The translations under genes and the position numbers were made by a program. A DNA stretch of 64,000 nt. Source: Haliotis asinina (Eukaryota > Mollusca > Gastropoda > Lepetellida > Haliotidae). Shown one piece after another: positions 1-64,000 of the stretch (positions are counted from its first letter, which is position 1; each line of letters begins with the position of its first letter). The stretch covers positions 56,095,673-56,159,672 of the forward strand of contig NC_090288.1 of NCBI RefSeq assembly GCF_037392515.1, given 5' to 3'. The notes below the pieces were generated by a model that was given only the letters and a program-made list of their open reading frames with translations, was not told the DNA's origin and made no database searches.

Positions 1-369
1 ACCCCATTATAATTATTATGTGTAAGTAAACCTTTCTATTAAAGAAGGGGGTTCCAACCTATACACAAATGGGATTTGACTTCCTTGCTTGTCAAAGCTA
101 TGTTTCAGTGTAAAGCATTACAGTATTCAAGTACATTCCATGGAATATCACAAAATTGACTGACCAGTTCTTGATGGAATTAAGCCATAGTGTAGATAGG
201 GATAATCTACAACAGGGATAGGTCACTCACTTGGTTTCTTTACCATTTGTACTAATTTAACATGTACCTCATCATGCTTAATTTAACAATGAATGAATGA
301 ATGAATGGCACGAATTATATGTTAATGAATGAAGGAAATAAAGAAAATGAATAAAAGAATATGTGAATG
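1..369. other. Host DNA left of the Polinton
   Basis: No gene is visible. The right part (about 287-369) is a loose GAAT/TGAA simple repeat, and this is the sequence into which the Polinton inserted. The same GAATGAATGAA sequence resumes directly after the element at 14,790. Confidence 0.8.
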
Positions 370-740
370 AGTAGTATAGGGAATAGGGGTTTTGGCTCAC
401 TTTCAAGAAAAGTCTCTACAAAGCCTTATTTAGTAAATAAGGCTTTGGTTGGACCCTTAGCTCTTGCTATTATTACCCCTACTACAAAAAAGTTGGCGTG
501 CCTATGTCACGTGTTGGTAGGAGGTAACACTGTGCCGTACGGTACGATCAATAATTCTTCTCTTACAAACCCCCTACCCGGCCCATCCCTCAAGTAGTAC
601 AAGTTAGGTTCGTCGGCTTTCATATCCACTTTATCTTTGTTGTAAGTTTTGACTGACCATATAGGATCGGTGGCTCGCTTACGGCTATCACCCTCGTGTT
701 CCCCCGGCTGGTATAGATACCTCACTAGGGCCCTATCTGG
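370..740 (+). repeat. Left terminal inverted repeat of the Polinton
   Basis: This stretch is the inverse of 14,410-14,789. Comparing the two base by base gives one substitution and one 9-base length difference. The inner part of the repeat contains the 3' end of the integrase gene, so the last roughly 75 integrase codons are present at both ends of the element. Confidence 0.95.
420..446. repeat. Subterminal 27-bp palindrome in the TIR
   Basis: Two perfect 13-bp arms (AAAGCCTTATTTA and its inverse) surround a single G, about 50 bp from the element end. The identical palindrome lies at 14,713-14,739 in the right TIR. The position suggests a binding site or foldback structure used by integrase or at replication, but that is inference. 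Confidence 0.8.
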
Positions 741-1472
741 TATCTGTTTCTCCTTCCCACGCAATGGAGCGGCCGACTCTGCAACTATTGATTTTAGTTT
801 GATAGCGTCTGCCGGTTTCTTACCGGTGAGACGGGTGACTTCATGGTTGATTGCCGACACCACCTTGGGTAACCTCGTGACCCATTCAGTCGATCGTTTT
901 CCAGGGGCGACCATCTCCCTAGCATACTGATGGCCGAACAAACGCTCAGCCAAAGTCCTATTAAATCTCTCAACTATGGCTTGGCTGCGATGGGCTCCGG
1001 CCGTGCCACGCCTGACCTTTGTATCGTGTTTGGCTAGCAGTTGTGACACGGCACCCATGAACTCCCGTCCGGGGTCAACTTGCAGCTCTGTTGGCCACGT
1101 CAGCGGGCTGCGTTTGTATATGCGTTCGAACCCTCTGGCTACCTGAGCCGAATCTTTAGTGGTCAAGGGTTCGGCTTCCTTGTAACGACTGGCTACGTCC
1201 ACTACGGTTAAGGCATACTTGTACCTCTTGTCGTGGGGTAGGAACAGTAGGTCTGCCTGGTGAACGCTATTAGGTATGTTAATACCGAACCTCCTTCTAG
1301 GCACGTAGCGTGGTGCCGGCAAATAGATCTGCCACAGGGCTTGTTTTTCAAGCCACGCTTTGGCTTCCTCCGGGGGTACTCGCGCTATTTTAGCTAGCTT
1401 ATCTACTGCGCTAGCTCCTTTCCAGTACCCACGCGGGCTGTAGTAAATAGCCTCAAATTTTTTCATGTCCAT
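507..1472 (-). CDS. INT: Polinton integrase (retroviral-type DDE)
   Basis: A 321-residue protein that would insert the element DNA into the genome. The catalytic core is readable: the first Asp in HQADLLFLP near residue 74, the second in QVDPGREF near 132, and the Glu in IVERFNRTLAE near 166, giving the D,D-about-35-E spacing of retroviral and Polinton integrases. The C-terminus has a short beta-rich tail (YYLRDGPGRGF...) like the chromodomain or SH3-like tails of the family. The gene is outermost at the left end, its 3' third lies inside the TIR, and its start overlaps the polymerase stop by about 20 bp. That is the usual place and partner for this gene. Confidence 0.93.
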   Translation of the reverse strand: MDMKKFEAIYYSPRGYWKGASAVDKLAKIARVPPEEAKAWLEKQALWQIYLPAPRYVPRRRFGINIPNSVHQADLLFLPHDKRYKYALTVVDVASRYKEAEPLTTKDSAQVARGFERIYKRSPLTWPTELQVDPGREFMGAVSQLLAKHDTKVRRGTAGAHRSQAIVERFNRTLAERLFGHQYAREMVAPGKRSTEWVTRLPKVVSAINHEVTRLTGKKPADAIKLKSIVAESAAPLRGKEKQIPDRALVRYLYQPGEHEGDSRKRATDPIWSVKTYNKDKVDMKADEPNLYYLRDGPGRGFVREELLIVPYGTVLPPTNT

Positions 1473-4400
1473 ACGCGTATGTGTTTATCCCATCAATAGC
1501 TATCCAACGTTTAGTGTCCATAGGCGACAGGGACGTCTTGTTTATAGTCAGTCCGTATATCTTATGTCCATCACTTCTAAGTGTGTTCATTTTATGCCTA
1601 AAGGTACGGGTCTTGAACAGGGCTTCCTTGAATCTGGCGTGTTTGATGTGTTGTTTCACCACATACTTCTTAACCCCCTTAGCCTTCCGGATCTCACTAT
1701 TGTCGGCTTTCAGTATGGAGTACATCTTAGGTCTCAAACCTATGTACTCGGCTATGGGCGTGCCAGCACACTCGTCCTTCATGTTACCTAGGACCTTTTT
1801 ATTTACCGTACTGTGTATGGCATGGGTCTTAGGGTAGTTGCTGGTGTCGTATAAATCGAGGTGTTTTTTCATGTCCTCGTACACGTCCTCGGTTCGAATC
1901 TCCATCAGCAGGGAATCCGTGTCAGTGTACAGCACTTCACACCTGTCACCGTACTGTTTCTTGAGCTCGTTGTAGTAAAAGTCGTACATCAGGTGTTTGG
2001 ATAAATCGAGGATGCTCATCCCCACGTAAACAGGCCGGTTGAATTTTATGTGGCTTTTCTTCATGTGTAGGGCAACCAGGTTGTCTGTGAATATCTTACT
2101 ACGGTTGAATGCCGGATTGGCTATCAATCTCCTGAGCTTGTCTTCCTCACTCGACCGAACCAGCTTCACGGTCACGCGTTTCCTCAGGTTCTCCATAGTC
2201 TTACCAAACACCGAGTTGTTCATGAGCTTGTAGAGATTTTTCTCAAAATCACTGGTGGCTTTTTTTCGTAGGTCTGTGTTCATTCTGATGTAGGGCTCCA
2301 TCCATGGGCTCTGGTCGAACATGAGCACCCTGTGTATTTTGGTCAGCCTCATACCCAACGACAGGTACAGCTGTAGGTTGCGATAGTGAACGATGTACTT
2401 GGTCTTATTCATTAAGTTAGGCACAAGTTTTTCAACGTCTGTCACACGCCCACCTAACAAGTTATGTTGGTACTCAGACATCCAGTCTGGGTTAACCCTC
2501 ATACGTTCGGGGGCCAGGGGATAGCTGTTGTGTGATGTGTGTAATTCCTTGGTATACTCTAAGTCAACCTCGAGGATATACCCTTTGTTCGAATCTGGTG
2601 CAACCCCCATAACATCAACGTGGGGTACCCATTCGAATCCCCCTGTAGGTAGATACTGGCTCATGGCCCAGCCGTACAGGTTGTTTGCGTCGAGGTAGAG
2701 AATGTGATTGGTTGGCTTGTTAGGATCGTAACCTTTCACGTATTGATTATTTGCTTTCGCGTATCGTTTGGATGCCATGGAAATCCCACCTCGCAAGCCT
2801 TTCTCAATGAATAGGTGCATGTCGTAATCTGTGAGCAATTCCAAATTAACTCCGGTCTTTTTAAGCAAGGCGTCCCACGACAGACCTGGGCTGGTGTAAT
2901 ACCATGCGGGGTCGAGTTTATACTGCTTGAAACACGTCCGCCTAAACGTCTCAAACACGTCGGCTAACAGCAGTACATCTGTCCTCAAGTACAGGTCGTG
3001 ATAATCACCCAGGTTCTTACAACCCAGTTTATTCCATACGTTAGTCGCGTGCGAGTAATCATCTCGTGAGACGGACGCCTCATTCAGCTTTCTATAAAAG
3101 CAGTCAATAGGGGGTAGTCTGGTCTCGGTGAACTTGGCCCAACTATCCATGTACTCATAGGGGTACACACCCTTCCTCATAAGCAGGGGTCTAGTCTCGG
3201 CGTCTGTGTATCGATCGGTGATAGGGAAGGTATTGTTGGCCTTGACCAGACTGTCGAGTGACAACAGGAGGAACTGAAACGAGTCAATGAACCTAAGTCC
3301 GTTTAAGCTGAAGGAGATGTATCTCTCCATGTTGTTGGGGATGCACGTTATATTACCATCGATTTTCGCGATGGCCTGCATGATCAAGTGTGAGTCGTAC
3401 CCTCTCAAATTGTGAAAGACAACGGGGATGTTTATTGTCTTAGGGTTGATTTTAAGCTTGAGATTGCACGCGCTGTGAGCGGCGCCTCTATACTTACCAG
3501 TTATGTGGCAGTGATCTCTCACCGAATCACCGTTAAGTGGTGAGTCACAAACGTGACAGTTAGTGCTACTAGCGTGAGCTAGCCTGTCGACTCGGGTCAT
3601 ACGCATGGGAGCGATTCTATACAATGCATTCCTAATAATTTTTTCTTCCTCCTGCAAACACTTTAGAAACCTTTCAGCCGCGTCAGGGCCCCTATATACT
3701 ACCGGAGCTTTCGTTTCCCCGTCACAACGGACGACAATGTATCCAAACGAACAGGCTTTATGCTCGGTAAAGCTACCACTGGGGGAATCCCCACCCACAA
3801 CTAAGGCTTCGAAGTCGGCGTATATGATATAAGGCACAGACATTTGGTTCTTGTGGTTACTGAATTTTAGGATATTATCACCTTCCTTAGGCATGTCGAC
3901 TCGTATGGCCGTCTGCCCCACACCTTGGCAATCCTCCCGGTGGGATTCTAATAAATCAGCTCGACTGAAACCGTGTAGGCATCGTACACAGAAGTGGGTC
4001 TTTCCTTTGTATGCCGATTGGTCATACAACAGCCTGCTAAAGTGTTTTATCCATGTGTAGTGATACTTGTCGCCTCGCTGGATCATGAATATATTGATAA
4101 CTTGGCGATCCTTCACCGGGCTGACCCTGTGTACTATTGTTGTGTTACCTTCGTGCCCAAAGACATTTATAGCCAGATTATTCTGTTTTTCTACTTTAGT
4201 GATCTGGGATATGGGGGTGGGTTCATCTATACCATCCCAATTGAGCCCATCATCTTGGGGATAGCTAGAAAGCCTATCTGAATTAGCGCCAGCTGGAAAT
4301 AAGGCTGACCTGATAGCTAACCTCAGGCAATCGTTTCCTCTATTCTTAACGTTTACTATGGCATGTTTGTTCCTATAGTAGGGAGGCAAGGCTAGGTATG

Positions 4401-5160
4401 ACCCGCCTCTGAACGGCACGTAGTTAGCTATGTCTAGATAGACATTATCGATTTTATCTACAGCCCACCCGGACCCCAAGTGTGTGTAGCGTTCTAGGTA
4501 TTCTCGTATCTGCTGAAAACTGGTATCGATTGATGCGTCAATGGTCTCTGTATGTGTGACGACCTCTTGTTGACCTCGGAAGTAAGGCTGAACATACTCA
4601 GTGGCCCCTGTGGGGCCCCCAACCTGCTTATCGAGCGACATTTTCACTGTGATCTGAAACTTGATACTTCCTAGGTTATTTAGTTCCTGGTTGACCTTAT
4701 CAGCTATCAGAGGCTTGATATCTGTAATGTCTATGTTTCTATCAACGTGCATGCGCCAACCTCTCAAATAGTTGCCTACAGCGCGCTCAGTGCGCACGAA
4801 CTGTAGGTCAATAGCTCTATTCTGTCGTAATAATTCTACAAACTGTGGTTTTCTCATACGGGAATACCCGCCTAAACCCAAATCGTGTGCCTCGGCTTTC
4901 AGTTGTTTTACAGTGGGACGTGCTACGGGGGCATGTGATAACAATGCTGTTAACCCGGCTCTCCCCAGGTTTGAATAACCCGTGTATCCAAGCTGTTTTG
5001 CTTGAGCTTTTAATTGTGTTACCGTAGGAGGGGTTTCTAAACCTAGTAATCTCAACAATGCTGACTTCCGCATTCGAGAATACCCGATCACACCTCTCTG
5101 TTTTGCGACCCGCTTCAGCTCGCGCACAGTAGTCATAGTGTTTACACCTAAGAGAACCAA
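1453..5160 (-). CDS. POLB: Polinton protein-primed family B DNA polymerase
   Basis: A reading frame of 1,235 residues, the usual size for Polinton polymerases. Met9 (near 5,136) is a likely start because the first N-terminal repeat begins there. Residues 10-120 hold three SAP/Rho-N-like repeats (TVxxLKxxAxxxGxxGYS...LL), probable DNA-binding units. Then come a Cys/His finger (CVRCLHGF...), exonuclease motif I YADFEALV (about 447), a Cys-rich endonuclease VII-like insert with DHCHITGKYRG (about 540-565), exonuclease II FHNLRGYDSH (about 580) and III YLRTDVLLLADVF (about 725). Polymerase motifs A (LDANNLYGWAMS, about 820), B (KLMNNSVFGKT, about 972) and C (YTDTDSLL, about 1075) follow. It would replicate the element from a terminal protein primer. 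Confidence 0.96.
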   Translation of the reverse strand: MVLLGVNTMTTVRELKRVAKQRGVIGYSRMRKSALLRLLGLETPPTVTQLKAQAKQLGYTGYSNLGRAGLTALLSHAPVARPTVKQLKAEAHDLGLGGYSRMRKPQFVELLRQNRAIDLQFVRTERAVGNYLRGWRMHVDRNIDITDIKPLIADKVNQELNNLGSIKFQITVKMSLDKQVGGPTGATEYVQPYFRGQQEVVTHTETIDASIDTSFQQIREYLERYTHLGSGWAVDKIDNVYLDIANYVPFRGGSYLALPPYYRNKHAIVNVKNRGNDCLRLAIRSALFPAGANSDRLSSYPQDDGLNWDGIDEPTPISQITKVEKQNNLAINVFGHEGNTTIVHRVSPVKDRQVINIFMIQRGDKYHYTWIKHFSRLLYDQSAYKGKTHFCVRCLHGFSRADLLESHREDCQGVGQTAIRVDMPKEGDNILKFSNHKNQMSVPYIIYADFEALVVGGDSPSGSFTEHKACSFGYIVVRCDGETKAPVVYRGPDAAERFLKCLQEEEKIIRNALYRIAPMRMTRVDRLAHASSTNCHVCDSPLNGDSVRDHCHITGKYRGAAHSACNLKLKINPKTINIPVVFHNLRGYDSHLIMQAIAKIDGNITCIPNNMERYISFSLNGLRFIDSFQFLLLSLDSLVKANNTFPITDRYTDAETRPLLMRKGVYPYEYMDSWAKFTETRLPPIDCFYRKLNEASVSRDDYSHATNVWNKLGCKNLGDYHDLYLRTDVLLLADVFETFRRTCFKQYKLDPAWYYTSPGLSWDALLKKTGVNLELLTDYDMHLFIEKGLRGGISMASKRYAKANNQYVKGYDPNKPTNHILYLDANNLYGWAMSQYLPTGGFEWVPHVDVMGVAPDSNKGYILEVDLEYTKELHTSHNSYPLAPERMRVNPDWMSEYQHNLLGGRVTDVEKLVPNLMNKTKYIVHYRNLQLYLSLGMRLTKIHRVLMFDQSPWMEPYIRMNTDLRKKATSDFEKNLYKLMNNSVFGKTMENLRKRVTVKLVRSSEEDKLRRLIANPAFNRSKIFTDNLVALHMKKSHIKFNRPVYVGMSILDLSKHLMYDFYYNELKKQYGDRCEVLYTDTDSLLMEIRTEDVYEDMKKHLDLYDTSNYPKTHAIHSTVNKKVLGNMKDECAGTPIAEYIGLRPKMYSILKADNSEIRKAKGVKKYVVKQHIKHARFKEALFKTRTFRHKMNTLRSDGHKIYGLTINKTSLSPMDTKRWIAIDGINTYAYGHEKI

Positions 5161-5207
5161 TGTCTAATTGGTTCACAGTAAAGGGAGGTAACCCTTAAGT
5201 GGCTGTT

Positions 5208-5474
5208 TCACGCACTGGAGTCTATCTTGAGCAGTCGCCTACGTTCTTTTATGTAGCCTTTTTTATTCTCGTAGATGAGTTGATGTCTGACTACGTTCGC
5301 TCCGTGAGCTTTACATAGACAGTAGTGTCCTTTAACCCCGATACCACTCACAGAACACGTGTAGTTAGGACTTCCCATATGGAAACAACAGAACCCCTGA
5401 TTCCTGCATTTCCTACCACAGGCCTCGGTCTTCCCCATAAGTATGTATTCGCATCGGTATGGAGCGGGTCTCAT
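5208..5474 (-). CDS. Small cysteine-rich zinc-binding-like protein of the Polinton
   Basis: 88 residues with Cys and His spaced as in a zinc-binding fold (RCEY, EACGRKCRNQGFCCFH, YTCS, GHYCLCKAHG) and a basic C-terminal tail. The order CxxxC...CCxxH...C...CxCKxHG suggests two metal sites. The start codon is preceded closely by TATATAAGTAAAC, the AT-rich element seen before most genes of this Polinton. I know no function; small Cys-rich proteins of this kind occur near the polymerase in some Polintons. Confidence 0.7.
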   Translation of the reverse strand: MRPAPYRCEYILMGKTEACGRKCRNQGFCCFHMGSPNYTCSVSGIGVKGHYCLCKAHGANVVRHQLIYENKKGYIKERRRLLKIDSSA

Positions 5475-5493
5475 GTTTACTTATATAGGTATT

Positions 5494-5919
5494 TTAATTT
5501 AATTGCTTAGCAACCAACGCAGTAGCTGCTATACCCAACACTATGAAGCCCAGTTCACGATTCATTTGTCCCTTGGATGGTGTGTAGTACTGAGCGAGTG
5601 TGGGTTTATTGAGCGGTTCCAATCGTTTACCAGTTAGTAGGTAGTATTCTTTCATTGCTTCATCGACATCGTTGAATGTTTGAACGGCATGGTTTTCTCG
5701 CTGGAGTTGTTCGTTAATAAAATCGATCCTCTGGAGACGTTTTTTAGCGTACTCGGCCTGTGCTCTTTGTAAGTTCTCAGTAGCGAGATCGTGCCGCTTC
5801 CTTTCTTCCTGTATTTCAGCCGCGTGATCATCTCGTAGTTTCGAGAAGAGGAAATTACTCCCGGAAAATGCCAGGGCATTCACTAACGCCCCACCGACCA
5901 TCATAGCTATCGTGGCCAT
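5494..5919 (-). CDS. Coiled-coil protein with hydrophobic ends (Polinton)
   Basis: 141 residues. The N-terminus (MATIAMMVGGALVNALAFSG) and the C-terminus (FIVLGIAATALVA) are hydrophobic enough to span or bind a membrane. Residues about 28-75 are charged and heptad-like (Glu, Lys, Arg, Gln-rich), a probable coiled coil. It lies in the run of small minus-strand genes between the polymerase and the ATPase, with only a few bases between genes. Family function unknown; a minor virion membrane protein is my inference. Confidence 0.6.
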   Translation of the reverse strand: MATIAMMVGGALVNALAFSGSNFLFSKLRDDHAAEIQEERKRHDLATENLQRAQAEYAKKRLQRIDFINEQLQRENHAVQTFNDVDEAMKEYYLLTGKRLEPLNKPTLAQYYTPSKGQMNRELGFIVLGIAATALVAKQLN

Positions 5920-5927
5920 CCCTATAT

Positions 5928-6155
5928 TTATTTCATTATATTATCAGGTATGATCCCTTGTTTTACTAGGATGTCTTTTGTGGCCATCGCCATACCAAGG
6001 TTCATTATGAGCATACCCATATCCTGCAGGTTGAAATCTAGCTTGATAGTTGGTTGTTTAAGCACCATTTTAGTCAACCGAGCGTACCCTACTGCTAGAC
6101 TGGCGACCACTGTGGCGTGGTATGCGTCGTTGACGAACGTTTTCCCCTCAGACAT
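5928..6155 (-). CDS. Small hydrophobic protein (Polinton)
   Basis: 75 residues with one hydrophobic stretch near residues 10-25 (YHATVVASLAVGYA) and a second near 45-60 (MGMLIMNLGMAMA). The gene ends 9 bp before the start of the next downstream minus-strand gene, and its own start is preceded by an AT-rich run (TTTTATATCATATACATA). I do not recognise a family. Confidence 0.5.
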   Translation of the reverse strand: MSEGKTFVNDAYHATVVASLAVGYARLTKMVLKQPTIKLDFNLQDMGMLIMNLGMAMATKDILVKQGIIPDNIMK

Positions 6156-6181
6156 TATGTATATGATATAAAATATTAAAA

Positions 6182-6526
6182 TTATAACATGATATGCGGG
6201 TCGACGGTGGGGGTACCCCCCACACCCCCAACAGTGGGGGTTACCACCTCAGGTACCACCTCACATCCCTCACGTGTATATAACCACGAGATAGCCAAGG
6301 CAGCAGTTACGCCTACAGCCAACAACAGTCGGGGGTTGGTCACTGTAATAATTTTATGTTGGTTACACCACCGTTTTTTACCGGCAGCTACTCTCTTAGG
6401 ATTCTTCTGTCTGGTTACTGTTTGTGAAGGGGCCACTTCCCCCACTGGTTCCCTGGTCTCCTGTGAAGGAGTCACTTCCATCACTGTTGGGGGTACCTCC
6501 ACTGGGGTTTCCTGTGCAGCATCCAT
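6182..6526 (-). CDS. Single-pass membrane protein with Thr/Pro-rich N-terminus (Polinton)
   Basis: 114 residues: an acidic, Thr/Pro-rich N-terminal third (VPPTVMEVTPSQETREP), a basic patch (KNPKRVAAGKKRW), one transmembrane stretch (LLLAVGVTAALAISWLY) and a C-terminal GGVGGTPT segment. That segment is coded by the GGGGGTACCCCC motif at 6,209-6,220, which recurs in other genes here. The 5' end overlaps the 3' end of the neighbouring 200-codon frame by about 130 bp, so one of the two frames may be shorter than drawn. Confidence 0.5.
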   Translation of the reverse strand: MDAAQETPVEVPPTVMEVTPSQETREPVGEVAPSQTVTRQKNPKRVAAGKKRWCNQHKIITVTNPRLLLAVGVTAALAISWLYTREGCEVVPEVVTPTVGGVGGTPTVDPHIML

Positions 6527-6998
6527 CTATACTATTATTATTATTCTTTCTCTCAAATTGACAATGTTTTGCCGTGATAATCGCCGCCGTCACTGGAGCC
6601 AACAACATACCATATTTGTGGTACAGCCCGCAGCTGATAGAGCTCAGGGCGTGTTCGATAAAAGGGTCTTTCTCGAGGTCCTCCCACAGGTAAAGTCGGC
6701 GCTCTGGTGGAATGGGAAGGAAGTGTGATACAATACCGGTGTATATCTGGGTCATAGCCGATCCTATTGTCTTTGTCATTTCTGCTCCGAGCCGGGACTC
6801 GTATCTAGCGTACAGCTTATCGATTTCTTCGGCTGACATTTTGTGAATTTTATCCGGGGTGTAGTCTCCAAAGTAATGTTTGGCTTTGCCGCCAACAGCC
6901 AACGCCACCAGTTTCTCTCGCTTATCATCAGTGGGGCCTGCCGGCGGCGTGGGGGTACCCCCAGGTACCAACTGTTCGAGCAATTCCTCACACTCCAT
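6396..6998 (-). CDS. Unknown Polinton protein, about 200 aa
   Basis: The open frame extends to 7,106, but the Met at 6,998 (MECEELLEQ...) is the likelier start because it follows GTTATATTATAAG, the AT-rich start-proximal element shared with other genes of this Polinton. The protein has a GGTPTPP linker near its N-terminus, then a helical, charged body (KIHKMSAEEIDKLYARYESR) and a weakly hydrophobic segment (LLAPVTAAIIT). The C-terminal Gly/Ser/Asn-rich tail lies over the next gene and may not be coding. No family recognised. Confidence 0.5.
   Translation of the reverse strand: MECEELLEQLVPGGTPTPPAGPTDDKREKLVALAVGGKAKHYFGDYTPDKIHKMSAEEIDKLYARYESRLGAEMTKTIGSAMTQIYTGIVSHFLPIPPERRLYLWEDLEKDPFIEHALSSISCGLYHKYGMLLAPVTAAIITAKHCQFERKNNNNSIDGCCTGNPSGGTPNSDGSDSFTGDQGTSGGSGPFTNSNQTEES
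6951..6962. repeat. GGGGGTACCCCC palindrome, recurrent in the Polinton
   Basis: The same 12-bp palindrome occurs at 6,209-6,220, 6,951-6,962 and 7,788-7,799, and a close form (GGGGGAACCCCC) lies at 9,988-9,999. In three genes it encodes GGTPT(PP), a flexible Gly/Pro linker; in the ATPase N-terminus it gives GGYPPTPP. The recurrence across unrelated genes and both strands is what makes it notable. Confidence 0.75.
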
Positions 6999-7119
6999 CT
7001 TATAATATAACAAGTAAGATTTAGTTTTAACTATATAATACCCGATGCAGACAAAACACAGAGAAATGAAGGTTAAGTTGCACACGACAAATACTTCAAA
7101 TATCATAGCTATATGCTTA

Positions 7120-7179
7120 GCATTTGCTTAGCTTTGCTTAGCTTTGCTTAGCTTTGCTTAGCTTTGCTTAGCTTTAGCA
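7120..7179. repeat. 10-bp tandem repeat GCTTTGCTTA in the Polinton
   Basis: Four exact copies at 7,131-7,170 with degenerate copies on both sides. It fills the gap between the ATPase stop and the start region of the next downstream gene, and slightly overlaps the ATPase stop codon. Probably a slippage repeat; a regulatory role is possible but not shown. Confidence 0.85.
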
Positions 7180-7830
7180 TACTATATATGCTACTGGTTG
7201 GTCGGTCTTGAGCACGAGCTTAGCGTGTTTAGTTTCAGCGAGCTGTTTCTTCACCCGTTCCCGTTCTAATTTACTCATCACATCGTTCTCTCTCAAACAC
7301 TCCTCGAACGAATCCCTGTCCTTGCAGTGAAATAAGGCCACCCATCGCGTCTGCTCCCTGAGGTCTTTCAACACCGAATTGAACTTCTGCGTTAGCACCC
7401 AGACGCTGTGATTTGCATGCCGGCCGGAGAAGGCCAGGTACGATAGCATGTCTCTCTTTTTTGTTATCTCGCGATTAGCGCTGCAGTCGTCCAGTATAAA
7501 CAGCGTCGGTTCCCCTTTAAATTTCTCGTGAAGAGCTTTCAACCAGTCCTGCAGGCGTGTTCCAGGGTCGATTTTGTGTACGTCCGGGTCCGTCATCACC
7601 CAAGGTCGCGCGTACGTTTTATTCATGCTCAGAGTAGGGCACATGATAACGATGTTATCGAACACATCCTTGTAGTAACCCTCCAACATATCCAAGACGA
7701 AAACGCCAGTCTGCCCGCACACTATGGCGCAGTGTGGGTCAGTGGGGAGGTAGGGCAGTGGGGACTGTTTATTGTTGGGGGGTGTGGGGGGGTACCCCCC
7801 ATCAGTAGATGGCTTGCACGAATCTCCCAT
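7174..7830 (-). CDS. ATP: Polinton packaging ATPase (A32/FtsK-like)
   Basis: 218 residues, the usual size for Polinton genome-packaging ATPases. The order of elements fits the FtsK/A32 superfamily: an N-terminal nucleotide-binding strand region (CAIVCGQTG), Walker B-like LFILDDCSA near residue 107, then a sensor-like segment (SVWVLTQKFNSVLKDLREQ). Known members pump DNA into the capsid. It overlaps the major capsid gene by 29 bp at its 5' end, a placement that supports shared late expression. The N-terminus includes a Pro-rich stretch coded by the recurrent GGGGGTACCCCC motif. Confidence 0.85.
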   Translation of the reverse strand: MGDSCKPSTDGGYPPTPPNNKQSPLPYLPTDPHCAIVCGQTGVFVLDMLEGYYKDVFDNIVIMCPTLSMNKTYARPWVMTDPDVHKIDPGTRLQDWLKALHEKFKGEPTLFILDDCSANREITKKRDMLSYLAFSGRHANHSVWVLTQKFNSVLKDLREQTRWVALFHCKDRDSFEECLRENDVMSKLERERVKKQLAETKHAKLVLKTDQPVAYIVC

Positions 7831-9058
7831 TGTCTATATTAAGTTGCGCGTCCATAATAACATACAGATATAATTTCAACTTACCAGCGGGTTGAGCCTT
7901 CTTAGTAATCTGGATGGTTATCCCTTCGCTGCCGTTATCTATACGGCGCCCGCTACCGTGCAGTTTATCATCATCCGTGGATCGCATGTCCAACCATAGG
8001 GCGTACTTGGTGGTCAGGTATTCACCGATCTGCACGGAGCCTAGGTCCAGGTCCTTTGTTATATAATGTGAGGTCCCCACTGGTAGCTTTTTTATCTCAT
8101 CCCACTGCTGGTGTGGTCTCATACCATGACTGAACAGCTGGTTGGGCACACCCTCGATGGTCACTTCCACCTTTTCAATCTCGGGGTTGAAAAACTTCTC
8201 ACTGTCCCTCCGGAATGGCTCGTAATCCTCCACGGGAACGACCAGGATACCTTTCATCGATCGCGCCGGCACGTTCAGGTTGATATTCCACACAGTGTCG
8301 CTCTTATCTCGCACGACTGATCTATGTCTCAGTACGCGATCGTACAGGATAGCCATCTTCCCAGAGTACTGGCTTCGAACCTGCCTGGCCAGCTCCGGGC
8401 TAGTGACCATGTCGAACTCCAGAGAGATGTTGTCTATGGCATAACTGGCCTCATCACCGTTCGGCGTACTCACTACTTTGCTATAATCGTTAAACGTGAG
8501 CTCGTATTCGAGCCTATCACCCAGCGCGGCCTGGTAAAACGGCGCGTGTCCCGTGAGCAACTCGAAGTCGAGCGGCACGCAGAATCGATTCCCGTATGCT
8601 CGAGCGATGGCCTTTTCACCGTCCGATAGCTTGTCTAGCTGGTCTGGCGTGAAGGCATACCCTATGCGCGACCGGGTTGATTTGCTGATACCCTGGTACA
8701 CATCATTGACTCGTTCTCCCTCGCTTTTCCAGAGATCCCCGTAGCAGTGAAACACGTCGCTGTCGTCAATACTCAGCACTTCGTTACCGCTGATCTTGAC
8801 GGTCGTTTTCTTGATGATAGCTCGACCCACGTTCCGCACTAGCTCGCGTTTGTCGTTGTCGGAGGTCAACGTGATATTGAACGCCAGTCGAACAGTGCCT
8901 GGTACAATGAGGTCATTCTCACCAAGGTTTGGAAATCTAACCAGCAGAGTTTGATTCTGGTCTATCTTGCTGGGATTGTTGGTGATGGTCACCGACTGGC
9001 GCACGGCTCTGGCGCCTAATGGCTCTCTTCTGAAAGGATCTAATTTTCTACTGTACAT
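7802..9058 (-). CDS. MCP: Polinton major capsid protein (double jelly-roll)
   Basis: 418 residues, beta-rich through the whole length with few helices (VRQSVTITNNPSKI, LVRFPNLGENDLIVPGTV, LEYELTFNDYSKVV, VEVTIEGVPNQLF, LYLYVIMDAQLNI). Size, position beside the packaging ATPase and the pattern of an N-terminal and a C-terminal beta sandwich fit the hexon-like double jelly-roll capsid protein of Polintons and adintoviruses. It would form the pseudo-hexameric capsomers. The start codon follows an AT-rich stretch (TTTATATATAACA). The family call rests on recognition of the overall pattern, not on a search. Confidence 0.8.
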   Translation of the reverse strand: MYSRKLDPFRREPLGARAVRQSVTITNNPSKIDQNQTLLVRFPNLGENDLIVPGTVRLAFNITLTSDNDKRELVRNVGRAIIKKTTVKISGNEVLSIDDSDVFHCYGDLWKSEGERVNDVYQGISKSTRSRIGYAFTPDQLDKLSDGEKAIARAYGNRFCVPLDFELLTGHAPFYQAALGDRLEYELTFNDYSKVVSTPNGDEASYAIDNISLEFDMVTSPELARQVRSQYSGKMAILYDRVLRHRSVVRDKSDTVWNINLNVPARSMKGILVVPVEDYEPFRRDSEKFFNPEIEKVEVTIEGVPNQLFSHGMRPHQQWDEIKKLPVGTSHYITKDLDLGSVQIGEYLTTKYALWLDMRSTDDDKLHGSGRRIDNGSEGITIQITKKAQPAGKLKLYLYVIMDAQLNIDNGRFVQAIY

Positions 9059-9091
9059 TGTTATATATAAATAAAATATATTTTAATACTA
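9059..9091. promoter_or_regulatory. AT-rich divergent spacer beside the capsid gene
   Basis: About 33 bp, almost all A/T, with TATATATAA and AAATATATTTTAA blocks between the major capsid gene (-) and the rightward gene (+). It is likely a compact divergent promoter, by analogy with 11,405-11,433. Confidence 0.5.
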
Positions 9092-9177
9092 ATGGATGAA
9101 GACATAGATATGACGGAGATGCCGGGCGCTAGTGCCAGGCATCTGATGAGCAGGAGACCTCATTTACTAGTTCACCA

Positions 9178-10257
9178 TTGAACCAAGAACTTTTGGCAAC
9201 AACGGTAGATGATTATTACGAAAGTTTAAGAAGTGATAAATACTACGTTGATCCACAGGGCCGATACCTTGATAATTTTTTTATTGATACAAAGGGTGTT
9301 CTACGCCTTAAGTCTAAACCAGAGGTTGACCTCGTTAACAAGCGCAATAAAAAACCACTGGCCTTGTCAACTCTAGCCAGACGCCATGGTGTCGAATTTA
9401 TCCGTGAACATCTAAACATGCATGATTACGTTGGTGCAATACCTAAGGCCGTTGTTGAAGATCTGCAAGCTACCAGATCCCACCTCACCACTAGAGATGA
9501 AATGACACCACAGCGTGCTACAGAAGCCTCGGACAGCATAGAAAAACTGTTGAGCACCTACTGGGACAAACCGTTACCGGGGTTTGACTTTCCGGTAAGG
9601 GAACTGCACGGCTTAGACGAAGCCGTGAAACGCGTGCGTGGAGAACTCGTGAACAACATGGGGAAACTGAACGAAATCGATGAGCACATCGCTAAGGAAA
9701 AAACCAAACTCAACGAAACTGAAAACGATGATATGAAGCGTCGTATCAATGAACGACTACGTGATTTAGAAGACGAGAGACGTACACGATTGGAAGCCGC
9801 TTCCTCGAATCGTGAACAGCTTCGATCCCAGATCAGTCGCATTCGGGAAACAATCGATAGAATACTGAACGAGGATACAACTTTAGCCAACAGGATTCGG
9901 ATATTGTTCCGGGAGCAAGGGATCACCATCGCCAGCATTCTGACTGCATTGGGTTTCATCATATCAACCCTGGTGGTGTCACTGGTGGGGGGAACCCCCA
10001 CACCCCCCACACCTGGCGGCGGGGGAACTCCAAGTGGCGGTGGGGTTAAAGACTGGATAAAAAAACTCGGGGAAGGCCTAGCTAAACTAGCTGGTAAAGC
10101 CGCCGAAGCCCTTCCCGGCATCCTGGGTAGCATCGTCTCGTGGTTGTTGGGCGCTCTGGCTAAAACTGCCATGTGGCTCAGTCAAAACATGTGGGCAGTC
10201 ATCATCGCCGTGGCGGGTCTGGTGTACGTAGCGGCTAAGAAATCTTTAACCAAATAA
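9178..10257 (+). CDS. Coiled-coil membrane protein with GGTPTPP linker (Polinton)
   Basis: The recognisable frame covers about 359 residues; the N-terminal limit is approximate. Residues about 145-240 are a long charged coiled coil (LNEIDEHIAKEKTKLNE..., LRDLEDERRTRLEAA). A transmembrane helix follows (ILTALGFIISTLVVSLVGG), then a Gly/Pro/Thr linker (GGTPTPPTPGGGG), an amphipathic region (WIKKLGEGLAKLAGKAAEAL) and two further hydrophobic helices (GSIVSWLLGAL, MWAVIIAVAGLVYVA). I have seen this layout in other animal Polintons but know no proven role. A membrane-active virion protein is inference. Its 3' end overlaps the end of the convergent 389-aa gene. Confidence 0.75.
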   Translation: MNQELLATTVDDYYESLRSDKYYVDPQGRYLDNFFIDTKGVLRLKSKPEVDLVNKRNKKPLALSTLARRHGVEFIREHLNMHDYVGAIPKAVVEDLQATRSHLTTRDEMTPQRATEASDSIEKLLSTYWDKPLPGFDFPVRELHGLDEAVKRVRGELVNNMGKLNEIDEHIAKEKTKLNETENDDMKRRINERLRDLEDERRTRLEAASSNREQLRSQISRIRETIDRILNEDTTLANRIRILFREQGITIASILTALGFIISTLVVSLVGGTPTPPTPGGGGTPSGGGVKDWIKKLGEGLAKLAGKAAEALPGILGSIVSWLLGALAKTAMWLSQNMWAVIIAVAGLVYVAAKKSLTK

Positions 10258-11404
10258 GTCCCAAAGTTACCCCACCAACCACCAGGGCCGTTTTATTATC
10301 AATATGCTCCTGATAGGAGGCCTGAATATGGGGGGCCACCTCCTGTGGTGTTGGTTGAACTTTAGGCTCCGGGGGCGGCGCAACTATACCCGTTTCACGT
10401 GGTGGGATGTGTGGGATATAGGGGGCGTTAATATCGGGGTTGATACCCAACTTTTGACCCGCCGTGGCTATGACTATTTTGTTGTTATAACCCACCACTT
10501 TTTTTACTCTCAGTTGCATATCACTCGGAGCCATGTACAGCCCCACGCCGAACACGTAATTGACTTTCGATCTGGCGTATTCTAACACGTTTTGGTAACG
10601 GTCGATAGCCCGCGGGATATCAACTGGAGCATTGATAGCATCATCAACGTTGGCAACGAACTGTGTCTGAGCGTCGTAAGCAGTTCCCTTACCTAGGATG
10701 TTGGAACGCGTCATCGACTGCGCACCCAACAGCGCCCACACGTACGTTCGAATCGAGTCGTTCAAGCGTATTGTACCAGCACGAGTGAATTCTTTCGATG
10801 TTTTTGAGATCATTTTAGTCCAGGCTGTGGCTGCATCAGGATTGATTTGCTTTATACAGCTGACATGGATCTTTTCATTCGTTGTGGGGCCTGTAAATGT
10901 ATGTTTGCTTGGGTTGTATGAACCATCTTTAGAACCGGCCCTATATGTTCCGGACCTGTAGAAGTACACGAGAACTATACCGAGACCATGGTTCACACCA
11001 GGAAGGCGAAAGTCTTTATTCGTTGGAATCTCAAACTCCCCACAAATACGTTCATAAGCGCGTCTATCATAGCCGTTATTCGTCATACTCCACCCTATAT
11101 CTTGGGGAAGAGGGGCCTTTATTTCCTTCAATATTCGTCTCGTTTGATAATAAATATGAAACAAAATAACCGCCTTACTCAGTTCGTCTATACCGTAGTC
11201 TGGTGTCACACCCGACCCTGTCGTCGCACACCACACAGCAAAGTTGAGTTGGTTCTGCCAAAACTGCATTGGGTTTTGATTCCAGTTTACCACCGCCTGA
11301 TCGTTATTAACGGACACGATATAGTTTTCAAAGATATCAATAAAGGTTGTTTTAAACCCCGTACCATCTGCATTCACCACGATTTTCAAGTGTGCTAAAT
11401 CCAT
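10235..11404 (-). CDS. Conserved-looking Polinton protein with C-terminal anchor, 389 aa
   Basis: A soluble mixed alpha/beta body of about 340 residues, a Pro-rich spacer (VAPPPEPKVQPTPQE) and one C-terminal hydrophobic helix (TALVVGGVTLGLIWL). It is one of only two genes in the right half that run leftward, and it is divergently paired with the penton-like gene across a 29-bp promoter. I do not recognise the fold. Size and shared promoter suggest a structural or assembly protein made together with the minor capsid protein. Confidence 0.65.
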   Translation of the reverse strand: MDLAHLKIVVNADGTGFKTTFIDIFENYIVSVNNDQAVVNWNQNPMQFWQNQLNFAVWCATTGSGVTPDYGIDELSKAVILFHIYYQTRRILKEIKAPLPQDIGWSMTNNGYDRRAYERICGEFEIPTNKDFRLPGVNHGLGIVLVYFYRSGTYRAGSKDGSYNPSKHTFTGPTTNEKIHVSCIKQINPDAATAWTKMISKTSKEFTRAGTIRLNDSIRTYVWALLGAQSMTRSNILGKGTAYDAQTQFVANVDDAINAPVDIPRAIDRYQNVLEYARSKVNYVFGVGLYMAPSDMQLRVKKVVGYNNKIVIATAGQKLGINPDINAPYIPHIPPRETGIVAPPPEPKVQPTPQEVAPHIQASYQEHIDNKTALVVGGVTLGLIWLKIS

Positions 11405-11433
11405 ATTATAATATATAATTCATATATTATAAT
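11405..11433. promoter_or_regulatory. 29-bp bidirectional promoter made of an inverted repeat
   Basis: The whole space between two divergent start codons is a near-palindrome: ATTATAATATAT at the left and its exact inverse ATATATTATAAT at the right, with AATTC between. Each arm puts TATAAT-like DNA directly next to an ATG, so transcripts would have almost no leader, or initiation must lie further inside the genes. Confidence 0.75.
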
Positions 11434-12087
11434 ATGTACATAACACTTCCAGGAATAACGAGCGGTGAGGCCGTTCAGCTGACGCACGCGATCGATAACA
11501 CGTCAGGTCAACTCGAAGTCGCACTCTGCGATATCACCTACCTACCGCAATGGACTAACATCAACGCCAGCAACAATAAGCTGTTCGTCAGTGGAACTCG
11601 CAGTCAGATAACTGACGGCTACTACAGCGTGTGCTCTCTAAACGACGAGGTCTTCAAACCCCTGGGAGCCGAACTCAAGATGAACGACTCAAACGGCACA
11701 GTGGTGTTAATCAACAACGGAAGAACCTCCTTGAGGCTCGGCCGACCATTAGCGAGGATACTCGGTATGTCTCCTGACGAGATAAAACCAACAACAACCG
11801 TCACAGGTACGAAGTTACCCGACCTAGTACCGTACCGAGAGCTGTACATTCATCTCGGTCAGGTGAGCACAACGTACAACATTCAAGGAGGTCACCCTTC
11901 CACTATACTGAGAGCAGTGCCGGTGAAAACTGAGAAATACAACGACGGTAGAACCGAGTCGTTTTCACCACGGCAGTATAAGAGATTAACCCAGGGCAAC
12001 ATACCTGAGCTGATAATATCGGTGTTAGATATAAATCATAATCCTGTAAATATAGGATACCTCAGCTTAACGCTTCATGTAAAATGA
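11434..12087 (+). CDS. PY: Polinton minor capsid protein (penton-like, single jelly-roll)
   Basis: 217 residues with the feature order of the PY/penton family: an N-terminal strand (MYITLPGITSG), early strand motif LEVALCDITYLPQW, the ITDGYYSVCSLNDEV segment that matches the 'IPDGYY...eLn' signature of these proteins, a central RLGRPLARILGM segment, LYIHLGQVSTTYNI, and a C-terminal strand pair ending IGYLSLTLHVK. In related elements this protein forms the capsid vertices. The stop overlaps the start of the next gene by 4 bp, which suggests a co-expressed capsid/fibre block. The call is from pattern recognition. Confidence 0.8.
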   Translation: MYITLPGITSGEAVQLTHAIDNTSGQLEVALCDITYLPQWTNINASNNKLFVSGTRSQITDGYYSVCSLNDEVFKPLGAELKMNDSNGTVVLINNGRTSLRLGRPLARILGMSPDEIKPTTTVTGTKLPDLVPYRELYIHLGQVSTTYNIQGGHPSTILRAVPVKTEKYNDGRTESFSPRQYKRLTQGNIPELIISVLDINHNPVNIGYLSLTLHVK

Positions 12088-12992
12088 CCAGCGCACAAGG
12101 GCCCGGAGTTAAAAAATGCGTCAATATCGGGCTCTCCGACCTTGGAGACATGCGCGGTTTCGACGCTCCCGGAGTAGATGGTAAATCGTACGCCTTGCAA
12201 CTGAAAAACAACATTTACAAACGCGTTGAAATCCCCTCCGGTGGAACCCTAAGTGATATAGTAGATACCACAAGAGCAACAGTCAACACTAAGTACACCC
12301 TTGTCAACACCGGTAATAACTGGATAATATACCCATCGTTCGGGGGTAAACTGTTCGACTTAGACGATGTTGAGAGCACTACCGTCGCCCGAAACAAGCC
12401 ATATATGCTCGTCTTCACCGAAGATGACAAGTGGGTGTTGTTACCCGATAACGACTGGTTTCTCAATATTAGACTCGTCTCCCCTTACGTGTTTACTGAT
12501 AACAAAGACAACCACCTAAACAAAGTCGTGAACAATGGAACCCTGCTCGTGGCTTACGTCCCAACTCAGAGACGTAGCGTAGTCGTCAGCCCAGTCAACA
12601 CTATGGCAGCCCACATGCTATTGAGTAAACTGACCATACAAAACGTGACATTGCAGTTGGTGTCTGAATTCGAAGGCGTGGTTAAGATACTAGAGAGTCT
12701 ACCGGCAAACTCAACACTGATCATCAAAGTCTACCTAGGGGAACCATCGGGGAATGATGTCGAGATCGTGAAGGGGATCAAACTCGGGTGGGTGAAACAA
12801 CACCAGTATCAAGTTTGCAACGTTTACGTGCGGGTGGGTGTTGGAGCCGACACCAGTATGGAGGGGGTCAACGTGTTCGTGGAAAACAAGATATCACTAA
12901 CCAAGATCTTCCTGCCTAACAACATACACTTCATGGGTATGAAGTTAACTCCTGAATTATTATCAAAAAACCAGTTGGAAATTATATCGTAA
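12084..12992 (+). CDS. Putative fibre-like protein A (Polinton)
   Basis: 302 residues. The N-terminal 45 residues (LSDLGDMRGFD..., YALQLKNNIYKRVEIP) match the next gene's N-terminus (LNDLGDTEGFD..., YILHFKDNVYRRVPLP). The rest diverges but keeps an LNIRLVSPYVF / LINLTFTSPYI block and a similar end, and is beta-rich. The C-terminal pattern (strand, then LTPELLSKNQL) recalls laminin-G/concanavalin-like domains. A shared short tail joined to a variable beta domain, placed right after the penton-like gene, is what a vertex-anchored attachment fibre would look like. Function is inference. Confidence 0.65.
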   Translation: MTSAQGPGVKKCVNIGLSDLGDMRGFDAPGVDGKSYALQLKNNIYKRVEIPSGGTLSDIVDTTRATVNTKYTLVNTGNNWIIYPSFGGKLFDLDDVESTTVARNKPYMLVFTEDDKWVLLPDNDWFLNIRLVSPYVFTDNKDNHLNKVVNNGTLLVAYVPTQRRSVVVSPVNTMAAHMLLSKLTIQNVTLQLVSEFEGVVKILESLPANSTLIIKVYLGEPSGNDVEIVKGIKLGWVKQHQYQVCNVYVRVGVGADTSMEGVNVFVENKISLTKIFLPNNIHFMGMKLTPELLSKNQLEIIS

Positions 12993-13002
12993 TAGTATAA
13001 TA

Positions 13003-13677
13003 ATGACCAGTCATCGTCCCAACACTACGCTTAACGACCTAGGAGATACGGAGGGATTCGATCAGCCTGGTGAGGAAGATGAATTATACATCCTGCACTT
13101 CAAAGACAACGTGTACAGACGGGTGCCGTTACCAGATTTAAAAGAGCCCAAATGGCTGATCAACTTAACATTCACCTCACCTTATATCACATTAAATAAT
13201 GGGGTTGTCTCTAAGATTAAGAACAACGGTATCTGGGCCGGGGATTTCATTCCGGAGAATACATTAGTACACATAGCATCTACTGGTTACGAAAAAAAGG
13301 GGTTAAGTGCTTATCCAAACAATAAATTAACATTTAGCAGTAATCTTGATAGAATATCCTCCCCTTTCACCCTCATCATAGAAGTCTTCTTTACGTCTTT
13401 ATTCCATGGAACCTCCCCAATAGTACACCAAATTTTACCCGGGGTGTCAATACGCTGGTCTTACATAGACCAATATTGTCGTATTGTTATACAACGGGAT
13501 ACCACGGGTCCTATAAACCACTTAATAAGCCTCCGTGGGGTTTCTATTACAACAGGAAATTCTATTAGCCTCTCACCTATTGCCCTGACTAGTAGTCTAG
13601 AACTTGTAGACTTCAAATTCATTGATAGATTTTTAACTGAAACCCAATTAAAATATCTTTCAAAATATACATTATAG
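13003..13677 (+). CDS. Putative fibre-like protein B, paralogue of the preceding gene
   Basis: 224 residues and shorter than its paralogue: it lacks the about 70-residue segment that follows the N-terminal tail there. It shares the tail (LNDLGDTEGFDQPG), the LINLTFTSPYI block and a C-terminal FIDRFLTETQLKYLSK segment that resembles the end of LamG/ConA-like lectin domains. The gene is preceded by AATAGTATAATA directly before the ATG. The copies are clearly paralogous but far diverged, so the duplication is much older than this insertion. Confidence 0.65.
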   Translation: MTSHRPNTTLNDLGDTEGFDQPGEEDELYILHFKDNVYRRVPLPDLKEPKWLINLTFTSPYITLNNGVVSKIKNNGIWAGDFIPENTLVHIASTGYEKKGLSAYPNNKLTFSSNLDRISSPFTLIIEVFFTSLFHGTSPIVHQILPGVSIRWSYIDQYCRIVIQRDTTGPINHLISLRGVSITTGNSISLSPIALTSSLELVDFKFIDRFLTETQLKYLSKYTL

Positions 13678-13678
13678 G

Positions 13679-14296
13679 ATGGGTCTGTACCCAGTCGTAG
13701 AGGAAGTAGCGAAGACGCTGGAAACCGTAGATGGGTTCCGCTTGAGGCAGTTATGTGATGTGAAACGCCAACTAGAACAAGACCGTGACACGCGGAAAGC
13801 ACTATGTAAAAAGTATAATAGAGCTTTCAATATCGTGGACGGGGCTGACACTACCCTTATGGCAACCAGCATGGGACTAGGGGCGGCAGGTGTTGGGTTG
13901 TTGGCTACCATCGTGGCTGCACCTATAGTGCTAGGTATTGAAATAACGGCAGGGGTGGCAGGGTTGGCAGGGTTGGCGCTTAAGTTAGTATCACGCAGAC
14001 TGCATCGTAAGGCATTGAAACACGACGAGATCAGGGTTCTGGCCGAAGCAAAGCTCAACACAGTGAGTGAGCGTATTTCCACGGCACTCTCTGATAGTAA
14101 GATCTCAGAAGAGGAGTTTCGTTCAATCCTCTCTGAACTCACAAAATATAACGGAATGAAACAAGATATTCGGTCCAAGTCTCGTAAGTCTGCTATCAGC
14201 GAGGACGAGAAAAAAAAGTACATAGAACAGGGGATACAAAAAGCCCAGCAAGCCTTTATTACGAACACCAAAGTGATCGTAGGCGGTTCACATTAA
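13679..14296 (+). CDS. 205-aa Polinton protein with a central hydrophobic region
   Basis: Residues 1-50 are charged and helical (VDGFRLRQLCDVKRQLEQDR). Residues about 60-100 are a long Gly/Ala/Leu-rich hydrophobic stretch (MGLGAAGVGLLATIVAAP, ITAGVAGLAGLALKL) able to form one or two membrane helices, and the last 100 residues are helical and basic. I have seen the N-terminal pattern in other animal Polintons but know no role. The gene sits last before the right TIR, one base after the previous stop, with ATACATTATAGG ahead of the ATG. Confidence 0.7.
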   Translation: MGLYPVVEEVAKTLETVDGFRLRQLCDVKRQLEQDRDTRKALCKKYNRAFNIVDGADTTLMATSMGLGAAGVGLLATIVAAPIVLGIEITAGVAGLAGLALKLVSRRLHRKALKHDEIRVLAEAKLNTVSERISTALSDSKISEEEFRSILSELTKYNGMKQDIRSKSRKSAISEDEKKKYIEQGIQKAQQAFITNTKVIVGGSH

Positions 14297-14315
14297 ACTG
14301 TTTCATCGATATAAA

Positions 14316-14402
14316 CGTGACATAGGCCGCCAACTTTTTGTAGTAGGGGTAATAGTAACGGCCCAACCAAAGCCTTAGTTAGTAGAGACTTTTTTTAAAA
14401 AA
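14316..14402 (-). repeat. Degenerate extra copy of the Polinton end, inside the right TIR
   Basis: This stretch (CGTGACATAGGCCGCCAACTTTTTGTAGTAGGGGT... to TAGAGACTTTTTTT) repeats, in the same orientation, the outer part of the right TIR at about 14,647-14,765. It is much more diverged than the TIR itself and lacks the palindrome and last bases. It looks like an older right end left inside a newer, longer one. Confidence 0.8.
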
Positions 14403-14409
14403 GTGGGAT

Positions 14410-14789
14410 CCAGATAGGGCCCTAGTGAGGTATCTATACCAGCCGGGGGAACACGAGGGTGATAGCCGTAAGCGAGCCACCGATCCTATATGGTCAGTCA
14501 AAACTTACAACATAGATAAAGTGGATATGAAAGCCGACGAACCTAACTTGTACTACTTGAGGGATGGGCCGGGTAGGGGGTTTGTAAGAGAAGAATTATT
14601 GATCGTACCGTACGGCACAGTGTTACCTCCTACCAACACACGGTAAACGTGACATAGGCACGCCAACTTTTTTGTAGTAGGGGTAATAATAGCAAGAGCT
14701 AAGGGTCCAACCAAAGCCTTATTTACTAAATAAGGCTTTGTAGAGACTTTTCTTGAAAGTGAGCCAAAACCCCTATTCCCTATACTACT
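14410..14789 (-). repeat. Right terminal inverted repeat of the Polinton
   Basis: Inverse of 370-740. It contains a second copy of the integrase 3' coding end (the open frame at 14,425-14,646), which has no start of its own and is not a separate gene. Confidence 0.95.
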
Positions 14790-17137
14790 GAATGAATGAA
14801 AGACTAAATGATACACTACGTCCATCCCTCCCAAAACATCTTAAAGAATGCACAAGTAGCGCTAGAACACATCAACTGTCCTTTTTAGAAAATCTACTTT
14901 GAGACATTTTTGTTTACAATATAATTAATTCAGACATTCTTATTGCATGCGGGGAATGGCATTGACATTAACGAAATGTTAACTGACACTGTCATACGCC
15001 CTTCCAAAACAGAAAGTTTAAAACTATCACAAAGCGTTGTAAATTCCTTTCCAGATTTCTCAAATAATCAGATCAACAAGGAAGAAAGAAGTTATAGAAC
15101 TATAACCCTTAAGCATCACAAGCATCAATGGTGGATCAGATCAGATCGGCGATATGTCATAATTTTCACACACATCACATACACCCTAACAATTTTTCTA
15201 AAATCATGAAACTATCACTAATACTTGCAAACACCTTTCACCTGATAGTATTTTCCCCTCATAAAAATTATAGGTGTATGTGAAAGATGTGAATCGAGAA
15301 TGGAAGCCAGTGAGCCATAACATACCAACTTGAAACTTTACTACAAATCTACTGTTCTGATACTGACACTTATAACAATTATATGACTTAAACTGAAGTG
15401 ACAAAATAGTTAACTTATCTTTTACATATAGATTTTCAGTCATCACAACAGTCAGCAAATTTAATCATCTGTTGAAAATAAACTGGGCTCAATCTTAAAT
15501 ACTAAGCTGCTGCCATATTGGCTACACTGGTCACTTGATGAGGTGAAGCATACGTTCAGGGGCTTTTCAAGGAGTTTCCTCTCCCCTCCCTCTGTATATA
15601 GTCTCCCTGGCGTAATGAAGTATATTATGAAGGGTTATGGTAAAATGTATGGTTGAGTCTCTAGACTACTGGTTGTAAAACTTCCATTTTTGTGGACGTC
15701 ATGGTGGCTGAGCAGGTTAGGTGGCTGACTCGACTAAAAAAAGTACTAGAATTTGTACTTTACTAAGAAAGTGTAGGCCCAAATATAATATGTTACATTT
15801 GACCACTTTCTAAATGGCATTATATAATCATCAAACATAAGGTATATTAAGGTTTCCTCATGTGGTGAAGCATTATCATATAGCAGTCTGAAAGGCTACA
15901 TCCAAGAATATTTGGTCATGTTTGGTCAATGGTATTCCTTCTCAAACAGAACACCAAAATGATTAAAGTATATGAATTTCTTTTTGTTGGGATAGCTATG
16001 TCAGCTCTTTGTCCTGAAGAAGACTTTCCAAAACTTGACAGGTCTGTTGTTCAAATAGACCTGTAATTATTATTACAAAGCACTGGGGATGTTTTTTTAA
16101 CTGTGGATGAAGATTTGAATGTGACCATTCTTACATTTGGGACTTGACTTTTAAAATATATTTTCAATTCTTGATCATTTTGAGTTTTTGAAAGGCATTT
16201 TGTATTCATAGGTTTTAACCAAAATACAATGATCAGAGAGGTGTTCAAAGTACATGATCTGGACTATCAGTTGTCACTCTATCATTTGTGGGAGCCTTTT
16301 TAGCTGGAGGGTTAGGGTGCTGACTGTGTGTTCTGGGCAGCATTTCACAACGCATTCATAACGCTACGACTATCATATCTCCCATGCTTTAATACAGACT
16401 TATGACATTCATACTGCTAAGATGGCCTTGTGAAACAGGGCCCTGGACACTAAGTGCGCTCAGTTCCTAAGACTACTGGAATTTTTCCTTTAGTAAAATG
16501 CAATATGACATTTCTGACATTTTACCATTTTTGAAAGGCATTGTATTCAGTGTAATACTTTGTTGATTCTCGCAACATTCACCATGCTGCATCCTGATGT
16601 TTCTGCTTCCTGCACTTCTTTCCTGATGACAAAGCAACAGTCAGGAAGTATCATGAATATGTGTGAGGTATGAAACTGACACATACTTCATCAAGTTCAT
16701 TTTTTAGTAGGTCAATGATTTAAAATAACATACCAGATAATCTGTATCTTTTGTGCCAACAGGGAATCACAATATGACAGTTTAAGTTGTAAATGTAAGA
16801 CATGATGTTACAATGGGTCATATTGCTATGGGTAAATGTCCCGACTAGATATCATAACAGTGAACACATGAAAGCAACATATTCAGGTACCATTGTCTGT
16901 GACTTTAGCTTTATGAACACTCTGTTCTGAAATGTCTTTTAGAGTGGTCAAGTGTGTTTTGTACTATACTTCCTCAGTAATGTAGTGATTCTCCTAATGG
17001 CTTGACTGGATTCAAACCCTCACTCTCAGAGTCAGGCACCTAATCACCATGACAACGAGCTCACACGGCCAGTGATAACCATGATAAAATTATCTGTATT
17101 AACATGATTAAGTCTATTTTATCATGTAACCATTGTA
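14790..17137. other. Non-coding host DNA between the Polinton and the Tc1 relic
   Basis: No exon is recognised here, although the missing first MTMR14 coding exon could in principle lie in it. There is a short SINE-like fragment (about 15,697-15,745, GGTGGCTGAG) and a MITE at 16,343-16,434. The rest is AT-rich and plain. Confidence 0.6.
16343..16434. mobile_element. Short foldback MITE (TTTCACAA... family), copy 1
   Basis: The ends TTTCACAACGCATTCATAACG and CTGCTAAGATGGCCTTGTGAAA are roughly inverse to each other, with AT-rich sequence between. A better kept relative lies at 35,722-35,812. Confidence 0.5.
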
Positions 17138-18658
17138 TACTCAACCAAAAAAGTTTAGCATGCTCGTATACAAATTGACATAAATCATATTATAAAAAAA
17201 ATAATTTGTATTTGCAAATCATACTATTGTTGCATTTCATATATCAGCTAGAAAATCACCAAAAGCTGTGTTCAGTGTTCCCAACAACATCTCCACACTC
17301 CCAAACAACAGAAGGTGGTCTGAGGCCACAAATGTCAGTATCGTGTGTGACCTCCATTGGCCTGAATCATAGATGTGCATCGACGTCTCATGCTATCAAC
17401 AACTGCTCTGAGCTCACCAAGGTTAATGTTACCCATTCCCTTACGAGTGCAAGTTCAAGGTCATGGAGGTTATCAATATGGGGGTGAAATTCTTGAACCC
17501 TCCTGCCAAGAATATCCCAAACATACTCTATGGGAGACAGGTCTGGGGATCTTGCTGGCTACTGCAGAGGTTGAACATTGTGCTGTTGAAGAAGGTTCCT
17601 GTTTAGCATGGCAGTGTGTGGCCTAGTGTTATCCTGTTGAAATGTAAATTGTAAAGCCATGATTTTGTTGCAAAAACGGGATAAAAACTGGTCTGATGAT
17701 TTCATCACAATATCGGTGTGTATTAAGGTTTCCCTGGACAACAATCAAGTCTGTTTTACCCCGGGCATGGATCCCAGCCAAACCATAATGCTCCCCCCGC
17801 CATATTGGTCGTATTCAACATGTTCAATGATGTTATTCACATCATAACATTCACCTGCTCGATGCCATACCTGACGTCTCCCGTCAGCAAAATTGATGCA
17901 GAATTGTGATTAGTTTGTGAATAATGTCCTGTTCCACTGTGCACGACGCCATCGTTAATGAATGCGTGCCCATTGTAAACGTGCCTGTCTGTGAGGTTGA
18001 GTCAAGGTTACCCCAACCACTGGGCATCGGGCATGCAGACTTGGTAGCGTGTAGGCGATTCATGACAGTGCAAGGGTGAACAATAGTGCCTGTATCATGT
18101 TGCAATTCATGGGCCAACTGTGGTGCACTGGTAAGCCTGTGACGTCGAGATGACGTCACTAAAAATCGATCTTCCCTGGGCGTTTTATGGGGCCTGCCTG
18201 AGCATGGACAATCTCTGACTTGGCCAGTTTCTTGCACACATGTCCAGAGACGTGAAATTGTCGTCCTGTGCACATTGAAATGACATGCTACTTCCTGAAA
18301 GGTTTGACCAGCCTGCAGTCTCCCAATGGCTTTGTGTGGCTGATTTTCAGACATGCCTCTTCCATGGCCCATGCTGAATGCTTGAAAAATTTAAACATTT
18401 TTGATGTTCTGATGAATGTCTTGGTGTGTGTGCATTAAAGCTTCGACCACACAATGGTTTTGTTCTGTGTGACACAGGAAAAATGCGTTTCCCATGATTA
18501 CCATCAACATTTGAAAGAAATGCATGTGCATTTCGATTTTTCGCCATGCATCAATGCCAAGAGATCAGTGTAAACTTTTGAATTTCAGACATGTTGGAGC
18601 AGGATTATCATTTTAAAGACTCATTTACGCCAGGGTGCTAAACGTTTTTGGTTCAGTA
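17138..18658 (-). mobile_element. Tc1-like DNA transposon, about 1.5 kb, decayed
   Basis: The terminal inverted repeats match over about 25 bp: TACTCAACCAAAAAAGTTTAGC at the left and the inverse of GCTAAACGTTTTTGGTTCAGTA at the right, with TA on both sides as the target duplication of Tc1/mariner elements. The length is typical. The transposase on the minus strand is in pieces (see next entry). It lies just upstream of the first MTMR14 exon seen. Confidence 0.88.
17374..18372 (-). pseudogene. Tc1-like transposase pseudogene
   Basis: The N-terminal paired-type helix-turn-helix DNA-binding half is open from 18,372 to 17,884 (AIGRLQAGQTFQEVACHF, HRTTISRLW, GRPHKT). The catalytic half lies in other frames: FADGRRQVWHRAGE and GGGSIMVWLG near 17,870-17,780, FQQDNTRPHTA (second catalytic Asp) near 17,620, and SPDLSPIEYVWDILGRRV near 17,545-17,490. 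The first catalytic Asp is not recognisable. At least three frame changes and one in-frame stop show that it cannot make transposase. Confidence 0.85.
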
Positions 18659-18744
18659 TACATGGTCTGCTGCCATATGCTCAATAAAAACATTAGTTAA
18701 TTCAGCCACTCAGTACTTTTAACCAAATGCCTTTTTTTTTTCAG

Positions 18745-21700
18745 GGGGACACTGTAAATGAAACATGCTTGCTGCTATTTGCCAAAGATTACATTTACTC
18801 TGTGAGTATCTAGTGTAATTCAGAAGAATATTTTTCCTCACTTCTCCAGTTCCTTGATTCCTTTTTATCGTATAATTGAACAGAACACATCAGATGATAA
18901 ATTTATCCACTTTGAGGGACTGATACAAATGATCTGGGTGACCAACTGATCCCATGTGTAAGCTCGCATGACAAGCAGAGGGCGTAGGTTTGTCATCTAG
19001 ATTCTGAAACAAATATATCCATGAAAGCCCATGCAAGTATAGAATATGTACCAAATCATACGTTGCCATGGTTTCAATCTGAAAATTAAGACAGCTTCTG
19101 GGCTTCTTTATGTTATGGTTATGACTTTAATTGACGAATAATGTTTTTGTAAAGTATGTCAATTTCTGAGAGTAGATGTTAGTCTAAGGTTCTGCTTATC
19201 ATTGTGGGGCAATGGCCCAAGTTATGGTGATTATTGTGTAATGTGTTGTAGATCATCCCCAACTTCAGTGGCGAGCTGTGTGCGCATTACCCTGGAAAGA
19301 TCATCTTGATGGAGTATGAGAACCAGAAAGACTGTCCAGTCCCTCAAAATGATAAGTACGCAGATACACGTGTCTACTAGCCTATATAGTCTGTCACCCC
19401 ATTTTTCTGACACCCGTTTGGTCAGATGTCTTCCAAGTAACGCCAACTGACCATGTGCTATTAACATATATCTTAATGATCACCTTTGACGTAATAAGAA
19501 AAGTAGTTTAAACTGTGTTGGTCACTTGGGGAAAAAGTTACTTCAGTAACTATTATTCAAATTTCTGTTTGTTTTGGTGTTAAGAGATGGGGGTAGGGAC
19601 AGTAAACGTAACAGCTTGCTGGTTAGCTCAGGGCGCAGTTCACATCCATGGCCTCATGTCATAGTAGTGTGGGTTTCAGGTTCACATGTCTGTATCAAGA
19701 AGACGCCTCCAAAGCATGAAAGAATAATAAAACTATTGTTAGTCATCATCAGACAATCCGGCTTCAAGATCAGAGCTACCAGCGTCTGTGTTGTCATCAG
19801 AGTCTAGATTGATCAAGATAGGTTGGACACATTTCCTTCATAGACCATCTTCAACAGTAGTCTACTTTTATTGTCTGAGATGACCTGATGACAGAGTTTA
19901 CTTGACTAGAGCTTCAGACTATTGGTTCAGGTGGCAACAGACTGAGCATGGCTAGGAAGCATGGCTTGTTTTCGTATAGAGACCAGAAGTGATAATTTGA
20001 ATAAAGCAGGTCTGATACGAGTGATTCTGAAATATCTTACTGTCAGTTTGTTCAAGTGAAGGAAACAATAGTTTGATTAAATCAGTAAGCTAGTAAGTAA
20101 TCAATAAATATGAGTTAATTGTGTGTTTATTATGCACTAAATAGATGTATTCTGAAATCCTGAATACAGATATATTTTTAAGTGGACTAGTCTTGGGGAT
20201 CAGTTACCTTTGTCAAATATATTTAGGGATGAGTGTGGCTTTGTGCTGCATGTTGCAGAATTGAATCATTATCACCGAGTTGGATACCACAAATGAACAT
20301 CGCAGATTGTGCCCATGTGGGGAATATTGAGTGGTCTTTACCACTTCATGATCTGACTACCCCAAAAATATTTTATTTGTTAATTATGCATTAGATGAAA
20401 TAACACTTGCTTTTCTCAAATGAACAAAATATTTTCTATTTCACCAAGTGAAAGCTTGTTCTCAAATGAACAAAATACTTTATATATTACTAAATGGAGT
20501 GAAAACCTTGTTCCTCGGTTTGTCAGATTTGATCAAAGCATGGTTACTTCTTTTGCAGAAGGAAGTCCTTCTTTCTGAAGTGTTATTTTATGTAGATTTC
20601 TTTTTCTAATCAATGATGACTTATTTCTAGTGTTGAGAGCATCTTCGACCTGTCAAAACTGAAGGATCTGTCGAAACAGGCAAGATTTGCTCGATGTAGA
20701 TCTCGCTTTGTGGTACCTGTCATTCTGTTTGAGGGAAAGGTGAGTCTAGTCTTTGTCTTGGTGAGTCTAGTCCTTGACCTGTGAGTTTACCCCAGTCTTG
20801 TGAGTCTTGTCTTTGTTTTGATGATTCTAACACTTGTTATGTATTCCTGTGGACTCTTGTTAGAGTGGATATGAGCTCCCATCAGAGGTGATATAAGCTT
20901 GAAACAGTACTCCGTCATAACCCAGGGATCATTTCGGACTGCACCTTTGCACATGCACAGGTTAAGGATGAAATGGCACATTAGAATAACACCGGGGGCC
21001 CCTTTGGTCCCTCAGATGTCATTATTTAGTTTTATGAATTCAAAACCTCCACAAGTGGAAGGGTGTTTCCACGTGTACCCTTTCTTGACAGCTTTGTGGT
21101 AGATAACCTGTTGAGATATCAACAGGGAACACAGTACCCTCTAATATACAGTTATATCGGCTAGGGACCCCCATCAAGTAAATCCAAAATAATCCTGTGT
21201 AATATGATACCTGTCTCAATTGGAAGGTCATGATGGTCATAATATGATTTTGATTGATCTTTGTCCACACACCGGACTCTGACTATTTTAGGTGACTTGT
21301 GTGAAATGTTTGTTTGTTTATATCACAGCATATCTGTAGATCGGCTACTCTCTCAAGTGGAGCTGAGATGTACGGCAGATCAGGATTTGATTTCTTTTTC
21401 TCAGGTTTGTATAGAGTGCATGTAGTTGTAGTTTGTTATCAATCCCCAAGAACTGGTATTGGCCAGGCCCCGCTGATATTCACCTCAAATCTGCAGCAAT
21501 TTTCCAAATTTGCATTGTTACCCTATTTCTTTGAATTTACAGAAAAAGAAAAACGTGACAATATCATTGCTTCTTTTTCTTTATACTTGTCAGGCAATGG
21601 TGCTTAGGTCATTGTCTTCACACAGAATATACTTGTCATATCTTCCTACGAACCTCTGTTCTACTACGGCCATTTCATGGTGCGAGACCATAGGATTTGT

Positions 21701-24700
21701 GACTGCTTGCAGTCAGATTTAGTTGTGCAATCAGCAATGTTGTTTCCAAGGTGATCAACCGCATGACCTCAGTAATTTCTGTATGATACTGGAAAACTAG
21801 AACCTCTTCCCCTGTGAGATGTGCACACGTTTCTTCTGGACAGACCTCAGGCTAAGTGGATCGATGACATCTCCATAGCCCTCATTGACAACACTCAAGC
21901 TAGCTATTAAATATATGTATTAAATGTATCACATCAAAGCAAGTCCCCGGCAAAGGAGGGATATTTCTTGCCCCGTATTTGCTTGCATTATAGTCAAGTT
22001 GAATGTAATTCGATGTAAGGTGTGTTCTGATTGGATAGTAAGAAGGGAGATAATTTGTGTTGCAATGTTTTGCTTCTGGAGGATTTTATGAGAACTGAGA
22101 TATATGGACGTATGAGGACAGAGGTTCGTAGGAACATAATACAAGTAACCTGTGTGGGAAGAGAGTGACTTTAGGTTAGAACCCTTGATAAATCTTCAAA
22201 GAAATCTGTTACATAATGAATCCAAGTTGTCATGTAAGTTCGAAATTTTTCTTAGAATGGTGTAGATATCTAGTGGAAACTAAAACAGCATTATTTAGAC
22301 AGAAATGTTTAAAAATGTTTACTCATTTCTGTGCAATATAACCAGCAATAACCTAAAATAAAATGCATAAGTTCCCCAGTGATCACACATCCTCTGCTCA
22401 TTGGAAATAGCCTGTCAACAAATCTGAGATTGTCCTCAGGATAATCTTGTTGTAAACCAGCTACTAGCAAAATTCTTTGTCAAGATCAGCTTTGTCATTT
22501 ACTAGCAATGAAAGACAGTACAGTGTAATAGTGATGCAGTTAAGTTGTAAGAAGTACTCACTGCACAAACATTATCTAGGGTAGTGTCATGTGTGGGACT
22601 TCAGGCGTGGTATCTTTAACTGTTAGCTGGAGTTATCAGACTGGAAAAATTATGCTTGCAGGACTTCAATCAAATGTATCATGGCCTTTATCTCTGCTGA
22701 ATCTGGTCACTTTTCAGCACCTGGTCCCCTTTTAAAAGTTGAATCCTGAGACAAAGAGAAAAATGTGTTTGTTTGTCTCATGCATGTTTATGATATGACC
22801 CAGCTGTAAGCTCTGATACTTTCTTGTTTCAGGAGGAGAGAGCTTCCCAGTGACTAATGGGGAAGAACCTGATGATCAGGGGTAGGCTTCATGTTTTGGA
22901 CATTTTACTGAAATAAGGCTGTTATAATCAGGGGCATTGGTTGTGTGTGATAGTAGAACTTATCTTAACGGAGTTGCTACCCCTTGAAGTGTTACTGATG
23001 CAGATGTGAATTCATATGGTCTGTAGCATATGGTTGAAAGTGGAAATTTTTAAGGCAGATGTCCTGAAGAGTTATGTCCCTTCAACTGTGTGATAGACCT
23101 CAAAGTGATTGCTCATAAAAGGTGCTCTCTTATACTATCACTGCCAACAGCCAGCTCCCCACTTGCTAGACAGTCAGGTCCATGTATGGTGTTGAAGTTA
23201 AGTCAACTTACTGATATGTTGACAAACAAAGATAATTAAAGTCTTAGTTCAGTATTGGTATGTTGAATAGTCTTATGAGTTAGCTCATTTCTTGCTGAAA
23301 GTAACCATGTCAGCTCTGCAATCCAGCACACTATCTGTACTGGATTATTTCCTCAGTCCTGACAAGTGCCAGTCTAGACAGATCCACTGTATTGCTTACA
23401 CACAGTTGGTTTAAAGTTATATTTTCATGTTTGTTTTTTAACTTACAACAAAGTTTCACTCCTTTGTATTGTGTACAGAGGTGGTCAGCTGTTTGACCGG
23501 TTCCGTGGCCAGGACAAAAAGTTGTTGAAGTGCCTGGATGTGGGCTATATCTGTGATCTCATGGTGGAGAAGAAGAAAGTCAAGTTTGGCATGAAGTAAG
23601 ATCATGGAGTTAATTTTCAGAAGCCATCCAAAATATAGGTTAGATCCAGACCAGGCAGGCAAACCCTGTGGACATCTTGCATGTCAGCCTGTATGAATCA
23701 CTTCATCATGGAGAAATGAATGTGAACCTTGCATCACACTCACAGCCTGTGTTTCCTCCTTTCAGCAAAGTCTCTGATCAACCTCTGGAACTGTTTGGCT
23801 TGTGTATTTGTTGGAGTGTATAAGTGCCAAACTGGGGTATTTTTACCTATTCTATGAAAACTTTTAAGACATACCTGCAATATGATTAGGTGTGTGGTTA
23901 TTTAAAATCGCTGTCTGACCGTCCCTTGTTTGACATGGGTTGATGTACCTGCTATGTCTGTTCAAGTATTGTGGGGGTATATTAACCCAGGTTTACTCAA
24001 GTTAAGTGTAAACCTTATGAATGCATACAGAATGCTATGTCCAAATATGGTTGTATGACAGGAATTCTACTTGTCATGTACTTCACGTGACTGGCCAAGT
24101 AGGCTGAGGTCATGGATGCATGAATACTTGCAGTATGGTTTGCAGCTATTGTGTTTACCTGTGGCTGACTGATACTTATTCCACCTGTTATTTCAGTATC
24201 ACATCGTCAGAGAAAGTAGACAAAGAAAACCGATATGCTGACTTCTGTATCCTGTCAGTTCCGTACCCAGGTCAGTGAGTGGATGTTCTGGTCTGAAGTC
24301 TTTGTGGTCTGTGGTCTGTATGGTTGGGTCTAAGATGTGATATCTGGTCTTTATGGTCTGGTCTGTAATGTATGGTCTGTATGGTCTGTCTGTGGTCTGT
24401 ATGGTCTGGTCTGATGTCTGTATGGTCTGATGTATGGTCTGATGTATGGTCTCATGTCTGTTGTCTGTATGATCTTGTCTGTGGTCTCATGTCTGTTGTC
24501 TGTATGGTCTGGCATGTGATGTCTGTATGGTCTGGTGTCTGTGTGGTCTGTTCTTTAGTATGATGTCTGTATGGTCTGGTTTGAGGTGTACTGTTTGTAT
24601 GGTCTTGTCTGTGGTGTGATGTCTGTATGGTTTGGTGTCTGTTTGTTCTGATGTCTGTTTAGCCTGGTCTGTGGTATGATGTCTGTATGGTCTGGTGTCT

Positions 24701-27700
24701 GTTTGGTTTGGTCTAATGCGATGCCTGTACGTCTGGTATGAGGTGTACTGTTTGTATGGTCTTGTCTGTGGTGTGATGTCTGTATGGTCTGATGTCTGTG
24801 TGGTCTGGTCTGTGATATGATGTCTGTATGGTCTGGTGTCTGTGTGGTCTGGTTTGTGATATGATGCCTGTATAGTCTGGTATGAGGTGTACTGTTTGTA
24901 TGGTCTTGTCTGTGGTGTGATGTCTGTATGATCTGGTGTCTGTGTGGTCTGATGTCTGTGTATTTGGTGATCCAGTATGGTGTGGTAGTCTGTATATGAC
25001 TTGAAAAGTGTTATAAATCTACTGCTGTGTGAAGAATTTTCAACAGAGTATTGTCTGCTCCAACTGAGCCAATGTGATTGAAATCAAGCAAGAATGTCCG
25101 AATAAATATCTCTGAAATCAAACTTAACTAATGTAATAACCTTGCAGATAGCCATCATTGCCCATCTTTAAAGTTTCTGAACAGTGTCTTATATGGTGTG
25201 ATTTTAGCTTTGTATGAACCTATGATTGAAAAATGGTCTGTTTGTGTTTTATTTACAGGTTGTGAGTTTTTCAAAGAGTGGAAGGAGAAGTCGAGCGCCG
25301 GGCAGACAATCTGGTATGACTGGAGCCAGGTAAACACTTCTTTTATATCGTAGGGAACCTTTAACTTTGGTGATAGTCCACTAAGACTGTACCGCTTAAT
25401 TGTGTCGAGGTCAAATATAGTTCCAGTCATACTGACCAGTAGCATTTAGGATTGCAATTTTTAACCTCTTCTTAGGCTTTTCAATTCATTGAAACCGAGT
25501 AAAACTGATATCTTGGAAATTCCTTACTAGACAAAACAACTGAACAGTGTCGGTTTGTGAGAATTGTTTTTGATTTTTAGGGTTTCAATGATGCTGCCCT
25601 GGACATCCCTTCTACACCGTTACTGTCTCAACTACCGTTTGACTGGTCCAAGTACAGAGTGAGTTATGTTGGAAATTAAAGGAGGCTGGACAAATGTAGG
25701 CACGTTGTTTCCTAAAGCGAGAATTTATGGATGTCAACTCACTGTTCTTGAGTATATTCTTTCAATAATTTGCTGAATATTCAAATTTTCTTGCTTCTCA
25801 CACACCTAATGTATGTGTGTTAACTGAAATGTACATAGTGTAACATCTATAATTCTCTCTACAGCATTGGGATTTAGTCCAGTTGACCCAAAACTACCTG
25901 AAGTTACTGCTTCATATAATTAGAGAGGGTAAGTTACATGTATTTATACTCTCTGTGTAGATATACTCATTCATTCGGCTCACAATTTACCTGTGAAGAT
26001 ACAGGTGTCACAACTGGTCTTCAGCAACCCAGGTTTATCCCAAGAGGCGATGAACAGCATTAGGTGGTCCGGCTTTCTGACTTGATTGACACATATCATC
26101 ACATACAAAATACTATCTGGTAGATTGATGCTCATTCTGTTGATCACTGGATTGTCTGGTGCATGCTTGATTATGTACAGACCGTCACCATACAGTTGTA
26201 ATAGTGCTGAGTGCAGGGCTATAGTAGAAATTTCATATGTCAAATTGCATGCAAAGAGAGCACATTGACTCAGTTTGGCATGGAGATTCTGGTGAGGTTT
26301 TCTTGTTATTCTTATAAATGAAGCATGAAATATTCTGGACTCCAGGAATATGGCATCCTCGATATCTCCAGGGTCTACGTTCCGAAAAGTCTCCACTATA
26401 CCCTGGATGCATCTACGGCTCAGCCCGATAAATTTATTACCTCCCTTGGCTGGCTTTTTATCTAATCAGGTGTCTACACTGGGAATTTGAGCGAACCAAT
26501 CACAACTCACTTTCGCTTTTTAAATTCTCTAACCGATTAAACTTGGCAAACAAACCATGCGTAGGTTCTCTGAAAGTATTAGATGGATTTCTTGCATATG
26601 TTTTAAAAAAGGTTTCGGACCTATAAAGTTTCTGCATGTAAGATTTCCCCAAATTGTGAGTCGCACGGCGAGCAAACCTTCGCAGTTGCAACTGCTACCT
26701 TTGTTGACACTGGCAAATTCGGTTATAACGGCGACCACTCTGATTGGCTACTGTGAGAAAGCGGAGTCAGCGGCCGACCCGTAGATGCGTCCAGGGCATA
26801 GTGGAGACTTTTCGGAACGTATACCCTGGAGATATCGAGGATGGGAATATGGTTGCCCTTGTGTTATTTGATTGAGCTAATTGAGCTACTTGTATTTGAA
26901 ATTCTGAATCTGCAAGTTGGATTGAGACGAACTGCTTTGAGGTGGTTTTAGTCATATCTATGTAGTCGGAGCCAAGAAGTGTCAGTTAAGGCTGTTACTT
27001 CATCAAGACTTGAGTTATCCCATGGAGTTCCTCAAGGGTCTGTCCTTGGACCGATTCTATTCCTGCTTTATGTGAACTCGCTACCAGCAGTTATCAACAA
27101 GCACGGTTGCAGCCACTATGGAAATGCAGATGACACCCAGCTCACTACCGTCTTGAGACGGAGCTCACTTTTGACAGACCTGCAGATTGTTGATGACTGT
27201 GTCTGACTTAAAGAGATGGATGACATCTAGGATGATTCAGCTCAGTGACAGTAAGACAGAACTATTGATAGCTGGCAGCCATAGGCAACTGCGTGGAGCG
27301 TCATGGAGTCTCAGGTGTCAAGGTAGCCTCATCTGTCATCCAACCCTGTTCTGTTGCCAAGGACCTTGGTGTATACATAGACTCTAATCACTCACTAGAG
27401 GCCCACATCAACCATCTCCGTAATGTCTGCCATCACCACCTCAGAATCATTAGCTCAATCCGCCGATACATCACCACAGACTGTGCCCATGCCTTAGTGA
27501 GATCTCTTGTCCTCTCTTCTGAAAACCCATAGCCTTCTCTTAGATCTTTCTTCCCTTTTTAATTCTAACTATTAGTAACGTCACATATATGTTAAACATA
27601 CATTCACCTTTTTTTGTAGCGCCTTCAGTGAGCATCGAATGCACAGTTACAAATACCCATTATTGTTATTATTATTATATTTATTATGATTTTGTTAAGT

Positions 27701-30700
27701 AGCAGTAAATGGGATGGAATTCTAGTGTGACTCAATTGTCTATTGCCTCACAGGCTCTCCCTGGAATTCTTGTCTCATTCCCTGACCATGTCATTAAAAC
27801 GTGGGCAGTGGGGTACAATATATGAAACCTGTTTCTGGTGTCCCCTGCTGTGATTTTGCAGGAATATCGCTGTAAGTGACGTAAAGCCATACTCACTCAC
27901 TCACACGTTCAAAAGACATAGTACTATATACTTGTTGTTACCCTGCCTGGCTTGACCTTTTTGAGAGAAAACAAAAACCTGCAAGTTCTAATTCAGGATA
28001 CTGTGCCTGAGGAGACTTGTAACTGTTGCATGTTGTCTCCATCACACACTCTGTCATAATCTGAAGTAGGTGAAACATGATTTTTCAAGGCTACAATGTG
28101 TGGCTATGACACGATAACCCTATTAGCATGATTAATCCCCCTTCCTCTGTGTTCTCCAGGAGATTCTGGCCTGCTCGTTCACTGTATCTCCGGCTGGGAC
28201 AGAACACCTCTCTTTGTCTCACTACTCCGTCTTTCACTGTGGGCCGACGGTTCCATACACAAGTCCCTCAGCCCTGTGGAGATGCTGTATCTCACGCTAG
28301 GTTATGACTGGTATCTGTTTGGGTGAGTGCACTTATCATGTTGATTTTGATAGTTTCAGTTTGAACACATTATTTCTATACCATAGGTGCTACGTCCACG
28401 TACATGTAACTCCTGAAGAAATTCATACTCTGATGAAAGAAGATAGTAGTCATGTAAAGCATGACATCACAACTTGTGACATCATGTATTCTTGCGATAT
28501 TCAATGCTCATGTTTTCACAAGTTTACGACTTTGATATGAACCAAGATACATGCCTGTTTTTTATATTTCGTGTGTGTTTGTGTGAACTATGCAACATAA
28601 GGCATCAATATGATCAAAAAGTCCCTGAAGATTTTCTTTGTACCAGTGCATCGTTACTGCAATAGTGATCCAAGTGGTTGGAGAATTTGCCTTGAGAGTG
28701 GAGGTCAATGGTTTAATAGTCACTTGTGTCATACCAAACCCCCTCAATATATGGTACTTGATCTTACCCTGCCTGGTGCATGACATTACAGGAATAAAAC
28801 TTGGACCTGAGAATAGTTACTTGTCCATGAGAGTTGTATGTTGGATACTGAACACATATGATTGTACATTATTTTTTCTATTTATCGTCATCACAATCAT
28901 CATAATCATTGTTGTCATCTGGTTTAGAATTGATCTTCAGTAACCCATGGGTCGGTGATCAGGCTTGCTGACTTGGTTGACAGATGGTTACAATGTGCGA
29001 AGGCCATTTCTGATGCCCCCCATTGTGATGTTTGCTGGAATAAAACCCAGCTCACTCACTCACTCCCGACTGTTGATCACTGGATTAATATGACTCATTT
29101 AGAGACAACCACTATATCGCTGGAATATTGCTGAGTATGTCATAAACACACCCACTTTCCACTCTAAATAACATTGAAATGTTTTGTTTCAGTCATAATT
29201 TAAGTGATAGGCTGAGCAAGGGAGAAGAGGTGAGTGGTTGCTTATCAATATGAGACTGATTTGAGTGTTTGTTTCTGTTATTGTAGCAATGTGTGTCAGC
29301 AGCATCCCAACATGGCGGCAGGTATCTCAACCAAAGTCCAGACTTTGAGGTCCTCGCACAATTTTCAATATGCATATTCTTCAACATATAGATATTAATA
29401 AGCAAATTCAGTGCATGCAATGTGTTTGCACCATGAAGGTTCATCAGTACGCTAAATAACTTTGAATGTATGCACCTTGAAGAATGCTGTTTTGAGGGAA
29501 ATAATCGCCATGTGATCTACCTGCAGCCATGTTGGGATGCTGGTATTACCTGTAGCCAAGTAATGGTACTGTAGTCCCCTTTGGACCAAAAAAATAGGTC
29601 AGTGACCTTTGTTACCTATAGCTCTTAAAGGTGTTAAGAATTCCAATTCTGCTTTTTGTCTCTGCAACACAGGCTTTATGTACTGTGTGAAATTTTGTGC
29701 AACTATTTAATTGTATATCAGGGATTTATCTAAATGATTGGTCCACAGGCTGCAAATGTTGTTATCGATTCCCATTTTGGAAAAATATGAGTGTTCTAGT
29801 TTCTTTAATCTGTGTAGCTGATAACTTGTGTTGTCAAAATAACCTGTATTTCACTATGTTACAGTTAAAAATTTGCTGTGACAAAAGGTATAAGAAATCT
29901 CAGAACCAGCAAAATATAACGCAGACAAATCTAAAATATTAAATATTTCGTATTGAGCAGCAAACAAAAGCAAGATACAAAGATTCACAATAGAGTTTTC
30001 ATGTTTAATACAACTGAGTCAAATCTAAAGCAGTGGGTCAACACACCAACCAGCCTTTTTATACACAGTCACTGATTCCTGAATATTCGACAAGGCACGG
30101 AACCTTTCCCATGTTTCATGATCGACAAGTCAAACACACCAAAGGGAAGTAACTCTAAAGTGCTACCTTAAAGGCTTGCCAGTAAATTACTTATACCAGT
30201 GAACATTTATGGCACAAAATGTGACCCATAATAACTATCACGCTAAATGCTAATAACAATGTGTAATAATTATCACTTATTCAATAATCCAGTCCACAGA
30301 AAATGCACTCTTGTAACAACTGCTGAACCAGTATATCAGGGAGGAGGGCTTAATGCTTTGTTTTCTATTATTGCATTGAATGTAATTTCAAAATACATAG
30401 AAAGAAACTTAGCTGAATTTAAGAATGAACTTTAAGAAAACAATTTTGAACAAAATAACAATTTTTTTCAGTTTACCTGACAGGTGATCAGTTGTAGATC
30501 CCTGTATGTCCTACAGTCCTACAACTTTCATTGGAAGTAATTCACTTGTCTGTGAAATGTAAAATATTTCATATGAAGTCATTTGAAATACTGTAGTGAT
30601 TTTTAGTAAGTATAATTTGTATGAAACTACTTTCAGCTGGGTCTACCTGCATTTGGTTGTAATAGTTTCCAAACAGTGGTACATGTACGTGTACATGTAA

Positions 30701-33700
30701 ATCTGTTCAAGGGGAGACAACTGTGCCTTTCCTAAAACATTATCATCTGATCTGTTACTAAAAATAGATTCTTGTCTTATCAGCAGCAGTGTATCAATAG
30801 CAGATTGTGTATCAGGTTTACAGAGAGTGTGCATTGTTTACATTCCTTATGCATTAATGCAAAACTACATAGAATGCAATGCTAATTAGTCCAGTATATT
30901 AGCATTCTTAAGTTGACAAAAGTGAAAGATTGTCCTGAGATTGCTTTTTCAACTAGATATGTCTTTCCCCTTTAACAGTTGTTCTGTATTATTGTAACTT
31001 TGTTATTTTTCTTTGCAGATTTTATTTTTCTGCTTTAACTTCCTTCATTACATAACATCAGAAGAATTCTCAGTGAAAACAAAGTGAGTACTTTTTTATT
31101 TTTTAATTCAAAGTTTTGGATTATTTGTTTTGAATCACAGTATAACCACTCTGTGTTATGTTTTCCCAAGAACAGTAAAAACATCTCACCTGAACACACC
31201 CTTCTACCACACATCGGCTTCCTGTGGGAGCAAGCAGTGACCATGCACTCTCTTCATTTCCATAATTTACAAATTATGACTGAAAATTACTGTTGAGTGG
31301 GAATTTTGCTTGTTCTTATCACAGACATGGAAGTCAGCGACGGCATTCAGAGTGTGTGGTAGAAGCCAGACGAGCGTGTCGTGTGGACTCGGAATCCATC
31401 ATGCCCCCTGGTGGGGTGCTGCTAGGTACATACTATGATATCTCTTAAATCACACTCACAGCTGTTTCTGCTGTGACTTCAGGCTAGAATTGGTACAGTT
31501 GGGTAGCCTAAGGGTTAAAGTGTTTGCTTATCACGTTGAAGACCTGGGTTCCATTCCTCACGTGAGTACAATGTGTGAAGCCCATTTCTGGTGTTCACCT
31601 CAATGATATTGCTGAAATATTACTGAAAGCGGCATGAATCTAAACTCACTCACTCAGGCTTGAACTGGTCCTCGCAACCTAAGGGTGTCTATTAGTCATG
31701 CCTAGTTGACAGTTGTTGCAGGTCTTTAGTGTGGATCAATGCATATAATTTTAATACCTGGATTGCCTGGTCCAGACTTGATCTTCCACAGGTTTCCATA
31801 ATTAGCTGGAATGTTGTGTGAGGAAACTTAAAATTACAAATTAAGATTTTATTGTAAGGTTCCATTGAGGAATGTTACAATGACATTTATCTTGTGTATG
31901 CAGCATCATTTCACATTATCACCACACGCAAACACTATGCATGGGAAGCACATGCACAGCGTGGGGGCCTCCTACACATGCATTGGGTGTCATTATGAAT
32001 CTTGACATTTTTCAGGCAGGCCGATAAATCACTGTAGACCATTTTTTTAGAGAATTTTCTTGCATCTGTGCATGGTCAGGGTTTTCAGGGTCAAATCACA
32101 CACTACTTACTGAAAATTGCAAACCTGAAATTTTCATGTCATACTCCAGTCACCTAACAAGGGGGATAACTGAACGAAAAGCTTTGCTGTGAATGAAATT
32201 GATGATGAATTCTCAAAACATCCATTATTGTTGTATCAACATTGATCGAATCCCTACATAGGCACGTGGTGTGAAGCCTATTTCTGGTGTCCCTGGTATC
32301 CCTGGAATGGAATATTGCTAAAAGAGGCTTAAAATCTCACTGACAATACATCAAACAGAGGTACATACTCTAAAAATAGCCTCACTATTATGAAAATCAT
32401 GAGTTCACAGTTATCCTGCCATATCTTTAATCTAAACTGTGCAGTTAAGTCTCTAGGTGTATGAAGAGGTTGATATTTATTATAGAGCCTGAGCACATGT
32501 CAGCTCTAATATGTCTATTGTCACGTGTCAGTGTTTAACTCATGCTATGGTTTTGTAGAAGTCCTTAACAGACAACTGGTTCAGGAAAGTGTGACTTGAA
32601 TGGTTCATTTGAGACTATCATACATGTAAAGAATACAATGCCAAAATACCTAACTAACAAAATAAGAACTTATATTCCAGTACCACCAAATTTTGTGGTA
32701 ACCTTTTTGGCATAAATCTAGGATATATACTCAATAATCCAGCCCGTTCCCCTTGCTCAGGTCCGGATCCTTCCCGCCCGAGTCCCCGGGGGAGCAACAC
32801 CAGCATGAGCAGCGTGGGGAGCTCAGAAACAGGACCAGTTTTCTTCACAGTTGGAAGTCAGGATGATGAGGCTGTGGTTTTGCAGGAGTAAGTGTAGATA
32901 TGGCTTTACAGTCCATTTGAGAATGATGAATTGCAACATATCTGGATATCAAGAATAGTCTGTCATGTCAATATGGTACAGTGATACATACAAGTCCTGG
33001 GATGGACTTCAGCAAGCAGTAGTTGTGACCATCAGCAGTGACCCATGCAGTAGCACTGATGAGAGCTGTGTCTTGTCAGATTGTGACAATAATTAGTTCA
33101 TAACTCACTCACTCACTCACTCACTCACTCACTCACTCACTCACTCACTCACTCACTCACTCACTCACTCTCTCACTCTCACTCTCACTCACTCACTCAC
33201 TCATCGCACTGTGTTGGTAGCATAGTTCCCATTTCTGTACCTATGGTAGTATTAATTGTATCATCTATTGCAGCCCTCACCTCTCCAGCTCGGCTTCCCT
33301 GAGTAAACACTCCCCAAGCTCTAAGAGCAGCCTGTCATCAGACAGTTCCCACTCACGATCGTCTCCCCTCCAGACAACGTCCAGTCCGATGGCCGTCCCG
33401 TGCAGACGCAGATTTGCAGACGGAGCCAGGTCAAACTCACCTGGTCTAGGAAGGTTAGTAACCATGGTGACATGAACATCTATGTAACACCTGCACACAT
33501 CAAGAAGAGGTTGCAGCAGAATGGACCATGAAAACGTGAAACAGTTTTACAAAGAGTTTTTAACCTATTTGTTGTAGATTAATATGTCAGTAGGTTATGT
33601 AGATTTTCCTTACTGTGCCTACTATAGTTAGGAGATAAACATACTCTGTAAATTATAATAGCTCTAAATTTGATTTAGAACTGAAGGTAGTGTAGTAGTG

Positions 33701-36700
33701 TGAGGTTTTAAATGCAAAATTTAGAGCTATTATAATTTTGTTATATACGTCTGATTTTCCAACACAGTAGTTTATCTCCATTCTACCATAACCGCGGTAT
33801 TCAGATTTTAAACAAATACATAATGTGTTGGAAATACCAAGGTATATAATGTTATAATATACCTCTGAATGACTTTGATTAACCAACACAATCCAGTATT
33901 TACCGAAGTCATGGTAGAATTTAGCTTAGATGCTGTGGTAATACTGCAGAATGGTGTGAAATCATTGCGCAAACTCTTTTGCCTACTTATGATTTTGGTG
34001 TGCTTGTAGTGGTATGAACATTGTGTGTATTTATACTAATCCATTAGTGTTGTGCTCATACCAACATTTACTAAATGGTAACCATGGTAACAGGTTGTTC
34101 AGTTGATGGTGACAGACATGCTGTTACAATCCTCCTGGAATTAGTAGGATTTTAGCTTGATTGGAGGTAACTTAAGTCGAAAAATTGCTCTTAGGTTGAT
34201 CTTGACATAGAATTCAGTGGTAACATACAGGAATCCAGTGAGCCCTCACCGTCTTGAACAGTTAAGGTGTTGGCATGTTGATCTTCACAAGGACCAGGAG
34301 TGGAATTACAGCTTCAGCTGGTAAACTTTGAAACTGTTCCTGCCCTGCAGGCAGTGCTACAACATACCACAATCTTTCACTGACAAAGACAAGTGTGAAA
34401 AAGGGATGGCTTCCATGTTGTGATTATGCAATTTGTTTTCTCATTGAATCAGCATATCTTTCAGTCTTTCAGGATAAATAAACAGCATTGAAGTTCACTC
34501 CCAGTATTGTAGGTGTCAGCATCAGCCATGTTCCATTTTGTGTTTGTCCGTTTACCTGTGGCGATGGAACCCATGCACCCCCTATAATATGAATCTGACA
34601 TTCCATTAAATACCTGATACATTGTGAAGCTTTAGTCTCGACAGTGTAAGTGATGAGTCAGCAGTTCAGGGAACACATTTGGATCTGAATATTTTGCTAT
34701 TTCCATGTCATGGCAGTGTGTAATGCTGCAGCAGTAGCAGAGATGGGTCAGGTTTTAGAAACTACAAACAACAGCCAAATCATGAAGCGTCATGGTCGAG
34801 GAAGCTTTCAAGATATAAGGTTTCTGAAAAAGTTCTGTTCTTCACATTTGTCCATATGGGTTGTCCAGTCATGTTCTTGATGTTTAAATGCAACGCAAGC
34901 TAAATGCTAATGCAGTGCATGTTCTAGCTTACTTCAGAGCATGGTCTATGCGGAGTCTGTGCATGGTCTATGCTGAATCTGTGCATGTCTGTGCTGAGTC
35001 TCTGCATGGTCCGTCCCATGCACGCCTTTGCTCTACGCTACATGATGTGTTTGCCCCATGCTGTGTTTTAGCTGGCAGATCATCAGCAGTACGGGGAGTC
35101 TGAGAGGCTGCCATGATTCCCCCCACATCGGCAGCATCGGCAGCACCAGCGGTTGCAAGTCCAGCAGCAGCAGCAGCCACATCAGCTTCAGCTCGTATGT
35201 CCTCCTCTAATCCTCCTTATCCTCCTCACGCATATCACTCCACTCAGTAACCCGCTCTCCTTGTCAGGTCCTTGCTTTTGATTAAATGCCTTGTCCTTGT
35301 GTGAGGACTGATAAGTATGTTGTGTTCTTTGAGGTTCTTCTGTGTTTTCGATATGCAATGTTGTTACTCATTTTCACCTTATGCAGTATTGTAATATCAG
35401 TTTTTCTAACAGGGACATATCTAATGCTGTGTTGCCTCTGAGGCATGTTTGTATTCTGGCACTGGATTGGATTCAACATTTTTACTTTCTTCTCCAGTTC
35501 TTCATGGGTTGGGTAGTAAGAGAGTACATACAAGGCAGAATTACAGATTACTTAGCCTTGGAAAATTACTTTTGTTAGTTCTAAGTCTTTGCATGAAACG
35601 TATATTGATTCATGAGGGTTGGACATAGTGTTGTGTTCTTGTTTTTATGGTACCTGTATAGTTTGTGTAAAAACGTGAAAAATATGTGTTGTCTTATCTC
35701 CAAGAAAAGATCAGGGTACACGTTCACAAAGTGATCTTAGCGTTACAATGATTGTGACTCCCATACTCTAACATAGGCTTAAGATTGTCAAAGCACTAAG
35801 ATCACTTTGTACAAGTGGACCTAGTTCAGTGACAGCAATGTTTGAACAGCGTCACATAGCATTGTCATGACATCTTCATTTGTTTGTGACAGTATGTTTA
35901 TATAACAACCTGTTGCTACTGGCACTTGTCCTGATGTTCAGTGATATTTAACTTACGATATACTTCACCTGTATCATATATATCCAAACCCTAATGGGTA
36001 ATGCACTAAATTTGCCAAAGAGCACATAAATGCAAACTGATTCTTATAGATGAGCTATTCTCAATTCCGATTGGGTAATTGTTTCAGAGTTAAGTGATTC
36101 TTTAGATCTTAACTTTCCCATGGAGATAAAGGTTGGTAAGCCTTCCATTGTGGAAGATACACTTAATGACTGCTCTGATGCATTTAAACTTCATCACTGT
36201 GACATTTAATCAGATTACTTACAGTTTTTACAGTTTTTCATAAGAGTATAATTAGTTGTATTTAATTTTTTAAATGTTTCAACCAAGTATGGGTAAACTG
36301 TTGAGCCGTAAGAAGCATAATTTCATGCTGTGCTGTTATGCATCTGTCTTCCTCTCTTGGACCCAGTGTGGAAACGTGCTGTCAGCTAAGTTGAATCAAA
36401 TCTTCTTGGCCTCTGACCACCTGACCTCTGCCCCTGCAATAGATGCCTGTCAATCATCCTGTACATGCAGCCGATCACGTGCTGTCCTCTACTTGTCATT
36501 CTCTTTCTTGTCGCACCACAGGCTGGACATGTTGTTTTGCGAGAGAATTGATCGCTTGATTTAGTGATTGACGATGGGTGTTTCTAAAGAGAAGAATACT
36601 TCTAAAAAATGCAAGCATTGGGGTGAATGAATCTACAACTTTTCGTCGGCAGATCCGCACAATTCAGTTTGTGTATGGGATTAGATGTCGATGAATTTGA

Positions 36701-39700
36701 TCTGTACCGACAGGTGAATAAGAGGAGGACGTTAGATAGAGATAGGCACAGGGCAGAAGATAGTTCTTCGGCACCTAATAAGGCAAAAAAAAGACAGCAC
36801 AGCGTTCTGCATCTAGATCGGCAGATGAAGACTTTTTACAGGAGACATCAGATGCTTACCTTAGTGAGGATCTCAGGCAGTTATTTCATCCGTCGACTTT
36901 GGGGAGTTTAAGGGACGCTAGTGTAGTTTCGTCACCACCACGCATGGTAGTGCTTTCTCAACCACCAGTCGTTTCCCGCCTGATGTCGGTTGTTACGATT
37001 TTGGATCACTCATCCATTCAGCAAATGGATCTTCATTCTTTAACCCCTTCGAATGTGGCTTGATCGTCTTCACGAGATCGTGACATCCCATAGCATTTGA
37101 GTGAGTCATACAAAGGGAATCGTTTGAGAGCGTTATCCCATCCTTTGCGTGGTAGTGATTCGATTCACAGGGAAGCGTTTTGTGATGTGTCTTTCGCTCA
37201 GCCTCATGGAATTGATGCGGCAATTTGCAATGCACCTGTGGTGGGTGAATCTGGGGCATCGATTATTCACCAGCATGGTTCAGTGCTTCCTTGCGTTGAT
37301 CTTACTCCAGTGATTCCCCAATGGATTCGTTCCAGTGCATCAGCGTGTTTCGATTCACCGGTTGCAAGTAGTACTTTGTTTACGGGTGTGCCAAGTGGAA
37401 TCACCGCTTCGATTTCTCAGAGTGGTTTCTGTTCGGTGCCGATTCACAGGGTAGTGACTCAACATGCTGGGTTGAGTGGAAACAGTTTCGTGAGTGTGGG
37501 ATGCGGGAGTGCACCTCTTGTTTCTATGTCAGTTCCACATGTGCTTACTTCAGCGGTGAGGGCGCCTTTAGTTACATGTTCGACGGGGTATTCAGGTGTT
37601 ACGGGAGCAACGTATGGTGTACTGCATTCGACTGCTGCATCTAGCTTACCAGTTTCATGGGTTCCGGGATCGGAAGCAGTTACGTCACAGCCCATGGACT
37701 TTGATGATTTTGTATTGCGAGTTGCTGCGGTGCTTCGGCGTCAGGATCCGGTGACTCCCGTCTCGTTGCCTGTAACCACATCACAGACTGCAGCATCTCA
37801 TGAGTTGGCTAGACTTCGGCGATTGGCTACACTGTCTCCGTCGTCAGATGGTCCTTTGAGTACTGATGGAAGTTTTGATGCGGATGATACATCCTCACTG
37901 CTTGTGTGGATCACTGATGAACTACAATTACAGTGTAGTACATCTTCGGATGATACATTGTCTACTTTTATCATGAAGTCTGGCGATTTTAGTTCGATTA
38001 CATTCCCTCCTAGGCTATGCATTTCTCAGCTGGTTACTTCGTTGGATCCAGTATTCACCAATATGAGGAAGATTAAGGATGGTTTTACCTCGCCTTGTTT
38101 CAAGCTGTCTGCGGCGCATATCCATGGGTTCTCTTCGTTGATCACATCCCTGCCAGTTGATGATGATATTTCACTTCTGGGTTCGAAGTAGAGGTCCTAT
38201 TCTCCCTTTATGGTAGAACACCAGGAGTTGAGGCACTTGGATTCGTTGAATAGGAAGATTTTGGCACCCTTGAACATGGTACTCATGACTTTTGATGGAG
38301 TAGCCATGGCACTGCAACATGCTTCTATGCACCAACAAGCTTATATCAGGGCAGTGATGGGTTTGATACAGGAACAATTCAACTGCATTTTGGAGTTGAT
38401 TGCACATTTCCTTTCGTACTTGACAGCCATGTGCAGGAGGGGTCTGTTGCAGTTGTCGTCGTGGGAGGACAGATTTCGTACGGACCTATTCTGTCAACCA
38501 TGGTTGGGCAGGATGCTCTTCAACGGCGCTATTAGGGAAGTGGCTAGCAAGGTGAGCCAAGACGCGCACGTGCAGGTGTCTGTGGAGCTTTTGAAGAAGC
38601 AGAGATTGCAGATGGAGGAATCTGCAAAACAGTGTTGATCTGCACGGTATGAGCCCTCCAATCTGGATTTGCTTGCAAGTGTCAATTTATCTTTTCGAGG
38701 CAGAGGTAACAGGGGCCGTACAAATCGACAGAGGTGATCAGACCCTAGACCCAATGGGGGATCTGGCCTGGCTAACCCCAGGAAGACAGCTAAGCAGTGA
38801 CTCAGGGACATCAGAGCCAGACTGGGTTCTTCTGCCTCCAGTGGTACCGATCCGTCCTTCCCCCGTAGGAGGAAGATTGGGTTTTTATGCGGTGAATTGG
38901 ATGTTTCTTGAAGATGCATTTGTGATGTCCATTCTGTCCAACAGGTATCTGTTGATGATTGTGGGGAAGCCTCCCTTGACCAGGTCACCGGTGCGGTATT
39001 CGACACTCAGGTCAGCAAACAATTTGTGCAAAGGGTGAGGTTTGACAAGATGTCACGTCTGATACCCCTGGCCTTGTCTCAGCCCAGGACGCTCCGGCAA
39101 TGGCAGGAGCTTGTGGGGTTACTGTCGTCTGCTCAGGCTCTCACTTGCAGGGGTCAACTTCAGCTTCAACCCTTGCAAATGTTTCTTGCTCCTCATATCA
39201 GGAAGGGCGACCTGTCCGCATTGATCATGTTACCCAGGGAACTTCATTCTCATCTACTATGGTGGATGCAAGAATCGAACGTTTGCGGCGGAGTTCGTTT
39301 AGAGCCGTTGGTGCCATTTCACCACCTGTATGTGGATGCGTCACTACATGGGTTTGGAGCTCACCTTCTCAATCAGCAAATGGCAGGGCAGTGGTCTCCC
39401 GCAGATCACGTGTGCCACATCAATGTTTTGGAACTCAGGGCATTAATTTTTGCGACCACTCATTGGCGAGAACAACTAAGAGGCATCCAGAGGTGTTCAG
39501 GGCTATTTCCCTCCTGCTGATGGAGACGACTATAGACCCGTTCGCCACCAGATTCAATCATCAACTGCTGCTGCTTGTGTCCCTGATTCCAGATCCATTA
39601 GTCTGGGGACTAGACGTCCTGGCAATTCTGTGGGACGGTCTCAACGCTTATGCATTTCTGCCAGTGGCCCTTCTTCCACGTGTACTTCTCAAGTTACGTT

Positions 39701-41750
39701 CGACTTGGCAGATGACAATGCTTTTGGTTGCGCCCTTTTGGCTGACAAGGAGTTGGGTCGTAGAGCTAACTGATCCAGATCCAGTGCCACTTCCCGTCAC
39801 ATCTGCTGGTGCATCCACACTACCGATTAAGTACACTGGTCTCCACTAACGCTTCATCTGCACGTTTGGCACTTTTGCATCGGTCATTAACAGCCAAGGG
39901 TTATTGTAAACGTGTTGCTACTGCCATGGCTACAGAGCATCGTACATCCACCAGGTCGCTTTATGACAAGTCGAAGAATTTTGAGTCGTATTGATGAGGG
40001 AAGGGCATTATGTCTCCCACGACAGCATCGCCACAGATGGTTGCAGAGTATCTTCAACACCTACAGCACAAATTACTATAATTTCAAGTTATTTGTCAGA
40101 AATCCTATTGGTGTAAGGCCATTTCTGAACACTTATTGATTATCGTAAAACGAGTAGAAAAGTTTAATTTTTGCAGATTAAGTGTAAAAGGTTTAATTTA
40201 ATGGTCAAAATTGTAATAATTACCCCCAAAATATAAAGACTGGCGTCTCTGCTGCTGATGCCATCTAGTTCATTGTTAGTGTTAATAATGTTACAATATT
40301 GTTGAAAGCATCATAAAACTCCACTAACTCACTCAAATGACTCATTCTCTCACCATGTTAATGAATATTTATATATTCCTTGTTATGTCCAGAATTTTTC
40401 TCTAAACAGGATGGAGATATTTTTGTAAATAAAACTTTACGATGATTTGTTAGTGATAGAATTAATGAAACATCTAAACTGTGACTGAAACATGTATTGT
40501 CATCATAATGATTTCCGGTCTTCTGGAATAAGGCAGCTTTGCACCATTAATTTACTGAGAGATTACGGAATGTCATGGTGAATGTTTGTTGTAGGCGATA
40601 TTGTATGTCAGGGATTGGTGATTTCCTCTTAGTATTTTAACTACTAAGTCAAAAATTTGAATTATGTATGGTTAAATCATATTGTAAGTGTGAATTTAGT
40701 GCCATGTACTATATTTTTGTTGTGTGTAACTGTTGCATAACTATCAACACATTAGGATGTGTAGAAAAATCACAATTTAAGAGAATTTGTGAAACATTTG
40801 GAAGTTTGGAGTAATGAGTGTACTGTTACACTTTTCATTTAAATGTTGTCCTTATTCCCTCAGTTTGAAGGTGAGCTACGATACCTAGCGTAATGTGTAC
40901 CTGTATATGTTTTCAGTATGAGGAAGGTTTGAATTCTTTCTTTCTTTCATCATTGAAACCCATCCTGGCCTGTCAGAGTCATGTGACCTCACCCCATCTC
41001 ACTATAAGGCCACCCACCTCTCCCATCCACAAGGTCAATTCACCCAATCTCACCCTAAGGCCACTCTACCTGACCTCACCACCAGGCCACTCATGTAAAC
41101 CAATCTCACCCCAGGCCATCCCACCTCATCTCACCACAAGGCCACCTCACCCTAACTCACCTCAAGGCCACCTCACCTCAAGCTCACCTTACCTCATTTC
41201 ACCCCAAAGCCACTCCACATCACCTCACCCAAAGGCCACCTCACCAAACCCCAAGACCACTTCACCTTATCTCACCCAAAGCTCACCTTAACTCACACCA
41301 AGACCATCCCACCTCACCTAATCCAAAGGCCTTCCTACTTCACCTCACCCCAAGGCCACCCCACCTCACCTCACTCCACCCTAAGGCTATCGCACCTAAT
41401 CCTACCCCAAGACCACCCCATCTGACCATTAGTTATAGTATTACACCAGTACAGGGTTTAAGATACTTGTCTTCAATAAGTCATTACATAGGTGAGCTTC
41501 AGTACCTTAGTTGCTGAGAGCAGTTCTGACCTTCACCTTCCTTTATTATTGTAGGTGTCACGAGGCTACAGAAGGTGCAGAGCAGACTTTACGCTGGCAG
41601 CGTCTCGATGCAGTGTGGCGCATGTTCCACAATGCGTACAGCAACTCGGTTGTTTTCCGTCCTGGGGCGGAGGCTGGCAGCGGTGCAATATCCACTCTGT
41701 TGGAGAAAGTAGGAATCAAATCCTCAGGGAAATCTAACTCTGTTGTTTAA
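18745..41750 (+). CDS. MTMR14: Myotubularin-related protein 14 (phosphoinositide 3-phosphatase), 18 exons seen
   Basis: Exons: 18745-18801, 19252-19355, 20631-20739, 21329-21404, 22833-22881, 23479-23595, 24197-24270, 25259-25329, 25581-25658, 25865-25928, 28160-28322, 29193-29229, 31019-31083, 31325-31425, 32761-32887, 33274-33453, 35072-35194, 41555-41750. All have AG/GT borders and agreeing phases, 1,791 nt in total (596 codons plus stop). The protein follows human MTMR14 from its start region (LLLFAKDYIYS) through ICRSATLSSGAEMYGRSG, GYICDLMVEKKKVKFGM, the CX5R active site CISGWDR, a Ser-rich tail and the C-terminal AISTLLEKVGI. The enzyme removes the 3-phosphate of PI3P and PI(3,5)P2 and restrains autophagy. 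As usual for MTMR14, no PH-GRAM domain is seen. The first coding exon (about 50 residues in human) is missing from view. Confidence 0.95.
21630..22147. mobile_element. TIR-bounded element, about 518 bp, in MTMR14 intron 4
   Basis: The ends are inverse copies over about 30 bp: TACTTGTCATATCTTCCTAC at the left continues into GAACCTCTGT, and the right end reads back as TACTTGTATTATGTTCCTAC then GAACCTCTGT. No coding capacity is seen. I could not find a clear target duplication, so the superfamily is open. Confidence 0.6.
24282..24960. repeat. Minisatellite (GTCTGTATGGTCTG family) in MTMR14 intron 7
   Basis: About 680 bp of units of roughly 10-24 bp built on TGTCTGTATGGTCTGG. A longer block (GGTATGAGGTGTACTGTTTG... 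to GTGATGTCTGTATGG) recurs near 24,580, 24,740 and 24,885, a higher-order period of about 150 bp. The open frame on the plus strand here is a repeat artefact. Confidence 0.9.
25984..26222 (+). mobile_element. SINE-like repeat, type 2 (GATCGGRTGGTC family)
   Basis: It contains the blocks shared by this family in the window: 'ggcga...gtggtcc...tgacttgattgacacat', 'gatgctcat..tgttgatcactggattgtctggt' and 'acagaccgtcaccatacag'. Other copies lie near 50.2, 51.1, 55.5, 58.45 and 62.7 kb. It is in MTMR14 intron 10. Confidence 0.7.
26354..26843. mobile_element. Mutator-like MITE, family I copy 1 (490 bp, 9-bp target duplication)
   Basis: Long inverted ends of about 75 bp (CATCCTCGATATCTCCAGGG... with ACGTTCCGAAAAGTCTCCAC) and the exact 9-bp duplication GGAATATGG at 26,345-26,353 and 26,844-26,852. 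No transposase is coded. A 9-bp duplication with long TIRs fits Mutator-like elements best. A relative of 523 bp is at 52,165-52,687. Confidence 0.85.
26853..27690 (+). mobile_element. 5'-truncated LINE (CR1/L2-like) fragment
   Basis: This is the reverse transcriptase C-terminal half of a non-LTR retrotransposon: LSHGVPQGSVLGPILFLLYV, then NADDTQL where the active site should read YADD, SDSKTELLI, VYIDSNHSLEAHINHL and ISSIRRYITTDCAHALVRS. The frame shifts at least once (near 27,290), so it is dead. The 3' part ends near GCGCCTTCAGTGAGCATC and an ATT-rich tail (27,658-27,690), as is usual for CR1/L2 3' ends. It lies in MTMR14 intron 10. Confidence 0.82.
27797..27905 (+). mobile_element. tRNA-SINE 3' fragment
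   Basis: It carries the body and tail of the SINE (GGTACAATATATGAAACCTG, GTTTCTGGTGTCCCCTGCTG, GGAATATCGCTGTAAGTGACG, then ACTCACTCACTC). The tRNA-like head is missing. Confidence 0.7.
28160..28322 (+). CDS. MTMR14: MTMR14 catalytic exon
   Basis: This exon carries HCISGWDRTPLF, the CX5R phosphatase loop with the catalytic Cys and the phosphate-binding Arg both present, followed by LLRLSLWADGS and LGYDWYLFG. The active enzyme is therefore expected to be functional. The exon is flanked by CCAG and GGGTGAGT. Confidence 0.95.
28924..29069 (+). mobile_element. Chimeric SINE copy (type 2 head, tRNA-SINE tail)
   Basis: The first half (CTTCAGTAACCCATGGGTCG, GCTTGCTGACTTGGTTGACA) is from the type 2 family and the second half (GGTTACAATGTGCGAAGGCC ... 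CTCACTCACTC) from the tRNA-SINE. It lies in MTMR14 intron 11. Confidence 0.6.
31499..31655 (+). mobile_element. tRNA-derived SINE, near full length
   Basis: The head has Pol III promoter-like boxes (GTAGCCTAAGGGTTAAAG as A box, CTGGGTTCCATTCC as B box), then AATGTGTGAAGCCCATTTCT, then the conserved tail TGATATTGCTGAAATATTAC and an ACTC-rich end. It lies in MTMR14 intron 14. Confidence 0.82.
31897..32262 (+). repeat. Dispersed repeat, copy 1 of a pair
   Basis: It shares the order of blocks with 60,960-61,345: 'accacacgc...gcacatgcac...gcc', 'catg.attttgacattttt', 'cgataaatcac' and 'ctcaaaacat...atcaacattgat'. The type is unknown; no coding is seen. A tRNA-SINE tail fragment follows at about 32,252-32,345. 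Confidence 0.55.
33103..33204. repeat. (TCAC)n microsatellite
   Basis: About 100 bp of TCAC/ACTC repeats in MTMR14 intron 15. The same motif ends the local SINE tails, so it probably grew from one. Confidence 0.95.
33650..33738. repeat. Perfect 22-bp inverted repeat (hairpin) in MTMR14 intron 16
   Basis: The arm at 33,650-33,671 (AAATTATAATAGCTCTAAAT + TT) is exactly inverse to 33,717-33,738, with a 45-nt loop. It may be a young tiny MITE or a hairpin in the intron RNA. Confidence 0.8.
34938..35020. repeat. Short minisatellite (CATGGTCTATGCTGAGTCTG units)
   Basis: About four units of 20-22 bp just upstream of the MTMR14 exon at 35,072. Confidence 0.8.
35722..35812. mobile_element. Short foldback MITE, copy 2 (related to 16,343-16,434)
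   Basis: The ends TTCACAAAGTGATCTTAGCG and GCACTAAGATCACTTTGTAC are inverse to each other. It lies in MTMR14 intron 17. Confidence 0.7.
37097..38191 (+). CDS. Gag-like open frame of the DIRS fossil
   Basis: 364 codons, Ser/Thr/Val-rich, with low similarity to anything I can name. Its place ahead of the reverse transcriptase region and its size fit the poorly conserved gag-like protein of DIRS elements. It belongs to a broken element and is not a host gene. Confidence 0.6.
   Translation: MSESYKGNRLRALSHPLRGSDSIHREAFCDVSFAQPHGIDAAICNAPVVGESGASIIHQHGSVLPCVDLTPVIPQWIRSSASACFDSPVASSTLFTGVPSGITASISQSGFCSVPIHRVVTQHAGLSGNSFVSVGCGSAPLVSMSVPHVLTSAVRAPLVTCSTGYSGVTGATYGVLHSTAASSLPVSWVPGSEAVTSQPMDFDDFVLRVAAVLRRQDPVTPVSLPVTTSQTAASHELARLRRLATLSPSSDGPLSTDGSFDADDTSSLLVWITDELQLQCSTSSDDTLSTFIMKSGDFSSITFPPRLCISQLVTSLDPVFTNMRKIKDGFTSPCFKLSAAHIHGFSSLITSLPVDDDISLLGSK
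38650..39850 (+). pseudogene. Reverse transcriptase / RNase H remains of the DIRS fossil
   Basis: Recognisable patches are LSQPRTLRQWQELVGLLSSA, LPRELHSHLLWWMQES, LYVDASLHGFGAHLLNQQMA, HINVLELRALIFATTHW and DPFATRFNHQL, all standard for the connection, RNase H and post-RNase H parts of DIRS polyproteins. It is broken in more than one place. Confidence 0.8.
40978..41420. repeat. C-rich minisatellite (CACCTCACCCCAAGGCCACC) in MTMR14 intron 17
   Basis: About 440 bp of degenerate units of 17-30 bp on CCTCACCYCAAGGCCAC, strongly strand-biased (almost no G outside the AAGGCC motif). The proline-rich open frame inside is a repeat artefact. Confidence 0.9.
41555..41750 (+). CDS. MTMR14: MTMR14 last exon
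   Basis: The acceptor GTAG lies before GTGTCACGAG. The exon codes RLDAVWRMFHNAYSNSV and AISTLLEKVGI, matching the conserved C-terminus of MTMR14, and ends at TAA 41,748-41,750. Phase fits the exon at 35,072-35,194, across a 6.4-kb intron that holds the DIRS fossil. Confidence 0.93.
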
Positions 41751-43899
41751 CGCTGTCACTTGCAGATTAGTCTGATGTCATAGTGAATTCCTCACGTGTA
41801 TGCGCCAACAGGGGTCACTGACAGTACCTAGAATATCAGACCTATTAATGAAGACTTGCTGGCTGCAATATAAACAATGGGGACATAACCGACTACTTAA
41901 AAACAACATTATAAATCAGAGAACACATTGCTGGAAACATGGGATCATCAGCGCTCAAACACACTGACCATAAACTTGACTAATTAAGTAATTATGCCCA
42001 GGCCCTTGTCTGCCAATACCCAGTGGGAGAAAAGTGTGTGGAAGAAATCTGTGATGCGATTGGACATTCGCATATATTTACTGTTCTATGTTAGTGCTAT
42101 AACTGGGATGTATAACTTACCTCACTGTTGGTCTTTTAGACATGTAAGTCGATTCTTACCTTTCCTGTTTCTGCTGAGTTTTGGTCTGTGTGTCTGTGAG
42201 GAGTTTCCATGTTCTCAGTGGTAGTGTGAGATATATGATGATGTTTCACAACTGTAGACATTGATGTGTACTTGGTCATAAACATTGTATCATAATGTCA
42301 TTATTTAGAATCAGTGCTGCTGTACTCACACTGAGACTAGAGTTTGGTTGGGCTGTAAAATGCCTGGTTTGGGGTTGATTGTCTGTGTGGGTAAAACATT
42401 TGAGTATTTCTGATGTTCCCCACAGTGATTTTGTTAACATATTGCTAAACCCAACTTAAATCCTCCACACTGACTGAATGCAAGAGTAGGAACAGATAAA
42501 AATCTAATTGTAAACTCATCAAGCCCTCTGGTTGTAAACTTCCCAGGGAGCACACACTGAGTCTGAAACCAGATCTGTTGAAAGTGTAAGTATTGTTACT
42601 AATGGGTTTTAGGCAAATTTTTGTTCACCTACGGTACCTGTTCGATAAGACTGTTGTCTTCCTGATTCTGTGAGGACAATGACCCCTATATATGATGAGA
42701 CATGCTCAGGCAATGTAAGATGTTTTCAGGGTCCAAATAGTGCTATGGTTTGTTATTGTTGAGTTTATTTTCTTGAAAGGGAAAGATATTGAATACATGA
42801 AAACTCCCCCATAAATTTGATTTGATGACCATAGTCAACTCACTCATGAAGATCTTAGTTCGAATCTGTCTTCAGCAAACCATGCTTGTTGCAAGAGCTG
42901 ACCAATAGGATTGAGTTTTGGCTGATGCATGTCCTTGTATCCCATTTGTGTAGGTTGATACTTATAATGTTAATCACACATTGTCAGATCCAGACATGAA
43001 TGTTTACACCTGATGGAACTTTGCACATCTATATATTGGGTGGATCTTCAAGTACCTTGAATTCTAAAACTGACTGTTTTTTCTGCACACACATCTGTAG
43101 AAGTAGCCAGTTTTTTTGTACTCAGTTTGAAAGTTTTGTGCATTAAGTCCTAGTGTGACCAGTATATCAGGATGTTAATATCTAGTGGTTTGCGAGATTA
43201 AGATAAAATGTTCTTAAAGAATAAGTACATTGTACCTTAAATATTACACTGATGTACCAGCTTGATGCTCATGATGTCAGCCAAAGGATAGTCTTGTTCA
43301 GATCTCAGTTACTGACAAATGTCATATATCTGTAATATTGCTGAATGACACGTTAAATGGTTGATTTGTTGAGAACATGTCATGACCTCTGTGAACTGAC
43401 AAACAGGATATGTTATCTTGAGTTGTTATCATCAGTGTAATCTTACATAACGCAAACACTTGACACAGACTGCTCTGCTTAGGATAGCATCATAATCCCC
43501 TGAAAAATGCCCAACGTCCCGTTTCAGAAAAAAATATTTCTGGAACGGGAATATTGTCTCTTTCATGTGAATTGTAAACAACAAGTTATCTTGAAATGTT
43601 TCTATTAACAGACTGGAATATTGGGTGCATATGGATGTTTTACTTTAATGTTTGAGAAATTAAGATGCAAACAAAATAACAAAAATTCTGGGTAGTTGAA
43701 AAAATATTTTTTGAAATTAGTTTCCCTGAAATGTGTGGACAGAATATTCATGTATATTATGTTGCCGTACGTAAAACAAGTTTTTATTTGAGCTGGCTCG
43801 TTGCAATGTGAGGACAGTATTGGGGACCTTGTTCTGTTGAAGAATCTTGTCGGGTATAGTGTTAACTGCTGACATAGCAGGTGTGTACTGAGTGGCTCA

Positions 43900-44061
43900 G
43901 GGCAGTGGGGCTAGTATAGTGGTTTAAGGGTTGGTTCATTGCGCCAAAAACCTGGGTTCGAATGCCCACATTAGTATATTGTGTGAAGACCATTTCTGGT
44001 GTCGCCCGTCGTAATGTTGCTGGAATATTACTGAAAGCAGCGTGAAATATTGAAACTACAA
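43900..44061 (+). mobile_element. tRNA-derived SINE
   Basis: Head GGCTAGTATAGTGGTTTAAG, B box-like CTGGGTTCGAATGCC, body GTGTGAAGACCATTTCTGGT, tail GTTGCTGGAATATTACTGAA. This is the standard order of the family. Confidence 0.85.
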
Positions 44062-44214
44062 GATTGAGGTTATACAGTTGCAGGGATCTTTGCCCCTTAA
44101 TTTCTATCACAGTCAGATTTCAGGAAAATATTCTTCCTTTTGCAAGCTTTTGAGATATGATGTTAAATGGTGTTTCTCCTCCAGCTTGTATTTACAGCTT
44201 AATAAAGATGATCT

Positions 44215-44575
44215 TACCCATCAGCAGATATTATAAGCTGAGGGTACCCCCGCTCTTACCCACTGGCTGATATTTACATGCATGTGCACTGCCATGATCC
44301 AGCAGCTGATATTACCAGCTGCACATGCAGTGGTTAATGCTGTTATCACCAGCTGATATTGATGCAGTGATTAAAATGGCAAGATCTACCAGCTAATATT
44401 TAAGGCTTCAAGTACAATGCTATAATCCACCCCCTGAAAGCAGCAGCTGCATATACAATCCTGTTATCCACTCGCTGCGGCAGTTACACAGCTTCAAGTA
44501 CAATCAACAGCTGTTCATGAAATGCTGTTTACCAGCAGCTCGTTCTTAGAGCTTCAAGTATAAGGTGTTGTATAT
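44215..44575. repeat. Degenerate tandem repeat (CCAGCAGCTGATATT / GCTTCAAGTACAATGCTGTT)
   Basis: Two interleaved motifs recur five or more times at uneven spacing. Old and diverged. Confidence 0.65.
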
Positions 44576-45124
44576 ACCTACACATCTCAGGCCATTCACT
44601 GTTATAAGCCACTGAATATACTTTCTTGACAGAATATTTAATTCTAAAAATATTTTTAACATCATCATCATCTGTGATACACGGTATTCATAGCCAAAGG
44701 AGAGATTGAACGTTTTATTGATGTATATATTGTTTAGATGTGCTCAAAATGGGTTAGGGATCAATAATTGTCAGACATGTTGCATGTACTGTGACTATGT
44801 TGTCATTTATTTAATATAATGTATAGCTGAAAAAATTTATTTCAATGTATTGGTCATAAATATTCAGATACTTGTGAAATGTATACTTCTTGATTGAAAG
44901 AAAATAATGAAATATACAGCTAAATGTATTGTCGTTATTGCTACATGTATGTAATGACATATTGAGCAGGCAGAATTCAAGCAGGATTTCTAGCTCTGGG
45001 TTTTGTCAAGATTCATGTCACTATTTCCATTGGTGTTCTATGGAAAGCATGACTGGGAACCAAAGTAATCACATAGTGTCTGTGTCTTTTTTGTTAAAAG
45101 TGAAGTGTGTGAAGAAAAAAAATA

Positions 45125-45261
45125 TACTGAACAGCAAAAGAAACACAAGTTTTTGAAAAGTGAAATCTCATAAATGTAGTTTGAAAGCATTCATGTTTGT
45201 GCATTCTATTTAAAAACTTCACAAAAAGCCAGAGTTGCATTTCTTTTGCTGTTCAGTGTAT
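45125..45261. mobile_element. Mariner-like MITE, family III copy 1 (137 bp)
   Basis: The ends TACTGAACAGCAAAAGAAA and TTTCTTTTGCTGTTCAGTGTA are inverse, with TA outside each end. Relatives lie at 51,533-51,644 and 54,032-54,122. The inner block AAAAGCCAGAGTTGC is shared with the second copy. Confidence 0.85.
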
Positions 45262-45424
45262 ATATAATTATTGATCCTTAACTTCATTTGTCTCATTTAA
45301 TCTTTATGTGATGTGTTTTTATTTGTACAGATGTTTATGGACTTAGTTCTACCCATAACAGAGACGTAGCTTTATGATGGAAGCCATCGTTGGTTGTGTT
45401 GAATGTCTAGGTTACTGTCACATG

Positions 45425-46058
45425 CAGTCTAAGTAAACTTGGTCTCAGTACTTTTCCTTACACTCCACTACATAGTCTAACAAAACCTAGCAGGGGGTTG
45501 CATCAGGTAAACTTTCTGACTGACCAATCAGAACACAGCTTACCAAATCGCGAAAGTGTGGACATTCACACATACATTTTGAAATTCCACCTTGGAAAGG
45601 TTTGTACCCGAATGATTCTGAATGCTATTTTCCATACAATCACTACCAGGTAATGTACATGAAGCACACTACATAAATATACTGCCAACAGTGAGCAAAC
45701 AGTCACTGAAAATAGCGTATTGTCAGTATTCAAGGATGTCAGCTTGCAGAAATATTAGCCAATGGTAACCATGTCATCAGAAACCCCTATGTAATACACT
45801 GCAGGTCAAATACCTGTGTCTTATGCAGATTTTCATTTACTGAGGGATCAGTGTCAGTGAGTAGCCAATTTTTTTAAGTACCACCATACCCTAAACAGTA
45901 ATCATTGTCTGATTGGTTAAATCTGTTTGGGCTTCTCACGTTTGATTGAACGGTCCTAGGTTGCTCAAAGGTTATCTGACGCGACCTCCTGCTAGGGTTT
46001 GTTATACTCTGTAGTGGAGTGTAACTAAAAATACTGAGACTAAGTTTACTTAGACTGA
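45425..46058. mobile_element. Mutator-like MITE, family II copy 1 (about 634 bp)
   Basis: Inverted ends of roughly 100 bp (CAGTCTAAGTAAACTTGGTC, with CACTCCACTACA and AACAAAACCTAGCAGG inside). The flanks TGTCACATG (45,416-45,424) and TGTCATATG (46,059-46,067) are a 9-bp duplication with one change. No transposase. A second copy lies at about 51,765-52,857, split by a family I element. Confidence 0.82.
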
Positions 46059-46073
46059 TGTCATATGATGCTG

Positions 46074-46246
46074 ATAGGGTTGAATCCTCCGAAGCGAGGA
46101 TTCGGGTTAAAGTGTCTGCTTGACATACTCAAGACACCAGTTCGTTTTTTTTTCCCAACATGGGTACAATGTTTGAAGCCCATTTCTGATGTACCCTGTC
46201 ATGATATTGGTAAAATATTGTTGAAAGTGGTATAAAACCTTCTCAC
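46074..46246 (+). mobile_element. tRNA-SINE, diverged
   Basis: GGGTTAAAGTGTCTGCTTGA head, ACATGGGTACAATGTTTGAA body and ATGATATTGGTAAAATATTG tail. A T-run interrupts the B-box area. A 3' fragment of another copy is at 46,604-46,658. Confidence 0.7.
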
Positions 46247-47225
46247 TTTGTTTTATTTCTCTGTAGTTGAAAGGTCTTCAAGAAAGTGTAAGGGTCAGTG
46301 GTACCTAGTCTAGAATTGGGCACACAAGCATATAAGTCACTCTGGCCCATGGGTTCACAATGCTTTGCAAGTGTCCAATCTGTGTTGCCAGGATCCGATT
46401 TTCTTGCTTACAGCTTAGAGATTCCACCAGCATATGACACTTTTGGTTTTTTGGTTTTATTTAGTGTTACGCAGTTGCAGTCTTCAAGATTTTGATTATG
46501 ACCCTTTGAACTATTACATTTATTTGCATTCTCTTGGTTTTAAGTTAATTTTACTATTTGTATCATAATAATATTCAAGATGGTGTTTTTGCATATTTTT
46601 GGCATCCCACGTGATATTGCTTGAATATTAGGGGTAAAACTAAATTCACTCACTCTAAGAAGTGAGACACTATGTTGTTGTATTCAGTATTGTTGTATTC
46701 GTTACTGCCCTGGCATAGGCCTGCAAGGTCTTGAAGTCATTGTTCCTGTGTTTCTATAATACTGATCAGTTCCTTGAATTTAGTGACATGTTACACAAAA
46801 TTTATTTACAAATGATAAGAACATTTCTTAAATTTATGAATTGAAATTTTGTAAAAAAAATATTTTACTTATAAATGATAAATATTTCTTCACAATATTT
46901 TCCATGAAATTGAAATTAGATAAATTTGTTTACTTTTTACTTCCCAGTTAAAGTTATATTTTACTTTTCTCACTGTATCTGACTTGTCCTCATTGTAAAC
47001 CAAACAAGTGGCTTGTGTATTCTCCACCAGTGCATCAGTTGAGATAACAGAACAGCTGCTAGATGTAAATTATGTAAATATAACTGTAAATATGAACTTT
47101 CAATCCATGATTCATTGCAAAGAAATAAATCTTATCCTAACTACTTTTGATTCATGTTTTTTGTCAGTTTTGTTTTCATGGGAACTGAGGTAGACTAAGC
47201 CACTGCTTGTCAGTGTGGAGAAATG

Positions 47226-48985
47226 TGCCCCAAGGAGTGAGGGTGGAGGGGTAGCCTAGTGATTACAGTGATACTGAATATTGCTAAAAGTGACGTAAAA
47301 CCTTTGTCACTCTCTTCTCCGGAGACCTTCATATTTGAGTTTGGTTGTGCCCCAAGGAGTGAGGGTGGAGGGCCTAGTGATTACAGTGATACTGAATATT
47401 GCTAAAAGTGACGTAAAACCTTTGTCACTCTCTTCTCTGGAGACCTTCATATTTGAGTTTGGTTGTGCCCCAAGGAGTGAGGGTGGAGGGCCTAGTGATT
47501 ACAGTGATACTGAATATTGCTAAAAGTGACGTAAAACCTTTGTCCCTCTCTTCTCTGGAGACCTTCATATTTGAGTTTGGTTGTGCCCCAAGGAGTGAGG
47601 GTGGAGGGCCTAGTGAGTACAGTGATACTGAATATTGCTGAAAGTGACGTAAAACCTTTGTCCCTCTCTTCTCTGGAGACCTTCACATTTGAGTTTGGTT
47701 GTGCCTCAAGGAGTGAGGGTGGAGGGGTATCCTAGTGATTACAGTGATACTGAATATTGCTAAAAGTGACGTAAAACCTTTGTCCCTCTCTTCTCTGGAG
47801 ACCTTCATATTTGAGTTTGGTTGTGCCCCAAGGAGTGAGGGTGGAGGGCCTAGTGATTACAGTGATACTGAATATTGCTAAAAGTGACGTAAAACCTTTG
47901 TCCCTCTCTTCTCTGGAGACCTTCATATTTGAGTTTGGTTGTGCCCCAGGGAGTGAGGGTGGAGGGGATAGCCTAGTGATTACAGTGATACTGAATATTG
48001 CTGAAAGTGGCGTAAAACCTTTGTCCCTCTCTTCTCTGGAGACCTTCATATTTGAGTTTGGTTGTGCCCCAGGGAGTGAGGGTGGAGGGGTATCCTAGTG
48101 ATTACAGTGATACTGAATATTGCTAAAAGTGACGTAAAACCTTTGTCCCTCTCTTCTCTGGAGACCTTCACATTTGAGTTTGGTTGTGCCTCAAGGAGTG
48201 AGGGTGGAGGGGATAGCCTAGTGATTACAGTGATACTGAATATTGCTGAAAGTGGCGTAAAACCTTTGTCCCTCTCTTCTCTGGAGACCTTCATATTTGA
48301 GTTTGGTTGTGCCCCAGGGAGTGAGGGTGGAGGGGTATCCTAGTGATTACAGTGATACTGAATATTGCTAAAAGTGACGTAAAACCTTTGTCCCTCTCTT
48401 CTCTGGAGACCTTCATATTTGAGTTTGGTTGTGCCCCAGGGAGTGAGGGTGGAGGGGATAGCCTAGTGATTACAGTGATACTGAATATTGCTGAAAGTGG
48501 CGTAAAACCTTTGTCCCTCTCCTCTCTGGAGACCTTCATATTTGAGTTTGGTTGTGCCCCAAGGAGTGAGGGTGGAGGGCCTAGTGATTACAGTGATACT
48601 GAATATTGCTAAAAATGACGTAAAACCTGTGTCCCTCTCTTCTCTGGAGACCTTCATATTTGAGTTTGGTTGTGCCCCAGCTAGTGAGGGTGGAGGGGTA
48701 TCCTAGTGATTACAGTGATACTGAATATTGCTAAAAGTGACGTAGAACCTTTGTCCCTCTCTTCTCTGGAGACCTTCATATTTGAGTTCGGTTGTGCCCC
48801 AAGGAGTGAGGGTGGAGGGGTAGCCTAGTGATTACAGTGATACTGAATATTGCTAAATGTGACGTAAAACCTTTGTCACTCTCTTCTCTGGAGACCTTCA
48901 TATTTGAGTTTGGTTGTGCCCCAAGGAGTGAGGGTGGAGGGGTAACCAAGTGATTACAGCGATACTGAATATTGCTAATATAATA
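47226..48985 (+). repeat. Satellite array, about 14-15 units of 118-123 bp, SINE-derived
   Basis: Each unit reads CCCCAAGGAGTGAGGGTGGA, GTAGCCTAGTGATTACAGTG, ATACTGAATATTGCTAAAAG, TGACGTAAAACC, then CTCTCTTCTCTGGAGACCTT and CATATTTGAGTTTGGTTGTG. The middle is the SINE head joined directly to the SINE tail. Units come in 118-bp and 122-123-bp forms. Between about 47,840 and 48,570 they alternate as an A+B dimer of 245 bp repeated about three times. Long open frames on both strands are artefacts of the period. Confidence 0.95.
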
Positions 48986-49511
48986 TAAAAGTGATAATGT
49001 GTGTGAGTGCATGCGTGTGTACGCGTGAGTTTTAAGCTGGACTCATCAATCTATTTGGCGTCGGTCCGTAAATAATCCAGTGATCAACAACATGAGGTTT
49101 GATCCAGACATTTTTGTGTGTGCGCATAAACGATCACATGTATTGAGTATTTACAAAAAATTCAAGCGTACTCGTACAAAATAGACTTATTAGGAATGGA
49201 GTTTTGATGTAAATATTTGCATACTTAACGCAGATGCGCAGCTTAGCTGTATCTCTGCTCGATGACCTGTCATCGTATCCCAGTATTACGAAGACGCTGG
49301 CTCGTGTTGTTGATACGACAAGTCGTAACTCTACTGTATGTCACAGACTTAAGAATGTGGCTATGTGGTTTTTCTGAGCGCCATGCTAACACCAACTGAA
49401 TCAGTCATAATCTATAGGTCTGAAATACACTTTTCATAGTGGAAAAATAACCGCGATAATTCCTTATTTAAATTATTTTAAGATAGTTATATTTGCATTC
49501 GTTAAAAAAGT

Positions 49512-49708
49512 CTCACGTACGGAAGCGTATTAGGGCCACGGTGAAAAGTTTTTTTGGTGTCACTATCTCCTACGTAGGACTAAATATCTCTTATGTAGGA
49601 CTGACTATCTCCTACGTAGGACTTACTATCACCTACGCAGGACTTAGTATCACCGAAAACACCAAAAACATTTTCACCGTGGCCCTAATGCGCTGCCGTA
49701 CTCACGCG
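49512..49708. mobile_element. Palindromic MITE with a core of four TCCTACGTAGGA-like units
   Basis: The arms GCGTATTAGGGCCACGGTGA and the inverse TCACCGTGGCCCTAATGCGC flank four tandem 21-bp units (ACTATCTCCTACGTAGGACT and variants) at about 49,561-49,645, each centred on the palindrome TCCTACGTAGGA. No coding capacity. Confidence 0.85.
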
Positions 49709-49859
49709 TATGTCACTGATGAACGTCGTGCAGTTTGAGGCGTATGGCAGTGTCACATAGAGGTCAAATCCGGCTACAAGCCATCCCACAGCCCGCATGT
49801 ACACAATATTCATTAGTTATATTGTTCCGTGTTGAATCGAGTGGCTGTGTGTGTGTGAG

Positions 49860-49914
49860 AGAGAGAGCTCATATACACTGGTGACGGGAGATCACAGGAC
49901 TGTGATACAAATAG
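49860..49914 (+). other. Possible 5' UTR exon end of the first Rho-like gene
   Basis: ATACAAATAG is followed by GTAAGT at 49,915, a strong donor. A TTTTAG acceptor at 50,471-50,477 lies 8 bp before the ATG of the Rho-like gene. This would make a 563-bp intron in the 5' UTR. Inferred from splice signals only. Confidence 0.45.
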
Positions 49915-50130
49915 GTAAGTCCGGTAGATACGGAGAGTTGATGTGAGTGGGTGAGTGAGTGAATCAACACATGCATGGCGGCAGTTGTTGGTATTAATTC
50001 TAAGGTACGGGTTGTCAGTTCATACTGACTGCCGTGGTGAATTCAACGGATGAAGAAGCGAACGTAGGATGGGCATGTTATATCAATGTTCTCCTCAACT
50101 GACTGGCTGGCTTGGTTTGGTTTGGTTTAC

Positions 50131-50430
50131 AAGTTTGGTTTGATTATGGTGTAACGCCACACTCAGCAATAATTCAGCTGTATGGTGGCGGTCTGTTAAT
50201 AATCGAGTCTGGACCAGAAAATCCAATGTTCATTGCCGCAAGAGGCGACCAGCGGGATCGGGTGGTCAGACTCGCTGACTTTGTTGACGCATGTCAATGT
50301 ATCCCAGTTGCGTAGATCGATGCTCATACTGTTGATCACTGGGTTGACTGGTTCAGACTCGATGATATACAGATCGCCGCGATATAATTGAAAAAAGTGG
50401 CGAGTGCGACGTTAAACAACCAACCAAGCA
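50131..50430. mobile_element. Foldback pair of type 2 SINE copies
   Basis: The first about 95 bp are the type 2 repeat in minus orientation (GTAACGCCACACTCAGCAAT, AATCGAGTCTGGACCAGA). The rest is the same repeat in plus orientation (GATCGGGTGGTCAGACTCGC, GTTGATCACTGGGTTGACTG, GACTCGATGATATACAGATC). RNA through it could fold back on itself. It sits in the likely 5' UTR intron of the Rho-like gene. Confidence 0.75.
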
Positions 50431-50485
50431 AACAAACAACCAGTTAGCAAACTAACAAACGAACCAATTTGTTTTAGAAAGTGTC

Positions 50486-53400
50486 ATGGGGACTGAGGTC
50501 AAGGCTATTGTTGTGGGCGACGCGGGATGTGGAAAGTCGTGTCTTGTTCTCCGGTTCTTAAAGGGTCACTTCATTACGGGCGACGAACAGAAGTCCTCCT
50601 TTGAGACTGGCACGGCCAACGTCTTTGTTCAAGGGCAGAAGGTTTGTGGGCATGTGACACATTCAAACAAACATAGTACTCTGAGGCTTTAACGCGCTGA
50701 GTGAAGTTTTACGTCGCATTATCTCAGTCATAGCGACGAGACCAAGTCTGTAGACATGGACATTACAAGTACTAAGCATTTTTTTTTTAAAAAAAAACAT
50801 ATCTACTCAATGCATCATTATCTACAAAAAAGGTCATAGCTCACAATTCTTACAAATCATCACCCAGATCAACCTCTAATAGTTCACAATGAGATGCGGG
50901 GCGACTGTAACGAATACAATGCGACCAATGTAGTTTGGTATAGCCGTAGTCTAGTTAAACGGTACATCACATGGTCGGGACATAAAGTCAGTTCGCGTCA
51001 TTTTACTATATGTGTGATGATTATTATCATTATGACTAGACCCGTGATTCTCCAGATAAAAGGCAACTTTGCTTGTAAGAGGCAACTAACGGGATCGGAT
51101 GGTCTGGCTCGCTGACTTGGTTGACACATGCCATCGGTTCCCAATTGCCCAGATCGATGGTCATGTTGTTAATCACTGGATTGTCTGGTCCAGGCTCGAT
51201 TATTTAGAGACCGCCACCATAGAGCTGGAATATTGCTGACTGAGCCTTAAAACTATACTCACTCACTCTCTCATTATGACAAACCTGAGACTCAAACCTA
51301 TATAAAGGATCCTCTTCAGACGAAGGGATAGAATATTGTGGGTGCCGAAAAACAAACCCTGGCGTGCTTATCCCCAAATATTATGCCTGAATGTTGGATG
51401 AAAATAATATACTTCGAAAAAGAACGGCTACTCATTGTTACTTGATAATTATTCTTCAAGATATTCGGGAGGGTGCATACCACTGCGAGAACATCAGTAC
51501 CTTTAGCAATCTTAAACGATATCATTTACATGTACTGAACAGAAATAGTTTCGAAAAAATGAAATCTCACAAAAGTAAGCGTTCATGTTTTCTATTTAAA
51601 ACCTTGCCTAAAAGCCAGAGTTGCGTTTCTTTTGCTCTACAGTATAGGATTTAAGCCACATTTAGGAATGATTCAGAAATGTCATTGCGAAAAGCACCAC
51701 TCGTTACACTCATACACTGAGACCATATATCTATTACATGTATATGATCTCCGCTGCATGGGTCGCACAAAAACCTAGTTGGAGGTCGCGTTTGGTAACC
51801 TTTGAGATTGACCAATCAGAGAACAGCCTACCAAATCGTAACAGTGGACATTCGCACATACCTTCTGACGTTTTACCCACGCAAAGGTTTGTACCCGAAC
51901 GATTCCGAATGCTACTTTCCCTACGGTCGCTTCGGGTGATGCGCATGGAGCACTCTACAACAGTGAATAAAGTCTCTGAAAATGGCGTTTTGGGGAATAT
52001 TCAAGTATGTCAGCTTGCGGAAATATTAGCAAATGGTAACCATGTCAACAGAAACCAAAAAACGCGTATGTACTGCAGATCAAATATCAGTGTTATATGC
52101 GGATGTTCGCTTGTTACGAGATCATTGTCAGTGACCGGTGTATTTTGTAAGTCCCACCAAACCCCAACCTCGATATCTCCAGGGTATGAAGTTCCGATAA
52201 CTGTCCACTATACCCTGGATGCATCTACGGCTAAGCCAGATAAATGTACTGCCTCCCTTGGCTGGCTTTTTATCCAGTCAGGTGTATACACTGGGAACTT
52301 GAGCGAACCAATCACAACTCACTTTTGTATTTCAAATTATCTAACCGATTATATTTCGCAAAACGAAGCATGCACAGGTTCCCTGAAAGAGGCAGCCAGA
52401 GTTCTTGCATATATTTTATTCCGATTTTCGGACCTATCAATGTGTCTGTCTGATTTCCCCCAAATTGTGAGTCGCAGGGCGAGTAAACCTTCGTAGTTGC
52501 GACTGCTACCTTTGTTGACACTGACAAGTTCAACTGTAACGGCGGTTAAGCCGATTGGCTACTATGAGAATGCGGACCCAGCAACGGGAGGTAATAAAGG
52601 TTAGGGACCGAGCCGTAGATGCATCCAGGATATACATGTAGTGGAGACTTATCGGAACGTAATACCCAGCTGGAGATATCGAGGATGACCAAACCCTAAA
52701 CAGTAGCCTTTGTCTGATTGGATAAATCCGTTTAGCCGTCTCACATTTGATTGGACGGTCACAGGTCCTCAAAGGTTGCCTGACGCGACCTCCTACTAGG
52801 TTTTGTTAGAGTGTAGGAGTGTAACGAATAACACCGAGGCTAAGTTTACTTCGACTGTCTACCTTCCTATCCCCCTTAAAAAAATATGAGTGAGCGTGTT
52901 GTTTCGTGTTCAGTTTTGTTTTTATATTCCAGAAATGTCAGGTCAAAAATGGGTTTACCAAATGTAAAGTTAACATATGGGACATCAAATCCACAAACAC
53001 TACCGCTGGGCTTCACCGTTCGTAATGTCATCTCGGGGCATCATCTGTCAGATGCTGATCTTCACCTTTTCATCTCTGACAGGTAGAGTTGATGATTTGT
53101 GACACCGACAGCAGCAGCCTGTTTGACAGCCTGCGTCAACTGTCCTACAACGACGGAGACGTTATTGTCATGTGCTACTCCGTCACCGACCGGGAATCGT
53201 TGCAAAATGTGTTAGAGAAATGGCGGCCAGAGATGATGGACAATGTCACCTCTGATCGCCCCATAATCCTAGTGGCAACGAAGAAGGACCTTCGAGACCC
53301 CGGCCTCTCTTTCAGCAACGTCCGAGGCAGTTGCTTTCTTCACCAGGAGCCAGTGACCACTCTCGAGGGTCAAGAGATGGAAAAAATGCTTCACGCCGTG

Positions 53401-53520
53401 GACTTTTTTGAATGCTCGGCAAAACGTGACGTCGGCGTGCGAGAGGTGTTTCAGAGAGTGGCCGAGGTTGGATTGGAGTCCAGTCGGTCACGGCGAAAGA
53501 AGGTTTGTCGGCCTTCATGA
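50486..53520 (+). CDS. Rho-family GTPase-like protein, 197 aa, changed G3 motif
   Basis: Two exons, 50,486-50,641 and 53,083-53,520, phase 0. G1 is GDAGCGKS (P-loop Lys and Ser kept) and G4 is TKKDLRD. G5 is ECSAKRDVGVREVF, very Rho-like, preceded by QEPVTTLEGQEMEKML as in RhoA/Rac. Rho landmarks LSYNDGDVIVMCYSV and EKWRPEM follow the fold. G3 reads DTDSSS where Rho proteins have DTAGQE, so the catalytic Gln is missing, and the switch I Thr is not in its usual context (QKSSFET). It should bind nucleotide but hydrolyse poorly, as atypical Rho proteins do. The C-terminus is basic (SRSRRKK) and ends CRPS, a weak CAAX-like box; a further spliced exon after KK is possible, since GTTTGT follows. 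Confidence 0.85.
51035..51275 (+). mobile_element. SINE-like repeat, type 2
   Basis: Full order of the family: AAGAGGCAACTAACGGGATC, GGTCTGGCTCGCTGACTTGG, TTGACACATGCCATCGGTTC, ATCACTGGATTGTCTGGTCC, AGACCGCCACCATAGAGCTG, then GGAATATTGCTGACTGAG and ACTCACTCACTC. It lies in the intron of the first Rho-like gene. Confidence 0.85.
51533..51644. mobile_element. Mariner-like MITE, family III copy 2
   Basis: The ends TACTGAACAG and TTTCTTTTGCTCTACAGTA, with the inner AAAAGCCAGAGTTGCGTTTC, match the copy at 45,125-45,261. Confidence 0.75.
51765..52857. mobile_element. Mutator-like MITE, family II copy 2, split by a family I element
   Basis: Left part 51,765-52,164 (AAACCTAGTTGGAGGTCGCG, CCAATCAGAGAACAGCCTAC, AAAGGTTTGTACCCGAACGA) and right part 52,697-52,857 (TAAACAGTAGCCTTTGTCTG to TTTACTTCGACTG) match 45,425-46,058 in order. 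The left terminus has lost its outer part. The insertion point corresponds to ACCATACCCTAAACAG in copy 1. Confidence 0.82.
52165..52687. mobile_element. Mutator-like MITE, family I copy 2 (523 bp), nested
   Basis: It matches 26,354-26,843 end to end, with CTCGATATCTCCAGGGTA and inverse ends. The exact 9-bp duplication ACCAAACCC lies at 52,156-52,164 and 52,688-52,696. It lies inside family II copy 2. Confidence 0.88.
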
Positions 53521-53626
53521 TAGTCACAGAATATCCAGAGGGTTGCTGCTTTGGACAGGGAAATAGCGATTCAAAGAACGAACTCCCCACCCCCCACCCC
53601 ACCCCCACCAAACAGTATCATGTTTG

Positions 53627-53632
53627 AATAAA
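53627..53632 (+). terminator. Polyadenylation signal AATAAA of the first Rho-like gene
   Basis: AATAAA stands about 107 bp after the stop codon, following a C-rich tract (CCCCACCCCCCACCCC). Distance is normal for a short 3' UTR. Confidence 0.55.
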
Positions 53633-53850
53633 AGAAACTGAACTATATTACATCCTCTTAGGTCACGTGTTGAGTGTCCAAAGTATCATAATGCAGCTAA
53701 CAGCTACAATGTCCACGCACTATTATTAGTTTGATAGTAAATATCACTCCCCACAGTTAGAACAGAGTTCATCAGTCCAAATTATTGAGACTAAGAAAAT
53801 GTCACGTTAATATTCGAAACCTATTTTGATTTTCCTATTCTATATACGTA

Positions 53851-53996
53851 GGCAGTGGGCTAGTGGTTAAGGTGTTCAATCGTCACGTCGAAGGTCCGGG
53901 TTCGAATACGTCACAGTTACAATATGTGAAGCCGCTGTCCCCCTCCAAGATATTTCTGGAACTAGTTAAAATAGGCGTAAAACCATACTCGCTCAT
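53851..53996 (+). mobile_element. tRNA-derived SINE
   Basis: GTGGGCTAGTGGTTAAGGTG head, CCGGGTTCGAATACG B box, body and a tail with AAATAGGCGTAAAACC. A 3' partial copy with GGGTACAATGTGTGAAGCCC follows at 54,296-54,418. Confidence 0.83.
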
Positions 53997-54031
53997 CACA
54001 TTCAGCTGCAATGTTGACTAGCAATGACATA

Positions 54032-54122
54032 TACTGAGCATCAAAGAAACGCAACTCTGTCTTCTTTAGAAATAGAAAATAACATTTTTATTAGATGTCA
54101 TCGTTTCTTTTGCTGGCCAGTA
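54032..54122. mobile_element. Mariner-like MITE, family III copy 3 (91 bp)
   Basis: The ends TACTGAGCATCAAAGAAACG and CGTTTCTTTTGCTGGCCAGTA are inverse; TA lies outside both ends. Confidence 0.8.
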
Positions 54123-54959
54123 TATGTTTTATGTTTAATAAAGTGGTTTAATAAACAGAGGTGGCTTGATAATTCGATTAAATTATACGACTCGACATAA
54201 TACTGTTGTTCTGAAGACTTACACATGCATTATGCTGGCCGAGAGAGGACGACACTTTCTCGCCTCTAATGGATCGTTCATAATTTATGACTGGAGGGGT
54301 GATGATGACGATTCCTCACGTGTGGGTACAATGTGTGAAGCCCATTCGTGGTATTCCCCGCCGTGATATTGCTGGAATATTGCTAAAAGCGGCGTACACC
54401 TAACTCACTCCCTCACTCGAATGCTGTGCGAACGCGTTATTTCGTTGTCATCGTGGACCCTCCGCATAACAACAATCACTGAGTTATCAGGTCCAGTTTC
54501 GCAGCAACAAACATACATGTTGTTCATTGTTTATTTCCTGAAAGCGATGTAAAATGACATTTAGTCTCAGAAGGAAAGTTATGTTATTTGCACATAAACC
54601 ATTACAAAGTAGGGGATACTGGATTTACAAGATAGATAAAATGCAAATGATGAATCCGGGGAGGAAACAGATGATGAAGAGAAATTGAGGGAAATGTGAC
54701 AATATAAATGTTTCATCTGTATGGAGTTTCATGTATGTTACTTTTTGTCATATGAACTGGCAGTGGCTACTGGAGTGCTCGCAAAATTGAATATCCATTA
54801 CATTTTTATATTGGTATATACCTCAAGAAAAATACAGACACAATATGTAAAATGGAGCTCGAGGCCTTAAACAACGCAAGGTCTAGTTCTGAGTGAATCA
54901 ACACTTCCAATATGATCTCGGGGCATCTCTGAGGCAGACCAAAATACTGAAAAATACAG

Positions 54960-55005
54960 AAAACAAAGAAGAAGAAAAAGAAAAAGAAAAAGAAAAAAAG
55001 TCTCA
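54960..55005. repeat. (AAAAG)n purine run
   Basis: GAAGAAGAAAAAGAAAAAGA and so on, all purine on this strand. Simple repeat. Confidence 0.9.
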
Positions 55006-55427
55006 GACATCAGTGTATTTCGAACGTTTCACATAACCACGACATTGCGTAATTACAAAGTTAAAACTTATGAGGTTTTGTCGATGAATTTCTACATACA
55101 TTTAGAAAGAACAAAATTAAAACACAGAACCTCACACACATTGCCAAATGAGAGACCTTTAAGTTCCTTTTCACAAAATTCTTTCAGGATTGTTTATACC
55201 AGGGGCTCTTGGTCTAAACTGCCTTTCAGTTGAACACGGTGTGTTTGCCAAAAACTGTATTTCCACCCAGAAGACATGTATGACAACATCTTTAAAGCTA
55301 AGATACATCTTTACATTAAAATACGACCAAACGCCTTTATTTTAGAAGTAAGGGGATCAACACGAAATGTAGTTGCAACGGATATCCGAGTTGGATCGTT
55401 TAACGTTACTTTGGGTACCCGGGTTGC

Positions 55428-55765
55428 CACAAAAGGTGACTAGAGGTGACTAACAGGATCGGGTGGTCAGGTTTGTTGACTTTGTTGACACGTCATCGGT
55501 CCCCATGTGCGTAGCTCGATGCTCATCTGTAAATGTATCGAGTCTGAACCAGACACCCAGGTGATCAACAGCATGAGCATCGATATACGCAACTTGGATA
55601 CAATGGCATGTGTCAACCAAGTCAGTGAGTCTGACCACCCGATCCCATTAGTCGCCTCATACTACAATGATCATTGGATTATCTGGTCCAGGCTCCATTA
55701 TGAACAGACCGCCGCCATACAGCTGGAATATTGTTGCGTAAATCTAAACTCACTCACTCCGTCCT
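55428..55765. mobile_element. Rearranged type 2 SINE with an inverted middle
   Basis: In order: head in plus orientation (ACTAACAGGATCGGGTGGTC ... GCTCGATGCTCATCTGTA), a minus-orientation block (CGAGTCTGAACCAGACACCC ... CTGACCACCCGATCCCATTA), then the plus-orientation tail (GATTATCTGGTCCAGGCTCC ... CTGGAATATTG, ACTCACTCACTC). The arms could fold into a long hairpin. Confidence 0.75.
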
Positions 55766-55789
55766 TTTTTTTCGGGTTGTACAACCCTT

Positions 55790-55985
55790 GGTATTCAGGT
55801 TTGGTTCTGGTAATACATGGGTACATGCGTTGGGTAATACTACCTTAGATATCCGGGTTAAGTTAGCTTATGCTACCTTTGGTACCCAGGATGAGTCGGG
55901 TAATGCTACCTTTGGTAGTCGGGTTGGGTTGGGTAACTGCACTGGGTGGGGTAATGCTAAGTTGGGTACGGGGGTCCAAACTTAG
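55790..55985. repeat. Degenerate tandem repeat (GGGTAATGCTACCTTTGGTA)
   Basis: About five or six units of roughly 30-35 bp with the shared core GGGTAATGCTACCTTTGGTA. Simple, no coding. Confidence 0.75.
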
Positions 55986-56598
55986 TACCCTACAACAGTG
56001 GCCCCAACGCTCAACAACTAGAATGAAAGACCGTGAGCTTCCGCGCCGAGATACGTGTCAACAACTGGCAACAATGCGAGTTCCGGGGTGAGGTGGATCC
56101 TGTCGTTGTACAAGCAGCTTTTGTGACGACAACGTTAGTACGCGGTGTTGTCACTTCCGTCTTCAGTGTTACTGGATGGAGCCTATACAACTACTGACAT
56201 ATTCTACGAAAGACCCTTTGAAGCAACTGTAAAGGTAAATAACATATAATAACTCTGAAAAGATGTTACGAGATGCCGCTTGCAATATACATATTACTAA
56301 AAGCAAATCTGTACATACCACACTGAATTTCCCATGCATAGTTCTGTGCTGGTATCATGCATGGCTGTTTATCTTGTATCTCGATCATTGTTAAACTTCT
56401 TTTAAATGCGAATGTATCATTGTATCTGCAATCTCGGGATCATACAGATGAGCAGAAATAGTAATTTTGGGTACTTTATCATAAATTACATTTTAAGAAA
56501 TGGACGTTCCTTGTAATAGTGTTATCTATAAGATATATATGTGTGTAATAGGCATATTGATAATAAGAGCACTAGAGCAGGAGGTGCCTGGATCGACA

Positions 56599-56637
56599 GC
56601 ACTACTACTACTACTGTTACTGCTGCTGCTGCTGCTA

Positions 56638-56685
<48 letters not shown>

Positions 56686-56745
56686 CTTCTACTACCACTA
56701 CTACTACTACTACTGCTGCTACCGCTGGTACTACTGTTACTGCTT

Positions 56746-56807
<62 letters not shown>

Positions 56808-56886
56808 GCTTCTTCTACTACCACCACTACTACTACTACTACTGCTGCTACCGCTGCTACTACTGTTACTGCTACTGCCACTACAT
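56599..56886. repeat. Trinucleotide repeat (CTA/CTG)n, about 290 bp
   Basis: Blocks of CTA and CTG alternate with a few CTT and CCG units, in a pattern that itself repeats (about 56,600-56,735 and 56,745-56,880). Open frames run through it in several frames as poly-Leu, Ser, Thr, Ala or Val, which shows they are artefacts. Confidence 0.95.
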
Positions 56887-57711
56887 ACAACTACCGAGGT
56901 TCGGTTGTGTCGGAAAGACAAGAATACCTGAGTAGTGATCACGAAATGAAACAAATAAGTTCGGTCACAGATAAAATTAAATAATTATTGGAAACCGAAA
57001 TGCAGTGAAGTTCACCCTGTGACTGATGTCTGGCACTGTGCAGATGTAGCACAGGAAGGTGCCTGTCGTTCAGGAAACAGCACTCCCATCAGTGTGGGTA
57101 TATACTTCCCCTTTATGTCGCATCTCGTCGCCTGTCGTCAGTTGCACTGATGGGTGAAGCTCTGTGTGCGTATGTAAAACTAGCCCAGTGAATAGGAGCC
57201 AAGGAGAAACTCCTTCCTTACAGAATTTTTACATCATCCAGATAAATCGTCGCCATTGAAGCATTTCAGAAATTTTAAAAATTCTAAACAATGCCGTTTG
57301 GCGGCGTGAGTTCAAATGCAAAAAAAGGCACTGCTTAATATTTTCCTAAAATCTGTTATGCGTTAATGGTAAATTTCTTATTGTACATCCACAACAGTAC
57401 TGTGCGACAGTTGCTTTTATGTGGCATTTTTTGAGAAAATATACGCGAAATACTGATTGATATATGTACGACATAAATATAAATGTCAAACAGATTTGTA
57501 TGCGTATATTACGTTATCCATTCAAGATAATAGACGTGTTGCTTTAAATGACGATGATTATTTTTTTCTGTGATGTGAAAAAACATGCGCAAAGACAAGG
57601 GGCATAACCCCACTGTTTAGCACTGTCATTACCACTCCAAATGACCGTACCATCGACTGAATGCGTGCTATATCACTTCTCTGACCACTGATAGCGCTGT
57701 GGTATTCCTGA

Positions 57712-57876
57712 CTAGCCTAGTGGTTAATGCGTTCACTCGCAGCTCGTCTCGTCATGCCAAAGACCTGGTTCGATTCCGCATATTAGTACAAAATTTGTGG
57801 CCCTTTTCTGGTGTCCTCCCCACTGATATTGATGAAATATTGCATTATAAGTGGCCTAAAACTAAACTAACTCACT
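57712..57876 (+). mobile_element. tRNA-derived SINE
   Basis: TAGCCTAGTGGTTAATGCGT head (A box), CCTGGTTCGATTCCG (B box), CCCTTTTCTGGTGTCCTCCC body, tail AATATTGCATTATAAGTGGC and ACTAACTCAC. It ends about 80 bp before the second Rho-like gene. Confidence 0.85.
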
Positions 57877-57959
57877 AACTTTCGGGTAAATAATAGTTAA
57901 ACCTTCGTTTCGAAGACTGAAGCAGTTCTGTATTTGTTAAAGCCAGTCTCCACTCCGAG

Positions 57960-60680
57960 ATGCCAGCTCGCAACATTCACGCCCTCATCCACGGCCAGGC
58001 TGAATCAGGGGTGACAACTCTCATCATGCGCTGGGTGAGCGGCCGGCTTCCGACCTCCATGGAAGAGCTCACTCTGCCTTATAATGGCGTCAAAAACACA
58101 AGCATCCTGCTGGAAGGACAGAAAACGTCGGTAAGACTTTGACACTAATAACAGACTTATTTCGTTACTACTTTCAAGGGATGCCGAAGACCCGCGTTCG
58201 ATTGTGTGCAGCTAGTTTTCTGTAATGATTGTATTTTCTACTTCAGATATGGGACATGCCAGTTAGTTAGTCTCACAGAACGGTAAAAGCGTACGCTTAG
58301 ACTTTACACTTACTAAAGTACACTTACCAGTAAGGGCATAGGGAAACACCTAAATTCCGAAAATATACTAGTAACATTTGATTTGTTGATTTGTTTCTTG
58401 TTTTACGCCACATTTAGCAATATTCCAGCTATATGTTGCGGTCTGTAAAAAAATCGATTCTGGACCAGACAATGCAGTGATCAACATTATGAGTATCGAT
58501 CTACGACATGTGTCAACCAAATCGCATGGATTTCTGAAGACATATTTGCAGGACCACCCTTGTCGGTGTTAGGGCTACTCTTTCTAATGTATGGAACTTA
58601 TATAACGTTAAAATAACGCTCTCCGCTCTCCTGTAACATAAGACCATATGTAACATATGAAGAGTTTCATTTAGATTCATACCCCACAAATACTTACTAT
58701 GTTTTTGTTGAAATGGATTTCTCACTGGTTTTTTGTCGTTTGCTGTATTATCAAGCAAAGAAAATCTCATATCGAAAGGTTACTACTTGTACTGACAAAT
58801 TTGCGAGATGCGTTTTCACTTCGAACACTCCAATCGAAAAGAAGAATCTAATATATTGTTTTCTGTTTAAGGAGGTTGTCATGGTGACACTTATAGACGG
58901 GGGTGTGTTCCATGGTGACGAGGAAGGTCTGAGAAGTGTCTGTGGAAAAGTTGACGTCATTGTTGCATGCACCTGTGTCAAAGTTGATGACACCGACCTT
59001 CCCGGCATACGGCGCATCAACAAGCTGCTGGGTGCACGAAGACCGCCAGTTATCGTCCTTGGGACAATGTCGGACTTGCGAGATGAAGGCAGAGATACGT
59101 TACCGCTTCTTACAGCGTTAGCTTGTAGTGATGATGTGGAAGAGCCTCAGCACGTGATGGGGGAGACAGGGAAGGGATCACGTGACGCGCGATCGTCTGG
59201 ATACCGTGAGCTGAGAGAGGAACCAAGGAGGCTTGGTAACCATGGACATGGAAGGAAACCTAGTCCAGATCAGACTCCGTCTGTCACGTCGGAACAGTCT
59301 ATTGATGTGGAAGTATTTGAGGAAAAGAGTCCACTGTTGCCGGTGTCAACACGACAGTGTCCCCAGGACCAAAGTATCGAGAGAAGCAGCACCAATGAGC
59401 AGGGTGTTGCTGAAGGAGCGACACCGCCGCCATTTATGCCTGGTCAGTTTCAAGTCACGGTTAGCATAGAGAATCCTGACCTTCAGAAGGTAGACATTGT
59501 TGGGTCGAACACTCGGGAGCTAGGTGTTCCGGAGACAAATGGACAGGTTCAGTTCAGTGAAAAGGAATCATTCCCAGTCATACCTGAATCTGATGATATT
59601 GAAGAGACAAGTGTGATTCTGAATGAAAGCAGTTTGTCGAAACTGGAATTAACCATAGAGAATCTTAAAAGGCACAGCATAAAGGAGGGTGATCAGGAAC
59701 CGGAAATATGTTCAATTGGAGATGACTGTTCCGCTGTGGAGAGACTTTTGCTGTCAGACGGGGAGGCGAGTGACGTCACTGGATCAGACAGACAAGTAGC
59801 ATCGCCCACTGATCTCGAGTTTGCTCACATAGAGCATGATTTGTCGTCTTTGAGCAGGGAGTTGATGAACATCTCATCCCATCGAATGAACCCTCACTAC
59901 TGGTCGACGGAATCCATCAACGGATCTGTTGACTCATATCTGGACCGCTCCAGAGACGAGATCAGTTTGCCGGGGTCGGCCAGTAACAGACCACTGAGAC
60001 AAAAGGAGCACGTTCCACATTCCACTCAACCTTTACACCAACTGGACCGCTCAAACTCAAACCACAAAGGCGTGAAAGGTGACGAAGTGAACCATTCGTC
60101 AAAAAACGTCACGTCACCTATCAAACCCTTGTTAGAAACCCACTTTCCAGCCAGTTCTGATACATCGTTCACTGTCAAGTATTTCCCATCTGGCCCGAAT
60201 TCAAACTCCAGGATATCAAATCAAATGGAAACTCCTGTCTCCACCTCCACAGACTGTTCCCAAACATCACAGCACAACAACAATTCGTGGACAGACAGTA
60301 CCGATAAATCTGGTAAGTGTGATGGGTGTATTGCCAGTGGAGCTGAAGGCACGTCTACTACCTCCGCGTTGCATCATGGGGAGATTTCCACATCGTTCTC
60401 TTCATTGTTACCGGAAGTGAAGAACCTTCACATAAGCCTGGATCTTGCTCCCGTGACACTGATCGACCCTTACCCAGGCAAGGCTCTATTGAAGGGGGTT
60501 AACAGTGGTGGGTTTCTAAGTATGGAAGACGGAAGTCGTTGTGTTAAGAATCTCCGAGCGGAGCGGTACATGGAGTGTTCTGCCCTGACAGGGGACAATT
60601 TGCACCAGGTGTTTGAATACATGGTCAGGGCAGGATGTAAATATAACAAGAGGAAGAACGCTAAGTGTTTGATATCATGA
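57960..60680 (+). CDS. Pseudo-Rho GTPase with a large disordered insert and CAAX box, 659 aa
   Basis: Exons 57,960-58,130 (57 codons) and 58,872-60,680, phase 0, giving 659 residues. The G1 loop reads GQAESGVTT where Rho has GDGAVGKT, so the P-loop Lys is missing. The G3 area is LIDGGVFHG in place of DTAGQE. G4 is weak (GTMSDLRDE, near 125) but G5 is clear (YMECSALTGDNLHQVF, near 624), followed by a basic tail and CLIS, a good prenylation box. Between G4 and G5, about residues 133-603, lies a Ser/Asp/Glu/Asn/Pro-rich low-complexity insert. It sits where normal Rho proteins carry the short Rho insert helix. The protein is likely a membrane-anchored scaffold that does not cycle GTP. The intron falls at the same place as in the upstream Rho-like gene. 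Confidence 0.82.
58398..58535 (-). mobile_element. Type 2 SINE fragment, minus orientation
   Basis: TTTTACGCCACATTTAGCAA, TATTCCAGCTATATGTTGCG, GATTCTGGACCAGACAATGC, GACATGTGTCAACCAAATCG: inverse of the family consensus. It lies in the intron of the second Rho-like gene. Confidence 0.8.
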
Positions 60681-60959
60681 TACACCCAATAACCCAACTG
60701 AAAGTTGTGGGGGAAAGAGGTACTTGGCTTGCGCAAACTGACACCCCAAGCAACTGTGACTGAAGGCGTTCAATAACTGAATAATTGTGAAATGTGTAAC
60801 AAAGAAATACTTACAAAAAGGTTCCAGGAATGAAGAGAGACGTGGTTCGTAATTCCTCCATGAGGCGATTTTTATACCCTTAATTATAGAAGAACCTGAA
60901 CTTTCAACCTGGATAGGAAGTGTAAACGTTAACAAACGTTTCAGGGACAGACATCTTAT

Positions 60960-61345
60960 GAACGCACCACCATTTCCCCCTGTTACCACCCCTAAACACA
61001 ACACATGATATGCACGTGTGTTGAGCGCCGCACACACGTGCACAACGCAGAAGCCCCATGCACGTGCATGGGGTCCTATTCGTGATTTTGACGTTTTTTC
61101 AAGAAGGTCGAGAAATCACATTGAGCATTAATTTTGACACTCATCTTACATCACATATTTGTTAGTTTTTGTTTCTAGTCGTTTGTTTTAAAATTAAAAT
61201 CGTATACATACAAATTACATGCCACACACCAATCATCTTTCAAAAGCGACCACATTCCAAATAACTGTGGTTGTAAGGAAGTGCAAATGGTGATGCACTC
61301 TCAAAACATTCAATAATATCACATCAACATTGATTGACTCCGATA
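60960..61345 (+). repeat. Dispersed repeat, copy 2 of a pair
   Basis: Shares block order with 31,897-32,262 (GCACGTGTGTTGAGC, GTGATTTTGACGTTTTTTCA, CGAGAAATCAC, CTCAAAACATTCAATAATAT, ATCAACATTGATTG). Confidence 0.55.
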
Positions 61346-61945
61346 AATCTCCTCAATATGTTTCATCGTAAATAGAAAAAATGAATATCCCCTACCTTTT
61401 TAAAGACTATATTACTGATACAACATGTGACTTTACAGGGGCATTTATTTGGAATATGTGTCTTTCATCCAGGGGGTCTATTCAGATATGTCAGACAGTG
61501 CTGGAGAGAAGGGAAACCGTTCCCCAGCTTAACTGACGACAATCTGTGGTGATCCATACGCCTTCAAATAACGCCACTACATGTTTAATTCTTCTTCGCT
61601 CATTATCAGAACACACGTGGTTTTACAAATCTATGTTCATATTCATTACGAACAAATCTGTAAATCAAACCTGAGGCAATATGGACAAAGTTTGGAATTA
61701 TAGGATATTAGTTCAGAGATATAGAAGACACAGTGTTCATGGGCTGTCGGTCCAGTCATTATTTTCAATTCCTCCGAATGCATCTCTGGAATATTAAAAT
61801 ATTTATCAACAATCCAGTGTTTACGGCATATCATTTCCGGAAAAGTTGTCAGTTTATGGACATTAATGGAAATAAATAGTTGTTCGGGTCACGTGTCAAA
61901 CGCTTTATATGTATATCGTGTGGACCGATTTTGTTTCGTGACTGA

Positions 61946-62248
61946 GTGAGTATGATTTTACACCGCTATTAGTAATATTCTAGCGATATCAAGGCGAGTG
62001 ACACAAGAAACACGGGGCGGGTATCTCTTAGAAACAGCGTTAGAAAAACATATAGGTGGATAGACCCTACCCTAGTACTATATAAAAGGAAGGTCTATAC
62101 ACCTATGTGTCGTTCTAACGCTGTTTCTAAGAGATACGCACCCCTGTGACGAGAAGTGGGATTCACAGATGGTATCTATGCGAGGGATCGAACCCGGGTC
62201 TTTGGCGTGACGAGCGAATGATTTTAACACAAGGCTACCACACCAACC
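61946..62248 (-). mobile_element. tRNA-SINE (minus) split by a small MITE
   Basis: The SINE tail (GAGTGAGTATGATTTTACAC, TAATATTCTAGCGATATCAA) lies left of 62,015. The body and head (GGGATCGAACCCGGGTCTTT, GGCGTGACGAGCGAATG, AAGGCTACCACACC) lie right of 62,144. Confidence 0.78.
62015..62144. mobile_element. Small hairpin MITE inside a SINE
   Basis: The arms GGTATCTCTTAGAAACAGCG + TTAGAA and the inverse TTCTAACGCTGTTTCTAAGA + GATACGCACC are near identical, with about 60 bp between. The middle also pairs (TATAGGTGGATAGACC / GGTCTATACACCTATG), so almost the whole element folds as one hairpin. Confidence 0.83.
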
Positions 62249-62805
62249 TTTGACTCATCGTTCAGTACAATCTTGGAGAAAGGGTTGTCACAGACCCATG
62301 TTTCCCGACAAACACGGGGTACAGGAACAATAGTTAAGTAACCCTCTGGTTACAAGTGTTCCTGCAACCCACACTTCCGTCCGTCTTTTATAAATATGCT
62401 TTTGAGATGATTTTCTTCAGTGTTAAATGTTTACAACGAACACTTAATGAAACTATTAACGATTTTACATATGGTTGTCGCTTTTGTTTGTTTGGGGATG
62501 TTATTTATACAAGCACTTGACGGCAGCCTGTAAACAATCCAATCTAAACCATACCATCACGTGATTAATACCGTAAGTATCTATTGCACAAATGGATACA
62601 CTAGACAAGGTCCGCGAGTCTGACCACCCAATTCCCTAAATGACACCTTACGGCAAGCTACGGGCTGTTGAAGACTAACCCTGTCCCGAATCTCCACGGT
62701 GCTTTGTAGAGGCAACTACTGCCAGGTTTATGCTCATGATATCTTTTATTCGGTCTAGGCTGGATCATTTACAGACCGCCGCCATCAAGCCACAAAAACA
62801 ACAAA

Positions 62806-62900
62806 CAAACAAACAAACAACCAACCAACCAACCAACCAAACTCCCCCCCACCAAAAAAAAAAAAAACAAAACAAAAAAAACCCCCAAACAAACATGATC
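62806..62900. repeat. (CAAA)n / (CCAA)n / A-rich simple repeat
   Basis: CAAACAAACAAACAAC, then CCAACCAACCAA, then C and A runs. Simple repeat at the end of a broken type 2 SINE. Confidence 0.9.
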
Positions 62901-63649
62901 ACTCACCCAATTTATAATAGTTGTGAAACAGATCGTGTATTTCTTTCACCCTACCAGTTAAGCGTCCACTTGAAGAGTAGTTTTGTCGACCATTTAAAAT
63001 TGTATTTGAAGATTGGCATCCATGTATTAATACATAATCCAAGTATATGAAACCCAACGAAGGAAACGATTTGATCAACTGCTTAAACCTAGGAGTACAT
63101 AATACGCATTCCTGACCCACACACTGTCATACAACTGCCCCACGCCTTTCACTGTCCTGGTTGTTTGAATTACCTGTGCAACTCTCAATGGGTCTGCTTA
63201 GGTCACGCACGTCTAGAAATATGTGTGACGTATTGACCATACAGACCTTTGTTCAGATGAAGCAGAGGGACTGTGACGTATGAATAGAACAGCCAACCCT
63301 GTGTCGATGTGACGACACAGCAGTCATTGAACGGGCTTTGATATGTAGGAAGACTTGGGCTCCTGTTGACATGATTGTGTGGGCATAAAGGGAAGTAACT
63401 CTCAATATTTGAGTTATGAGCTGGCCAACTGTTCTGGAACTAATGCGTGACTCATCTTTTGTATCTTTGAACTGCACTGCATATCGAACCCATCCTATCA
63501 TTATCCCGTGACTTTCACCCCTCGATGACACAGCCTATATAACCAAAAATAATTAGTGGAAATTGATTTAGTTTTTGAAAAATGTGTGAAGCTGGGAGTA
63601 TGTAATATATTTAACTGTCGATCGTGACTTTTTTGAATTTCAACAAGAG

Positions 63650-63810
63650 TGAGTGAGTGTAGATGTTAACAGCCTTTAGCATTATTCCAGCATTAGGACG
63701 GCGGGATACACCATAAATGGACTTAACACATTTTACCTATGTGGGAAATGAAACCCGGGTCTTCGGCGTGACGAGCGAACGCTTTGACCACTAGGCTACC
63801 CCACCGCTCC
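63650..63810 (-). mobile_element. tRNA-derived SINE, minus orientation
   Basis: GAGTGAGTGTAGATGTTAAC tail, GAAACCCGGGTCTTCGGCGT B box region and CACTAGGCTACCCCACCG head, all inverse of the family order. Confidence 0.83.
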
Positions 63811-64000
63811 GAACTGTAACAAAAAGGGGAAAGGGGCGTGGATGTATTTACTAGTTTGTAAAATGTATGCAAAGGAATGTATGCCGAGTTTGTGATAATA
63901 ACATTATAATTTAAGCATTGGTGTTGAGATATAGTGCCACGCGACACACATCTGTTGTTGACTTAATCAGTTGGTAGACAGCAGGCTGAACTGCACCAGC

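Follow-up and report, generated by a model that had tools for sequence, protein, structure and literature searches.

A probable pseudo-Rho of abalones with a long, predicted disordered loop inside its Rho insert

Introduction

Textbooks present Rho proteins as nucleotide switches; the family has a short insert of its own, and its G motifs are required for ordinary nucleotide binding. This insert is typically 13 residues long according to passages of one source (PMC8305917) and 10-15 residues long in sections of another (PMC7600811), and an extract on FMNL2-Cdc42 describes it as an effector-contacting surface (PMC4432619). Parts of a further source (PMC5593906) place p190RhoGAP pG1/pG2 and CENP-M among the class i pseudoGTPases, which have a GTPase fold, have lost G motifs and do not bind nucleotide, and place the Rnd proteins of the Rho family, degraded near switch II and permanently bound to GTP, in class ii. 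RhoBTB proteins are described in a portion of PMC4669188 as atypical Rho-related proteins of 67-83 kDa.

Here, we analyze a gene in a 64,000-nucleotide stretch of the Haliotis asinina genome (the window; C9:56095673-56159672, where C9 is NC_090288.1, assembly 1.14 Gb), which an earlier note had described as a Rho-like protein with a very long insert. We call its product pseudo-Rho.

Results

Gene structure and orthologs

The pseudo-Rho gene consists of two exons joined in phase 0 over a GT..AG intron (Table 1) and encodes a product of 659 aa. This two-exon model, already drawn in the earlier note, agrees with the deposited H. asinina protein P0001 ("uncharacterized protein [Haliotis asinina]"), to which the spliced product is 100% identical from end to end. 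The insert had also been placed within one open 1.8-kb exon, and exon 2 indeed sits in a single open frame of 687 codons; only one stop-to-stop frame in the window is longer, and at the window's stop frequency, 603 open codons would arise by chance with a probability of 3e-15. Searched against its own genome, the protein matches its own two exons only (E <= 0.01).

Table 1. Positions in the window of the pseudo-Rho gene, its motifs and its upstream neighbor
Feature	Position	Strand	Description
Exon 1	57960..58130	+	57 codons; beta1, degraded P-loop, alpha1, switch I, beta2
Intron	58131..58871	+	GT..AG, phase 0; position common to Rho genes of the array
Exon 2	58872..60680	+	602 codons plus stop (60678-60680); beta3 to alpha5, including the insert
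Degraded G1	57993..58016	+	GQAESGVT; Val in place of the P-loop Lys
Degraded G3	58896..58910	+	DGGVF; DTAGQ in Rho paralogs; no difference among the three species
G4	59061..59078	+	GTMSDL; Met at the K/Q position
Insert	59094..60476	+	residues 132-592, 461 aa, inside the Rho insert; disorder predicted
Strongly conserved insert block	59796..59936	+	residues 366-412
Kept G5	60573..60587	+	ECSAL
CAAX box	60666..60677	+	CLIS, preceded by the basic stretch YNKRKNAK
Upstream neighbor, two-exon Rho gene	50486..53520 (50486-50641, 53083-53520)	+	P-loop GDAGCGKS; G3 lost

A search of 5.77 billion proteins gave three matches at E <= 0.001 (7994 candidates scored): P0001 itself and full-length orthologs in H. 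rubra (P0002; 656 aa, 81% identity) and H. rufescens (P0003; 671 aa, 65% identity; a cluster of three member sequences). The frame is kept open in all three Haliotis species, with changes in length. With 7994 candidates scored, a profile of the three finds only the same proteins at E <= 1; a query made of the joined outer parts gives zero matches at E <= 1e-5 (4246 candidates). The proteome search for the same layout that the earlier note had proposed thus led to H. rubra and H. rufescens and to no others; since such protein searches depend on exact words in common and restrict length, there may be relatives at a greater distance. The pseudo-Rho gene has probably been retained in abalones.

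A Rho-type G domain with degraded nucleotide motifs

Compared with Pfam, the whole protein matches Ras at 15.6 bits, under the cut-off of 21.6; with the insert omitted, the score reaches 20.4 bits in H. asinina, still below that cut-off, and the best E value among the three orthologs is 1.8e-5. Profile comparison of the joined outer parts with six Rho proteins of the neighboring array (hhalign) gives a probability of 98.6 over 181 columns and a pairwise E of 1.3e-15, and covers the C-terminal part only when the insert is retained. When the joined parts were searched by profile against the PDB, 151 sequences were found at E <= 0.1; the best 60 of the 151 are all Rho-family, with RhoU at the top (E 1.5e-6). 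Among these best 60, the matches begin at residue 84 of the joined protein at the earliest; hence, the N-terminal half is backed mainly by profile comparison, array location, the intron and fold prediction. When Rho rows are included in the alignment, the two outer parts are predicted to close one G domain, the outcome for which the earlier note had suggested looking; AlphaFold with the three orthologs only gives a mean pLDDT of 27. The view that the G domain derives from Rho is upheld by profile.

The nucleotide-binding motifs are substantially altered. In G1, GDGACGKT of the array reads GQAESGVT in H. asinina, GQTGSGVT in H. rubra and GHTGSGVT in H. rufescens, so that the P-loop Lys has become Val in all three species, with the following Thr retained. 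G3 has changed from DTAGQ to DGGVF (3/3 species), keeping its Asp. G4, which is GNKKDL in the array, reads GTMSDL (GTMRDL in H. rufescens); its Asp is kept and its K/Q position is Met in all three. The switch I Thr is not conserved and is Ala in H. rubra (EELAL). All three species have the same G5 (ECSAL) and the same CAAX box (CLIS), and ECSAL is also present in L033 and L046, two Rac/Cdc42-like loci described below. Both N/T and K/Q occur in G4 of other Rho proteins, according to sections of PMC7600811. Because the G4 Thr and the SAL of G5 are seen in other Rho proteins, they are not losses, and the true loss in G4 is that of K/Q to Met. The alignment thus bears out what had been claimed for a single species, namely, that the P-loop Lys and the G3 signature are gone while G5 and the CAAX box remain.

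Given that the P-loop Lys, G3 and the G4 K/Q are lost together, ordinary nucleotide binding is unlikely, and we regard the protein as a Rho-derived pseudo-Rho and do not count it among the Rho GTPases. An unusual form of binding could nevertheless persist, as in a class ii or iii pseudoGTPase, with the loop acting as an effector arm freed by that state. Certain pseudoGTPases do still bind (passages of PMC5593906), and G5, the Asp residues of G3 and G4 and the Thr after the missing Lys are all kept here; set against the loss of the P-loop Lys, the G3 Gly/Gln and the G4 K/Q in all three species and the unconserved switch I Thr, we judge this quite unlikely.

The C terminus has the Rho-family arrangement of a basic stretch followed by a CAAX box, YN[KR]R[KR]NAKCLIS in all three species. 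By the CAAX rule, Ser at the X position directs farnesylation, which suggests that the conserved CLIS is a farnesylation signal. The C-terminal part ranks among the best conserved stretches of the protein, with 90% of sites invariant across the three species at residues 621-640 and 84% at residues 641-659.

A 461-residue insert inside the Rho insert

In the MAFFT alignment, the insert splits RNDDN/TKKELSK between N and T, inside the Rho insert and hence between G4 and alpha4, as in other Rho proteins, although 461 residues longer. Of the earlier claim of a 470-residue insert at the Rho-insert position, the position stands and the length is corrected. Residues 143-592 consist of 30% Ser/Thr/Pro and are acidic (net charge -33); their charge-hydropathy index of -0.078 falls on the disordered side, compared with 0.269 and 0.022 for the outer parts. 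Prediction thus agrees with the proposed disorder, but the insert is not featureless, as it holds conserved blocks, chiefly residues 366-412. The insert has no Pfam match at E <= 1. Pfam gives Ras matches alone at E <= 1 for the whole protein and no BTB domains, and a fusion of the RhoBTB/Miro type was rejected.

With a period-3 power of 6.37, the insert exceeds all 70 control pieces of presumed non-coding window sequence, which reach at most 3.99; these controls remained from 77 pieces (median 0.82, maximum 24.94) once 7 overlapping a trinucleotide repeat had been dropped. The insert has diverged faster than the outer parts: in a comparison of H. asinina with H. rufescens, differences fall at 155 of 447 insert sites and at 42 of 198 outer sites (Fisher p 0.0006), corresponding to identities of 65% and 79%. 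In the block at 366-412, which was picked after viewing the alignment, 6 of the 47 residues differ between these two species, and 90% of sites at residues 381-400 are invariant across all three. An internal repeat (residues 140-156 and 294-310) is insignificant, its score being reached by 6 of 100 shuffles, and an amphipathic peak at 374-391, found at the same place in the three species, never exceeds the 95% point of shuffled inserts. Being open, codon-periodic and provided with a conserved block, the insert is very probably coding and constrained.

These properties bear on two other explanations. Because deposited models may be predictions, the insert could be a retained intron, or the halves could come from different genes. 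We rejected such a gene-model artifact, which we regard as extremely improbable: the single frame stays open in three species despite length changes, the codon periodicity exceeds all 70 kept controls, the protein has one place in the genome at E <= 0.01, and both halves align to one Rho profile. Alternatively, pseudo-Rho might serve as a decoy, its prenylated Rho-like C terminus competing with the neighboring RhoA-type proteins for RhoGDI or prenyl transferases and so tuning Rho, with the loop of minor importance. The conservation of the C-terminal part and the adjoining intact Rho genes would suit such a role, which leaves the conserved insert blocks, most clearly residues 381-400, unaccounted for; we consider it rather unlikely.

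Origin in a tandem Rho array

A genome search scored 150 Ras-family matches (445 candidates), 10 of which lie on C9 at 56.049-56.191 Mb, all on the plus strand. They form part of a tandem array in which pseudo-Rho lies and whose Rho genes have two exons each, a setting that the earlier note had not described. Eight other acceptors and seven other donors were inspected for the intron comparison: a phase-0 intron at GKQ/VELA or its equivalent precedes each of the array's six second exons and also occurs in two Rho-like genes on C6, and the break in pseudo-Rho, QKTS/EVVM, is the same intron place within an indel. The exon break differs at L032, L033, L046 and L047 (C8, C27), called Rac/Cdc42-like by eye, where the match starts at RhoA residue 63-64; the comparison omits L040 and L048, whose pattern was unclear. 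Scored pairwise, exon 1 of pseudo-Rho is closest to that of the upstream neighbor (48, 56 and 71 in the three orthologs; the seven other exon-1 rows score no more than 35), and its exon 2 is closest to that of the downstream gene L017 (186, 184 and 191; the nine others score no more than 173).

The tree separates all Rho rows from Ras/Rab (100/99) and groups pseudo-Rho with Rac-like rows (90/97), with a long-branch warning, the pseudo-Rho branch measuring 4.54 changes per column. Topology tests reject neither placement in the array, nor placement with the neighbor, nor a position outside Rho, the last with Ras/Rab at p-AU 0.206. As for a RhoU/RhoV placement, RhoU is the best PDB profile match, the pseudo-Rho branch is very long, and no abalone RhoU/V was identified. 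The tree does not fix the Rho subfamily of pseudo-Rho. It is location, intron and pairwise score, not the tree, that point to an origin in the array, and pseudo-Rho is probably a tandem-duplicated, fast-evolving Rho paralog from it.

In the upstream neighbor, G3 reads DTDSSS, the C terminus is CRPS, and the Rho insert is three residues longer. Its P-loop is intact. Judged by sequence, this gene appears to be loosening in the same way but to a lesser degree, and its product is possibly a GTPase-deficient Rho.

The loss of three nucleotide motifs, the long branch and the lack of G3 in the neighbor as well could be taken to mean that pseudo-Rho is a decaying pseudogene of the array. Against decay, which we rejected as very improbable, stand the full-length proteins (656-671 aa) of all three species, the between-species identity of both the outer parts and the insert, and the motif losses common to all three; these shared losses probably predate the split of the species and have been kept since.

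Elsewhere in the array, C9:56049153-56065906 (L011, L012, L013) holds a single RhoA exon 1 followed by two full exon-2 copies (from 56059296 and from 56065487), with no second RhoA exon 1 between the copies by tblastn at E <= 1e-3. This suggests one RhoA gene with alternative last exons.

Other features of the window and genome

About 1 kb upstream of the pseudo-Rho gene lies a long, impure CTA/CTG trinucleotide array (window 56580-56880). A run of long frames on both strands at 507-14296 resembles a Maverick/Polinton-type element, including what by eye we take to be integrase-like (325 aa), DNA polymerase-like (1236 aa), ATPase-like (219 aa) and capsid-like (426 aa) products, and frames at 37094-39849 contain, by eye, an RNase H-like stretch and may be a retroelement. 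A scan with ARAGORN (bacterial code) turned up no tRNA gene in the window. On C8 at 36.37-36.58 Mb (L040), there is a divergent Ras-family cluster, with 11 matches at profile positions 58-158 and 5 at 3-58; L040 itself reads FDNSAE where a DTAGQE-like motif is expected.

Discussion

We propose, as a moderately probable reading, that pseudo-Rho is a nucleotide-independent, prenylated Rho-fold platform with a partner-binding loop, set by expression and loop modification. In this scheme, the G domain would have become a platform on which guanine nucleotide binding and cycling have ceased, and the basic stretch and CAAX box would anchor it to the membrane. The short Rho insert, an effector contact in Cdc42, would have gained 461 residues and turned into an acidic, largely disordered loop whose conserved blocks, chiefly residues 366-412, may bind partners. 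Output would then be governed by expression and loop modification in place of GEF/GAP cycling. With its nucleotide switch apparently lost, pseudo-Rho is probably a fixed platform and not an on/off switch.

A bolder version, which we put forward only tentatively, is that this is a genus-level invention in which the giant Rho-insert loop provides the whole signaling output on a dead, prenylated G domain, beside a second paralog that is loosening. If the platform reading is true, the Rho fold can act as a mere membrane platform, and the Rho insert tolerates large loops and can be exploited by them. The array, with intact genes, a half-degraded neighbor and pseudo-Rho, would present graded steps of change in one place.

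Among known systems, the RhoA-type genes of the array share location, strand, two exons, the phase-0 intron, G5 and the CAAX box with pseudo-Rho and supply, of all the rows compared, the top pairwise score for each of its two exons; unlike pseudo-Rho, they keep G1-G5 (the neighbor without G3) and have a Rho insert of normal or slightly greater length. RhoU/RhoV and the Rac/Cdc42 types have the GTxxDLR and ECSAL wording in common with pseudo-Rho, whereas their exon break differs (as judged from the four loci called Rac/Cdc42-like by eye), and we know of no giant insert in them. p190RhoGAP pG1/pG2 and CENP-M resemble pseudo-Rho in combining a GTPase fold, predicted here, with lost G motifs. Unlike pseudo-Rho, however, they are not CAAX-ended Rho proteins, nor, to our knowledge, do they carry a giant Rho-insert loop. 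Rnd proteins, in which G3 is degraded, keep the P-loop and GTP binding, whereas pseudo-Rho has lost the P-loop Lys in all three species. RhoBTB and Miro are, like pseudo-Rho, atypical Rho-related proteins far above 20 kDa, but their extra length consists of known domains outside the first G domain, whereas that of pseudo-Rho lies inside the G domain and matches no Pfam family at E <= 1. Listings and opening lines of abstracts in the open literature yielded no paper describing such a Rho layout, a weak absence given that most subscription papers lie outside the search. PseudoGTPases and atypical Rho proteins are known kinds; their combination in pseudo-Rho appears to be new.
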